64,000 nt of DNA from Rhizophagus irregularis (taxonomy: Eukaryota; Glomeromycota; Glomeromycetes; Glomerales; Glomeraceae). Of this stretch, positions 1 through 64,000 are shown piece by piece. A program made the position numbers and the translations under genes. Position 1 is the stretch's first letter; every line of letters starts with the position of its first letter. The stretch lies in assembly GCF_026210795.1 (NCBI RefSeq), contig NC_089448.1:186001-250000 (forward strand). Direction: 5' to 3'. Below the pieces are notes generated by a model. That model had not been told where the DNA came from. It worked only from the letters and a program-made list of their open reading frames with translations, and searched no databases.

Positions 1-1421
1 GTTATTGCTTTTTTTTACATTATTTTTCTTCAATTCAATAGGCTTTTTTTTTCTTTCTTTATTATTCCATTGTAAAATTCAGGAGGAATATTTTAGGCTT
101 ATATTGAAAGATTTAAGAGAAAATATAACAAAGCAGCAGTAGATGGAAACGAAGAAACACAATATAATTTAAGTACTTACAAATTGGGAAAAAGAATTGA
201 AAAAAATGAATTTAAACTTTTTGAATTTTACTTTTTATTATATGTGATGGGTTATTTAAACAATTCTTTCAAATCAATATTTTTTTTATAAATCTTTATA
301 ATTTAATGAAGGAACTTGATTAATTATATGCGAATATGCGAACATTTTATTATAAATAAAATTGCGAGGTTTTTTATTATTCATGGTAAATTGATAATTT
401 CACGTGTCTTATTAATTTTATACTTTACAATTTTATTTATTTACGCCAACCGATAGTTATTTATATAATTATTTGGGAAAGATAAAAAAAAAGTTCATCA
501 AATAATAAACAATAAAATCAATTTAAAGATTATCAAATATTTATTTTTAAAATTTTTTAATGTTTTACGCTATTTATATTTGACACTAAAACCATTTGGT
601 AAGAAGAGAAAGTCTGCACCAAATAATAACTAATAAAATCAAATTCACAGGTTATCAAATATTTATTTTTTTTAAAAAAGGTTATTTTTATCTCGAAGTT
701 CTTTAGTAAGACATTTTGGCGAAAAACACACTCTTTCTAATACTGATATGTACAAAACATTTTGTTTTATTCAATCGTTTGAATTTGCTCTTCCTCAGAA
801 TCATTTTCATCAATTACTCATCCTAAACCAATTTTATGATATCATCATCTAAATAATTTCTTTTTTTAATTCACAAAAAGTATTTATTTAATAATGCATC
901 TGCTAATAAAGCAGCGTGAAAATCAGATATTACATCTAAAAAAATTTGAGCAAAAGTTTTATTATGTTTCTAAATTTACTGTCATTTTCTTTATTTGTAA
1001 TTCCATAAAACCGCAAAATATTTTCACGAATATCAACTTTTCGGTGAAGTGATAACTGTGAAATAATATATATACGAGGATTAATTTATCGTGTCACATT
1101 TTTTTAAATGATTATAAAGTTTCATACCTCTTTAATATTACTATTTCATGCGAAATAGCGAGTGGTATTTTTCCAAGTACCCAAATAATCTTTTTCCTAT
1201 TTGTTGTATATTCTTAAAGTCGGAATATTCATAGTACTCGATATGACCTTCGGAAATTAATGATTCTAAATCTTAATATTACTTGGCATTTTATTTCATT
1301 ATCAAGTTTTGATAAACAAAAAAATCATTCGATTTGACGTGTAATCGGTTAACACGAGTCAATAATATAAATAGTTAATGTAGTATGAGTAATTAAATTT
1401 GGAATTGAACTTAATTATGGT

Positions 1422-1453
1422 ACTTCACGACTTCACGACTTCACGACTTCACG
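1422..1453. repeat. Four tandem copies of an 8-bp unit
   Basis: The unit ACTTCACG is repeated four times without mismatch, in otherwise AT-rich sequence. A simple microsatellite is the likeliest reading; no gene start is evident next to it. Confidence 0.85.
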
Positions 1454-1559
1454 TCACCCAAAGTTACAGTCACGTGATATTAAAGAAGAGATGAAAAAAC
1501 AACTTGTCACTCTCTTTCTCATTTACCCATTTATCTAACTAATATGTTCAAACTGCATC

Positions 1560-1772
1560 CCTAGAAAAAACAAGAAATGTAACGTAAAAACATTTCTTAA
1601 ATTAATTAATAAAAAAAAAAACTCACACACTTCTCCTTTTACATCACATTTAAAGTTCAGCATGCGTTCCTAGAAAGAACAAGAAAAGAAATGTCAGAAA
1701 CGTTTCTTTAAAGTCAATCTTCCCCCAAAAAACAAGAAATAAAACGTTAGAAACGTTTCTTTAAAAATCAAT
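1560..1772. repeat. Three related blocks with GAAACGTTTC palindromes
   Basis: Blocks near 1560-1600, 1670-1712 and 1724-1770 each read roughly 'agaaCAAGAAA ... acgt ... tttctt'. Blocks two and three contain the perfect 10-bp palindrome GAAACGTTTC (1697-1706, 1750-1759); block one is degenerate. The spacing sequence resembles the intron-like spacers of the unit array at 44.8-46.5 kb (aacgtttc followed by A-rich sequence), so this may be a fragment of the same repeat family. Function unknown. Confidence 0.5.
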
Positions 1773-2479
1773 TTAAGAAAAATACTTTCTTTTCCAGTTT
1801 TTTCAGCCCGCTGTGGTAAGTCGATGTTCAACATACATCAAATTTTAATTCTATATTATGACATACTGATTTCTATGTCGTAAATAAAATAAAGGATAGA
1901 GTGAAATACATTATACATTGTAATGATACATTTGCTCGTAAAATTAAAAGCTTTTATAATATTATTAATTATTTTTCACTCAACTCCGTCCTATAGTATC
2001 TAAAGTAGATGCCAGTTACGCCACGCTATCACTTGTATGGTTTTATTGTAAATTCATCGTTTAATCATGTATGCAAATTAAATAAGCACGAACTCAAATA
2101 ATATGTGTGCAGAAAAACTAAACCTATCGCATATAAAAAGGATCATTCTCATACATTTTTACCATGAAAATTTGACCTGCGCTTCGTTAAGAGGAGTTAA
2201 CAACCGATTTCCTTTTTAGTAACATATTAGCGCAGATTATTCTTATATAATCCTCCTTTGCCAATCATTGTTTTTTGTCATATGAAACCAATGGTAAAAA
2301 TATATTATATTCAAAATTGAATGAAAATCCTTTTTTCACTTACAGTATGTAACCGCTTTTTTTTTAAAAAAAAAAAAGAAAAAATATTTTTTATTTAAGC
2401 TTTTTTTTATTGCAAAATAAAAAAAATGGTTTACAATCGCGTTTGTATGGATTATTAATGAGGTTAACAATCCAAACAA

Positions 2480-2705
2480 TAATTTTGATGACGTCAATTA
2501 TTTCAACAACAATTGCCATGATAATTTTGATGCTTATGACGACGATCACGATTTTTATGACGATTTTTATTATGATTCTGATGAATGATTATGACTATGG
2601 TTATTCGGAATATGACTCTTGTTGCGATAGAAAATAGAGAGGTATTGGTTAATTCGTATAAAGTAATTTTGTTATTTTTATTACGAAAGATTTCATTTTC
2701 TCTGA
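2480..2705. repeat. Dispersed repeat with Asp/Tyr/Phe codon run, copy 1
   Basis: This segment matches 13605-13835 over most of its length, including the shared tail beginning 'gaggtattggttaattcgta'. The core is a degenerate GAT-TTT-TAT type triplet run. In the second copy it reads as an Asp/Tyr/Phe-rich frame; here that frame is broken by stops, so I treat both as repeat and not as a gene. Confidence 0.7.
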
Positions 2706-2748
2706 GCTGTAATCTTAATTAGCCATAACAATACCTTTGTCTTAAACT

Positions 2749-2929
2749 AGGAAACGGGAACCGTTGTAAGTCCGCCGGAGCGAGGTATAATAAATAAAGA
2801 TGTAGCGATATTAGCAGCATAACGCCTTGGAATTCCTGGACAGAAACTCACGTGATTGAAAATTTACATGTTATTTCCATAGATCATCATAGTGCGTAGA
2901 CATATATAGTCCTTCGCTTCGCTCCGGAC
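2749..2929. mobile_element. Dispersed repeat with GTCCGGAGCGA-type inverted ends (empty site copy)
   Basis: It starts 'aggaaacgggaaccgttgta' and ends 'ccttcgcttcgctccggac'. The core 2770-2929 is bounded by imperfect inverted repeats of GTCCGGAGCGARG. A second copy lies at 57917-58237. Here the sequence around 2902-2910 is an uninterrupted tatata, whereas the second copy carries a 152-bp insertion at that point, so this copy is the pre-insertion site. Confidence 0.75.
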
Positions 2930-3362
2930 AATTATTTTAATGCTTGTGAAATTATTTGTTGGATATTTTTTTTTTTTTAACCAGATCAATAGAGATTACA
3001 TCACTTACTTCTGAATGTTTTGTCCTTTCCTTTTTCACCTTGTTAATGTATTAATATTGTAATAAGTTTGTATGGCAATAAAAAATAAGTAATTAAAAGA
3101 TTTTTATTTGTAAAGGCAAATCTTGATATTAAAATGAAATAAATTTATAATTTTTTGTGAAACTATCAAAACAATAACATAATCTTAGTCTAATTTCATG
3201 ATTATTAATTGATAAAGATGATGAAAAATTGCTAAAAAACTGTAATTTTAATGGTGTTAACTGATTATTTCAACCTATGATACCTTTTTGTGAGTATAAA
3301 AATCATTTAAATTAATTAAACTACTTTAAATTTTATTGTATGTATAATTGGATATTACTTCT
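2930..3362. other. Non-coding AT-rich spacer
   Basis: Downstream (3') flank of the minus-strand bromodomain/nuclease gene. No feature is recognised beyond A/T runs. Confidence 0.5.
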
Positions 3363-5316
3363 TCAACAGGTTTCCATAAAATACGACGAAAACCAATCAC
3401 TAAGATGACCTTTCAATTTATTGGGATTTGATTTAATTGTTTTAACACGTTCATCAAGTACTCCTGAGCTGGAATAATTAGCAACTTTTCCCTTTGAGAT
3501 TGTATTCATATATGATTCCAATTGACTTATACCACTTTTTAATACCTCACCTATAGTTGTCTGGTTTGTTTTTTTAAATTCTTTGGACCAATATGTATAT
3601 GATCTTTTTAATAAAATCTCTTCATCTTCCTTTTCAAGAATTTTATCTAAGTTTTCTAATTCATTTGCACCAAACATCTGATTTCTTATTAAGCCAACTA
3701 ATGAAATATATTTTAATTCTAAGCTAATATAATTATCTCCTATTCCTTTTAAAATAAAAATATCTGAATAACCAAATCGACCTGATCCTTTTGGCTTCTT
3801 GCCATCCATTACTAATGAAAGCTCTGGAATATGATATTTTAATGGCAGAAGAATTTCAACAATTGCTTGAAGCATAGATTCATTCGCTGATGATAAAGAC
3901 ATCTTTGACCTTGTTAATAGAAAGGTCTTTAAAATTTCAATAAAAGGATAATATTACCTATAACAAGACTTTCATATGCTGAAGTAGCAAGAAGTGCATC
4001 ATTAACAATCTGTCTATACATTAAATTATCCATATTTTGTTCTAAAATTTGTCTTTGTTTCTTCCAGGATCCATCTGTATCATCAGCATCATTATCTCTT
4101 GTTCTTTTCAGTTCTTTTATTTGTTTACCTTTAAGAATAAGTTTTTCATTCCATTTTTTATTAAAAATAGATTCTAATGCTTTACCTGAACTATATATTT
4201 CACTTCCAACATCATTATATGTATAACAATTACAAAATATTAAACGAACATCTTTCTCAAAATCTTCTAAACTAGTGTATTGATTATTTTCTAAATTTAA
4301 ATTTATAGTAAATAGATCTATTGGATGGTTTATAATATTATTTTTAACATCATTTTTAATACATTTATAAAATAGATTAGCATAAGATGTGTTTTCAAGT
4401 TCATGAAGTATATCATAACAAAAGTTAATAAGTTCAAAGTTTGGTTGTAAAGTTTCAGAAACTTTGATTGTCTTTTTTGGAAGTAATATTTCTGATTGTA
4501 CATCTGGTTGTAAAGTTTCATGAATATTTTTAGGAGGTATTTTGACTGTTTTTTTTAAAAGTGATGTGTCTGATTGTGAAATTTTAGAAAGATTAGCAGG
4601 ATCAACTGTCTTTTTTGTAAGAGATGTGACTGTTTTTTTTGAAAGTGATGTGTCTGATTGTGAAGTTTTAGAAAGATTAGCAGGAGCCTCAACTGTCTTT
4701 TTTATAAGAGATGTAACATCATTCTCTTTATCACATTCTTTGGTATTCTCTTTATCATATTCTTTGATTACTCCTTGCCAGAAAATTTGCAGCTTTTTTA
4801 TATAACGTGATCGTTCTGAAATTAACTGTAAGAAGATACAAGATTATTAGTAGTGCATTAAATTTTCATTTAGTAATAAAGAAGGTACATAGCCAATTCC
4901 TCCTCCAGAATTAGCAGACTTTATCAACGACAAAGCATGGGTGCCCGAAATGAGAGTCTTGGGCTGGTTACCAAGGATGTCAAGACAGTAATTCTCACTA
5001 AGTGACCACGGGGAGTATTAGGAGTTACCCATACTTTGCAAAATAAAAACAAACGCACCTTTTTCTTTAATTCAGCAAAAGCATTTGAATCTAATAATTT
5101 ATTTGCTTCATCCAAAAAACGATTTTTCCAGGCAACATCAAAGCTTTGCCATTTGGCTAATGTAAATGTAGAGCTAGTTAGTTGAGCTAGTGAAGTAATG
5201 ATTATATCTCGGTTATGACTCAAAAATCCATAGTAAGTCCAATTATTTGATTTTGTCTCAATTATATAGGAAACAAGAGTCTCATGTCCAATATATTTTT
5301 GAGTTTCTGTACTCAT
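3363..5316 (-). CDS. Bromodomain plus PD-(D/E)XK nuclease-fold protein
   Basis: Three exons splice in frame: 5316-5059, 4825-3958 and 3886-3363, giving 549 residues. Introns are GT-AG (233 and 71 nt; phases 0 and 1). Residues 1-86 are an unrecognised module (conserved in the relic at 14.1 kb). Residues about 115-190 are Lys/Ser/Thr-rich with near-repeats of KKTV and NLSK.SQSDTSL. Residues about 217-316 form a bromodomain: HPIDLFTI, the Y.S..DFE.DVRLIF.NC..YN stretch with the acetyl-lysine-binding Asn, and a C-terminal helix. Exon 3 carries GYSDIFIL (Asp417) and LELK (Glu432, Lys434), spaced like the D...ExK site of restriction-type nucleases. Inference: an acetyl-histone-directed nuclease or a transposon-derived protein. 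The bromodomain call is firm from motif order; nuclease activity is unproven. The long first intron contains a GC-richer block also present in the relic copy. Confidence 0.8.
4870..5036. repeat. GC-richer block inside intron 1, shared with 13.95-14.09 kb
   Basis: About 165 bp with base composition unlike its surroundings, nearly identical to 13935-14092 including 'gtgaccacggggagtattag'. It lies in the unusually long first intron of the bromodomain gene. The short motif gaccacgggg recurs (inverted) in the GC-rich patch near 23.3 kb. It may be an old insertion or a conserved non-coding element; no box A/box B tRNA-type promoter is visible. Confidence 0.45.
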
Positions 5317-5601
5317 TTGATTTGTTTATAAAAAAGTATTTGTTTATTAGTAAAAGCAAAAAGTATTTTTTAAAGTTTGAGAGAAATTAGAGATCTTAAA
5401 TATTAAAAAAATAATATGATTCAGACTGACACATTAACACGAAAAAAGCACTACAAAATACTCAGCTTTTGTCAACCAGATTCATTATTACAGAAGATTA
5501 TAAACTGTATATGCAATATATGCAATCCATGTAATAATGAAATGGAATAAATTTTATTAGATATATGTATGACTCATATTGCATAAATAGAATTGTAATT
5601 T

Positions 5602-6264
5602 TACACTTTTTTTTTCATATTAATCTAGAACAAACTAATGATATAAACCAAGCAAAAAAGAAAAAATATGTATCATAATGTATCTAATAATAATCATGAT
5701 ATATATCAGATGATATATTGTTGATATTTTTCGACAGACTATTATATAAAAAAAAAAATTTTATATTCAACTTTTATAATATTGTAAAATTTCCAGGTTA
5801 TAATTAGTCATTAAAAGTAATATTAAGTAAGTTAAAACCTTAATTTTTTACTATTATAATAAATTATTTTAACGCGCTTACGCGTCCAACTTATTTGTTA
5901 TTACTAGATTACTATTGATCTAGGATCGATTACACTTTTTTTTCATATTAATCTAGAACAAACTATTAAATGATATAAACCAAGCAAAAAAGAAAAAATA
6001 TGTATCATAATGTATCTAATAATAATCATGATATATATCAGATGATATATTGTTGATATTTTTCGACAGACTATTATATAAAAAAAAAAATTTTATATTC
6101 AACTTTTATTATATTTTAAATTTTCCAGGTTATAATTAGTAGTCATTAAAAGTAATATTAAGTAAGTTAAAACCTTAATTTTTTACTATTATAATAAATT
6201 ATTTTAACGCGCTTACGCGTCCAAATTATTTGTTATTACTAGATTACTATTGATCTAGGATCGA
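5602..6264. repeat. Direct tandem duplication, two units of about 330 bp
   Basis: Unit 1 is 5602-5930 and unit 2 is 5931-6264. Both run from 'tacactttttttt' to 'gatctaggatcga' and share ACGCGCTTACGCGT and the gatatattgttgatattttt stretch. Differences are a few indels, so the duplication is fairly recent. It lies immediately upstream of the bromodomain/nuclease gene start. A related but shorter tandem pair is found at 14545-14880. Confidence 0.85.
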
Positions 6265-6689
6265 AGTTATAACTTATAAGTATAAATAGTATTATGCCAA
6301 AAAAATGGAAGAAAATACAAATGATACAAAGTCTTTAAGCTTCAAATGAAGACAAGATTCGTTTAAGATGCCAATCTAAATCAAATTTTTTTGATTGGGT
6401 TAGTGGATGTAGATTAGAGCACTAATTAAATTATGATGATAAGAAATTTAATATTGAATAACTCAGGTGATTATATATAAAATTATTTTATCTGTTTAAT
6501 TCTGGTGATATTAACTAAATATGGTTGCAAAGAAAAACAGTAGATTATTTTATTAAATATATACTTTACTTCATTACCATAATAATATAAATGTAACTAT
6601 ATAATACATAATTAATAATATAAATAAGTTTAATTAATCAAAGCAAAAGTCTCTTTATTAAATGTTAATTTTATCCATATACTGTATTA

Positions 6690-6799
6690 TGTCTCATACT
6701 TGAAACTTTGCCTGGACCCAGCCCGGATTCTTATATTTATTATTTTAATATTTTAATTTTTAAGTGAATTTATTCCTAGACCAGGGTGATATATTTGTA
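6690..6799. other. Short GC-rich remnant
   Basis: The stretch 'cctggacccagcccggatt' resembles the interior of the hAT-like element at 9338-9682 (ggacccag, ccgg). It may be a fragment of the same family. No ends can be defined. Confidence 0.3.
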
Positions 6800-6893
6800 T
6801 GTTATTGTACGGGCATACTTAATAAATAATAATGGTATTATGTGGCGCGAAACGCCACATCATAACAATTATTAAGCACGTCCGTACAATAAC
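6800..6893. mobile_element. Fold-back element, near-complete hairpin
   Basis: The left arm starts TGTTATTGTACGGGC and runs to 6847; the right arm is its imperfect complement, 6853-6893, ending CGTCCGTACAATAACA. The central stem TGTGGCG/CGCCACA is perfect with a 5-nt loop (CGAAA). A few indels in the arms indicate age. It reads as a solo MITE or fold-back; the target duplication is not clear. Confidence 0.65.
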
Positions 6894-7176
6894 AATATTA
6901 TTATACTGACCAGTCTGACCACCATGACCATCATATTGATCAAATCAAACTTTTTTTATACTTTATTTATACTAAACCGTAACTCTTTAATTCTTTTACT
7001 TTTAGCATGATTTATATACTAGAAACTATAAGTAGTTCAAAGTAAACAATAAACGTGCACAAACATCAAATGTAACATGAAAAATTATCTTTTTAATGTA
7101 ATATTTATCATGTTATACTTTAAAATTATATTCTCTTTATTTTTTTTTATTTCGTATATTTTATTGTGGGAAAACG

Positions 7177-8829
7177 AGTACGATAGCAGTATTGAGTTCT
7201 TCAAATCATTTGGAAAAGTAAAGAATACATCAAATGCAACAAAAAACTGGATTTCTAATCTTGAAGAATTTTTTTAGAAAGGATAAATTTCCAGAAGAGA
7301 AAATTGAACACGTAATTTCTATACAAACAGTTAGCAAACTATATAGTAGAAATGAAGCAAAAAAATGGAAACCAATATTCTGCAAGTTCTGTACGTTGTG
7401 CAATTGCTGCTATACATCATCATATCATGAAAAATTCTACAATATCCGGCATAAACATTCATGATCAAGCAACCTTTCCAGCCTTTTGGGAAGTCACCAA
7501 TGGAAAGCTAAAATTTTTTTCTGACTTGGGACTAAATGATGCAAAAGGTGCTGATGCACTATCTATGGATGAAATCTCAATAATACTTAATCATAAAACA
7601 TTAGATAGTACAACATCAGAACGATTATTATATCGTATTTACTTTTATAACGCACTATTATTAGGTATCTGGGGTAAAGAACATTCTGTACTTCTATTAG
7701 AAGATTTCAAAAAAAGAGAAGATGGAGGTTTCACAGTATATATTTATCGTAGTAAAACGAACCAGAGGGGAGCATTTGGAAGTAGAGGAAAAGCAGACAA
7801 AATCCTCATACCATATAATGAAGAAATAATTCAACATTATGACAAATATATTTCATTACGTCCAAAAGATGCAGATCCAGAATTTTACTTGCAAGAAATG
7901 GGTGAAGAAGATGGTAAGTGATCATTAAATAATTGAAAATTCTGTATTCTAAAAAAAACAAAAGATAGAATATGTAACTAACTAAATAATTATTAAGCTC
8001 TCTCATCCGGTATATGGTTTAAAAGAAATCACATTGGATTTAATCGACTCAAATCATTTATGAGAACGATCTGTATCAGCGTGGGTCTTAATATTAGCAA
8101 CAGAAAAATTGTTCCACATACTGGTAGAAAGACTATGGTACAAGCTTTAGAAAGTATTGGAGAATCTACTCTCAATATCTGAAAGCAATCACGTCATAAA
8201 AGTGATGAGAGTTTACGACCATATCTTCCAACAGGTGAAAAAGATCAACTGCGTATGATGGAAAATCTAGCGGAAAAAATAACTGGAAATGATAATAAAG
8301 TAGTATTTATAAAATTTATTTTATCATTTTATTGAAAAGCTTTATTCAATTTTCTATCAATATTTATTTCTATTTTATATTTTAGAATTTCAAGAAATTA
8401 CAACCAATTTAAACATTTCAAATGAAACCTCAGAATTTGATAATAACATTTACCCTCGCTATAGTGAAGCTCATGGGCTGAAGGTTAAGATTCACTATAG
8501 TAAGGGATTCACTATAGCGAAGGTGAACTGTATTAAGAATTATTATTTATATAGAAAATCCGTACCTGAGCTTTTCTTTACTATAGCAAATTATTCACTA
8601 TATAAAAATTCACTATAGCGAGGGTGAACTGTACATTTAAACGAGCATCGCAAGGTATATTTAGAATATCTTTTTTGTTAATTAGTAGCAATTATGCTAA
8701 TTTGATTTTACAGTTTATAAAAATTTAAAAAAAGATAATGAAACTTCTGAATCTTCTGAGAGTTACTACGAAATTACAAAAAAAATTCAGCTTACAATTT
8801 CTCAAGACGAAACTAGCAAAAATAATTAA
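7177..8829 (+). pseudogene. Crypton-type tyrosine recombinase (DUF3504), decayed
   Basis: The order of family motifs is recognisable: N-terminal ATKNWISNLEEF, then NGNQYSASSVRCAIAAIH, NIHDQATFPAFW, FYNALLLGIWGKEHS, YRSKTNQRGAFG, GKADKILIPYNE, RPKDADPEFYLQ, and after an intron (donor GTAAGT at 7916) HTGRKTMVQAL and SRHKSDES. Two frameshifts separate the first three blocks near 7275 and 7350. An in-frame TGA sits at 8180-8182. The Arg normally in the LLG.RGKEH motif is Trp (TGG, 7670-7672), removing a catalytic residue. A 183-bp pogo-like insertion interrupts the 3' exon. DUF3504 proteins are Crypton-derived recombinases; this copy is dead. Confidence 0.85.
8451..8633. mobile_element. pogo/Tigger-like MITE with internal end copy
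   Basis: The right end is TTCACTATAGCGAGGGTGAA followed by CTGTA; the left end starts CCCTCGCTATAGTGAA in inverse orientation, lacking about 8 outer bases. A third end-like copy lies at 8508-8532. Termini of the form TACAGTTCACCCTCGCTATA are typical of pogo/Tigger-type mariner relatives. It lies in the last exon of the dead DUF3504 gene. Confidence 0.65.
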
Positions 8830-9329
8830 AAGTGGTGTATTAACAGACTCCGATTTTAATATTAAATTAGTATAAATAATTTGTTTATAGTTATTAACAA
8901 ATAATGTAAAAAAATACAATTTATTTTATAAATATGAACGATGTGCGCTATATTAAGTGATGTGTAAAATAACTGTACAGCATGTGCATGATGGTCATAT
9001 AATAATTTTTGATTGTTATTTTTAGGAAGTCGAAAGGAGATAAACAAAAATTAAGGAAAAACAAGTAAAAAATGAAACCAATAAAGTAAAAAAATGAAAT
9101 CAAGATCCAAGAACAGAACCATGATAGATATAAAGAACAAACCCATGATGAAGATAATGAACAAACATTGATGAGTTAAAAGAACGTAATAGCAAATCCC
9201 ACGAAATTAAAGAGCAAAATCAGTAATGTTAAAGAGTAAAACCCATGAAGCTAAAGAGCAGTATAAAGTAGAAAATATAGTTATATTTAGTATAATATTT
9301 TGTTATAAACATTATATTTCATGTGTCAC
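8830..9329. other. AT-rich spacer, no gene recognised
   Basis: A- and T-rich sequence. Repeated 'gaacaaa.cccatga' phrases around 9110-9245 suggest a decayed short-period repeat. No coding signal. Confidence 0.4.
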
Positions 9330-9337
9330 TAGTAGTA

Positions 9338-9682
9338 TAGAGGTCTGCAAATGGGACCCAGAACCCGGAAACCCTAACCTGGCCGGACCCAGATCTGAGT
9401 TTTGGCTGGAAAACTTTCTTCAAAATTCACCCGGGCAAGGTCCAGGCTGGCACATGATTTTTCGTTAAATCCGGATTTTTGTAACTCTGGCCAAAATCGT
9501 CTTAATTCCGGCCAAAATTAAACTTTGGCCGATTTTTTTGTTTTTACAACAAAATGATATAATAGAAGTCCGGTTGGGTTTTTAATATATTGAGTCTGGG
9601 CTAGGCCGGGCCAGATACTTTATGTTATTTTCCAAGTGCGGGCTGGGCCAGGTTGCAAAATAGGGGTCAATGCAGATCTCTA
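9338..9682. mobile_element. Non-autonomous hAT-like element, GC-rich
   Basis: The ends are inverted: TAGAGGTCTGCAAATGGGAC at the left and the complement TAGAGATCTGCATTGACCCC at the right. The element is flanked on both sides by the 8-bp direct repeat TAGTAGTA (9330-9337 and 9683-9690). An 8-bp target duplication and 5' TAGAG (fitting YARNG) are the hAT hallmarks. The interior is strikingly rich in CCGG, GGGCC and CCCGG compared with the surroundings and contains no transposase frame. Confidence 0.85.
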
Positions 9683-9713
9683 TAGTAGTATTATTAAATT
9701 ATATAATTTATAA

Positions 9714-9960
9714 ACTTTACTGAAGCCCTAAAATTTCAAACCATTAAGGTCATCTTAAAGACCCTATTTGAAATTGTAACAATATTAAAATGGTAACTAA
9801 ACAATTTCATTGCAATATCACTAAAAATATCACTTATCATTATGATATAATAAATATCAAAATAAAGTCATTAACATTTATAAGCTTAACAATATTGTTA
9901 ACAATATCACTAATGATATCAATTTGATATTGTTAAGATATTATTCAATATTATTTTGAT
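9714..9960. repeat. Dispersed repeat rich in gatattgtt/aatatcaa
   Basis: It begins 'actttactgaagccctaaaa', shared almost exactly with 23090-23220. Downstream it consists of many inverted ATATC/GATAT phrases, similar to 12965-13050. It is probably a transposon margin; its other end is not visible. Confidence 0.6.
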
Positions 9961-11287
9961 ATTGTATTTTTTTTTTTAAATAGTAACGCGCTTTATTAAT
10001 TATATACGATCTCAAAGATCAGGATAATTAACTACAAAAGCACCTAGAGCCAATAAAGATAAACTTTATCAACCCTATAACTAAGTATTCGGTATCAAAG
10101 TTGCTAATTTAAAATTTAACTAAATATTGTGATTAAATTAAAAATTAATATTGTTTGTTTTCTAAACTACATTACTATGGGGTTGGTAGATATACTAGTT
10201 ATCAAATATATGTATAGTCTCATATAAAGTTTATTATTTTCGTGATCAACATATTAAGCTTAAAATTAGTTTTTTATAATAAACTTTCAATTAAATTTGA
10301 TATTTTTTAAACTTTCACAACTTTGGATTCTTCTCATTTTTCGCTCTGAATTCTGCAAAAACATTCTAAAACACCATCTCTTTCATGAAATAGTTTGATT
10401 TTCTTAAAAGAACTGCTTCTTTATAGGAAAATTCTTTTTTTCTTGAGTAATTTCAAAAAAAGCATTCTATTTTCATTTTTTCCAAGTTATTGTGTATCCG
10501 TTTGTATTTCTAGTATTTCTTAAAAGTTAATATAACATGATTTCTCAAATTTTAAAGATTTCGGATTTTTTAATAGGCAAATGGCTATCACAAATTTTTA
10601 AATAAATAATACTAGTTGTAACCCGTTGCTTCGCACCAGGATTGGCTGAATGGAATAATAATAATCATATAAATTTCATTTTTGTTGAACGTCAACGTAA
10701 TAAACTGGCCAATGGAAATACGATTGCACAATTTAAAATTTATTTATACAGGTAATCTAAACGTTACAAATTTTTTTAATTATATAGATGAAGTTTATAT
10801 TTCAAAATGTATAATACCGTCAATAAATAATTTAAATGTTAGTATCCAAAAATCCGGATACCCTGTATAATTTTCCTAACACTATTTCGAATTCAGTAAT
10901 ATAGTAAAAAAATCTGGATTATAAGACTATACATATATTTGGTTTAATTAGTATATCTACCACCCCAACGTTACTATCTTCTAATTTTACTATGTTTTTT
11001 GATTTTTTTAATATTTTTGTATGTTTTGAGACTTTGCTATTTTTAAATAATTCTACACTATTAATGAATTGAAAGAAAAATAAAAACTATATAATATAAA
11101 AGCACCCAAATCTAAGCTATTAAAATTATTACATCGAAAAAATAATCTAAAGAAAACTACACTACATAGAAAATATCTTAGAATTTAGTACAAAACTCTC
11201 TGTTGCCTAAGTTTCTTCGATCAGATTCCAGTATTGGTTACTTAGAAGATTTTTTGAATTTGTGAAAAAATTTTTGGGATAATTTGT
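9961..11287. other. AT-rich stretch with 3' flank of the element-like ORF
   Basis: No coding region is supported. 'aaccctataactaa' at 10070-10085 recurs at 24192 and 38362 next to the two relics of the ORF family at 11.3-12.9 kb, so it probably belongs to that element's 3' region. At 10621-10640 the phrase ACCCGTTGCTTCGCACCAGG appears; an inverted variant is at 19071-19090. Confidence 0.5.
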
Positions 11288-12929
11288 TTATTCGCTATTG
11301 GAATTTTCCCTTTCTCCCTGCTTACTTACTATACGCTTTTTGTTTTTATTGATCCTCTCTTCATTTTCATCGATATCCTCCACCTTCTTCTTTCCTTTTG
11401 CTGATGGCAAGCTTGATCCTGATGCAATATCCTCTAGTCTTCCTTTAAAACTGCTATTCAATGCATCTAATTCTTCATGTTCTTCTAATGTTCTTGGTAT
11501 TGTTGATATTTGATCAGTTCTTGCGTCAACAAATTTATTCTTTGCCATTTGTTGTGGTAATTTAAATCTGTTGATTCCAAAACGTTTCTTGTATGTTCCT
11601 TCGTCGCCTATTAATTCATCTTGGCTTTTCATTTGAAGTCCTTTTCCCACGTCTTCGATTTATAAATTGCTTTTAATAGGTCACTTTCATTGTTAAAATA
11701 CATCAAAATATATTTTATTTTGTTTACTTTAATTATTTTTGAAAAGTGCCCACCATATTTTAAATTGAATAATTTAAGTAATACATATTCTGTTTTATTG
11801 CTTTCTTCTTCATTTAATTTCTTAAAAGCTTGCCATTCATATCTTTTCTTGATTGCTGAAGTGTTCATTTTTGCGTCAAACATCCTAAAAAAATAATACC
11901 GATCGTTTCTTGCTATGACTATATTGGATCCTCCTTTAAGAAATTTTTCTTCCATTTCTTTTGTCAAGCGGATCCTAGCCTGAACGGTTCTATATTTGTA
12001 ATTCTATCTGACCTCTAATTTTTCTACGTATCCTACTTTCGTATATATCATTGTCCTTCCAATAAGCAGGAAAATCATAAAATTTTAAATCACGTGATTT
12101 TTCGGCAAAATGTTTTTCCAAATAATCATCGTTTGAACAGGAATTTCGGCGATTTTCCCCTTTTTGATTTCCTGCGTCGATGATTTCTTTTTTTTGATTT
12201 TCTGCATTGATCGTGGCTTTTTGTCTTACTCTTATGCTTACTAGATGTGGCAACCTTGCTCGTTGTCTTTTACTTCATTTCTTCGTTTAATTTTATTGCA
12301 TCATTTTCCAAAGATTTTATTCATTCTCTTTCTATCTTTAAATCATTTTCCAGAGTTCTTATTCGTTCTTCAGCTATCCTTTTTAATTCTTTGCATTCCG
12401 TTAATCTATCTACATTTTCTTGTATTATCTCATTTTTTTCCATAATTGTGTCCTCCGCTTTTTCAGAGCGTCCAAAAGGCAGCTTTTTCTTGTAAGGCTT
12501 TTCTATTGGTTCCTTTTCATTGCTTGTTGTGTCACCCTGTACTGCAGAATTCTCACGAAGCATTTTCTCTACTATTCTCTTGAAAGTTTCTCCTCCAAGT
12601 TTCATTGTAAAGACAGCAACTTTTACCAAGGTATCATAGTCAGTTACCCCTGTTAGTCCTATTATACGTCTTTCTGAGAGAACTGCCTTATGTATCTGAA
12701 AACCCAGGTCTTCTTCCAAATGTGTTTTTTCGTATTCTGCTAAGTCTAATTTTTCAATTTTCCTCAAAGCTAGATAAAAATCTTTTGTGTATTCTACCTC
12801 AAAACCTGCAAAGCCTCTATAAAACTCCGTTATAAGTTGTTTTAAAACTTCTTCCTGTATTTTATATGTATTTTGTATATGTTTTGTATAATAAAATTTA
12901 AAATTTTCTCTTGTAAAAATTTTGGCCAA
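11288..12929 (-). pseudogene. Element-like ORF with RRM-like segment, frameshifted
   Basis: Consecutive minus-strand frames continue one another. 12929-12321 encodes an N-terminal domain (starts MAKIFTRENFKFYYTK) running into a coiled coil. After stops comes a Lys/Arg-rich link, then 12253-11990 with SRDLKFYDFPAYWKDNDI, then 11967-11629 starting in YRTVQARIRLTKEMEEKFL..GG and ending KTWEKDF, then 11650-11288 with an acidic/basic tail. The blocks FYD(F/I)P..W.DNDI and VQARIRLT...GG recur in the relic at 24.4-25.3 kb and look like the two halves of an RRM-like fold. At least three frameshifts plus stops mark it as dead. Possible origin: ORF1/gag-like protein of a retroelement; no reverse transcriptase is nearby, so this is tentative. 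Confidence 0.6.
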
Positions 12930-12964
12930 AAGATCGTCAGGAAGAGTTTCTATTCGCAGTCTCC

Positions 12965-13210
12965 TCTATTTTGATATTGTATAGTAGCTATATTGTGATA
13001 TTATCAAAATGATATTATTTTGATATTGAAATGATATCGTTTAAAATAATGAGATTTCTGTAAAGAATTTAATAAGTGTTTTTAAATTATTTATAATTCT
13101 TAGGCTTAAATCCTCAGTATTTTTATGTCAAACAAAGTTTCTTTATTAACATCTAAGTATATTTATTTAATCTGGTTAAGATATGCAATTGTAGTTATAT
13201 CTTTGTTTTT
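12965..13210. repeat. Dispersed repeat shared with 50.6-50.8 kb
   Basis: 'ataattcttaggcttaaa' then '..ctcagtatttttat' and 'atctggttaagatatgcaat' recur in the same order at 50660-50790. The left part (12965-13050) is the same ATATC/GATAT-rich sequence seen at 9.8-9.96 kb, suggesting one family of element margins flanking the ORF at 11.3-12.9 kb. Confidence 0.6.
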
Positions 13211-13234
13211 TAATATGGAACATCTATACTCTAT

Positions 13235-13265
13235 ACTCGACAATGATTCTCGATTTTCTGGTTCA
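13235..13265. repeat. Short dispersed repeat, second copy near 23.43 kb
   Basis: The stretch 'actctatactcgacaatgat' plus 'tctcgattttctggtt' is repeated at about 23424-23461. Only the short block is conserved. Confidence 0.6.
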
Positions 13266-13604
13266 TCACGTGAGTAGCAAATAACGACTCTCTATATTAT
13301 AAGAAAAGCGAAAAATCAGACATGATCTTGAATATAAAGGAAATCATCAAAAAAATAAGAACCAAAGGTTGCAACAATTTGGTGTCTGATTGTTCGATCC
13401 TTTTATAAACGAGTTGAGAGAGCAAATTTTGAGATAAATTTTAATATACTGAGTTTTGGAATGGCGTTCAGAAATTAAATGTCAATTCCAATTACGAAAT
13501 TTTGGCTAAGTATAACTGCAATCACATGATTTTTTGTTTCTGATCATATAAAAATCACTTGATTTTAAATGCCTATAACTTTTTATGTAGGCATTTTTCA
13601 AAAA

Positions 13605-13835
13605 TCTGATTATTTCAACAACAATTGCCATGATGATTTTGATGCTTATGATGATCATGATTTTTATGATGATTTTTATGATGATTTTTATTATGATTCT
13701 GATGATGATTTCAATTATCATGATGGCTTTTATAACTATGATTATTTAGCATATGACTCTGATTGAACAGAGAGGTATTGGTTAATTCGTATAAAAGTAA
13801 TTTTGTTATTTTTATTATGAAAGATTTCACTTTAT
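13605..13835. repeat. Dispersed repeat with Asp/Tyr/Phe codon run, copy 2
   Basis: Counterpart of 2480-2705. It reads on the plus strand as an uninterrupted low-complexity frame rich in DDF, YDD and FYD, ending in a stop at 13764-13766. The other copy does not keep the frame, so I do not call a gene. Confidence 0.6.
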
Positions 13836-13837
13836 CT

Positions 13838-14340
13838 GATTCCAATTGACTTATACCATTATTTACCTATAATTGTTTTATTTTACAAGATTATTAGTAG
13901 TGCATTAAATTTTCATTTAGTAATAAAGAAGGTACATAGCCAATTCCTCCTCCAGAATTAGCAGACTTTATCAACGACAAAGCATGGGTGCCCGAAATGA
14001 GAGTCTTGGGTTGGTTACCAAGGATGTCAAGACAGTAATTCTCACTAAGTGACCACGGGGAGTATTAGGAGTTACCCAATACTTTGCAAAATAAAAACAA
14101 ACACACCTTTTTCTTTAATTCAGCAAAAGTATTTGAATCTAATAATACATTTGCTTCATCCAAAAAACGATTTTTCCAGGCAACATCAAGGCTTTGCCAT
14201 TTGGCTGATGTAAATGTAGTGCTAGTTAGTTGAGCTAGTGAAACCAATGATTATATCTCAGTTATGGCTCAAAATCCATAGTAAGTCCAATTTTTTGATT
14301 TTGTATTTGTAATAGTAAAAGCAAAAAGTAATTTTTAATG
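13838..14340 (-). pseudogene. Degraded partial copy of the bromodomain/nuclease gene
   Basis: 13838-13880 matches the nuclease exon at about 3510-3560. The next bases (about 13885 on) match intron 1 from about 4838, so about 1.28 kb including the whole bromodomain is deleted. The exon 1 match at 14107-14290 retains SLAQLTSTTFTSAKWQS but lacks the first 25 or so codons including the start, with one frame disturbance near 14245. It is flanked on both sides by sequence shared with the parent locus (13605-13835 and 14400-14880). Confidence 0.8.
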
Positions 14341-14399
14341 TTTGAGAGAAATTAGAGATCTTAAATATTAAAAAAAATAATATGATTCAGACACATTAA

Positions 14400-14890
14400 C
14401 ACGAAATATTGTCAACCAGATTCATTATTGCAGAAGATTATAAACTGTATATGCAATATATGCAATTCATGTAATAATGAAATGAAATAAATTTTATTAG
14501 ATATATGTATGACTCATATTGAATAAATAGAACTGTAATTTTACACTTTTTTTTTTTATATTAATCTAGAACAAACTAATGATATAACCAAGCAAAAAAG
14601 AAAAATATGTATCATAATGTATTAAATAATAATCATGATATATACCAGATGATATATTGTTGATATTTTTTACAGACTATTATTATAATTTATATTCACC
14701 TTACATAAATTCTTTTATTAACAAAAATAAAATATTAAACTTTTTTTTTTTATATTAATCTAGAACAAACTAATGATATAACCAAGCAAAAAAGAAAAAT
14801 GTATCAAATAATAATCATGATATATACCAGATGATATATTGTTGATATTTTTTACAGACTATTATTATAATTTATATTAACAAAAATAAA
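14400..14890. repeat. Copy of the bromodomain-gene upstream region, with its own tandem pair
   Basis: 14400-14540 matches 5460-5600. Then two direct units follow, 14545-14695 and 14738-14880, each containing 'ttaatctagaacaaactaat' and 'cagatgatatattgttgata'. These correspond to the left halves of the 330-bp units at 5602-6264; the ACGCGCTTACGCGT part is missing. Confidence 0.8.
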
Positions 14891-14951
14891 ATATTAATTT
14901 TCTTATTTAATATCTCCCCACAGGAGATACATATAACATTAAATCAAAAAT

Positions 14952-15079
14952 AAAATATTCACACTTAAAATAAATAAAAATAACAAAATAATGAAATTCC
15001 TCTAATAAAAATATAAATATTCACACTTAAAATAAATAAAAATAACAAAATAATATGAAATTCGTCCAATAAAAATGTA
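14952..15079. repeat. Tandem duplication, two units of about 64 bp
   Basis: Each unit contains 'tattcacacttaaaataaat' followed by aaaaataacaaaataat and 'gaaattc.tc.aataaaaat'. Differences are a few bases. Confidence 0.8.
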
Positions 15080-15509
15080 AAAATAATAATAATTTCCCAA
15101 ATCTCTCATATAAATTCATGAAATTAAATTAAATTCATCTAATAAAATTCATAAAAATCATTTTTCTTTTCACTCCACGTGATCTTTAATAGGATCCCAA
15201 AAATTACCCTCCTCGTATTACTTTCTTGACTTGGTCAAAATGCATGATTATGTATGATAACCATATTCTTTTCTGATCTGAAAATTAAACATTAACACGT
15301 ATTTTTTCAAAGAATCTTTTACTTACGATAGCAAAATCGAAATATTTCAATTATTCCCTTCTCTTATAATTAAATTCCCCTAATTTTGATTTTCTCCCAT
15401 TTCGATATTAATAAAAGTTGTTTCTTTTCATCACTTTCCCGCGAGATTTTTAATTTCAATATTCATTTTCTTAAAACAATATTTTTCTTCTCTTTTTTTT
15501 TCTTTTCTG

Positions 15510-15525
15510 CGGAAATATCTCTCTT
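15510..15525. repeat. Left target-site duplication of the GC-richer insertion
   Basis: CGGAAATATCTCTCTT is identical to 17186-17201. It adjoins an A/T-rich run that, read on the minus strand, is an A-rich 3' tail of the insertion. Confidence 0.75.
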
Positions 15526-17185
15526 TTTTATTTTATTTTTATTATATAGACTCTAGATCCAGGACTACAAGCAAATACTAGAACGAAATACAAAGAAAAC
15601 GAAACAAAACTAAGCTAATGCGAGTTCGTCCAACCCAAGACGCTAGATAGGAGCCGTCTACCCTCTTATTCATAAGAATCCCGGGCATAACCAGACAATG
15701 AAAAAGAACAGCGAACAGAAAAAAAAAGGAGTTCAAACGTATCAATAGACCTGTTCAATTCTGATCGTTCGGGTTTTTTGATCGAAAATCCATTAACCAA
15801 TTCTATCATGTGATCAAAATCAAAATTGAGTACTTTGATCGGCTTATTGAACGGTTAATCTTGGTCACCTTGTTTTTCGTATAATAAAATATTTTCCTTT
15901 TTTAAAAATGGCAAATAAGCAATATTGTAAAGGTATATTAAACTTTTTGAGGGGGCCTATTAAAACTTCACTAGACACCAGACACGTTAAAAAAAAAGTG
16001 ATCAAAATGATACCATAATTTTGTTGTTCGGAAAGTTCGGATCGTTGATCAGGTCACACAATTTCATTATCAATTCAAAACCCGATCTTGAACAGGCCTA
16101 ATGTCACACGTATTTTTCTTTTATCTAAAACTAGATACTATACGTAAATGCTGTCATGTATAGAATGGTGTGATCTAAGTAAAGGTCCGTAATGTTATAT
16201 TTATGAAGTGAATTAATAATTATTCATGCGCTGCTGGAGTCATTATCGTGTCAGGTGTGGACACGGCGGAGGTGTATGATAAATCACTCATCGTTGAGGC
16301 GGAAACGTTGTCCGGAGGTGGTGTTCGTCTAAGAAAGACATCCGGAGTGTTAAGGACCATCTGAATGATCTGATCCTGTTTTGAGATGACGTAACGAGCG
16401 TTAGTATTGGCTTTGGACGTAACGTCCGATGTATGAATCGCCACATATTGTAAGTGACGACGCCATGTTTGGCAGGCGTATTTATAGCCGTAGCTGTATT
16501 GACGGATGGAGCTGACGTCTAATTTTATATTGGAAGAGGTTGAAATTATAAGTCGTGAGGTAATATAAGCGCGGGTCGCCAGGTGTTCCTGATGGTAGCG
16601 GAGGTAAAGGTTTTTTCTTTTTGTTGCGTTTTTTAACACGGCGTAACCAGTTTCTCTTACACCGTTTTGCTTTCACATAATCGGCCATATAAGGACTCTT
16701 TGGACGCATCGCGTATTTAACAGGCAGGTGTTGTAATTGTTTAGGTCGGATTGGAGCAGGCCGTTAATGATATAGGGTTTGTGAAATCCTTGATACGGAT
16801 GTTCTTGATGGAGAATGCTATGCGTAAGTCTGTTCCATCTTTCCACTTGTTGTGGGAGCGTACAACATCGAATTTGAGGTTGTGGTATTGTTTTTAGTAT
16901 ATTCGTTCACTTTCAACAGTTTGGTCTTTGTTGAGTTTTCGGTGTTCCATAATTTGTTGTAACGTAGGATTTTTAAGACCGTCGTAGGTTTTGTATTTTC
17001 GTTTTGTGATGTTATAACTACCGCCTAGGCGTTGAGAGTGAACTTTTTTAACGTTCAGGCCGTTACTGACAGCGTATCGTGAAGTTTAATACTCTATTTG
17101 TTCTTTATAGAAGCGTAGATTTTTCGCTAGGTTGGTATTACCTTGGACTGGGCAATATTCATTCGTATAATGGTGTCTACAACGT
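15526..17185 (-). mobile_element. Retroposed GC-richer insertion with degenerate coding sequence
   Basis: The block has visibly higher G+C than its flanks, lies between identical 16-bp direct repeats, and ends on the minus strand in an A-rich tail (ATAATAAAAATAAAATAAAA). Coding signal is on the minus strand in shifting frames. One frame (about 17180-16745) reads through GGSYNITKRKYKTYDGLKNP and HNKWKDGTDLRIAFSIKNIR with two stops. The next (16709-16482) has a Lys/Arg-rich stretch. The last (16639-16220) ends TPDTIMTPAAHE. I do not recognise the protein. Target duplication plus A tail fit LINE-mediated retroposition of either a 5'-truncated LINE or another RNA. A hAT-like MITE (15746-16100) is nested near its 3' end. 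Confidence 0.65.
15746..16100. mobile_element. hAT-like MITE nested in the retroposed block
   Basis: Inverted ends: TAGACCTGTTCAA...TCGGGTTTT at the left, and the complement TAGGCCTGTTCAAGATCGGG at the right. The interior is AT-rich, unlike the host insertion. The target duplication is not clear. Termini of the TAGGCCTGTTCAA kind are common in hAT families, so class assignment is by resemblance. Confidence 0.65.
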
Positions 17186-17201
17186 CGGAAATATCTCTCT
17201 T
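17186..17201. repeat. Right target-site duplication of the GC-richer insertion
   Basis: Identical to 15510-15525 (CGGAAATATCTCTCTT). Confidence 0.75.
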
Positions 17202-17519
17202 CTTATAATTATTTGAGTATCATTCTCTATATTGTGATCAACGTGACTTATGATGTAATTTCATAATCACTTGTAAATCCCCTTTTTAAAGAACCAATCA
17301 AATTAATTATTTCTAAAAATTATAAAATGATAAAAAAAATTATGTAATACTAAACATTACATATGAATCAGTTTATACTCGTGACCCAGGAGTTTACATT
17401 TTAAATTCATAAATTTTATACACTAAGTTTAAATTTTAATACTGCGCCTCACAATTAATGAATTTACTAGGCCTAAATCAATCGATCAGCAATCCAATCA
17501 CGTGAAACCGATTCATATA

Positions 17520-17835
17520 AAAATAAATAGAGGATAAAGAAGGAGGAGGAAAAAAATAAGAAAAAGTGAAAAGAAAAATAAAAAAGGAGGAAGATAAAAA
17601 GGAAAGAAGGAGAGAGGTAAAAAGGAAGAAGTAAGGACAAAAGTTAAAGAAAGAGAAAAGAAGACAAAGGAAGAAAATAAGAAGACGAAAAAGAGAGACG
17701 AAAAGGAATGAGTGAAGAAGATGAAAAGGAAAGAGAGAGGAAGAAAAAGAGAAAGAGACGAAAGGAGGGAGAGAAGCAAAAGACAAAAAGGAAGGAGAAA
17801 AATGAATTAGCAAAGGTAAAGGAAAACGAAAAAAA
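17520..17835. repeat. Long polypurine tract
   Basis: About 300 bp of nearly pure A and G on the plus strand (gaaggaggaggaaaa, aagaaagagaaaagaag and similar). The long minus-strand Leu/Phe/Ser frames across it follow from the composition and are not genes. Such tracts can form triplex DNA; no function is implied. Confidence 0.8.
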
Positions 17836-17899
17836 AGAAATATACTAGGAACTTACCTAAATTCTATTGAAATAGAAACTATCTTAAAGAAAGGAGATA

Positions 17900-18073
17900 A
17901 TGGCGCCTAAAAAAGTATATAATGAAATTAATAAAAAACAAGAGCAAAGAAAAAAAGAAAAAAAAAGACACACCTTAAAGCCAAAATGGAGTTATCAGTT
18001 ATGGATGCCATGCCTAAAGAGAAGTGGAAGAAGGCCGTACCATCATGCACAATTAGCTAGACGATTTGCGTAG
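17900..18073 (+). CDS. Possible small basic ORF between purine tracts
   Basis: ATG at 17900 opens a 57-codon frame beginning MAPKKVYNEINKKQEQRKKE and ending in RFA before TAG. The first half is low-complexity Lys/Glu sequence caused by the purine bias; the second half (WSYQLWMPCLKRSGRRPYHH) is normal in composition. No homologue is recognised, so a real gene is doubtful. Confidence 0.2.
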   Translation: MAPKKVYNEINKKQEQRKKEKKRHTLKPKWSYQLWMPCLKRSGRRPYHHAQLARRFA

Positions 18074-18099
18074 TATAAGTTTTGCAAAATAGATAAAAA

Positions 18100-18290
18100 G
18101 TAAAGTAGGAAAATGAGGCAAAGGGTGAAAAAGAGAGACGAAAAAGAGGAAAGAAAAAAAACAAAAAAGGTAAAAAAGAAGAAGGAAAAAAAGGAAAATA
18201 AAAGTGGGGGAGAAAAGGAAAATAAGAAGGAAGAAAAAGAAAAAAAAATGTAAAGTAAAAGAGAAGCAAAAGAAAAAAAAAAGTAAAAAA
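18100..18290. repeat. Second polypurine tract
   Basis: Plus-strand A/G run of about 190 bp (gaaaaagagagacgaaaaag and similar), resembling 17520-17835. The phrase gagagacgaaaa recurs in both, so the two may be a decayed duplication. Confidence 0.7.
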
Positions 18291-19107
18291 GCACACATAA
18301 ATAAATCATAAATTCTATACTAATACTGCAACACCACCTTCGTGTAATAATAAGATGTGCATCAAATTTCCATCAATATAACACATCTACTTACATATAG
18401 TGAAATTAATATAGCTTCTTTTCAGAGAACCTTTCAAAGGGAAACACCTAAACAACAGAAAAAGAAGTTTAAATAGTGAACATTAAGCTGCTCATTACAG
18501 AAAAAGACAAAAATCCAGACAAAATATCATTTACATAAAGCGTCATGAACTTGGTAGAATGGATCAGAACTGTATCCATTGTGGTGCCAAGTTTTGAATA
18601 GAAGAAAAAGATCATGATAGTTGCAAAACCTCACCATCTTTTGCTGTATGCTGTACTGGTGGCAAAATCAGTTACCACCTTTACTTAAACCACCATCATA
18701 TTTGCTAAATTTGTATATTTCATCAAGTTCTGAATCAAATTCATTCACAAAAATATAAGTGGTTATAACAATCTTTAGCACGTGCATCACTTTCAGACCA
18801 AATGAAAACATTATATATATCAGAAATAGGGCGTATACTACATTCAAAAGCAAAAATAAAATCTTTCAAAGTATTTAATATTGTAAGTATAATTTACTAT
18901 ATATTTTGTATTGTATGATGTCTTAAAATTCAATTGTTAGTAATGTTTTTAATATTTTATATTTTTGTTTATTTACACCCCTTAAATTTCTAATTAAAAT
19001 ACTTTAAAATTTCTAAACATAAATTAGAATTTCCTTTTCATTATTCATTAATTTAAAACAACTTACTAATCCTGGTGTGAAGCAACGGGCTACTTCTGGT
19101 TTTTACT
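18291..19107. other. AT-rich spacer, no gene recognised
   Basis: No supported coding sequence. At 19071-19090 the complement of ACCCGTTGCTTCACACCAGG appears, an inverted counterpart of 10621-10640. Confidence 0.5.
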
Positions 19108-19256
19108 ATTAAAAAACTACATCATTTTTAAAAATACACTATTTTATACCATTGAAAATTTCTCTAAAATTTTCACACTCGTACATCATCACGAGTGGTG
19201 TTGATTTGCGTAGTTTTTTCACACGTACTATTTTGAAGATCACGCTTATTTATCTT
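19108..19256. repeat. Solo terminus of the CATCAGG element family
   Basis: It matches 35235-35395, the right end of the 1070-bp element at 34326-35395, including CACTCGTacatcatcACGAGTG, 'gatttgcgtagttttttcac' and the end CTTCCTGATG. The left part of the element is absent here, so this is a solo end or truncated copy. Confidence 0.7.
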
Positions 19257-19615
19257 CCTGATGCAATCAAAATAATTTTTCTTATTACTCACTTAAATTT
19301 TATACAAAAAATCACTCGTATATGATATTTTATAATGATGAAATAAATTTATAAAATCATAATAATAATAATTTCTTTATTTAATAATTGAGCAACCCTA
19401 TAAAAAAATAAGAATGACTATATTATTTAAATTACAAACTAAGAATCTTCCTACTACTCTATAATCTTAGTGTTTAAATAATTCAACGTAAAATAAATAA
19501 TAAAAATGAATTTGCATTCAAATTGTCAAATTGTAAATTAGTTTAAGATTCATCTATAAAATAGATAGATTAGTAAATAAATATAATTTATTATTTTAAT
19601 ATATTATTAAAAATA

Positions 19616-21829
19616 CTAAATAATAAACAAACCATCAAGAATTTCTGATTTATCTTGTTCTGAATGAAGACTTGGATTATTTTGTACTTCATCTGTAAAA
19701 GTAAAATAAATTAGAATAATGACTAATTTATATTATAAATAATTTAATAAATATGGCTTACCATTAGTACCAATATTTGATTGTTGTTGCATGAATTCTC
19801 TCACATAGTCATTTTGAACATCTACTATTATCAATAAATCAAATATATTAATATACTCATCAACAAAAATATTATAAGAAAATTAGAATTGACATATAAA
19901 TAAATATTTTAAGGCTTTACCATTCTCTATTTTTAATTTTTTGGATAATCTGGGTGATTCTTTACTATCATTATCTAAAATTAAGATATACAGTAAATTA
20001 GTATATATTTATTTATTATAAAACACTAATAAGAATAAATTACCATTGGAACTAATTGGCATATATTGATTACTCGAATTACTAAGATTACTAGCTATAA
20101 TGAAATGAATCATTTAATATTTTATTGCATAAAATTCAATATAATTTTAATAAATACTTACAATTACTAGAAATACTAAAATCATATGATCTTCTGATAT
20201 AAAATGCTATTTTTTTTAAAAAAAGAGATTATCACTATTTATTAATTAATAAAGGACTTATACTAAAACATTATTAACTTTATATTACCTTTTTGTTCTT
20301 CTATTATTATTTATAAAAAGAAAATATTATTAATAATACTGAATATTAAAAAAAGATTTAATTAATAATATATATGAAACAATTATACCTTCTGTTGCAT
20401 TTTTTGGTTTAGGTAGGTTGTCAAATTTATAAGTTTTACTTGTAAATGATTTACTATTCATGTTAATTTTTTCTTTATCTACTTTTGCTATTAATTGAGG
20501 TAATTCATTTGGATTATTTTGATAATATGTTTTAATTTCTCTGATTGTTTTCCAAACTGCATTAGTATCAGGTCTTTTTAATGGATTAGCATCCCAACAT
20601 TGTTCCATTAAACTTTTATATTTTGAAGGAATTTCTGATATAATTACTGGTCTTATACCATCAATAATATTAATTGCAAGAATACAATCATGTTCATAAT
20701 TCATAAATGGAGGTTGTCCAAATGAAATTTCCCACATAAGCATTGCAATACTATAAATATCAGATTTAAAAGTATATTCTCTTCCAATAATAATTTCAGG
20801 TGCTATGTAAGGAAGATTCCCATAAATACTAGTAGTTGATGGTTTATCTGCAGGACCACAAAATCCAAGATCACTAATTCGCCAAGAATCATTAGACCGG
20901 GAATATAATATATTTCCAGAATGCAAATCTCTATGAATTGAATCCTCTTTATAAATATAATAAAGTGCTTCAATTATTTCAAAAGTAATTCTAATTCTTT
21001 CTTTCCATGTAAGTTGATTATGATTTTGTTGTAAATATTCTTTTAAATTCATATCAAACTTACTCATTACAAGTAAATAATTTCCATTTGATGGATTTTT
21101 TGTTAAACCAAAACATTGAACAATATCTGGACTTTTGTTGCTTAAAGTTAAATGTGATTTAGCCTAATAAAAGCAATAAATTTTATCAATAATTAAATTT
21201 AAGTTTAAGTTCTTTAAATATTTTTTTAAGTTACAAACCTCTTCAAACCAACTTTGGCTTGCATTTTCAATATTTTCTAATTCTTTAAGTATTACAACAC
21301 GGGTTCCTAATCTTATTAATTGTTGTTCTTTAGAATCCCATTCTGCATATCTTCCATCAATCCAATTTGCTGTATAAATATTAGAGAATCCACCTCTTGT
21401 TAGATATTTAATATTTTGTAAATTATTATATGGGATCCATTCAATTATTGCATCTGGGTTAAATGTCTCCATTTGGCAATTTTTTATTAAATTATCAATA
21501 TCATTATTGCCAGATGTCCAATTTGAAAAGTTTGTTTTTAAATAATTTCGAACACAATATTCACAATATAATGTAGCTAAACATTTTTGGTTACAATTTT
21601 CACAAATTCTTCTTGTCCCTGAATTAAAATAAATTTTATCTCGGTCATAAGCTCTATTATTTAATCTTATTGCTTCAGTTTTTTCTTCTTCTGTAAGAGA
21701 ATCATCATTAAGAATTTTTTGTTCACAAAATTCGTATTGTTTATGAAAGCCAACACAAATACTATAATCAATTGACTTATGCGCTCTCGTAAGTGCGTTA
21801 ATTATTAAATTCATTCGTTTATTAGACAT
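19616..21829 (-). CDS. TKL-like protein kinase with Cys-rich leader
   Basis: Eight exons splice in frame to 555 residues: 21829-21239, 21163-20389, 20300-20289 (a 12-nt micro-exon), 20206-20162, 20094-20044, 19974-19921, 19824-19762 and 19692-19616. After the first, phase-0 intron every junction is phase 1. The leader has CENCNQKC...YCEYC and NFSNWTSGN. The kinase domain follows: LTRGGFSNIYTA (glycine loop), Lys in VVILKELE, SIHRDLHSGNIL (catalytic loop), SDLGF (DLG for DFG), YIAPEI, then the C-lobe with CWDANPLKRPD. The tail is Ser/Asn-rich. I chose the ATG at 21829 because it opens a natural N-terminus; in-frame codons upstream include no ATG. All catalytic residues are present, so an active Ser/Thr or dual kinase is likely. 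This architecture is hugely expanded in Rhizophagus. Confidence 0.85.
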
Positions 21830-22273
21830 TTTTGTAAAAAAAAAAAATTTTTTTTTAATAATAGTATAAATAATAATATAGTGTAAAAAAAAAAATAAAT
21901 AAATAAAGTTTCCATTGACGGTAAAACTGGTGCGACCAACAAAATTTAGTATTGTCAACTGATCTACCTGTCATGTGCTACATTGTCATCTGATCATAAG
22001 CAAATTAAATAAAGGTTCATTTAAATTGTTTATTTATTTCTTGATGTAAAAATACAAAGGCACCAATAATATTAAAGATTGTACAGAAAAAAAAAGTTTT
22101 AAAATTATTTTCTGCGAATTAATGAATTAAATGATTAATTATATTTAATTTGTTAGGATTTGATGATAAAATCAATTAATTAATTTCGACTTTCGCTGCG
22201 AAATATATAAAAAAATGCCACTCCTCCACTCCGGTTATTCAATCTTGTGCGAATATAAGAAAAAATCAGGCGA
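21830..22273. other. Upstream region of the kinase gene
   Basis: AT-rich, with a long A-tract (21837-21856) just upstream of the start. No other gene is seen. Confidence 0.4.
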
Positions 22274-22434
22274 CCCAGTAAATAGTTTTTGTATAAATTT
22301 GTACCAAATGGGCTCATCCATATATAATTGGCTCTATATTGGCTTAAATTTGGATTATTTTTTGCATAAATTTGAGCTAATTTCGAGCCAATGAGCCCGT
22401 TTGGTATAAATTTATACAAAAACTATTTACTGGG
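22274..22434. mobile_element. MITE with 44-bp inverted ends
   Basis: The arms 22274-22317 and 22391-22434 are complementary with three mismatches; the outer bases are CCCAGTAAATAGTTTTTGTA. The trinucleotide CGA flanks both sides and could be a 3-bp target duplication. Only about 70 bp lies between the arms and has no coding capacity. The superfamily is not assignable from the ends alone. Confidence 0.75.
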
Positions 22435-23089
22435 CGAAAAATAAAACGAAAATTTTAATAAAATTTCAAACATACCATTATTTGCATCATCGATATTTAC
22501 AACCAAACGAACTCGTACATTCCACAAAGTATTAATAAGGTAGGTGTTCGTTTAGCTCCTTGAAACATGTCATCACGATATTAATCAATTTTCTCGCCTT
22601 TATAGATGTTCTAAAATGAAACGGATATATTACTCTTGTTATTTAATCAGCATTTTAATCTTCACTGAGAAAATCTGACCATCACTATATATATTATCAT
22701 AAATAAATTCTCATTATAGTATATACTGAATTCTTTAATGTAATCGTACTTGCGAAAGAAAAATCGCCTGAACACAAAAAATGCAGTATGAGGCAAATTA
22801 ATATAGAATGGAAATATTGCATGTTTTTTTTTATCTCATCACTAATCTCCAAAATTTACACTATACTATAGGTTTTAAATTACTTAATTTACGAGAAATT
22901 CTTTTGCGAAAATTAGCATACCTTATTTGTAATTTACAGTATGTTAAAATCAATATTGAATTACCTTAACGATCTAAAAGAAGTTGAAGCGTATTTAGAA
23001 AAGTTCTGTTGATATAGCTATCACGTTAATAATACCGTATATAGTATAAAATTTTATAAATCTGGCTTAAAAATAAAGCGAGCAGTAAC
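22435..23089. other. AT-rich spacer, no gene recognised
   Basis: No coding frame or RNA gene is seen. The segment near 23045-23085 (attttataaatctggctta) resembles 50590-50630. Confidence 0.4.
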
Positions 23090-23220
23090 AACTTTACTGA
23101 AGCCCTAAAATTTCAAACCATTAAGATCATCTTAACGACCTTAGTTATTGTAAATGGTATCTAAACAATTTCATTACAATATCATCAAAAATATCACTTA
23201 TCATTATGATGTGAGCATAG
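23090..23220. repeat. Dispersed repeat, copy of 9714-9845
   Basis: Shares 'actttactgaagccctaaaa', 'tttcaaaccattaag.tcat' and 'caatttcatt.caatatca' with 9.7-9.85 kb. The match stops at about 23221, where GC-richer sequence begins. Confidence 0.7.
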
Positions 23221-23325
23221 AAGTAGTGCTCGTAAACGTCGTTGAGACACCAACTCTCCATAAGGTCTGGGTATCGAGGAGTGCATACCGTCAGAGGCCA
23301 CCCCGTGGTCCTCTCTCCTCTCTTT
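23221..23325 (-). other. GC-richer fragment, possibly an exon or element end
   Basis: Composition differs sharply from the surroundings. On the minus strand one open frame reads through GWPLTVCTPRYPDLMESW and CLNDVYEHYFYAH, which looks like protein sequence, but it is about 40 codons and lacks clear splice sites. It may be the truncated end of a retroelement. Not identified. Confidence 0.3.
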
Positions 23326-23889
23326 TTATTTAGTAAAAGTGTTTAAAATAATTAAAATTTTTTTGTTGCTGCGGAATTGTTATAAAAATGACGGCGCTGA
23401 GGAAGAGTTTTGTACGGAAGTCTATACTCTATACTCGACAATGATTCTCGATTTTCTGGTTTACTTATTTTAGTAGGTGACTGACATTATCATAATTCCG
23501 GCCTTGAAAAAATGCGTAGAGCTAATAGTAAATTTTTGCTAATTTCCTAAAATTTCATTTTAATTTTGTCCGCAATTGTTGGTCAAAATTAAGATTATTT
23601 ATTAACAAGTAAATCTTTACATATTGTAATAATGATGCTTATTAAATACACACATATACAAATGAAACCAGTCAACCCCTACCAGTCTACCACCCACCTG
23701 ACAGCAGGCGTTTTTATGGATATTTTTCTCTTGCAAAAAATGTGGAATAGTAATTTAAACTAACTTTAAATAGTAATTTTGACGATAGATAATTTTAGGC
23801 AACTTTAAAAGCTTAGTTTTTTTATAATTAAAAACAATTAAAAATTTTATATATAAATTTGTTAAATTTTTTTTGATTATTTATAAATC

Positions 23890-24175
23890 AGTAATTAAGT
23901 AATTATCTTATTGGGAGTTATTATAGTCTATAAAAAAAATTTTTTTTAACATTAAAAAATGATAATTAATATTATCAAAGAATTTTTTTTTATCGTTATA
24001 TGTTTCAAATGACAGAAATTGTTTTTTTTATTAGTAAGTAATTTTTCATTGGGAATTATGGGAGTTATTGTAATCCATAAAAAAAAATTCGATGGTAAAA
24101 TTGATCAATCAAATGGACGTAATTAATCTAGTAATAATTATCAGTTATCAAAGGATTTATTTTTTCTTTACCCAA
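23890..24175. repeat. Imperfect tandem duplication, units of about 135 bp
   Basis: 'tattgggagttattatagtc' plus 'tataaaaaaa' in the first unit corresponds to 'cattgggaattatgggagtt' plus 'attgtaatccataaaaaaa' in the second, each followed by 'aattat.a.ttatcaaag.attt'. Strongly diverged. Confidence 0.5.
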
Positions 24176-24419
24176 TCAAAGAAAATTGATTAACCCTATA
24201 ACTAAACAGTCTATTCTAAAATACGAAGCTATGCTAAACTAATCTACTGTAATAATAAGAAAAAATAAAATTGCTACAAAATTATTGAAATATTTAACAA
24301 AGTAATAAAGTTTTGTCAAATTTTAAGATTTACTATCATTTGTGTTTATTTTATATTAACTCTGTTAACTTGAAAAAAATTTAATAAAATATGTAAACTA
24401 ATCAGATTCCGATTCTATA

Positions 24420-25301
24420 TTTCCCACGCGTTATAGCTTTCTTTTTCTTACGTTTTTTCTTATTATTTCTTTTGTCTCATCCAAATCATCCGAACTTAAA
24501 TTATTATCTCTTGGTTTCGTTGAAAATAACGGTTGTAGTGACAATTTTTTACTAAAATCTTCATTAAGATTTATAAATTCTTCAATTATTTCTTTACTAT
24601 TACTAATATGTGATGAAGAAGTTATCGGCGAGAGCGTTCCTTGGTTCACCACTTCTATCTGGTCCATCGCGTCAAAGTATGACTTGGTAGACTTGGTACA
24701 ATCTAAATCGTCTTTCCGACTGTTGTGAAGGCATGGTATTTGTCAAACTTTTTTCTTCGATCCATTAAAAATATATTTGTCATTCTTCCCAAATAATTCT
24801 CGTTGACTTTTCATCTGTAATGATGATCCTATGTCCTCTACCATCGCTGATTTGTATATCGTTTCCATCATTTTTTATTTTCACAATAAAATATACTTCG
24901 AACCATGCGGTCTTATTGCATTTCCGAGCATAGCTTTGTAGAGCTTGATGTACTTTATTACACAATCGACTTCCTGTTCTTTCAGACTCATTTCCTTCAA
25001 TTTTAAAGTTGCTTACAGGAAAATCGTTGTCTGATTTTGTAAGCCAGTATCCTTCCACTAAACTATCTTGCTAAAATTTTCGAATTATCTTTCATTAACA
25101 TGGTATTGATGCCCCCCCATTCACGAAATTTTTATCCGCTTTTCGTGTTAACCTTATTTTTGCTTTAACTGATTTCTATTTGTAAGCTTGTTTGACACTT
25201 AGCGATTTTATTATTCCAAACTTGAAGAGAGCTGTGCATATATCATTATCGTTCCACCTCTTCGGAATATCGTAAAATAGTAAATCACGTGATTTTTAAT
25301 A
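24420..25301 (-). pseudogene. Relic of the element-like RRM ORF family
   Basis: From the right, one frame gives SRDLLFYDIPKRWNDNDI, then AKIRLT and NGGASI with intervening stops, matching the order in the ORF at 11.3-12.9 kb. 25058-24780 is an open frame (EGYWLTKSDNDFPVSNF to STRIIWEE) that may be a further domain. The frame at 24667-24431 holds ITSSSHISNSKEIIEEF and SSDDLDETKE and, after a one-base shift, ends in IESESD. The tail block recurs at 38.8-39.0 kb. It is cut at 25302 by a Tc1-like end. Confidence 0.6.
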
Positions 25302-25600
25302 TACAGTGTGGAACAAAAATAATTGAACTCAACTTTAAAATGCAATAATTTGGTAAATATTGCCTTATTTTTCGTGAAATTTACACTAAATATTCATCAT
25401 AATCAGGCAGATTTATAAACGTTTTATTGTATAAAAATATCATATAAAATAGTAAATAAAAACTTATGTTTAATGTAATATCTTGACCAGTATTTCCAAT
25501 TTTTACAAAATACGGATATTAAAATAATCTTTATGATTATCGATTAATTGCAGATCATTTGTAGATCATTTACAAATCCAAATAATAATTGTTTACGCCA
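25302..25600. mobile_element. Tc1/mariner-like terminal fragment
   Basis: It begins TACAGTGTGGAACAAAAATA at a TA dinucleotide, the canonical form of Tc1-type ends (CAGTG..G.ACAAAAAT). The sequence has no matching opposite end within the window, and from about 25610 F-box flanking sequence takes over. It is a solo 5' or 3' piece truncating the ORF relic. Confidence 0.65.
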
Positions 25601-25609
25601 AAATTTTAT

Positions 25610-25951
25610 AAATTTATCATGTATGTAAAATGAAGAGCGATCCAACTCCCTCTTAATTTCAAATTAACAGAATTTTTTTTTTCTGTAGATCAATTCATAA
25701 TTTTATTACTCACGACGTATACATAATTCAATGCTAAAAAATTGATTCGCCAACTATTACATAAAAAAAAAAAGAGCTGCTAAAAAATTACTAGCGAATA
25801 AAACCACTTAGTCTCGTTAACTTTGACAATGTTACATATCATAATCTCAATTTATTAGATATTAAGAACCTAATAGGCTAATACATTATATACTCTATAT
25901 AACAATTTCTAATATAAAAGAATCAGCTAAAAGCGTGGCCGTGGCAATGAT
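25610..25951. other. 3' flank of F-box gene 1, shared with other array units
   Basis: 'cctcttaatttcaaattaac', 'gatcaattcataattttatt' and 'actcacga.gta' recur at 29170-29300 and 34140-34270, so this belongs to the repeated unit of the F-box array. Confidence 0.6.
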
Positions 25952-27448
25952 TCATATTTTAAAATTAATATCTTCTACATACACGTAAGATTCACATTTA
26001 AAACTTTTAATTACTCCATTATTTTTATATTTATTAATCAAATTTTTATAATCTTCTCCTTTATAAATAGAATTGGATGTAAGTATGGAAAGTGCAGGTC
26101 GGTCTCTCCATTTTTCTAAGAATTCTTCCTCCAAGACTTCCAAAGAGACATTAAAATCACTAAAAAATCTGATTTCTCTTAGATTAGTTGGTGCTGATTT
26201 AATTAATATTTTTAATATTTCTTTTCTATTTTCTAAAACTTCTTCTTCAGTTTCTTCAGTTTCATAATAATTTGATGTAATTAATATTAATGACTTCAAA
26301 TTTTGACAAACTTGTAATAATTTTTCAAATTCAATGAAATGATTTTTTGATGGTAAAAATGCAAGCGATAGATATTCAATCGAAGGACAATTTTCATAAA
26401 TTTTACGTATAAAAATGAGAGATTCATCACTAAAATTATCTTGATAATATATAAAATCATGAGGTTTTAATGAAACTTCTTTAAGATGTCCTCCACTATT
26501 TTCAATTATGATTGAAGTTTCACCTATTGTAATATAATCTATATTAAGGATTTCAAGATTATTATAGACTAACGTCTTGAATGTACTTTCATAAATAAAA
26601 CTAAGATCATTGATTTTTAAAGTTTTTATATTATGAAGTTTTAGAAGTAATCTTTGCATTATTGTATAATCAAAACTATCAGTATATAGAAAAGATAGTT
26701 TAAGATGATTAAGAAAGCCTGCCTTTTTTTCTAATTCAAGAAAGATTTCTTTATAAGGATCATCTATAAAATAATCAACATCAAAATCATCAGTCCATTC
26801 AAAATATTTTAAATTCTTTTGAACTTCAATTAATTTAGCAATTCCAGAGTTGGATTTTGGTACTATATTAACAGCAATAATGAGTCTCTGTATAAATTGA
26901 CAAATACGAGCTAATCCATAAAAGTATGAAGGATCAATAGATGTATCACATTTTAGTTCACATAATGATTCAAGACGATTTTTAGCTTCCGGAATATAAA
27001 ATATTTGGTGTTTAATTAAATTCATATCTAAACACTTCAACTCTTGAAATTTCTTCATAAAGAGACAATAAAATTCTTGTTGTAAAAGAAATTGATTATA
27101 AGCTAAAGAGGATCCAATAGAAGTTATAGTATTCAAAGTATTTACATTAATACTTCTACAGAATGATAAATAATCGAACAAAAGTGGTTGAAATGAAACT
27201 GATGATAATTGTATTCCTTGTCTTGTTAGGAATTCTTTAATATCATCAGATAAATATGAAGCAATGATTATAAATAAATAATTTTTATTTCTATACTTTA
27301 TATCATAGCACCAGGGATTTCTCCATAAAATTGGAATCACCGTTTCACACCAAATTCTATTGACCATTAAACAAGAAAAGAGAGATTTTGAATCGACTTG
27401 TAATTCTTCAAATATTAAGAAAAGAATATCTTTATTGAGTTTTGCCAT
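25952..27448 (-). CDS. F-box/LRR-like protein 1
   Basis: Intronless frame of 498 codons. The first ATG is at 27448 (MAKLNKDILFLIFEELQVDS); the frame extends four codons upstream only to a TTG, so I place the start at the ATG. Residues 3-45 are an F-box (LNKDILFLIFEEL...CLMVNRIWCETVIPILW). The rest has irregular leucine-rich strands such as LKTLKIND, LEILNIDYI, IEYLSLAF and NLKSLILI, the usual substrate-binding part of SCF adaptors. It is about 85-90% identical by eye to copies 2 and 3. A Glu codon is added in LEVLEEEFLEKW compared with the others. Probable role: SCF ubiquitin ligase substrate adaptor; partner unknown. Confidence 0.9.
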   Translation of the reverse strand: MAKLNKDILFLIFEELQVDSKSLFSCLMVNRIWCETVIPILWRNPWCYDIKYRNKNYLFIIIASYLSDDIKEFLTRQGIQLSSVSFQPLLFDYLSFCRSINVNTLNTITSIGSSLAYNQFLLQQEFYCLFMKKFQELKCLDMNLIKHQIFYIPEAKNRLESLCELKCDTSIDPSYFYGLARICQFIQRLIIAVNIVPKSNSGIAKLIEVQKNLKYFEWTDDFDVDYFIDDPYKEIFLELEKKAGFLNHLKLSFLYTDSFDYTIMQRLLLKLHNIKTLKINDLSFIYESTFKTLVYNNLEILNIDYITIGETSIIIENSGGHLKEVSLKPHDFIYYQDNFSDESLIFIRKIYENCPSIEYLSLAFLPSKNHFIEFEKLLQVCQNLKSLILITSNYYETEETEEEVLENRKEILKILIKSAPTNLREIRFFSDFNVSLEVLEEEFLEKWRDRPALSILTSNSIYKGEDYKNLINKYKNNGVIKSFKCESYVYVEDINFKI

Positions 27449-27623
27449 CCTTTTATCCAAAAATAGTTTGGAATAAATCTTTTATAATTGGGGTTTTTTT
27501 GAGATAACTTTAAATATAATTTTATCAAAATGTTAAAATTATTTTTTTTTAAAAAAAAAAAAAATAAGCAAAATAAGTAAACAAATAAGTAAAATAAAAG
27601 AAATGAAAACTATTTAATAATAA

Positions 27624-27770
27624 ATACCGGAGCCAAATTCCGGACAAATTAAATTGTTTTGTGCGACCGTAGTACCATGCGACCATAATGACGATCAAAC
27701 AGTCAGGGTCTTACAATACCATGTGATGCTTATTATTGAACACGTGATTGTAGTAATGAATATTTAACAT
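27624..27770 (-). promoter_or_regulatory. Conserved upstream block of F-box gene 1
   Basis: About 175 bp upstream of the ATG. Conserved pieces in order: ccggagccaaattccgga, tgcgaccgtagtaccatg, accataatgacgatcaaaca, and attgaacacgtgattgtagt with CACGTG at 27741-27746. The same order occurs upstream of copies 2-5. The sequence is conserved in five copies, but regulatory function is inferred only. Confidence 0.5.
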
Positions 27771-27839
27771 TATCGAAGACGTGCCTTACGTGCCTAGTAT
27801 TTATATTTTAAAATCTATACAGTATTTATTTAAGTTCAA

Positions 27840-28735
27840 ATCTAAATTCTTTGGTTACTCCGCCATTATTGGTTTGTTTTTATTTATTAATCATTTTTTT
27901 ATGGAAAGTGCAGGTCGATCTCTCTAAAAATTTATTAACAATTTATATCACTTAAATTTTTAAATTATTGTTATTATTATTGTTCAAGTTTTATTGGTGC
28001 GATAAACCACTCAATGGCGGACAATTTTTTAATAATTTTTCAAATTCATTAAAATGCTCCTTTAATGGCGGAAATTTAAGTGATAGACACTCAACTGAAA
28101 GACAATTCTTATAAACTTTACGAATAATAAGGCCACACAAATTCAATTTTTCAGTTCACGTAACATTGAAATTTAAAATCGACCCGGGACCCAGGGTTTA
28201 TTGTTTATTAATAAAAAAAGTTTATATATAAAATCGTGACATCTGATTGGTTGACTTTTAAAGGGGAGGGCCCTATAAAAACGAAATGTGTCAAATTTAT
28301 TTTAAATTCGTGCTCATGTGTAATAAATGTCTAAAAAAGTGCCATTTTGTTTAATTTTTGTTTTTTTGTAATATGACATAATGGTGCTTTTTTAGACATT
28401 TATTACACATGAGCGCAAATATAAAACAAATTCAACACATTTCGTTTTGATAGCGGGGTAATTAAAGAATTGATTTTCGCTCCAGAAGTTCTCAGCCACG
28501 TGATAAACCGCCAATAAAATTGCGTTATGATCACGTGATAAGCTTTTTATACATAAACTTTTTTTATTGAAATTTGAAAAAGTGACCCGGCCGGGTGAAG
28601 TGAACCGAAAATCGAATTTGTGTGGCCTAAAAATTAGAGAACTTTCATTAAACTCATTATCAAAAATATAAGAACCATAAAACTTTAATATAATTTCTTT
28701 GAGATGCCCTCTACTATTTTCGATCATATTTTACC
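27840..28735 (-). pseudogene. F-box gene relic 1, split by a Harbinger-like element
   Basis: 27840-28130 and 28631-28735 match the 3' half of the F-box genes: ggaaagtgcaggtcgatctc corresponds to the RPALSIL region, and tcaactgaaagacaattctt to the region before IEYLSL. The sequence is riddled with stops and indels. A 497-bp element sits between the two parts. The homologous relic at 31.5 kb lacks the insertion. Confidence 0.75.
28131..28627. mobile_element. PIF/Harbinger-like MITE with internal palindrome
   Basis: Ends are inverted: GGCCACACAAATTCAATTTT and, from the right, GGCCACACAAATTCGATTTT. The 3-bp duplication TAA flanks it (28128-28130, 28628-28630). The paralogous empty site at about 31520 reads aataataaaaataaga with a single TAA, confirming the insertion. 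A 3-bp TWA duplication and GGCC ends fit PIF/Harbinger. Inside, arms of about 70 bp (28277-28351 and 28380-28450) form a second, stronger palindrome. No transposase is present. Confidence 0.85.
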
Positions 28736-29420
28736 TAATTATATTTTTCATATAAAAATTTTTCACAACAAACATTAGTTATTCTATAAAACTATTTTTT
28801 CTATTCCTCTACATTTCTTTATATTTCTACAAAATTTCTTTAATTTAGTTCTTCCTTTATTGCTCCCCTAATCACTCTTCCCTTTCCTTAATTGTTTAGA
28901 GCGTTATAGTACTATGTGAGGGACATCATGGGTGTCTAGTACTTTTTGTAAGCATGTGGTAATTGTCATGATATAGCGCACTTCTTAATTGTGGTAGGAT
29001 CGTAGTACATAATCATATGAGAGAGCATGTGATAAACCTTAACAATTTTTATAGTATCAAATTTTATAACAAGTTACGTATTTTATTCAAGCACATGTAC
29101 TAATTGTACTATGTAACGCTGTCGCAGAACTATGGCATGATAATATTCATGTATGTAAAGATATTATTCTCTTAATTTCAAAATTAACAGATATTTTTTT
29201 TTCTGTGGATGAATTCATAATTTTTATTACTCACGATGTACTAGTACATAATTCAATGCTCAATATCATTGATTCCCATAACTATTATTGAAAAAAGATC
29301 TGCCGAATAAATTACTAGTGAATAAAACATCTTAGCCTATTAAATTTATTAAGAACTTAATACTCTACTGACATGATGCTAATTCTAATATAAAAGAATC
29401 AACTAAAAGTTGACAATGAT
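28736..29420. repeat. Intergenic part of array unit, copy of 33615-34330
   Basis: 'tctataaaactattttttct', 'agcgttatagtactatgtga' and 'gtagtacataatcatatgag' occur in the same order at both places. No gene is seen in it. It includes the 3' flank of F-box gene 2. Confidence 0.8.
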
Positions 29421-30911
29421 TCATATTTTAAAGTTCATATCTTCTACATACACGCCAGATTCACATTTAAAACTTTTAATTACTCCATTATTTTTATATT
29501 TATTAATCAAATTTTTATAATCTTCTCCTTCATAAATAGGATTGGATGTAAGTATAGAAAGTGCCGGTCGGTCACTCCATTTTTCTAAGAATTCTTCCAA
29601 GGCTTCCAAAGAGACATTAAAATCATTAAAAAATCTAATTTCTCTTAGATTAGTTGGTGCTGATCTAATTAATATTTTTAATATTTCTTTTCTATTTTCT
29701 AAAACTTCTTCTTCAGTTTCGTATATATAACAATTTGATGTAATTAATAATAATGACTTCAAATTTTGGCAAACTTGTAATAATTTTTCAAATTCAATGA
29801 AATGATTTCTTGATGGAAAAAATGCAAGCGATAGATATTCAATCGAAGGACAATTTTCATAAATTTTACGTATAAAAATGAGAGATTCATTACTAAAATA
29901 TTCTTGATAATATATAAATTCATGAGGTTTTAATGAAACTTCTTTAAGATGTCCTCCACTATTTTCAATTATAATTGAAGTTTCACCTATTGAAATATAA
30001 TCTATATTAAGGATTTCAAGGTCATTATAGACTAACGTCTTGAATGTACTTGCATTAATAAAACTAAGCTCATTAATTTTTAAAGTTTTTATATTATGAA
30101 GTTTTAGAAGTAATCTTCGCATTATTATATAATTAAAACTTTCAATATATAGGAAAGATAGTTTAAGATGATTGAGAAAGCCTGCCTTTTTTTCTAATTC
30201 AAGAAAGGTTTCCTCATAAGGATCATCTGTAAGATTATCAACATCAAAATCATCAGTCCATTCAAAATATTTTAAATTCTTTTGAACTTCAATTAATTTA
30301 GTAATTCCAGAGTTGGACTTTGATACTAGTACATTAACAATGATGAGTCTCTGTATATATTGACAAATACGAGCTAATCCATAAAAATATGAAGGATCAA
30401 TGGATGTATCACATTTTAGTTCACATAATGATTCAAGACGATTTTTAGCTTCCGGAATATAAAATATTTGGTGTTCAATTAGTTTCATATCTAAATACTT
30501 CAACTCTTGAAATTTCTTCATAAAGAGACAATAAAATTCTTGTTGTAAAAGAAATTGATTATAAGCTAAAGAGGATCCAATAGAAGTTATAGTATTCAAA
30601 GTATTTACATTAATACTTCTACAGAATGATAAATAATCGAACAAAAGTGGTTGAAATAAAACTGGTTGTAATTGTATTCCTTGTCTTGTTAGGAATTCTT
30701 TAATATCATCAGATAAATATGAAGCAATGATTATAAATAAATAATTTTTATTACTATAATTTATATCATAGCACCAAGGATTTCTCCATAAAATTGGAAT
30801 CACCGTTTCACACCAAATTCTATTGACCATTAAACAAGAAAAGAGAGATTTTGAATCGACTTCTAATTCTTCAAATATTAAGAAAAGAATATCTTTATTG
30901 AGTTTTGCCAT
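29421..30911 (-). CDS. F-box/LRR-like protein 2
   Basis: Uninterrupted 496-codon frame from ATG 30911 (MAKLNKDILFLIFEELEVDS). The F-box is at residues 3-45, followed by the same LRR-like strands as copy 1. The TTG four codons upstream is in frame but not used here as a start. Against copy 1 most changes are single residues; clusters of change lie at IVNVLVSKSNSG and SNCYIYETEEEV, which are also the length-variable places in other copies. Its neighbours are a shared 3' intergenic block on the left and the conserved upstream block on the right. Likely an SCF substrate adaptor. Confidence 0.9.
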   Translation of the reverse strand: MAKLNKDILFLIFEELEVDSKSLFSCLMVNRIWCETVIPILWRNPWCYDINYSNKNYLFIIIASYLSDDIKEFLTRQGIQLQPVLFQPLLFDYLSFCRSINVNTLNTITSIGSSLAYNQFLLQQEFYCLFMKKFQELKYLDMKLIEHQIFYIPEAKNRLESLCELKCDTSIDPSYFYGLARICQYIQRLIIVNVLVSKSNSGITKLIEVQKNLKYFEWTDDFDVDNLTDDPYEETFLELEKKAGFLNHLKLSFLYIESFNYIIMRRLLLKLHNIKTLKINELSFINASTFKTLVYNDLEILNIDYISIGETSIIIENSGGHLKEVSLKPHEFIYYQEYFSNESLIFIRKIYENCPSIEYLSLAFFPSRNHFIEFEKLLQVCQNLKSLLLITSNCYIYETEEEVLENRKEILKILIRSAPTNLREIRFFNDFNVSLEALEEFLEKWSDRPALSILTSNPIYEGEDYKNLINKYKNNGVIKSFKCESGVYVEDMNFKI

Positions 30912-31083
30912 CCTTTTATCCAAAAATAGTTTGGAATAAATCTTTTATAATTGTGTTTTTTTTTGAGATAACTTTAAATATAATTTTATCAAAATGTTAA
31001 AATTATTTTTTTTAAAAAAAAAAAAATAAGCAAAATAAGTAAACAAATAAGTGAAATACAAGAAATGAAAACTATTAATAATA

Positions 31084-31222
31084 AAATACCGGAGCCAAAT
31101 TCCGGACAAATTAAATTGTTTTGTGCGACCGTAGTACCATGCAATCATAATGACGATCAAACAGGGTCTTACAATACCATGTGATGCTTATTATTGAACA
31201 CGTGATTGTAGTAATGAATATT
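31084..31222 (-). promoter_or_regulatory. Conserved upstream block of F-box gene 2
   Basis: Same motif order as upstream of copy 1: ccggagccaaattccgga, gtgcgaccgtagtaccatg, atgacgatcaaacaggg and CACGTG at 31199-31204. Role inferred from conservation among paralogues. Confidence 0.5.
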
Positions 31223-31254
31223 CCTAGTATTTATATTTTAATATCTATACAGTA

Positions 31255-33045
31255 TTTATTTAAGTTCAAATCTAAATTCCTTTGTTAGTCCATTATTAGT
31301 CGATCTCTCCACTTTTCTCGAACAATAATAATAACAATAATTTAAAAATTTAAGTGATATAAATTGTTAGAAGTATAATTTTTAAAGTTTTATTGGTGCG
31401 ATAAACCACTCAACGGTGGGCAATTTTTAATAGTTTTTCAAATTCATTAAAATGCTCCTTTGATGGCGGAAATGTAAGTGATAGACATTCAACTGAAAGA
31501 CAATCATTCTTATAAACTTTATGAATAATAAAAATAAGAGAGCTTTCATTAAACTAATTATCAGAAATATAAGAACCATAAAACTTTAATATAACTTCCT
31601 TGAGATCATGGTCTCTACTAGTTTCGATCATATTAATAGAAGCTAATGTTAATTTACATTAAAAATTTCAGGATCATTAAACACCAACATTTTTACATCT
31701 AGTTCTTCAAAAAATAATGAAATAAAGTACTATTTACTAATGTTTTTAGTTTAAGAAGTTTTGAAGTGCATTTTGTGCTTATAATTAAAATTTACATATT
31801 TAAAGTACATTTATAAATGCTTAAGAATGTTTGCCTTTTTTTTAAATTCAAGAAGAATTTCTTTATAAGGATCATTGTAAAATAGTAATCAATATCTTCA
31901 AAATTATCATTCAATTCAAAATACTTTAAATTCTTCTGAACTTCAATTAATTTAATAATTCCATGAACGTCTTTTTGGTTTACATTAAAAATGATGAGTC
32001 TTTGTATACATTGACAAAACGTGCTAATCCATAAAAGTATGTAAAATCAACGGATGTATTACATTCTAATTCACAGAGTGATTCAAGGCGATCATTCTAA
32101 TTTTGAGAATCGATTATAGAATCAACTAACCACAATTAATTGAATCTCAAGATTCGATTTAAAAATTCGATTTTCGGTTTCGATTAATCGATTCTAATTC
32201 GATATTATGTACCATAAAAATCATGACATTTGGGGTGTCACAACTTAGATGATCATGGTTTTTACGTAAAATCGATTTTTTTTTATTCTTTTAATATTTA
32301 CATCATTGTCACTGGTTAATTCTAGCTAGCCTTGAAGTAGCTAATAAACATGACTTTTCATTCAATAGGTCAAATCGACCACTTTCTAAGTCAAATTGAC
32401 CACTTTTAACCATTAGAAATAGTTTCACTTAAGCAAAGGCCTTCTTTGTGCAGTAACATTACACAAATTTTGACTACATAGCTGACAGTATTCACTTATA
32501 AACACGTATTGGTATAAGTTTTATACCACCTTGTAACCAAAAAAAAGTCGAAAACTTTTAGGTTACACGAAGTTAATTCCGGCCGGAATTAAAGCTCGGC
32601 CGGAATTAGAATTTTATTTAATCGTTAAAAACTTAAATTTTTTATATTAGTACTTCAGGCCAAACATCAATGGAAACGAATCATAAAAGGTAAAAAATTG
32701 TTTAGGCGTCAGATTCGATTTATTCATGCGATTTTCGATTATTCGATTCAGAATCGATTTTCGATTAATTAGACTATCGCAGAATCGATTCCAATCCCTA
32801 AATTGAACTAATATCTAAATACTTCAACTCTGGAAATTTCTTCATAAAGAGACCATAAAACTCTTGTTGTAAAAGGAATTGATTATAAGCTAAAGAGGAT
32901 CTGATAGAAGTTATAGTATTCACGGCATTTATATTATTATTATTTCTACAGGAAAATAAATCAAACAAAAGTAGTTGAAATGAAACTGATGATATTTGGA
33001 TTCCTTTCCTTGTCAGGAATCCTTAATATCATCAGCAGCTAAAGT
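31255..33045 (-). pseudogene. F-box gene relic 2, split by a hAT-like element
   Basis: 31255-32092 covers the LRR part with many frame breaks (for example ttcaaattcattaaaatgct and ttcaattaatttaataattc). After an insertion of about 710 bp the match resumes at about 32806 with the middle and N-terminal-proximal part (aactctggaaatttcttcat). It stops near 33045, before the F-box itself, so the 5' end is missing. Confidence 0.8.
32093..32805. mobile_element. hAT-like element with many AATCGATT repeats
   Basis: It interrupts relic 2. Reading inward from the right: TAGGGATTGGAATCGATTC; the left end has attctaattttgagaatcga. Both margins are crowded with AATCGATT and ATTCGATTTTCGATT, while the middle has ATTCCGGCCGGAATT palindromes. 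The exact left boundary and target duplication are not clear. GGGATTGGAATCGATTC-type ends resemble hAT elements known from many genomes. Confidence 0.6.
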
Positions 33046-34325
33046 ATAACGGACTTTTTTAATATATTTATTTTTTCAGGTTTTATAAACTGGAAATTTT
33101 ATTTTTTTTACCTTTTTTTTATTTTTATAGGTCAAATTTTTTTTTTGAAAAAAAAAATACCACTTTTTTTTCCAGTTCTTTCAGTTAAAAAAAATTTATT
33201 TAATTGGTTTCAATTTTTTTTATTATTCATTAATTAATAATATACACTAATAGAGAAATACCATCAGTAAATTTTTAATTTATATAAAATAAAATATTTA
33301 TCTGTTATGTTGTTATTAAATTAGCAGATCATTTTTTTTTTTAACTGAATGAATTTACCAATTCATTGATGCCGTGGTTATTTTGTAGTATAAGTGGCGT
33401 GGATGAATAAAATAAGTGAAATTGGTTCAATAGTCATAAGATTGTTAATATGTGACAGATTTTAAAGTAATTGTGTTTTACTCATATTGCAATAACCACC
33501 GGTTTCTATCTGAGTAATGAGGCTGATTGTTTTTCGCGTTTCAATAGAACTTATTTTTCAAAACTGTGGGAAAATCTTAAAATATTTTTTTTTGTATATT
33601 TTTTTACTTCTATTACATAATTATATTTATAAAAATCTTTCACAACATTACTTGTTCTATAAAACTATTTTTTCTATTCCTCTACATTTCTTTATATTTC
33701 TACAAAATTTCTTTACCTTAATTCTTCCTTTATTGCTCCCTAATCACTTTTCCCTTTCCCTAATCACTAATCTTGGTTTAGGTGCGTGGTGTGAAAATTG
33801 TTTGGAGCGTTATAATACTATGTGAGGGACATAGGTGTCTACTTTTTGTAAGCTTGTTGTAATTGTCATTATATAGTGCACTTCTTAATTGTGGTAGGAC
33901 CGTAGTACATAATCATATGAGAAAGCATGTGATAAACCTTAAAAAACCGAAGTGAACTGTGTTAAATGTCATTTTTATAGTATCAAATTTTATAACAAGT
34001 TACGTATTTTATTCAAGTACATGTACTAATTGTACTATGTAGAACTATGGCATGATAATATTTGAAAAATCGAATTAAGAAAGAAACTAATAATTCAGTA
34101 CTATCTTCTGGAAAAAATTTTTATAAATGTATCATGTATGACCCTCTTAATTTCAAAATTAACAGATATTTTTTTTTCTGTGGATGAAATACATAATTTT
34201 TATTACTCACGATGTACTAGTACATAATTCAATGCTCAATATCATTGATTCCCACAACTATTATTAAAAAAAGATCTAATAAAACATCTTAGTCTATTAA
34301 ATTTATTAAGAACTTAATACTCTAC
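33046..34325. other. Intergenic sequence; right half duplicates 28.74-29.42 kb
   Basis: 33046-33520 is T-rich with no recognised feature. From about 33615 to 34325 it repeats the intergenic block of the preceding array unit. The plus-strand frame at 33517-33825 runs through this repeat and is not conserved as protein in the other copy. Confidence 0.6.
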
Positions 34326-35395
34326 CATCAGGAGATTATATGAGGCGAATATTAGCGTAGAGTTGTCAAATATGTATAATCCCTGGAAATTTATGCTCCG
34401 TAAAAATCTATAAATATACAATTTTGCATAATTTACACTTAAAACATAGTTATTTAATAAGGCGTATCTTAAAAAATGTCATAAAATTTTCGCGAATAGG
34501 TAGTTTTGAAGTTTTATACCTTGAAATAACTTCTTGAACATGTAATTTAAGTAATCTACACAAAAAAACAATTTAAAAAAATATTTCGTTGATTTTGTAT
34601 ATTAAAAAGTTTCATAAATTCTACATAAGTAGATAGTTTCAGCAATCTATACTTTCGAAATTTGCATAAATACATGATTTTGCATAACCCACGCGAAAAT
34701 GTAACCTAAAATATTTTGAAAAATTTTTATTTAAAAAAGTTGATTAAAATTTACACAAATAGATATATATACGCTAAAAAAAAAATTTCTAATAATATAT
34801 GATAACAATTAAAAATATTTTTAACACTGAGTCAAGGAAAATTAGCAAATGTAAAAAAAAATTATATAAATACATTTTTATTCTAAGATAAATATGAAAT
34901 ATAATATTAATAATTAAAAAAAAGAACAAATAGTGTAGTGGTCGACTTAATATCGATATTAATAGTTTATCTCGAGGTATTCGGTTCGATTCTTAGTATA
35001 AGTAAAAAAAATAAATAAATAAAATGTAATTAATTATGTTCGATTCCTTAGTATAAGTAAAAAAAATAAATAAATAAAATGTAATTAATTATGAGGTATT
35101 GGTTCGATTCTTAGTGTACTAAGTAAAAAATAATAAAATGTATTCAGTTTAACTCCTTAATGTGAGTAAAAAAAAATAATAAATATAAAATGTGAAAAAA
35201 TTAAGAGAAAATTTTTATTACATTATTTTTCACTATTAAAAAAACTTCGTCATTTTTAAAAATACACCATTTTATACTATTGAAAATTCCTCTAAATTTT
35301 TCACACTCGTATATCGTCGCGAGTGGTGTAGATTTGCGTAGTTTTTTCACACGTGTATTATTTTGTAGATCTACGCTTATTTTATTCTCCTGATG
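34326..35395. mobile_element. 1070-bp element with CATCAGGAGA inverted ends
   Basis: It begins CATCAGGAGATTATATG and ends TCTCCTGATG, a perfect 10-bp inverted pair; GCGTAGA/TCTACGC lies just inside both ends. It separates two parts of an F-box 3' flank that are contiguous in the other copies (compare 29365 and 41555). AC on both sides may be a 2-bp duplication. It carries a tRNA-like head with a tandem tail (34930-35192). Solo right-end copy at 19108-19256. No transposase frame. Superfamily unassigned. Confidence 0.65.
34930..35192 (+). repeat. tRNA-like SINE remnant with tandem tail
   Basis: 34930-34996 has TAGTGTAGTGGTCGACT, close to a tRNA box A region, and GGTTCGATTCTTAG, close to box B (GGTTCGANNCC), 43 bp apart. 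The region from the box B to the tail is repeated about four times (34983-35192), each with 'ttcgattc.tagtataagta' followed by A/T-rich sequence. The acceptor-stem complementarity of a working tRNA is not visible, so this is a tRNA-derived SINE or relic and not a tRNA gene. Confidence 0.5.
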
Positions 35396-35444
35396 ACATA
35401 CTAATTTCTAATATAAAAGAATCAACTAAAAGTGTCACAATGAT

Positions 35445-36932
35445 TTATATTTTAAAGTTCATATCTTCTACATACACGTCAGATTCACATTTAAAACTTT
35501 TAATTACTCCATTATTTTTATATTTATTAATCAAATTTTTATAATCTTCTCCTTCATAATTGTAATTAGATGTAAGTATAGAAAGTGCAGGTCGGTCTCT
35601 CCATTTTTCTAAGAATTCTTCCAAGACTTCCAAAGAGACATTAAAATCATTAAAAAATCTAATTTCTCTTAGATTAGTTGGTGCTGATTTAATTAATATT
35701 TTTAATATTTCTTTTCTATTTTCTAAAATTTCTTCTTTAGTTTCGTATATATAACAATTTGATGTAATTAATAATAATGACTTCAGATTTTGGCAAACTT
35801 GTAATAATTTTTCAAATTCAATGAAATGATTTCTTGATGGTAAAAATGCAAGTGATAGATATTCAATCGAAGGACAATTTTCATAAATTTTACGCATAAA
35901 AATGAGAGATTCATCACTAAAATATTCTTGATAATATATAAATTCATGAGGTTTTAATGAAACTTCTTTAAGATGTCCTCCACTATTTTCAATTATAATT
36001 GAAGTTTCACCTATTGAAATATAATCTATATTAAGGATTTCAAGGTCATTATAGACTAACGTCTTCGATGTACTTTCATTAATAAAACTAAGTTCATTAA
36101 TTTTTAAAGTTTTTATATTATGAAGTTTTGGAAGTAATCTTCGCATTATTGTATAATCAAAACTATCCATATATAGGAAAGATAGTTTAAGATGATTAAG
36201 AAAGCCTGCCTTTTTTTCTAATTCAAGAAAGGTTTCCTTATAAGGATCATCTGTAAGATAATCAACATCAAAATCATCGGTCCATTCAAAATATTTTAAA
36301 TTCTTTTGAACTTCAATTAATTTAGCAATTCCAGAGTTGGACTTTGATACTACATTAACAATGATGAGTCTCTGTATATATTGACAAATACGAGCCAATC
36401 CATAAAAATATGAAGGATCAATAGATGTATCACATTTTAGTTCACATAATGATTCAAGACGATTTTTAGCTTCTGGAATATAAAATATTTGGTGTTCAAT
36501 TAGTTTCATATCTAAATACTTCAACTCTTGAAATTTTTTCATAAAGAGACAATAAAATTCTTGTTGTAAAAGAAATTGATTATAAGCTAAAGAGGATCCA
36601 ATAGAAGTTATAGTATTCAAAGTTTTTACATTAATACTTCTACAGAATGATAAATAATCGAACAAAAGTGGTTGAAATGAAACTGATGGTAATTGTATTC
36701 CTTGTCTTGTCAGGAATTCTTTAGTATCATCAGATAAATATGAAGCAATGATCATAAATAAATAATTTTTATTACTATAATTTATATCATAGCACCAAGG
36801 ATTTCTCCATAAAATTGGAATTACCGTTTCACACCAAATTTTATTGACCATTAGACAAAAAAAGAGAGATTTTGAATCGACTTGTAATTCTTCGAATATT
36901 AAGAAAAGAATATCTTTATTGAGTTTTGCCAT
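35445..36932 (-). CDS. F-box/LRR-like protein 3
   Basis: 495-codon frame from ATG 36932 (MAKLNKDILFLIFEELQVDS). F-box at residues 3-45, with CLMVNKIWCETVIPILW. LRR-like remainder almost identical to copies 1 and 2, with the length-variable sites at IVNVVSKSNSG and SNYNYEGEDYKN. Its 3' flank was split by the 1070-bp CATCAGG element, 50 bp downstream of the stop; the coding part is untouched. Probable SCF substrate adaptor. Confidence 0.9.
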   Translation of the reverse strand: MAKLNKDILFLIFEELQVDSKSLFFCLMVNKIWCETVIPILWRNPWCYDINYSNKNYLFMIIASYLSDDTKEFLTRQGIQLPSVSFQPLLFDYLSFCRSINVKTLNTITSIGSSLAYNQFLLQQEFYCLFMKKFQELKYLDMKLIEHQIFYIPEAKNRLESLCELKCDTSIDPSYFYGLARICQYIQRLIIVNVVSKSNSGIAKLIEVQKNLKYFEWTDDFDVDYLTDDPYKETFLELEKKAGFLNHLKLSFLYMDSFDYTIMRRLLPKLHNIKTLKINELSFINESTSKTLVYNDLEILNIDYISIGETSIIIENSGGHLKEVSLKPHEFIYYQEYFSDESLIFMRKIYENCPSIEYLSLAFLPSRNHFIEFEKLLQVCQNLKSLLLITSNCYIYETKEEILENRKEILKILIKSAPTNLREIRFFNDFNVSLEVLEEFLEKWRDRPALSILTSNYNYEGEDYKNLINKYKNNGVIKSFKCESDVYVEDMNFKI

Positions 36933-37102
36933 CCTTTTATCCAAAAAATAGTTTGGAATAAATCTTTTATAATTGGAATTTTTTTGAGATAACTTTAAAT
37001 ATAATTTTACAAAATGTTAAATTATTTTTTTTTTAAAAAAAAATAAGTAAAATAGTAAACAAATAAGTGAAATAAAAGAAATGAAAACTACAGTATTAAT
37101 AA

Positions 37103-37237
37103 ATACCGGAACCAAATTCCGGACAAATTAAATTGTTCTGTGTGACCGTAGTACCATGCAACCATAATGACGATCAAACAGGGTCTTACAATACCATGTG
37201 ATGCTTATTTATTGAACACGTGATTGTAGTAATGAAT
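37103..37237 (-). promoter_or_regulatory. Conserved upstream block of F-box gene 3
   Basis: Same order as in copies 1 and 2: ccggaaccaaattccgga, gtgaccgtagtaccatgcaa, atgacgatcaaacaggg and CACGTG at 37217-37222. Confidence 0.5.
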
Positions 37238-37244
37238 ATTTAAC

Positions 37245-37425
37245 ATTATCATTATTATTTTATTAATCAATTTTTTTATGAAAAGTGCAGGTCGATCTTT
37301 CCATTTTTCTCTAAAAATTATACCTGATACTAACAATTTACATCATTTAAATTTTAAATTGTTAATGTTACTATTACAGTATTATTGTTCAAGTTTTATT
37401 GGTACGATAAATCACTCAACAGCGG
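37245..37425 (-). pseudogene. F-box gene relic 3 (short)
   Basis: About 180 bp matching relic 1 (tgaaaagtgcaggtcgatct and ttattggtacgataaatcac). Only the degraded 3' part remains. It sits at the same place, just beyond the upstream block of the intact gene, as relics 1, 2 and 4. Confidence 0.65.
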
Positions 37426-38740
37426 AATCAAAAAATAACATGTAATCTAATTTTAATATTAAATAATAGATTATAAATTCTTTTTATTGTTTATAAGGAT
37501 TATTATAGTCAAATTTTCAATCTCAAGGTTCGAGATATTTAAGAATCATTCATAGTGTTATAAGAAATTCTATTTTATAAAACCAAAAAAATTCTGAAAT
37601 TTTATCAATTTTAAATGAAGTCATTAAATAAACCGTACGTTATTGAATTTTTGACAAATAATTTTATAATGGATATACTAACTGTTTCTTCATCTTGTGA
37701 TGAAGGACAGACTGTCTCTTTAACTTTTTAAATTGATATGATAAAGAAAAATTTCGTGCAAGAATTTTGTGCAACATAATGTGATTTATCACACATTTAT
37801 ATTACGATATTGTTAATCACGCTTTAGATTGATTCTTTATTTGTCACTAAATTAGATCTATCCAGAATAAGCATCAAGTTTTTTCAACATTGTAAGTCTT
37901 TTAATAAAAAGACCAAGTATCAACCATTGATATTCTTGTTCAAATACTGAAAATTCTATGGGATAATTTGTTCCATTAGGTTATTAAAGATTTTTCTTTA
38001 CATTTTCCAGATTTAGACATTCCAAAAATTAATATTATTTATAAGCTCCCCTTAATTATATTTTTAGATATTTTATTCTGTGAATTTTTTTTTTTTAAAT
38101 ATCTAGTCTTGTCTTGTATGTTTCAAAGTTTTTAAATTCGGAAAAATATAGAAAACGAGTTCGTTCAATATTGTTACGCTTTTACAAATTCTTTTTTTCA
38201 AAATTTTCAATTGCTTTCTCGTATCACGTAATGTTTTTATTTAAATTCTTTTAAATTAAGGGCTTTAGTATTTTTTTTTTATTTTTAAAAAATAAATTTA
38301 GTAACGTATTCATATTTGACATAGATTACATTTAATTTTAGAAATAATCAATAAAAATTGATTAACCCTATAACTAAACAGTCTATTCTAAAAAGGCTAA
38401 ACTATGCTAAACTAATCTACTAAACGTAACCTATAATAAAAATTGAAAGTTGTAATAAAATTATATAAAGAAGTTAATAAAGTTATTTGTCTAACTTAAA
38501 AATTTACTAAATTTACTACAATTTGTGCTTCGGAACAAAATTTTTTTCGAATTTCGGATCGGCATGAGTGTGTGACAAATGTAATAAAATAACGTTAAAC
38601 TAAAATTGCTTTAGTTATAAAAATGTGGCAAAATTTATTTAATTTTGGCAATTGCGGCTTTTTATTTAAATTCTCTATAATAGGCAACGTGAGTTTATAT
38701 TTTATATTAACTCTATCAACTAATGATTTCAGTAAACTAT
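37426..38740. other. AT-rich stretch; right end belongs to the ORF-relic family
   Basis: No gene is recognised. 38355-38470 repeats 24185-24260 ('attgattaaccctataacta', 'aaacagtctattctaaaa'), the 3' flank of the element-like ORF. Confidence 0.5.
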
Positions 38741-39000
38741 GCAAACTAATCTGATTCCGATTCTACATCGCCACGTGTTATTGATTTCTTTTTCTTATGT
38801 TTTTTTTTATTATCTTCTTTCGCCTCATCCAAGTCATCTGAACTTAGACTATAATCTTTTGGTTTCGTTGACACTAACGGTCTTAACGGCAATCTTTTAC
38901 TAAATCCTCATTTAAGTTTGTAAATTCTTCAACTATCTCTTTACTTACGGCAATATTTGATGAAGATGTTATCAGCGTGGGCACTGGCATTTGATTAATT
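38741..39000 (-). pseudogene. Tail relic of the element-like ORF family
   Basis: On the minus strand it encodes ITSSSNIAVSKEIVEEFTNL, then (after a frameshift) SSDDLDEAKEDNKKKHKKKK and ITRGDVESESD before a stop. It aligns block by block with 24431-24640. Upstream of 39000 the similarity is lost. Confidence 0.7.
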
Positions 39001-40287
39001 CCATATTTGTTCAAATTTCCATAATGTATAAATGAATGAATCAGTTGATATAATATAAAATGATCTTTGAACATGTATTATGAATATTTATGGCTTTTTG
39101 AAAAAATTCAAATAGAATTTTTTTTTCTCCATGTTAAATTGGCAATTGGCAAACAAACCCTTTATTATGTTATTAATTAAAAACGTAATTCTTTATAATC
39201 AAGTGAAAAAATAATCTTCTTGAATGAAAAAATGAATCTTTTATTTTTGAAGTGTAAGAACATTTAATAAAAAAATGATCTATTCTTATCTGACCAAAGT
39301 ACAGAGGAAATAACAATATTTTGAGATTATTCATTTATTTCAATCAATCATAACTCCAGTAATCGACGATCTATTAATATTCCATAATAGAACATTTACA
39401 TATTATAAACCTTAAACACAACACCAAGAATTTCGAGAAAAAGCAACTTCTATTCCTAGCCGATTTTAATTGTTTCTGTTAATTAGTCATTTGATTATCC
39501 TTTAGCATAGCATTAAGTATGGTTGATATATATTTGGAATTTGAAAATTAACTGGCCTTACTCTAATCTTTATTTCTGTTTAATTTTCTTATTATTTTTA
39601 AAATAAATTAATTTATAAATATTTGTAAAAATAAAAATAATAAATAAAAAAGAATAAAAAATTTATAAAATAGTAAAGGTATTCTACTTTTCCTCATAAA
39701 AATTTTTTTTTGATTTAACTGATTCCCCTAAATCATAATAATTCTATTACTAACAAATGCAATTAATAAATATATTTTTCCAACCTCTTATTACGTTATT
39801 ACGTGATATATTAAATATTTATGGTGGCTACTCAAAAAAAGATGTATATTTAAAATCAACCATGGAATTAACCTGAGATTTTTATGTTAACAATCTGTCA
39901 TTATTTATGAATTCAATAAGCTTTTACTTAATTTAGAAATTATGGAGCCAATAAAGTTTTAGTTACTTTAATGTCATAGCACTGCCTTGAAGATGAATAT
40001 AAAAAATTTTACATTATTTATTTTGATTTCGCACATTGGAAATGTACTATACATCATTTTGATAATTTATATTTAATAATTGAATACGTTAAGAAAAAAT
40101 CAAGATTTATTTAAATTACAAACTAAGAATTTTGTGAAATATTCACTACTCTAATATTAGTGTTTAAATAATTCTAAATAAAAAAAAAAAGAATATATAT
40201 ATTTAATATTTGGATAAGCCATATAAAAAAGAATTATTTTTAAATTACAAACTGAATTATAAAACTAACATAATATTAATGATAAAA
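39001..40287. other. AT-rich spacer, no gene recognised
   Basis: 3' flank of the channel pseudogene. No coding frame, repeat family or RNA gene is identified. Confidence 0.5.
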
Positions 40288-41455
40288 TTATTTTGCACGT
40301 ATTTCTTTCAATAATCTCTCTAATTCCTCTAATTTATCTAATTTTTCATCATGAGATTTTAATTTCTCCAATACTACCTCATTGTCAACAGGATTATGTT
40401 CAATTTGAAGTACTTTGAATAAATTTTTCCGCATCTCTATGAATTCCTTAGTATCCCATTCACCCTCTTTAATCAATCTTTTAATTTCTACTCGAGTCTT
40501 ATCAACATCAGCATAATAATGTCTTGAAAAATAAATTCGAATAATTAATAAAATCATAACAAAGTTTTGTTTTAAAAGTAAAATTACATACATTACTTCA
40601 GGAAACCATGTTTGCCAACGTCTCTGATTTGGTAACAGATAAAATAACTCAATCTCAGCCAAAATCTAAAAGTTGAGATATATTAGTATATTTACAGAAA
40701 TGAATAATTAATAATATTATTATTTACCTCTGCCTTCTGCATCAAATATGAGACTCTATTATTATCTTCTTCAATTGCAATATTAAGTAATCCAATTAAC
40801 AAGTTCATAAGATATACAACAACTAAAAGGGAAAATAAAACAATCAATACTGCAATTGATGGATTTTCTGTATAAGGCCAATTGGATAATGCACTTGAAT
40901 CACCTATTGATAAAAAGAATTGCTTAAAAATATTAGAAAATAATTATGTATATTTACATAATTATGAAAAATTTAAATATACCTATTAAAAATAAATATA
41001 TAGCGAAAAGAGAAGTTCTAATATCTATAAACATGTTTGTATTTTTATCAGGAATTTGAATCATAAGTGGATTGGAATTTATATTTCCATTATTATCAAT
41101 TTGACTATAACTAGGAGCTAAATTCCAAGGATTATTTGAATCATCATTATTATTTGTATTATATTGTTCAAGTGAAATTTCAGATTTTGGTGATAATAAA
41201 ATATAAAATGCATGTGCAAAACTTATTATAATAATGAATAAAACTAATAAAAAAGAAAAAATCTTTTTTCCAACGCTAATAATTATTGCAAAATATACAC
41301 CAAAATATTCAAATGATCTAAAAAATAACAAAAATTTTATATCCAAAAATAAGCATGAAAAAGAAAGCAATTAAATTAGATACTTATTATTGTTCTTATT
41401 ATTTGTTTGAAGCCAATAAATAGAAGCATAAATTGAAAGCACATAAGCAATCCCA
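40288..41455 (-). pseudogene. TRP-like ion channel, 5'-truncated with nonsense codon
   Basis: Four exons splice in consistent phase: about 41455-40983, 40903-40728, 40665-40592 and 40522-40288. Recognisable parts are membrane segments (FEYFGVYFAIIISVGKKIFS, LLVLFIIIISFAHAFYILL), a pore-side region ending YLFLIGDSSALSNWPYTENP, the last helix IAVLIVLFSLLVVVYLMNLL with NIAIEEDNNRVSYLMQKAE, and a cytoplasmic coiled-coil tail ending LLKEIRAK. This is the C-terminal ion-transport part of Glomeromycotina TRP-like channels. An in-frame TAA (41371-41373) lies before LLSFSCLFLDIKF, and the N-terminal domains are absent because the F-box 3' flank begins at about 41470. A non-functional fragment is the best reading. 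Confidence 0.8.
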
Positions 41456-41634
41456 CTGTAGTCTTAGACTCAGCGGAAATAATCAAGCATTAAAATCCTT
41501 TCATTTAAATTTATTAAGAACCCAATACATTAAACACATTACATGTTCTACATATTAATTTCTAATATAAAGAATCTAATTTTAAAATTCTAAAGAAATG
41601 TGACAATGTGACAATATACAGTATTCATATCTAT

Positions 41635-43131
41635 TCATATCTTAAAGTTGATATCTTCTACGTATATAAAATATTCACATCTAAAACTTTTAATTACTCC
41701 ATTATTTTTATACTTATTAATCAAATTTTTATAATCTTCTCCTTCATAAATATCATTAGATGTAAGTACAGAAAGTGCAGGTCGGTCTCTCCATTTTTCT
41801 AAAAATTCTTCTAAGACTTCCAAAGAAACATTAAATTCATCAAAAAATCTAATTTCTCTTAGATTAGTTGGTGCTGATCTAACTAATATTTTTAATATTT
41901 CTCCTCTATTTTCTAACATTTCTTCGTAAATTTCACGTATATAATAATTTGATGTAATTAATATTAATGATTTTAAATTTTGACAAACTTGTAATAATTT
42001 TTCAAATTCGATTAAATGATTTTTTGATGGTAAAAATGGAAGCGATAGATATTCAATCAAAGGACAATTTTCATAAATTTAATGGATAAAAGTGAGAGAT
42101 ACTTCACTAAAATCACCTTCACAATATATAGAATCATAAGGTTTTAACGAAATCTTTTTAAGATGCCCTCCACTATTTTCAATTATAATTGAAGCTTTAT
42201 ATATTGTAATAGAATCTATATTAAGTATTTCAAGATCATTATAGACTAACATTTTCAATAGACTTCCATTAATAAAATCAAATTCATTAATTTTATTAAT
42301 GTTTAAAGTTTTTATTTTATAAAGTTTTGGAAGTAATCTTTGCATTATTGTAAAATCAAAATCGTCAAAACATAGGAAAGATAGTTCTAGATGATGAAGA
42401 AATCCTGCCTTTTTTTCTAATTCAAGAAAGATTTCATTATAAGAAGAATAATTAAAATAATCATCATCAAAATTATCAGTCCATTCAAAATATTTTAAAT
42501 TCTTTTGAACTTCAATTAATTTAGCAATTCCAGAGTTAGACTTTGATATTTCATTAATAATGATGAGTCTTTGTATATTTTGACAAAGACTCGCTAATCC
42601 ATAAAAGTATGAAGAATCAATAGATGTATCACATTTTAGTTCGCATAGTGATTCAAGACGAGTTTTAGCTTCTGGTAAATAAAATATTTGATGTTTAATT
42701 AAGTTCATATCTAAACACTTCAACTCTGGAAATTTCTTCATAAAGAGACAATAAAATTCTTGTTGTAAAAGAAATTGATTATAAGCTAAAGAGGATCCAA
42801 TAGAAGTTATAGTATTCAAAGTATTTACATTAATACTTCTACAGAATGATAAATAATCAAATAAAAGTGGTTGAAATGAATTCGATTGTAATTGTATTCC
42901 TTGTCTTGTTAGGAATTCTTTAATATCATCAGATAAATATGAAGCAATGATCATAAATAAATAATTTTTATTACTATAATTTATATTATAGCACCAAGGA
43001 TTTCTCCATAAAATTGGAATCACCGTTTCACACCAAATTCTATTAACCATTAGACTTGAAAAGAGAGATTTTGAATCATCTTGTAATTCTTCAAATATTA
43101 AGAAAAGAATATCTTTATTGAGTTTTGACAT
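41635..43131 (-). pseudogene. F-box/LRR-like gene 4 with one nonsense codon
   Basis: The full-length frame (MSKLNKDILFLIFEELQDDS to YVEDINFKI) is interrupted only at 42079-42081, where the Lys codon of the sibling motif FIRKIYENCP reads TAA (FIH then stop, IYENCP). Everything before and after is open and conserved, so the loss is very recent or tolerated. If translated it gives a 350-residue protein with an intact F-box but without the last LRR-like strands. It is most similar to copy 5. A transposon sits in its upstream block. Confidence 0.8.
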
Positions 43132-43344
43132 TTTTTATCCAAAAATAGTTTGGAATAAATCTTTTATAATTGGGATTTTTTTGAAATAACTTTAAATATA
43201 ATTTTACAAAATGTTAAAATTTTTTTTTTTAAAAAAAAAATAAAATAAAATAAAATAAACAAATAAAAGGAATATCGGAACCAAATTCCGGACAAATTAA
43301 AATTGTTCTGTGCGACCATGGTACCATGCGACCATAATCAAACA

Positions 43345-44458
43345 GGACCCCGGATAATTATAATAAAGGTCATATGCAAAAAAAGTATATAATTTTGCAT
43401 TTTTAATGGAAAGGTCATATGAAAAAACGGGTATTTTAAAAAAAAGTTACATGTCAAAATAGAGTACCGCCAAATTAGGTCACAGTAAAAAAAGTATATA
43501 ATTTTAGACAAAATTTTAAGGTCACATGTGATTTTTCTAATAAAAGCGTATATTTAGGAAATATCATATGCAATGTTACATCAATTTTCAATATAAATAG
43601 CAAATGAGAAAAATACATTTTATATTAGATAAATTTATCATAATTTATCAAATTTACTTAGTTGCTTTGGCTCAAAATGATGGCACAAAAACTGGAAATT
43701 TAAAAACTAAAAGATGGCAAAATAGAACATGTTTAGAAGTATTGGAAAGATATCAAATGCCTCAGGTAAAATTCACTGGTTATTGTTTGCAAATTTATAT
43801 TAATTTATAATTTATATTATAATTTATTTAGCTTTGCTAAGCATTAGCATTGCAAATGTTACTTTGGAAAATTCCACCAATCGTGGTGGTTATGCATTTG
43901 CACTTTTGGGATTAAAAATTTGACTTGTTCAATTTTTGGCTATGTATCATAAATTAACAAATTATCATTCTTATGTTGATAGTACTAGCTGTATTGATTC
44001 ACTTTCTTATATTTCAGTACATGTTTATATAGAACAGATTCCAAATATTTTTGGATGTTTTCCAATGGATGAACCAAAATATGTTTTGTTTTTACATATT
44101 CCTAGTTATTTGATCATTATTATTTAGGAAATTGCGAAAATATTACTGAAAATATGGGATTTTTAATTGTAGGAAAAAAAGAAATGGCAATCTATAATTT
44201 TTTTAATTCAATTATAGATAAATTACAATTGATTATTGCTACAAAGTCGATTAAATGATGATGCTGAATAAATTTAATATGAAATATAATATTGTAAAAA
44301 AAAATATTATTAAAGTCATATGATAAAAAAGGATATTTTTAATACGTATAAAGGTCATATGATAAAAATGTATATCAAAACGGCAAAAATTATGTATATT
44401 TCATTGAATTTTTAATTAGTACTGCGGATGTGACCTCTATTATAATTATCCGGGGTCC
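43345..44458. mobile_element. MULE-like element carrying gene-like sequence
   Basis: The terminal inverted repeats start GGACCCCGGATAATTATAAT and extend to about 31 bp with two mismatches. The 10-bp direct repeat TAATCAAACA flanks it exactly (43335-43344, 44459-44468). A 9-11-bp duplication is the Mutator (MULE) signature. The motif AAGGTCATATG and variants recur inside both ends. No transposase is present; instead the centre has coding-like sequence (next entry), as in Pack-MULEs. Confidence 0.8.
43604..44128 (+). pseudogene. Gene fragment inside the MULE-like element
   Basis: 43604-43765 encodes a hydrophobic, signal-peptide-like start (MRKIHFILDKFIIIYQIYLV) and KTKRWQNRTCLEVLERYQMP up to a GTAAAA donor. 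After a possible intron, from about 43832, the frame reads SISIANVTLENSTNRGGYAF, stops once (TGA at about 43922) and continues QFLAMYHKLTNYHSYVDSTS to FLHIPSYLIIII. The family is not recognised. It may be a captured, mutated host gene; phase at the presumed junction is uncertain. Confidence 0.4.
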
Positions 44459-44564
44459 TAATCAAACAGTCATACAATATCATGTGATGCTTGTTTATTA
44501 AACACGTGATTGTAGAAATTTATTATCGAAGATTTTATATTTTAAAATCTATACAGTGTTTATT

Positions 44565-44760
44565 TAAGTTTAAATCAAAATTCTTTGGTTACATCCATTA
44601 TCATTATTTTTTTTTATTTATTAATCAATTTTTTTATGGAAAGTACAGGTCCTCCATTTTTCTCTAAAAATTATACTTCTAACAATTCATATTAATGTCA
44701 CTATTATTGTTCAAGTTTTTATTGGTGCGGTAAATCACTCAACGGTGGAATCAAAAATTA
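44565..44760 (-). pseudogene. F-box gene relic 4 (short)
   Basis: Matches relic 1 (ttggttac.tccattat, tttatggaaagtacaggtc, ttattggtgcggtaaatcac). It lies beyond the upstream block of gene 4, in the same relative place as the other relics. Confidence 0.6.
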
Positions 44761-44834
44761 ATATGTAGAGAAATCGGTGGCAACAGATTTCCAGGTGAGT
44801 TATATTACAAGTTTTGAATATTTTTTTTTTTCGA

Positions 44835-46475
44835 AACTTATCTGGGATCCTGGTTTTAAATCAGAGCTGATTCTCTATAGCTGAAAATAGGAAAAAGATT
44901 AAAAACTGATTTTAATTTTAAACTTTTGAATTCATTTTTGAAACTTATCTTAAATCTGGTTCTAAGTCGAAGTTGATTTTCCTACAAAAAAAAGAAAAAA
45001 AAGATTAAAAAAATGTTTTGTTAAAGTTTCAAATTTCTTTTTTCGAAACTCACTTGGAAATATGGTGCTCACGTCAGAGCTGATTCCTGAGCTGATTTTC
45101 CTACAAAAAAGGAGAAAAAATAAAAAAAAACTTTTATAAAAAAAGTTACAATTCCTTTTTCAAAACTTGCCTGTTCTAAGCGCCTAGACTCATCTAAACC
45201 AAGATCCTATGTGTTCATACCATCTAAAAAAGGAGAAAATAAAATTTAGTAACCATTTTAAGACGGAAATAAAAGAATTTAAATAAATAATATACTCACC
45301 AAAATCTACATCCAAGAATCCAAAGAAACGCCTAAAAAAAAATATAATCAATTAGAAACTATTCATTAAAATAAAAAAAAAATTCAAGAAAAAAAGGGAG
45401 AATCTTGAAAGAATCACCTAAGAAAAAAACTGTAATGTTAAAAAACGTTTCGTTGAAAGAGTTAATTTAAAATAAAAGAAACACCACTCACCAAAATCTA
45501 CGTTTATGAGATCTGGAGAATCACCTAAAAAAACTGTAACAGTTCATTAAAAGGCGCAGTAAAGAAAAAAAAAATGAAATCATACATTTACCAAAAATCC
45601 CAATATGGCAATATCCAGAGAAATCTGAAAGAACCATCTAAAAAAAAAAGAAAGAAAATGAAAGTTAGCGATTGTTCATTAAACTAATAATAAAAAAGAA
45701 TTAGAAAAAAACACTTGCCAAATTTCTATATCCATATCCAAAGAGACTAGTAGAAAACTCAAATTAAGTATAAACAACACCTTAAGCTGCATGTCTAAAG
45801 AATTGCTTAAAAAAAGAATAAAAACAATAAAAATGAAATCATTAGTAAAACATTTTGCTAATAAAATAAATTAAAAAGAAAAAAAATATTTTTTTCAGAA
45901 ATTACTGAGACAATACACGCCCAGGGACATGATCATCTAAAAAAAGAGAAAATTGGAAAATGTTTCACTAAAGAAATAAATTAAAAAATATATATATTTA
46001 AGCACTTACCAAAATAATACATGCTCATCCAAAAATTGAAACATTAGTAAAACGTTTCGTTACTGTAAATTAAAAAGAAGAAATTCACCCACAGAATTTA
46101 ACGTGTCAAAAAATCTGAATGAACTCCTATCTCACGTATTCAAAGAATTGAAAAGTTACCTAAAAAGAGGGAAAAAAAACTGTTATTAGTAAAATTTATT
46201 GAAAAAAAATTTTTTGTTTTACTTGCCAAAATCCCATCTTTAAAACTTTCCTAGCCATTTAAAAAATAAGAAAATGAAATGTGAGAAATGTTTCATTAAG
46301 AAAAAAATATAGTTCACCAAAATTTGAAATATGAAATCCAAGTGTCCCAGGCCCGTCTAAATAAAAAGGATAAATTTGATATATGTTAACATATTTTTAG
46401 TTAGAATAAATAAATTAAAATAGTAAAAAACTTACCAAAAATGAAATCTCATAAGTCCAAAGACTAAAAAAATGA
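44835..46475 (-). repeat. Array of about 14 micro-exon-like units
   Basis: On the minus strand, units of 25-60 nt begin after a T-run plus TAG or CAG and end in a splice-donor-like signal, most often GATTTTG followed by gtgagt or gtaaat, sometimes gcaagt. Examples (plus coordinates): 45298-45333, 45490-45527, 45590-45640, 45717-45755, 46225-46260, 46315-46362, 46433-46470. Spacing is about 80-130 bp. Spacers share aacgtttcgttaa and aataaattaaaaagaa. Unit lengths (32, 33, 46 nt and others) do not keep one reading phase, so no continuous protein is predicted. It may be the decayed micro-exon tail of a gene or a satellite that mimics splice sites. Confidence 0.5.
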
Positions 46476-46903
46476 AAATGAACCACTGTGTAAACTTAAA
46501 TAAGTAGTCAACCAAAATTTATATGATATAGTTTATATTTCAAGTATAAAATATATCTCCAGTTTTAAATTAAATAAATTGATGCATTAAAATGGTTCAT
46601 GTGTAAAATAAAACCAAATTATATGACCATAAAGTATTTGTTATAGAAGCCATAACTGCTGTATTAAGATTATTAACAAGTAAGATATTACTTATATAAA
46701 ATTCTATAATAATTGACAAAAGTATTTAAAAATAAATTTATTGAATGAGATAGATAGAAATCAATGAAACTTTTATAATAAAATCTTTTCATTTTTAACG
46801 CTAAATCACAATCACAAATCTCTATTTAATAATACTTTATTATGATTTATGTTTGAAGGATAGTTAATTTCTAAATATTGATATTATTAAAAAATATTAA
46901 AAC
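46476..46903. repeat. 3' flank of F-box gene 5, shared with 51.6-51.93 kb
   Basis: 'gtaaaataaaaccaaa' followed by a stretch rich in ttatata and 'attaaaattatta' is shared in order with 51640-51900, showing that units 5 and 6 of the array are duplicates including their 3' flanks. Confidence 0.55.
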
Positions 46904-48391
46904 TCATATCCTATAGTTCATATCTTCTACATTCACGTAAGATTCATATCTAAAACTTCTAATTACTCCATTATCTTTATATTTATTAATCAAATTTTTA
47001 TAATCTTCTCCTTCATAAATAGAATTAGATGTAAGTATAGAAAGTGCAGGACGACCTTTCCATTTTTCAAAGAATTCTCCCAAGACTTCCAAAGAAACAT
47101 TAAATTCATCAAAAAATCTAATTTCTCTTAGATTAGTTGGTGCTGATTTAATCAATATTTTTAATATTTCTTCTCTATTTTCTAAAATTTTTTCGTCAGT
47201 TCTTTGCATATAAAAATTTGATGTAATTAATAATAATGATTTCAAATTTTGACAAACTTGTAATAATTTTTCAAATTCGATGAAATGATTTTTTGATGGT
47301 AAAAATGCAAGTGATAGATATTCAATCAAAGGACACTTTTCATAAATTCTACGGATAAAATTGAGAGAATTTTCACTAAAATTATCTTCATAATATACAG
47401 AATCATAAGGTTTTAACGAAATCTTCTTAAGATGACCTCCACTATTTTCAATTATAATTGAAGCTTCATTTATTGTAATATAATCTATATTAAGGATTTC
47501 AAGATCATTATAGACTAATGTCTTCAATAGACTTTCATCAATAAAATCAAATTCATTAATTTTTAAAGTTTTTATTTTATGAAGTTTTGGAAGTAATCCT
47601 TGCATTATTGTAAAATCAAAACCTTCAAAACATAGGAAAAATAGTTCTAGATGATTAAGAAATCCTGCCTTTTTCTCTAATTCAAGAAAGATTTCTTTAT
47701 AAGGAGAATAATTAAAAAAATCATCATAAAAATTATCAGTCCACTCAAAATATTTTAAATTCTTTTGAACTTCAATTAATTTAGCAATTCCAGAGTTAGT
47801 CTTTGATATTACATTAACAATGATGAGTCTTTGTATATTTTGACAAATACTCACTAATCCATAAAAGTATGAAGAATCAATAGATGTATCACACTTTAGT
47901 TCGCATAGTGATTCAAGACGAGTTTTAGCTTCTGGAAAATATAATATTTGGTGCTTAATTGATCTCATGTCAAAATACTTCAACTCTGGAAATTTCTTCA
48001 TAAAGAGACAATAAAATTCTTGTTGTAAAAGAAATTGATTATAAGCTAAGGAGGATCCAATAGAAATTACAATATTCAAAGTATTTACGTTAATACTTCT
48101 ACAGAATGATAAATAATCAAATAAAAGTGGTTGAAATAAAACTGGTTGTAATTGTATTCCTTGTCTTGTTAGGAATTCTTTAATATCATCAGATAAATAT
48201 GAAGCAATTATCATAAATAAATAATTTTTATTAATATAATTTATCCCATAGCACCAAGGATCCCTCCATAAAATTGGAATCACCGTTTCACACCAAATTC
48301 TATTGACCATTAGACTTGAAAAGAGAGATTTTGAATCGTCCTGTAATTCTTCAAATATTAAGAAAAGAATATCTTTATTGAGCTTTGACAT
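46904..48391 (-). CDS. F-box/LRR-like protein 5
   Basis: 495-codon frame from ATG 48391 (MSKLNKDILFLIFEELQDDS). F-box at residues 3-45 (SLMVNRIWCETVIPILWRDP). LRR-like strands include LEILNIDYITI, IEYLSLAFLPS and NLKSLLLITSN. Closest to copy 4 (shared QDDSKSLFSSLMVN and GGHLKKISLKPYDS), more distant from copies 1-3. Length-variable sites are the same as in the siblings. The upstream block is present but more diverged. Likely SCF adaptor. Confidence 0.9.
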   Translation of the reverse strand: MSKLNKDILFLIFEELQDDSKSLFSSLMVNRIWCETVIPILWRDPWCYGINYINKNYLFMIIASYLSDDIKEFLTRQGIQLQPVLFQPLLFDYLSFCRSINVNTLNIVISIGSSLAYNQFLLQQEFYCLFMKKFPELKYFDMRSIKHQILYFPEAKTRLESLCELKCDTSIDSSYFYGLVSICQNIQRLIIVNVISKTNSGIAKLIEVQKNLKYFEWTDNFYDDFFNYSPYKEIFLELEKKAGFLNHLELFFLCFEGFDFTIMQGLLPKLHKIKTLKINEFDFIDESLLKTLVYNDLEILNIDYITINEASIIIENSGGHLKKISLKPYDSVYYEDNFSENSLNFIRRIYEKCPLIEYLSLAFLPSKNHFIEFEKLLQVCQNLKSLLLITSNFYMQRTDEKILENREEILKILIKSAPTNLREIRFFDEFNVSLEVLGEFFEKWKGRPALSILTSNSIYEGEDYKNLINKYKDNGVIRSFRYESYVNVEDMNYRI

Positions 48392-48554
48392 TCTTTTATC
48401 CAAAAATAATGAAAAATGGTTTAGAATAAATCTTTTATAATTGAAATTATTTTAAGGTAAATTTAAATAAAATTTTATAAAATGTTAAAATTATTTTTTT
48501 TAAAAAAAAAAAATAATAATAAGAGAACAAATAAGTAAAATAAAAGAAATAAAT

Positions 48555-48680
48555 ACCGGAACCAAATATTCCGGACAAATTAAATTGTTCTGTGCGACTG
48601 TGGTACCATGCGACCATAATGACGATCAAAAAAATCAAACATTACGTCAAATAACAGGGGACCTCACAATCCCATGTAAT
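48555..48680 (-). promoter_or_regulatory. Diverged upstream block of F-box gene 5
   Basis: ccggaaccaaatattccgga, gtgcgactgtggtaccatgc and accataatgacgatcaaa are retained. The CACGTG end is lost or replaced by other sequence after about 48640. Confidence 0.45.
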
Positions 48681-50111
48681 AAACTTTAATTTTAGAATCC
48701 TAGTTTGAAATTTTCTTTAAATGTAATATAAGAATATCGTAATTTAATCTTAACGTAATGACATAATAGTTCAACTTAATTTTGTAACTAACCTTCAATT
48801 AACTTTGATGTTTCTTTGAAATATTGCATTTATTTGTCTTGTATTCACTTGAAAAGTTATAAGTCTTTCTCCTAAATAATATACGTAAATTCTGGAGATT
48901 AAACTTATTGTGTATATAATATTAAAAATTAGACATTATAATTCTTATTCTATCCAAATGATTAAGTGCCGACTGAACTCAGGTGATACGATGACGTATT
49001 CATACAAGCTTGGATTAATATATACTAATATGCTGCTCTATAAAATGGCCTTTTCCTTTTTCTGTTACAGTTAAAATTTTACTACAACTTATGGAGGATG
49101 GAGACAAATAATGAACAATAAAAAAATATTAGCAAAAAAAGTCTTTTTTTTTGTTAGCGTTTTTCAACGAAATGTATAATAATAATTGAAAAAACCATTA
49201 AAAAATATTTATTTTGCTGGTTTGAACCGAAAAAATAAAAAATAATCATAAAGATAGGCATTAAGCTAAAAAACCAAAAATAAAAAATTAAAAAATTAAA
49301 AAATTTTTTTGGCTTAAAAAAAGATATTACAAATTATATTTAATTCAAATAAAAATTTATTCGATCTGATCCAAACCGAAAAGGTGAAAAAGCTAAAAAA
49401 AAAAAAATTTTATTATAAATAAAAAATGGAAGCTCATCATGACACTGCAGCGTCAATCCAAACCTGAAGGGGAAAAGAACAAAAATAAAAAAGGAAAAAA
49501 TAAAAAAATATATACTAAAAATCCGGTGAATGGAAAAAGGAAGAAAAAAAAAATTTTTTTAAAAAATCTGGGTTTAAGAAAAAAAAATTTAGTTTGGATT
49601 AACTGTTATCTCGGTTTAACCGTGAAATAACCAAAAAAAAAAATTCAGTTTTAATAAGAAAAAATAAATAAATTCGATTCGACCTCGACAGTCAATCAAA
49701 CTATTCTAAGATCAGGCGCAGACATATTCCGAGTTTCAATTTTTAATTATATAGATACTCAGTCATTGCTTTATAGGTAAGTTCTTTTCTTTTATAAAAT
49801 GTGTATGATTTCTGTATTACATAATCAAATGTTAAAAAGCTGTTTATAATGACAAATTATATCTTTTACATATACGGATATAATTTGTCATTATAAACAG
49901 CTTTTTAACATTTATTCAAAACAACATCAAAGTTAAAAGTTTTGTATCAAAAGTTAAGTTGAATTATTAACTGAGTTAAAACAAAATTTTAATTCTTATA
50001 TTATATTTAACCATTATTTTGCGAAAATTTAATTAGGAATTTTATATTTTAACTCTTACTTTAGTATCTGTTATTAGATATATTGATTAGTTAAATTTTT
50101 TTCCATATTTT
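48681..50111. other. AT-rich spacer
   Basis: No gene is supported. The plus-strand Lys-rich frame at 49439-49630 is A-run low complexity. The perfect palindrome at 49827-49913 is listed separately. Confidence 0.5.
49827..49913. repeat. Perfect 37-bp inverted repeat with 13-nt loop
   Basis: The left arm (49827-49863) starts AAATGTTAAAAAGCTGTTTA; the right arm (49877-49913) is its exact complement. The loop is TTTTACATATACG. With no mismatch in 37 pairs, RNA from either strand would form one long stem. It may be a very young fold-back insertion or a small-RNA hairpin; flanks show no clear target duplication. Confidence 0.9.
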
Positions 50112-50336
50112 AAAAAATCAAAATCGGAAATGTCATGGTCTTCCTGAACCAAAAAATTCCGATGATTATTACAAACAAAATGATAATATTATAAGCATGA
50201 AATTTTCAGGTAAATTGCTTTAATTAATAAGTTTGTTATTATATGAATCAATTATTAAAGATGATAATTAATTTTTTTTTATTAAATAGAATCATTACAA
50301 ATTGATGTTTCTCAATTGAATATTATTAGTCAATAA
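50112..50336 (+). pseudogene. C-terminal tail relic of a TKL-like kinase
   Basis: 50112-50209 encodes GLPEPKNSDDYYKQNDNIIS and MKFS, ending at a CAG|GTAAAT donor. 50290-50336 continues in phase 1 with ESLQIDVSQLNIISQ and a stop. This pair of blocks (LPKPKNS..., then FS(D/E)SL.(I/L)D(I/V)SQLNI) is the typical tail of Rhizophagus kinases. The kinase domain itself is absent upstream, so only the last two exons survive. Confidence 0.6.
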
Positions 50337-50589
50337 TTAAAATGTAAATTTTAATTTACAAGATTAATGGATTAATAAGATTTTTTGCTAATGATTAAAT
50401 GTTATTTTGTTTGTTTTCTTTAGGTCCAAATAACGAATTTAAAATTATACAAAAAGGAAAAGTTTTGACAAAAGTCACATCAAATTTTAGTTGATATTAC
50501 CAGTATTATAGTATATATAGACATATAGTATAATATTTTACTATAAACATTTTTTATTTTCAATTTATGTATCACCATATTACTAAATT

Positions 50590-50800
50590 ATACAATTTTA
50601 TAAGTCTGTCTTACAAATAAAGCAGTAACAATTTAACAGGGTTTTTAAAGTATTTTGTGCATATAATTCTTAGGCTTAAACCCTCTGTATTTTTTTTCCA
50701 AACAAAATTCTTTTACTAACGTTCCAGGACCTAACATTATTTTTCATCCAAACCTATTCATTAATCTGGCTAAGATATGCAATTTTAGTTACATGCTCCT
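50590..50800. repeat. Dispersed repeat shared with 13.08-13.21 and 23.05 kb
   Basis: 'ataattcttaggcttaaa' and 'taatctggctaagatatgca' match 13095-13200 in order. The left part (tttataagtctg.cttacaaataaagcagtaacaa) matches 23050-23090. Probably the margin of a larger transposon family. Confidence 0.6.
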
Positions 50801-51936
50801 AAACTCAAAATTTTAATGCTGTTTTTTCTTTATCTTTTAATAAAATAATCTTAGCGAATTAGCATTATATCAGTAAAAATCAAATGATACAAATTGCAGC
50901 CAAAAAAATTTTTAATATCAACCGGTAAGTAACCTATTTTTAACTGGGTAGATTTTTTGGATATTTTTAACTCTAAGTTTAGACTAATACATGACAGGTC
51001 TAACTTAATTAAATTCTATTTAAGTGACAAGTCCTTTTTCTGCTTTTGAAAATACGCGAGAAGGGTAGTTAATAATTAATATCATATATGATTTCTACAA
51101 AATTGAAGAAAACCAGCCAATTAAACAGCTCTAAGAAATTGCAGCTGTAATAATAATAAAATTTGCATCTGCAAATTAATTATATATTTATTTTCATATA
51201 CGTACAGTACATAATCGTTTTAGAATTATTAATTCATTAGTATGAGTACGTCATTGTTAAATTTTTTTACATAACATACGCTTGATGCCACTTACAAATT
51301 TTTTTAAGGTTAAGTCAAATTTACATTGTAGTTTTGGAAGATGTTAAGTATTATGACAAGATGTGATGATCTAAACGTTAAAATATTTGACTCGTATAAA
51401 GTACATGGTATCATTCTCCATTTTTTATGATTTTTATGATGAACTTTAACTTCTAAAAAAAAAAAGGAATAATAATGCGGCGACTGGTATCTTTACTCGT
51501 ATAAAATCACCAAAAATTTACAGGTTGCTTTAAAGCAAATTGAATTTATTTATTTTATTAATCACTTATCATTAATATGATCTTAGAATACAGTATGCCT
51601 AATAAATTAGATTTGAGTCAATAGATTGATTTATTAAAAATTCACTGCGTAAAATAAAACCAAAATCATATAATAAAATTGTGAAACTGTATTAAAATTA
51701 TTAAATAAAATTATATATATTACATGTATAAAAAAATTGGATAAATAAAAGCCATGGAAGTCTTTATTACAGTCATAGTAATAAAACTCTCGTAGGTAAA
51801 GTCTTCAATTTATTAATGTTAAATCATAATTACAGACATTTTCTATTAAATAATACATTATGTACTAGTATATACTATATTGTGTTAAAAATATTTAAAA
51901 TTTAAATTTGGTGATATTTATGACAACATATAGTAC
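50801..51936. other. AT-rich spacer and 3' flank of F-box gene 6
   Basis: No gene is supported. From about 51600 it repeats the 3' flank of F-box gene 5. Confidence 0.5.
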
Positions 51937-53406
51937 TCATATAATAAAGTTCATATTTTCTATATTCATTATAGAAGGTTCATATCTAAAGGTTTTAATT
52001 ACTCCATTATTTTTATATTTATTAATCAGATTTTTATAATTATAATTTTCATAAATAAGATTAGATGTAAGTATAGAAAGTGCAGGCCGGCCTCTCCATT
52101 TTTCTAAGAAATTTTCCAAAACATCCAAGGAGAATTTAAAATCATTAAAAAATCTAAGTTCTCTTAAATTATTCGGTGCTGATCTAATTAATACTTTTAA
52201 TAATTCTTCTCCATTTTTTGAAATTATTTCTTCAGTTCCATGTCTATAAATATTTGGTGAAATTAATAATAATGACTTTAAATTTTGACAAACTTTTAAT
52301 AATTTTTCAAATTCTACGAAATGATCATTTGAAGGTGAAAATGCAAGTGATAGATATTCAATCGAAGGACAATTTTCATAAATTTTACGAATGAAAATGA
52401 GTGAATCTTCATCAAAATCACCTCCACATTTTAAAAAATCACAAGGTTTTAATGAAACCCTTTTAAGATGACCTCCACTATTATCAATTATGATAGAAGC
52501 TTCATTTATTGTAATATAATCTATATTAAGAATTTCAAGATCATTATAAGCTAACCTTTTCAATAGATTTTCATTAATAAAACTAAATTCATTAATTATT
52601 AAAGATTTAATTTTATGAAGTTTTGGTAATAACCTTTGAATTATTGTATAATCAAAATGGTTGAAATATTGAAAAAATAATTTTAAATGATTGAGATGAT
52701 CTGCCTTTTTTTCTAATTCAAGAAAAATTTCTTTACAAGGATTTACTCTAAAATGATCTTCAGTCCATTCAAAATATTTTAAATTCTTCTGAACTTCAAT
52801 TAATTTAGCAATTCCATAATTGGACTCTGAACTTAAATTAACAATTTCGATTTTCTGTATATATTGACAAATATTTGCTAATTCATAAAAGTATGATGAA
52901 TTTATTGATGTGTCACATTTTAATTCACAGAGTGATTCAAAACAAAGTCTGAATTCTGGAAGATGAAATATTGTATGTTTAACTGATCTCAAATCCAAAT
53001 ATCTAAATCTCAAACATTTCCTCATAAAAAGATTGTAAAATTCTTGTTGTAAAAGAAATTGATTATATTCTGAAGATGATCCAATAGAAATCATAGACTT
53101 CATAATATTTACATTAATACTTCTACAGAAAGATAAATAATCAAACAAAAGTGATTGACATGAAACTGATGGTAATTGTTTCATTAGGGATTCTTTTATA
53201 TCATCGGTTAAATAGGAAGAAATAATCGCAAATAAATAATTTTTTTTACTATAATCAATATTATAACGCCAAGGATTCCTCCATAAAATTGGAATAACAG
53301 TTTCACACCAAAGTTTATTTACAATTAAACATGAAAAAAGGGATTTCGAATCATCTTGTAATTCTTCAAATATTAAGAAAAGAATATCTTTATTGAGTTT
53401 AGACAT
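51937..53406 (-). CDS. F-box/LRR-like protein 6 (divergent)
   Basis: 489-codon frame from ATG 53406 (MSKLNKDILFLIFEELQDDS). F-box conserved at residues 3-45 (CLIVNKLWCETVIPILWRNP). The body has the same order of LRR-like strands but many substitutions compared with copies 1-5, with deletions around KESLMKQLPSVS and in the WTEDHFRVNPCKEIF segment. The C-terminus reads NIENMNFII. The upstream block is poorly conserved and contains a transposon 290 bp upstream. Likely a functional SCF adaptor of older duplication age. Confidence 0.9.
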   Translation of the reverse strand: MSKLNKDILFLIFEELQDDSKSLFSCLIVNKLWCETVIPILWRNPWRYNIDYSKKNYLFAIISSYLTDDIKESLMKQLPSVSCQSLLFDYLSFCRSINVNIMKSMISIGSSSEYNQFLLQQEFYNLFMRKCLRFRYLDLRSVKHTIFHLPEFRLCFESLCELKCDTSINSSYFYELANICQYIQKIEIVNLSSESNYGIAKLIEVQKNLKYFEWTEDHFRVNPCKEIFLELEKKADHLNHLKLFFQYFNHFDYTIIQRLLPKLHKIKSLIINEFSFINENLLKRLAYNDLEILNIDYITINEASIIIDNSGGHLKRVSLKPCDFLKCGGDFDEDSLIFIRKIYENCPSIEYLSLAFSPSNDHFVEFEKLLKVCQNLKSLLLISPNIYRHGTEEIISKNGEELLKVLIRSAPNNLRELRFFNDFKFSLDVLENFLEKWRGRPALSILTSNLIYENYNYKNLINKYKNNGVIKTFRYEPSIMNIENMNFII

Positions 53407-53697
53407 TATTAAATAATAAATAAATTACGAAATAATGTTTAAAGATCTTTTATAATTATGATATTTTTTTAAAAAAATAATTTTTTCACAATACCGGGTA
53501 TTTAAATATTTAATTGTGGAGGATTTTCCGGAATTTCGGAATTAAAAATTGACCAAATTAATTTAAGGCGGAGTATTAATTACGTGATAATCGTAATATA
53601 TGTGTCATTGTTTAAGGCTTGGTGTTTTTTTTCGGTTAGTGATTATCTATTTGTGTTTTTGTGATCCTTATTTATTAATTCTGTACGACCATAATGA

Positions 53698-54280
53698 GCA
53701 TAGCGGACATCCCTATTTTATCACAATTTTGTCGATCATTTGTCGATCATTTATTTGATCTTATCACATTATATAAATACCGTTATTTATCGACCGGAAA
53801 AATTTTCTTAATATATGGCAAAAAAATTAAATTAAATAATTTACTCTTGTATTTCCAAGATCTATACAAAAAAAATTGGTTCTTTTATTAAAATTTCATT
53901 AATAACAATTAATTGGCTAAATTCTCTATAAACAAAAAACCTGTACTATAGGCCAAACCCTGTTTTATTTTTTTTTATAAATTATATATTATAAAAGGAT
54001 TGTTTGTGCAAAGTTTTAAGTTTGCATATTCGGATCTGGTTGTCCGGTGATCGGCCGAAATTTCAAATTATCACATATTAATAATAGTATAATATACAAA
54101 AATTATTAAAATTATGTAATTAAGTTGTGTAACAATTAAGGTGCCACACTTATGATTTATTTTGTTTAGGAATTTTACTTTGCTAAATATATATACTTTT
54201 TTAATTGTTTTTTTAATAATAAGAAAAATGTGATCGGCAAATGATTGGCAAAGTGGATATATAAAGCATGTCCGCTATGC
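53698..54280. mobile_element. 583-bp element with GCATAGCGGACAT inverted ends
   Basis: The ends are GCATAGCGGACATCCC and, inverted, GCATAGCGGACATGCTTTAT; similarity continues inward for about 60 bp with gatcatttg.cgatca. AATGA flanks both sides (53693-53697, 54281-54285). The uninterrupted sibling sequence (accataatgacgatcaaa) has AATGA once, supporting a 5-bp duplication. No transposase. The plus frame at 53694-53891 lies inside and is not a gene. A 5-bp duplication with such ends does not match a common superfamily I can name. Confidence 0.7.
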
Positions 54281-54285
54281 AATGA

Positions 54286-55541
54286 TGATCAAATTAAGTT
54301 TCGCAGCAACAAAGTATAGTTACGCCAAAACTTTGTGCATCTTAGTTTTTATGGCCATAAAAAGAATTTTGGTTTTGTTAATTATTATTATTAGTATTAA
54401 TAGAATTAGTTCCCGTATTAGTCTCAATCACTGAGCGATATCTTCATAAATATTAATTTATAGTTTCGTAATTTTAAAATTGATAGGTCAAGATTACAGT
54501 AGGTTCATAATTTTTATTACTAGGTTGTACTACAGCCATCAGCTATTTTAAAAAAAAATATCACGTAATCTTTTATTAATAATAGAATTATTTTTAACTA
54601 TGATTAAGCAAAGGAGATAATAAAATTTACTAGCGAATAAATCACTAACGTTGACCAGAATTAACACGCTCTTTTTAACTAACATAATTTTTTCGTACAA
54701 TGACTTTATTTAGTGATATATATTAATAACAAAAAAGTAATTAAACATCAAAAAGGAAATTTTTGAACAGATAACCTGGGATGGAAAACTACATTGGAAA
54801 ATTGTATTATGGAAATACAAATTGGATTTATGGATGCTGACATTTTTTTGGCGAGCCATTTTTTTTTATGTAAACATTTTGGTTAAACAAAAAAATGGAA
54901 GGTAGTAATTCCTATTCTTTTATTTTTTGAGTCCCCAAAGAATCAATAAAAAGTTTTGGACTTTTGGTCAAACATTTTGAAAAGTACATCGGGAAATAAA
55001 CCTAATGATTATAAATATTGTGAATATTTATTCAATCAATTAATTGCAGCTACTGAAAATACAATTTAGATATAAACTAATAGAAATTTTAAATGGGCCA
55101 AAAGTGTTGAAAAAATTATGGAAATTAAGTTATATCAACGTTTACAAAAATCGGAAAGGTAATACGAGATATAACTATTAACTAATTAATAAAATAAGGA
55201 TTATTCTGAAATTTAAAAAATTCAATACATTTTTATTTGAGAAAATTCTATGAAGGAATGAGACATATTGACACACTCAAGAAACTTTTCAAGATTTTTT
55301 ATAATTTTTTTCGGTACATTATCACGTGATATAGCACGTGTAACACAGTGCTTTTTTTCCAGGGTAGTTGTACTAGTTGTACTCCTTGTAATAAATTAGC
55401 CACACGATTGGATAATTACTGTCATATGATCAAGTTCATATTATCATGAATTTTCCTACAATTAAATAATTTCAATATTGCACAAAAAAATACCAAATTG
55501 GAATATTTTTCAAGTATTTTATTTTTATAAAAAGACCAATC
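54286..55541. other. Spacer upstream of the plus-strand F-box copy
   Basis: No clear gene. 54985-55165 has short plus-strand coding-like phrases (NDYKYCEYLFNQLIAATENT, then WAKSVEKIMEIKLYQRLQ) broken by stops and followed by a GTAATA donor-like site; possibly a decayed exon, not identified. Confidence 0.35.
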
Positions 55542-56996
55542 AATAAAGTTATTTTTTACTTAATATTTGAAGAATTACAAGATCCCTCGCTCGATTCTTT
55601 CGTAAGTAAACTTTGGTGTGAAACTGTAATTCCAATTCTATGGAAGAACCCATGGCGTTACAATATTAATTATAAAAATAAAAGTTATTTATTTGCAATT
55701 ATTATTTTCTATTTATCTAATGATATTAAAGAATTTTTAATAAGTCAAAGAATTCAATTATCTACAATTTCATTCAAATCACTTTTATTTGATTATTTAT
55801 CATTTTGTAAAAGTATTAAAATAAATATTATAAATTTTATAATTTCTAATGGATCACCTTTAACTTATAATAAATTTCTTTTACAACAAGAATTTTATAA
55901 TCTTTTTATGAATAAATGTTCAGAATTAAAATATTTGGATATGAAATCAATTGAACATCAAATATTTTATTTTCCAAAAGCTAATAGTACATACTTTGAA
56001 TCATTAATTGAATTAGAATGTGATACATCTATTGATCCTTCATACTTTTATGGATTAGCACGTTATTGTCAATATATACAAAGAATTATAATTATTAATA
56101 TAAAATCAAAATCAAATTATGGAATTGCTAAATTAATTGAAATTCAAAAGAATTTAAAATATTTTGAATGGATTGATAGATTTGATGATGATTATTTTAA
56201 TCATTATACAGAATGTCCTTATACAGAAATCTTTCTTGAATTAGAAAAAAAAGCGGATACTCTTAATCATTTTAAATTATTTTTTTGGGATGATGATTCT
56301 ACAATACACACATTTCCAAGAAAGTTACTTCCAAAACTTTATAAATTAAAAACCTTAGTAATTAATGAATTTAGTTTTGTTAATGAAGATTTATTGAAAG
56401 TATTAATTTATAATGATCCTGAAATTCTTAATATAAATTATATTACATTGGAAGAAGCTTCTAAAATAATTGAAAATAGTGGAGGACATCTCAAACAAAT
56501 TTTATTAAAACCTGTTGATTATTATGAAGATTATTTTGATTTTGATGAAAAGTCTATCAATTTTATTCGTAAAGTTTATAAATATAGTCCTTCAGTTGAA
56601 TATCTATCACTTAAATTTCTACCATATAATGATCATTTAATTGAATTTGAAAGATTATTAAACATTTGTAAAAATTTGAAATCATTATTATTGGTTATAA
56701 AAAATAGTAAAAGTAGTAGTTATGGAGAAGATTTATTAAAAGTATTGATTAAAGCAGCACCAATTAATTTAAGAGAAATTAGATTTTTTAATGATTTAAA
56801 ATTTTCTTTGGAAGCCTTGGAAGAATTCTTAGAAAAATGGAGAGGTCGACCTGCAATTTCTATACTTACAACTGATTATATTTATGAAAATGAAAATTAT
56901 AAAATATTGATTGATAAATATAAAAATGATGGAGTAATTAAAGATTTTAGAGTTGAAACTATAATGAATGTAGAAAATATGGATTTTAAGATTTGA
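55542..56996 (+). pseudogene. F-box/LRR-like copy 7, no start codon, inverted
   Basis: The frame is open from well upstream of 55542 to the stop at 56996 and matches the family from the F-box on (NKVIFYLIFEELQD, then VSKLWCETVIPILWKNPW). The expected initiator Met is absent, and about four residues are missing inside the F-box (EELQDPSLDSFVSKLW). The next ATG, at 55908, would delete the F-box. The LRR-like part is intact (NIDYI-like LNINYITLEE, VEYLSLKFLPY, NLKSLLLV). It is the only family member on the plus strand and the most divergent. Either a pseudogene or a gene starting in an unseen upstream exon. Confidence 0.75.
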
Positions 56997-57916
56997 AATT
57001 TATAAGATATCTTAAATTATTACAGTTTTAGTTTATCAAGAAATACGCCTAGTAAGTTGTAATATGGCGAGCAACATTATAACAAACATATTTTTGCGTC
57101 TGGGACATTGAATTAAGTTTATCGAAATCTAAGTTTATTTGTTTAATTAAAGTATATGTAGTTAAGTTTCTGTAGGTAGTAATTATGATGAATGGTAGTA
57201 TGACTAATAAAACTCTAAGTAGAACGGATTCTTGGTTTTTTTCTTCTTACATGTACTCTTATAACAAAGATTTATTTGAAGTGTATCCAAAATTTTTTCA
57301 AATTTTGAAATAACCCTTCTTCAATTAAGTCCAAAATTAGTTAACTACAAGTTTTATACGATATCTAGATATCTAAAGATGATATCAAGGTATCACAATT
57401 GTACATTTGTACCAATAAGTTTAATTCGCTAAAAGGTCATCCAACTTTCTAAAGTTCCAAGATTCCAAGATTAATTTAATTAATATTTTATTTATAGTAT
57501 AATTAAAAGACTTAAAGTATAAATATAAATACAGCTAATATTTTTAACCCGTTAAGTGAAAAAAAATTTTTAAATAAATAAACAACTATACAGATAAGTG
57601 AATTAGCATTACCGAATTACCGGTTATATAAATTAGTAAGATACAACTGTCAATGTAATATTCTTTCATTTAATACTTATTATATTCTTTTAAGCCGTAT
57701 AATAAAAATATCATTACTTTCCGCTGATTGACTAAACGTGACGTAGTCACTTTATATAAGTAAATTATTTCTAGTACGTCCCCTTCGTTTTCGTCAAGTG
57801 ACAGTAATATAATGTAATCGTGAATAAAAACAAAATAAATAAATAATTATATCTTGAAAAGATGTGAAAAAATTTTAATAAATCCACAAACAATAAAGAT
57901 TGATGTATTATATACC
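56997..57916. other. AT-rich spacer, no gene recognised
   Basis: No coding, RNA or repeat feature is supported apart from simple A/T runs. Confidence 0.5.
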
Positions 57917-58237
57917 AGGAAACGGGAACCGTTGTAAGTCCGGAGTGAGGTATAATAAATAAAGATGTACTAATTAGCAGCATAACGCCTTGGAATTCCT
58001 GGACAGAGAAACTCACGTGATTGAAAATTTACACGTTATTTCCATAGTGCGTAGACATATACTTTACAGAAACTTCAAGATCGTAGCGATGGCTTAATGC
58101 ACAGTAACTACATATATGTAATTTCTTTACGATTACATAATGTGGTCACTATGTATTTATAACGCAGTTACTGCGCATTAAGCCATCGCTACTATCTTGA
58201 AGTTTCTGTAAAGTATAGTCCTTCGCTTCGCTCCGGA
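57917..58237. mobile_element. Dispersed repeat with GTCCGGAG ends, filled copy
   Basis: Counterpart of 2749-2929, from 'aggaaacgggaaccgttgta' to 'ccttcgcttcgctccggac'. It is interrupted by a 152-bp MITE at 58062-58213. The 10-bp stretch present at 2882-2891 of the other copy is missing here. Confidence 0.8.
58062..58213. mobile_element. TA-duplicating MITE with 48-bp inverted ends
   Basis: The arms are 48 bp with two mismatches and begin CTTTACAGAAACTTCAAGAT; the interior is 56 bp. Flanks read gaca-tata at the left and tata-gtcc at the right, while the empty copy at 2900-2912 reads gaca-tatata-gtcc, so exactly TA was duplicated. This fits a Tc1/mariner-type (IS630) MITE. The near-identical arms suggest a recent insertion. 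Confidence 0.9.
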
Positions 58238-59190
58238 CAATGAAATCATATAATAAAAATCTCTTTTTATTAACTATTAAATATTATTTAGAACGTAATC
58301 TTATATATTAGATTTGGTTGCAAACCGAAAAGGTAATATTCCAATAAAATAATTAGATTATTAATTGTATGTGTTTATAATCACAAAACGAGCTAAATAT
58401 TTTGGGAATAACAAGTTGTAAACGTGAATACTAGAAATTTATAGTACTAACCAGCCTCATTTATACATTTTACCATAAAGATTCTCATATTGGTAGTAAG
58501 AAATATTTTACGTTCCGTAGAGCTGCGACCCGTCAGAATTTCTGGATCCCTAAACAAAAAAAGTGTTCATAACGGGCATTACTCATTTTTTACCCATTTA
58601 CCATTTTATCATTTTATCAAAGATGACTCGAATATATCAGGTATTACTCGGATAAAAATAATTATTTTTTTTCAATAAATATGAATTTGTAAACTTTAAT
58701 ATTGTTTATATTGTTTAAACTTTAAAAATAAAAAAAAGTCTCACAGAATAAGCATTACTTATGATGACCATCAATCCATCACTTAATTCTGGCCGTAAAT
58801 TATAATTTTGGCCTGAGTTAATAAAAAATTTAAAAAATTTTAAATTTTTTCGAGGATAATATTCTAACATTCTTTGTAAATTTAGCCTAAATTTATTTAT
58901 TATTAACGATATGCAGGAAAAATATTTTAAAAATTGAGGTTAAATATCAACATTTAAAAATTGCATCATGCAATCTCATAATAATTTATAAAACTGAATA
59001 TCATTCAATCTTTTATTTATGTAAAAATACCCTATAATTAATATCCTAATTCTCAAATATGAAAAATAAAAAATAATGAATAAAATGGCAAATTAAAATT
59101 CATTTTATTCTTCTGATGATAACCTATTAAATAATTTAATCTAATAAATTCTTTGTTAAATCATCAAAATTTCAATAAAGGTACTGTAAC
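58238..59190. other. AT-rich spacer, 3' flank of the kinase-array gene
   Basis: No gene is supported. Confidence 0.5.
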
Positions 59191-60048
59191 TTACTTTGTA
59201 AAATCAATAATTTCCACTGAATCGTTGTTAATATTATCATACTTTGGAAGATCCTTTGTAAATGGATTAAGTAATCGAGAAGTATAACAAGCATTTGGAT
59301 GAATTGATTGATTACTTCCAATGTATAAAAATCTATATTTCCTATTTTTTTTTATTACTTCGATTTGCTTATTAATTTCCTCTTTGATTTCAATTGCTTT
59401 TGGTCTATTATTTGCATTTGAATTCCAACATTTTTTCATCAATTCAATGTACCATTTTGGTGCTTCCTGCCCATTAATTTCAGGCCTAATTCCATTACAT
59501 ATCTTTAATGCTAAAATATCATCATGCGCACAATCGGCAAAAGGTTGTTTTCTAGTTGCTACAAAATACATAATCATACCAAAACTATATATATCTGCTG
59601 CTTGCGTATAAGGTTTTCCTCTCAATACTTCAGGAGCTACATAAGGCATAACTCCATAAACTTTTGTTTCTTCTGTATTACTTATATTACCTACTTCTCT
59701 ACTTAATCCCATATCTGAAATACATATTTTATTAACGTTAGCAATACGAGAACCGTTAACGCTAATAAAATCAATTAGAGAAATTTCAAATGTAGGTAAT
59801 ATTAATATATTTCCTGTATGTAAATCACGATGGACCATTTGATTGTCATGAATACTTTTAAGACAGCCAATAACTTTATCTAAGATACATAATTTTTCAA
59901 TCCAATACCAAGGTTTTTTGATATATTTATAATTAACGAAATTTTTACTTGCAAGTTCAAGAACTATGATATAATCTTTCGTATATGGATTTTGGGATAT
60001 TCCATATATCTTAAGAATATTATCATTACTTATAGAGTAATTTTTAAC
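59191..60048 (-). CDS. Final exon: kinase C-lobe
   Basis: 285 residues. It starts VKNYSISNDNILKIYGISQN, then hinge IIVLELA, HRDLHTGN catalytic loop, an insert of about 25 residues, DMG in place of DFG, APE, and a short tail ending EIIDFTK. The catalytic Asp, Asn and activation-loop APE are present. Confidence 0.85.
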   Translation of the reverse strand, partial: VKNYSISNDNILKIYGISQNPYTKDYIIVLELASKNFVNYKYIKKPWYWIEKLCILDKVIGCLKSIHDNQMVHRDLHTGNILILPTFEISLIDFISVNGSRIANVNKICISDMGLSREVGNISNTEETKVYGVMPYVAPEVLRGKPYTQAADIYSFGMIMYFVATRKQPFADCAHDDILALKICNGIRPEINGQEAPKWYIELMKKCWNSNANNRPKAIEIKEEINKQIEVIKKNRKYRFLYIGSNQSIHPNACYTSRLLNPFTKDLPKYDNINNDSVEIIDFTK

Positions 60049-63000
60049 CTATCAAAATAATTAAATATAAGACATTAGTTATATTAAAAATTAATTTAAT
60101 TAATTTCAAAGAGAAATTTTTACCTCATTTAAAAACCCATCTGAAATATCTTGTGAATTATTTAAACATTTTAAAGCAACACTGATACCATGGACCCTTT
60201 CCAACCCTTCGTAACTTGGACTATATCGTAATTGACCATTCTCCCATATTGCTGAATACACTGTAGAAAAACCACCTTTTCCTATTTTCATAATATGATT
60301 AAATTGATCATATGGTATCCATTCAACAATTATATCATTCCATTTATTAATTTTTAACTGCATTTCTTGAATTAGTTCATCAATTTTTTTATTTCCACTG
60401 GTCCAATTTGCAAAATCGTTTTTTAAATCTTTTATTTGACATTGTTTACACCATTTATGTTCAATAACTGTATATTGATTGCCACATTTTTTACAATAAC
60501 AATCTTCAAGAATTATAACATAATCTTTTGTATTTGGATCTTGAGAAATTCCGTATGTTTTAGGATTTAATTGTAAGTTATTTGCATTAATAAAATATGT
60601 TTTAACCTAATAAAAATATATAAAGTGTTATTAAAATTAAAGTGCTTAAATTAAATTACAAAGAATTGAAATTCTTACTTCATTTAGAAATTCATTGTTG
60701 ACATTTTGTGTATTACTTATATATTTTAAAGTAGCTTTTTTATTAGGCACTCTTTTCCATTCTCCATATTTTAATGGACCATCCATCCATATTGTTGAAT
60801 ATAAAATAGTAAAATCATTATTGCTTATTTTCTCAATATCATTAAACTGATTGTATGGTATCCATTCAACTATTGTATCATTCTGTTTACTAATTTTTAA
60901 TTGCATTTTTTGAATTAGTTCATCAATTTTTTTATTTCCACTAGTCCAATTAACAAAATTATTTTTTAGACTATTTATTTGACATGATTTACACCATTTT
61001 CCCCATATACTTGTATATATTTCACTGCACGTTTCACAATGTTTTCCATTTTCAATAACCATAATATAATCTTTTGTATCTGGATTTTGAGACATTCCAT
61101 ATATTTTAATGATATTATTACATTCAATAAAATATGATTTAATCTGTTAAAATATAAAGAAGTTCAGTTATTTATAGTAAAAAGAGCTTAAGTTTGAAAG
61201 GAATTAAAAATTCACACCTCATTTAAACATTCATTATTATTTTGTAAATTATCAAAATATTTTAAAGTAACTTTTTTATCAGGCATTCTATTTTGTTTCA
61301 TTTTATTACAATTATATTCAGATGAATCATCTATCCACATTGCTGAATATAATGCAGAAGAATTGCCCATTTTTTTAATATCATTAAACTTATTATATGG
61401 TATCCATTCAACTATATCATCATATTTAGTATTAATCTTTAATTGCATATCTTGGATCAATTCATCAATTTGTTTATTCCCACTAGTCCAATTTGCAAAA
61501 TTTTGCCTTAAATTACTTATCTGACATAATTTACACCATTCGTTGCTAGTATTAGTATATATTTTAACACATTTATCACAAAGGATTCCATCTTGAAAAA
61601 CCAAAATATAATTTTTTGTATCTGGATTTTGAGATATTCCATACATTTTAGAAACATTAGTTTCCTAAAATATATAAAGAATTATTATATTAAAAATATT
61701 TGAAATACAAAGAAATTAGAAATTATATACCTCATTTAAAAATTCATTGGTAATGTTTTGTGAATTACATAAATATTTTAAAGCAACTTTTTCATTGGGC
61801 ATTCTTTTCCACTTTACATTATTATATTTTAATGGGCCATTTACCCATATTGCTGAATATAGTATAGCAAAATCACTTTCACCTATTCTTTTGATATTAT
61901 CAAATTGGTTATATGGTATCCATTCAACTATTATATCATTATTACTTTTAAGTTCTAATTGAATTTCTTGAATGAATCTATCAATTATTTTACTTCCACT
62001 AGTCCAATTTTTAAAATTCATTATTAAATTATTTATTTGACATGATTCACACCATTTGATATATATTGATGTATATATTTCACCACATGTTTCACAATGA
62101 TTTTCGTTTTCAAGAACTAAAACATAATTTTTTGTATTTGGATTTTGTGATATTCCATATATTTTAGGAGGATTATAAATATAACTATCCTCATCTATTA
62201 CAATATCATATGGTTTAATTTGCTAAAATATAAAAGACTTTTACTATATGTGTAAAGTATTAAAATTGAATCATAAATAAATTTGAAATTTCATACCTCA
62301 TTTAAACATTCACTGGTAATATCTTGTGAATTATGTAAGTATTTTAAAGTAACTCCTTTGTTCTGAATTCTTTTCCATTTATAATAGTCATAATCTAACA
62401 AACCATTCATCCAATTTGCTGAATATAATGTAAAAAAATCACCTTGGATTATTTTTTCTATATTATTAAACTGATTATATGGTATCCATTCAACTACATT
62501 ATTATTATGCTCTTTAATTCTTAATTGCATATCTTGGATAACTTCATCAATTATTTCATTTCCACTAGTCCAATTTACAAAATTTTGCTTTAAATTATTT
62601 ATTTGACATGGATTGCACCATTTATAACTTCTATCTTTATACAACATTCCACAGTTTTCACAACACCAATCTTGAAGTACCATAATATAATCTTTTGAGT
62701 CTGGGTTTTGAGAAATTCCATATACTTTAATAATATTATTACCATAATTTTCATGATTTTCAATATTAGATAGTTCTATATGTTTATTAAATAATTTACT
62801 CGCACTAATAACTTTATTACGTATACGTTTTTCATTAATATATGTTTCTATCTGTAAAATATAAGAAAATCATTAATATTAGTAAGTAAATAAATTGATA
62901 AAGAAACCAGAAATCATACCTCATTTAAAAATTTATCAGTATTATACTGTAAAGTATTTAAGCTTATTAAAGTAACTTTTTCATTAGGCTTCCTTTCCCA

Positions 63001-63937
63001 TTTCATTTTATCATAATTATAATATAATGGACCATTTATAAATATTACTGAATACAATTTAGCATCTTCATATAACACCTCCATCTCGATATTATTAAAC
63101 TGATTAAATGGTATCCATTCGATTATTGTATCATTTAATTTATCAATCTTTAATTGCATTTGTTGTATAAATTCGTCAATTTTTTCACTTTCACTGGTCC
63201 AGCTTGTAAAATTTCGTTTTAAATCATTTATTAGGCATTGTTTGCACCATTTATACCTTATACTACTAAATATATTGTTACAGATTTCACAATAACCATT
63301 TTGAAGTACCATAATATAATCCCTTGTAGTCGGATTTTGGGATATTCCATATATTTTAATAATATCATCATATTCAACAAAATAGGATTTAATCTATTAT
63401 AATATATAAAAATATTATTAAAAGTGCGTAAAATAAATTACGAAAGATTAAAATTTATACCTCATTTAGAAATTTATTGGTCATATCATTATTTTGTTGA
63501 TTACTCAAAAATTTTAAGGCAATTTCTTTATTAGGCATTCTTTCTTGTTCCATTTTATCATAATTATATTCTAATAAACCATCTGTCCATATTGCTGAAT
63601 ATAATGGAGTGGAATTATCTTTATTAAGTTTTTTGATATCATTAAACTGATTAAATGGTATCCATTCAACTATTACATCATCATGTTTATTAATTTTTAA
63701 TTGCATTTCTTGAATTAATTCATTAATTTTTTCATTTCCACTAGTCCAATTTGCAAAATTTTGTTTTAAATTATTAATTTGACATGGGTTACACCATTTA
63801 TATCTTACATATGTATAAATTTTACCACAGTATTCACAATAACAATCTTGAAGTATGAGAATATAATTTTTTGTATCTGGGTTTTGAGATATTCCATATA
63901 ATTTAATAATATAATCTTCAATAAACTTTGGTTTATC
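59191..63937 (-). CDS. Poly-N-lobe kinase: seven Cys4/N-lobe modules plus one C-lobe (5' end outside window)
   Basis: Eight minus-strand exons, every one a multiple of three and every junction phase 0: 63937-63461, 63393-62920, 62851-62297, 62222-61731, 61664-61218, 61143-60679, 60606-60124 and 60048-59191, giving 1416 residues in the window. Introns are 67-74 nt, GT-AG, after the repeated phrase LNE. Each of the first seven exons encodes KIYGISQNP.TKDYI, a C..C...WC..C knob, NWTSGN, a helix, EWIPYNQFN and partial kinase strands. The last module has IGKGGFSTVYSAIW and VALK; the final exon has MVHRDLHTGNIL, SDMGLS, YVAPEV and CWNSNANNRP. So one complete TKL-like kinase follows six degenerate N-lobes. 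The preceding exon must lie beyond the right edge. The alternative, several separate genes, is unlikely because inner modules lack starts, stops and C-lobes. Confidence 0.8.
60124..60606 (-). CDS. Module 7: Cys4 knob plus intact kinase N-lobe
   Basis: 161 residues. Cysteines CKKC and WCKQC; glycine loop IGKGGFSTVYSA complete; Lys in VALKCL. It is the only module in the window with a complete GxGGF loop and directly precedes the C-lobe exon. Confidence 0.85.
60679..61143 (-). CDS. Module 6: Cys4 knob plus degenerate N-lobe
   Basis: 155 residues. CETC and WCKSC kept. The glycine loop position reads ISNNDFTILYSTIW with no glycine; Lys kept in ATLKYI. Confidence 0.8.
61218..61664 (-). CDS. Module 5: Cys4 knob plus degenerate N-lobe
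   Basis: 149 residues. CDKC and WCKLC kept. Loop position MGNSSALYSAMW is shortened; Lys kept in VTLKYF. The linker between KIYGISQNP and the preceding exon is the shortest of all modules. Confidence 0.8.
61731..62222 (-). CDS. Module 4: Cys4 knob plus degenerate N-lobe
   Basis: 164 residues. CETC and WCESC kept. Loop position IGESDFAILYSAIW retains one glycine; Lys kept in VALKYL, making it the least decayed of the inner modules. Confidence 0.8.
62297..62851 (-). CDS. Module 3: Cys4 knob plus degenerate N-lobe with longer lead
   Basis: 185 residues, about 25 more than its siblings, from an extra segment (RIRNKVISASKLFNKHIELS) before VYGISQNP. CENC and WCNPC kept. Loop position IIQGDFFTLYSANW; Lys kept in VTLKYL. 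Confidence 0.8.
62920..63393 (-). CDS. Module 2: Cys4 knob plus degenerate N-lobe, Lys lost
   Basis: 158 residues. CEIC and WCKQC kept. Loop position EVLYEDAKLYSVIF, and the VAxK Lys is replaced (VTLISL), so nucleotide binding is not expected. WTSG reads WTSE. Confidence 0.8.
63461..63937 (-). CDS. Module 1 in the window: Cys4 knob plus degenerate N-lobe
   Basis: 159 residues from acceptor CAG at 63938-63940. CEYC and WCNPC kept. Loop position LNKDNSTPLYSAIW; Lys kept in IALKFL. Upstream intron sequence runs to the window edge. Confidence 0.8.
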
Positions 63938-64000
63938 CTGATAAAATATATAAAAAATTAATAAAGTACTTAAAATGAATAATAAGTAGCAATTAAAACT

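Follow-up and report, generated by a model that had tools for sequence, protein, structure and literature searches.

Serial kinase N-lobes lacking the ATP loop ahead of a single C-lobe in Rhizophagus irregularis genes

A gene of Rhizophagus irregularis in which one kinase C-lobe is preceded by a long series of N-lobe modules raises the question of what the surplus N-lobes are, how they multiplied and whether they serve the kinase that follows them. The gene lies at the end of the stretch of DNA analysed here (64 kb, the window), where a preliminary description had seen seven successive exons of 149–185 codons, each phase 0 at both ends and each encoding the same module. The gene model confirmed these exons, with lengths from exon 9 to exon 3 of 161, 155, 149, 164, 185, 158 and 159 codons. 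The complete gene has ten phase-0 exons and encodes a protein of 1,701 aa with nine modules and a single kinase C-lobe; the earlier count of seven modules holds for the window, and two more lie in the 948 bases by which the gene extends beyond the window edge (Table 1).

Table 1. Exons of the array gene, listed from the 3' end. Positions are those of the window unless a contig is given.
Exon	Content	Position	Strand
10	β4-β5, hinge, kinase C-lobe (HRDLHTGN, DMG, APE), stop codon	59191..60048	(-)
9	ninth, final module; sole GKGGF of nine; completes the kinase domain with exon 10	60124..60606	(-)
8	inner module; Gly loop gone (ISNNDF), Lys retained (ATLK)	60679..61143	(-)
7	inner module; Gly loop gone (MG--NS), Lys retained (VTLK)	61218..61664	(-)
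6	inner module; Gly loop gone (IGESDF), VALK retained	61731..62222	(-)
5	inner module; long αC-β4 linker; Gly loop gone (IIQGDF), Lys retained (VTLK)	62297..62851	(-)
4	inner module; Gly loop (EVLYED) and VAxK Lys (VTLISL) both gone	62920..63393	(-)
3	inner module; Gly loop gone (LNKDNS), IALK	63461..63937	(-)
2 and 1	beyond the window; exon 1 with start codon	C20:250008-250463 and C20:250550-250948	

Introns between the module exons of the window are 66–75 nt long and bounded by GT...AG. Throughout the ten-exon model the junctions are GT-AG and phase 0 and internal stops are absent; the model opens with a start codon and closes with its one C-lobe. The splice signals, the reading frame and the placing of the start codon argue for one gene, presumably read as one transcript. 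A separate gene for each module is unlikely because exons 2–9 open with β4-β5 directly after AG, and three of these eight lack any Met upstream of the knob.

Each inner exon encodes, in order, β4-β5 of the preceding N-lobe, a Cys4 zinc-ribbon-like knob, helices and β1-αC of the next N-lobe. The N-lobes had been described as partial, which proved incorrect: since every later exon begins with the β4-β5 of the module before it, an inner N-lobe is complete after splicing. It has no C-lobe of its own, and no C-lobe lies between modules of the gene. The four cysteines (two CxxC knuckles) reported for all seven window modules were found to be invariant, while identity to the last module was 47–56%. 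Among these seven, IGKGGF occurred only in the exon adjoining the C-lobe and the six inner modules were altered, as had been noted. One module had been said to lack the VAxK lysine, which is true of exon 4 in the window; exon 2, outside it, is a second case (INLINF). The inner knob may bind zinc. Zn_ribbon_NOB1 matched the whole protein in three stretches (E 1.1e-12), and single exons, searched one by one as had been suggested, stayed under the family cut-off. A search of solved structures returned five matches at chance level (E 0.25–0.96), of which four were zinc ribbons of ribosomal L37. Two AlphaFold models reached a mean pLDDT of just 50.3 and 35.6, too low to use, so the knob fold and inner N-lobe fold are predictions from sequence.

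Judged by its motifs, the last module together with the C-lobe is a TKL-type kinase with its catalytic residues present. Exon 9 supplies the Gly-rich loop (GKGGF), the VAxK lysine (VALK) and the αC glutamate (FLNE), and exon 10 supplies HRDLHTGN, SDMGL (DFG-type, with Met replacing Phe) and APEV. PF07714 matched the whole protein at aa 1361–1640 (E 4.1e-40), and exons 9 and 10 when spliced matched PF07714 positions 5–257; exon 10 alone matched PF00069 (E 3.5e-27). The 1,701-aa protein contains one PF07714 and one PF00069 stretch. Inner modules, with neither a Gly-rich loop nor a C-lobe, do not classify as TKL kinases.

The layout is a genome-wide family trait and not peculiar to one gene. It recurs at 29 further loci where the last module could be recognised, spread over 13 other contigs, and the loci, which were picked by matches to modules of the 1,701-aa gene and are thus non-random, contain two to nine whole modules each. 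An assembly artefact, raised beforehand as a possible explanation, was ruled out because the modules differ from one another within the array and the layout is found elsewhere. No C-lobe was seen between modules among the module frames at the other loci. Across 31 loci GxGGF was present in 26/30 C-lobe-adjacent modules against 0/152 others, two of which (L003 module 9 and L019 module 4) are without the loop stretch. This confinement of the loop to last modules, seen at the 1,701-aa gene and at the 29 further loci, is not a chance pattern; the modules are not mutually independent, and a Fisher test on the loop overstates significance. The non-last class includes first modules, as well as five modules of L029, where the stretch read stops ahead of any C-lobe. 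L005 was excluded from the counts, having no C-lobe in the stretch read, and the last module of L032 was assigned from the beginning of a C-lobe exon that runs past the stretch read. Modules 9 and 10 of L003 are two-frame pieces of a single module, as are modules 4 and 5 of L019. On calibration the pattern used gave 84/143, and a similar earlier pattern 56/89.

Other parts of the ATP site followed the loop to differing degrees: the VALK alanine was found in 30/30 last and 32/147 other modules, the VAxK lysine in 30/30 and 127/147, and the αC glutamate in 29/30 and 94/145. All four cysteines were present in 28/29 last modules and in 137 of the 140 other modules that could be scored, so that the decay of the ATP site with retention of the Cys knobs, claimed earlier for the window, extends to the family. 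The same picture emerged by column. Last modules had 63 conserved columns, 51 of which were also conserved in non-last modules; eight of the 12 that lost conservation belong to or adjoin the ATP site, and five of the six biggest drops among 155 columns were the loop glycines, the loop Phe and the VALK Ala. Spacings between knob, helices and strands were almost fixed, and the αC-β4 linker varied.

Selection on the modules had been proposed, together with a dN/dS comparison. For non-last modules of three paralogue groups, A to C, dN/dS was 0.42 (95% 0.35–0.50), 0.68 (0.49–1.00) and 0.49 (0.39–0.60). Inner modules are therefore under purifying selection in two of the three groups; group B is weakly constrained, its upper limit reaching 1.00, and its C-lobes gave 0.88. 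In groups A and C the constraint on non-last modules was about equal to that on last modules and C-lobes. The proposal stands to this extent, but the need to fold might by itself yield the same values. Of the 182 modules, 161 were open end to end and 21 were broken, cut at a sequence edge or missing a scored column; these values and the dN/dS make a pseudogene array unlikely. Diversifying selection was also considered, and a parsimony count gave just two columns at p<0.02, uncorrected. With no clear positively selected sites, recognition of varying targets is unsupported by the site test.

The placement of all last modules in one clade was rejected (AU p 0.016; 0.016 and 0.015 on two halves), which means either that the loop was lost repeatedly or that gene conversion has occurred; well-supported branches require three changes only. 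Module 4 of L009, sister of the last module at that locus, differs from it at 3/7 catalytic sites and 5/61 other N-lobe sites (Fisher p 0.03).

The arrays had been attributed to exon duplication. Copying of exon plus intron is indeed apparent, in that the introns of L006 are nearly identical to one another and C14 carries a 98.5% duplication with chimeric exons, a recent recombinant; these features suggest unequal exchange. Plain duplication is insufficient, because exon and N-lobe boundaries are half a lobe out of register in the inner exons and a hinge-to-knob fusion was needed first. Simple shuffling of a ready-made domain exon is ruled out for the same reason, since an inner exon finishes one N-lobe and begins the following one. 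A kinase with one module at 20330-21829 of the window shares the knob, WTSG, EWIPY and the phase-0 intron with the array gene. The ancestor may have been such a two-exon kinase, with its phase-0 intron between αC and β4. A founding tandem duplication that spanned the knob of exon 1 through the hinge of exon 2 would have created a chimeric exon bounded by phase 0 on either side; unequal exchange among exon-intron units could then have altered module number, and the extra N-lobes would have shed the ATP site while keeping knob and fold.

Our reading, held with moderate confidence, is that the locus is one gene of eight loop-less knob/N-lobe units and a kinase, that it grew by exchange, and that the array recruits or gates the kinase. 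The inner units would form a rigid, multivalent protein-binding array, a sensor or scaffold, acting on the lone C-terminal kinase. A neutral origin, which we consider somewhat unlikely, would have exchange between similar introns add modules that are tolerated if foldable and harmless, their ATP sites decaying because nothing holds them. The near-identical introns of L006 would make such exchange easy, C14 is a recent instance, and the need to fold alone could bring dN/dS below 1; yet none of the 150 readable non-last loops keeps GxGGF while adjacent N-lobe columns are conserved, and the constraint in groups A and C and the high share of open modules also count against it. In a bolder form of the scaffold idea, in our view unlikely, the array would be a solenoid of kinase N-lobes, with each unit's knob and helices capping the C-lobe-facing side of the preceding N-lobe, and would act inside the cell as a variable receptor that recognises self/non-self or partners, with the single kinase as output. 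Unequal exchange would allow its module number to change quickly, and by extrapolation there are perhaps a hundred or more such loci in the genome.

Alternatively, spare ATP-binding N-lobes might compete or mispair for the C-lobe, so that selection disarms them and the inner N-lobes become internal regulators. The loop loss would fit, being without exception in the sample and seemingly repeated, as would the early loss at catalytic sites in L009 module 4; array growth and knob retention are left unexplained by this account, gene conversion within arrays could imitate repeated loss, and the few changes needed on well-supported branches weaken it further. We consider it quite improbable. The phase pattern invites another explanation, that alternative splicing skips any module and yields proteins of variable length. 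Every junction of the 1,701-aa gene is 0-0 in the model, and at 16 loci blind splice-site scoring ranked phase 0 best at 87/106 junctions, phase 1 at nine and none at ten, a phase-0 αC|β4 junction being possible at 90/106. It is unlikely, however, that splicing selects the catalytic N-lobe in the manner of Dscam, as the other modules lack the loop, and we regard isoform production as very improbable.

The kinase fold has seemingly been split at the hinge and one half multiplied within single genes, with the ATP site retained only where a C-lobe follows, an outcome that apparently arose more than once. The arrays are a natural test of the use of kinase N-lobes without catalysis. The layout suggests a class of repeat protein, made of kinase parts, that has drawn little notice, and arbuscular mycorrhizal fungi may owe some of their kinase expansion to repeat-protein scaffolds and not to additional enzymes. 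No description of N-lobe arrays was found in the literature searched; Kwon et al. (2019), on pseudokinases and cited by PMC10234402, may bear on the point. No relatives were confirmed among prokaryotic and viral contigs, weak evidence given those groups.

The TKL kinase expansion of Glomeromycotina and R. irregularis, cited as a family trait in the preliminary description, is already in print (PMC4219462, PMC10234402, PMC8647823, PMC4771724). The array gene resembles the expanded kinases in that its last module and C-lobe make a PF07714 kinase; the available portions of those papers concern kinase gene numbers, whereas the array gene adds N-lobe repeats within one gene. Plant tandem kinase-pseudokinases (wheat WTK/TKP, e.g. 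Yr15) likewise join dead kinase parts and an active kinase in one chain. Pseudokinases are usually entire kinase folds with a broken site, and the dead part of wheat WTK/TKP is an entire kinase domain, N- plus C-lobe. Such proteins have at least two whole kinase domains per chain; the array gene has one C-lobe only, and its dead part is the N-lobe alone, each with its own Cys4 knob. The pseudokinase-kinase pairs of JAK2 and Gcn2 also place a degenerate unit and an active kinase in a single chain. Their pseudokinase is one whole domain, whereas the array gene has serial half domains.

The preliminary description had placed seven module exons of the minus-strand array gene in the window, and their frames and lengths were confirmed. 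Two further modules were found outside the window, in the part of locus L001 that extends beyond it, the exon of the first of these starting MSSQDDITCRKC. The resulting gene model has ten exons (1,701 codons plus stop) separated by nine GT-AG introns of 66-86 nt, with phase 0 at every junction. A Pfam search of the whole protein returned one kinase domain (PF07714, aa 1361-1640, E 4.1e-40), which is formed by exons 9 and 10 together, is C-terminal and retains the catalytic residues. The Zn_ribbon_NOB1 model matched three stretches of the protein (E 1.1e-12) and fell below its own cut-off when the exons were scored singly.

Exons 2-9 and the C-lobe exon all open with kinase strands beta4 and beta5 (KIYGISQNPDTKDYIMVL; strands named after the general kinase fold). 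The introns lie between alphaC (FLNE) and beta4, so that after splicing the inner units are full N-lobes, each with its hinge joined directly to the next Cys4 knob. For comparison of the ancestral layout we used another member of the family in the window, a kinase with one module only, which has a phase-0 intron at the same alphaC/beta4 point (GAG|GTTTGT ... TTAG|GCT). Given this layout, the simplest path to the array would be one tandem duplication in such a kinase, with the exon 1 knob and the exon 2 hinge as its two ends.

Features of the window and of contig C14
Feature	Position	Strand	Details
Bromodomain-encoding open frame	window 3929-4843	minus	PF00439, E 4.8e-19
Single-module kinase	window 20330-21829	minus	Cys4 knob, WTSG, EWIPY, TRGGF, then one C-lobe exon; start codon predicted
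Open frame of about 500 codons	window 25952-27481		
Open frame of about 500 codons	window 29421-30944		
Open frame of about 500 codons	window 35445-37016		
Open frame of about 500 codons	window 46904-48451		
Open frame of about 500 codons	window 51937-53424	minus	
Open frame of about 500 codons	window 55470-56996	plus	
Inverted repeat, 61 nt	window 58049-58226		arms 90% complementary, 56 nt apart
Module loci L004 and L005	C14:708500-726500		share a 3,155-bp duplication, 98.5% identity

The inverted repeat lies about 1 kb downstream of the stop codon of the array gene and may be a small MITE-like element. None of the six frames listed above reached the Pfam cut-off; the fifth has a sub-threshold F-box-like match, so the six may be paralogues of the F-box/LRR type.

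The genome searched comprised 32 contigs and 146,748,485 bases. Module DNA of the array gene had at least 223 matches in it, and the protein of the last module (the one adjoining the C-lobe) at least 150, which were all those scored among 4,865 candidates. A one-exon pattern joining beta4-beta5 to EWIP matched 340 times versus none in the reversed control, and as it recovered 84 of 143 known modules of this kind, we roughly estimate about 580 such modules in the genome. The 100 pattern matches listed, at least two of which look unlike modules by eye, lie on eight contigs and form 51 clusters, of which 23 contain at least two matches. Contig C14 carries many of the best module matches listed within its first 1.2 Mb (about 254-1201 kb), where arrays appear clustered. 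We read 31 loci (the array gene, L002-L004 and L006-L032), which were picked via matches to the modules of the array gene and are therefore not a random sample. All eight loci chosen as expected single-module genes (L025-L032) carry at least two modules.

Splice sites were scored blind at 106 junctions of 16 loci. The first choice was a phase-0 intron at 87 junctions, some of these sitting elsewhere than the alphaC/beta4 point, and a phase-1 intron at nine; ten had no candidate. A phase-0 GT-AG intron was available at the alphaC/beta4 point in 90 of the 106. Within the array gene itself, the first choice between exons 6 and 7 was phase 1, and between exons 7 and 8 a donor within the exon was picked because the real donor is GTGTGA.

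Residues were counted in 182 modules of the 31 loci, 30 last and 152 others, two of the latter being pieces without the loop stretch. The ATP-binding loop GxGGF was present in 26 of the 30 last modules (the remainder having DKGGF twice, GKGCF and GEGRF) versus 0/152 others, and all four cysteines in 28/29 versus 137/140, which bears out the earlier claim that the ATP site decayed while the Cys knobs were kept. The nearest exceptions among non-last modules were module 4 of locus L009 (GKGGI) and module 2 of locus L021 (SKGGF). The VALK alanine was found in 30/30 last modules versus 32/147 others, the VALK lysine in 30/30 versus 127/147, and the alphaC glutamate in 29/30 versus 94/145, with lysine instead in 46 others. 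This recurrent change need not reflect selection, since exon-final GAG to AAG leaves a good splice donor.

Over 155 alignment columns the six steepest drops from last to other modules were at G299, A365, G300, V305, F301 and G292: the glycines and Phe of the loop, the VALK Ala and one position next to the loop. Last modules are at least 85% identical in 63 columns, 51 of which hold at 75% or more in the others; eight of the 12 lost lie in or beside the ATP site (I291, G292, K298, G299, G300, F301, A365, E395), the rest being M250, K254, I381 and F386. Three spacings in non-last modules were near-fixed, namely beta5 to first Cys (8-9 in 111/136), fourth Cys to WTSG (12 in 132/144) and WTSG to EWIP (28 in 126/145), whereas the alphaC-beta4 linker varied widely.

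In quick LG+G4 trees built with the ATP-site columns left out, the last modules form no single group. Label changes between last and other numbered 17 on the 176-module tree against a shuffled mean of 28 (minimum 23), so some clustering is present, as near-copies would give; on a 94-module subset there were 15, equal to the shuffled mean of 15.0. The AU test rejected a single clade of the 16 last modules with all kept columns (p 0.016), and likewise with the N-lobe half (0.016) and the knob half (0.015). Many branches of the 94-module tree are weak, 40 of 91 being open, and the starred branches force only three label changes; gene conversion within arrays could blur module history. Module 4 of L009, sister of the L009 last module on a starred branch, appears to be the clearest case of repeated loss: the two are identical at 56/61 non-catalytic N-lobe sites and differ at 3/7 catalytic ones (Fisher p 0.03).

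Consecutive introns of locus L006 (68-72 nt) hardly differ from one another; exons were therefore duplicated together with their introns. At 2273-3991 of this locus about 1.7 kb separates module exons, the other introns being near 70 nt, and this stretch, with a cut module within, has the look of inserted sequence. When L005 was read by eye, its first exon shifts into module-3-like sequence, another has a module-8-like start and a module-1-like end, and the last is module-2-like; unequal exchange in arrays with break points within exons would give such chimeric exons. L004 and L005 look like two halves of one longer recombinant array of about 14 modules, and open frames in the 3.8 kb separating them do not exceed 108 codons.

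The inner modules could be a tolerated by-product of such exchange. We paired corresponding modules of related arrays in three paralogue groups and calculated their dN/dS; non-last modules gave 0.42 in group A (95% 0.35-0.50, 39 pairs), 0.68 in B (0.49-1.00, 7 pairs) and 0.49 in C (0.39-0.60, 34 pairs). The corresponding values for A, B and C were 0.40, 0.59 and 0.57 for last modules, 0.47, 0.88 and 0.58 for the C-lobe, and 0.47, 0.55 and 0.42 for the N-lobe part of non-last modules alone. Judged from these ratios, inner modules appear constrained in A and C and weakly in B. We saw no good sign of diversifying selection, as a count by site showed excess replacement in only two columns (p<0.02, uncorrected).

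The inner units retain the knob, helices and N-lobe core at near-fixed internal spacing and have lost the ATP site, and we take them, from sequence, as a putative rigid multivalent binding array that would feed one kinase. Besides the by-product view, rival readings are that a rule against second ATP sites disarms the inner modules, or that the arrays serve to make splicing isoforms. One paper mentions a proposal that high-copy gene families of R. irregularis, among them kinases, act in environment perception and interaction (PMC8647823); a binding array fits that proposal, which does not test it. No description of N-lobe arrays was found in the literature searched, which covered a minority of subscription papers. 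The arrays resemble known pseudokinase-kinase fusions in being fused to a kinase, but they use half domains in arrays.
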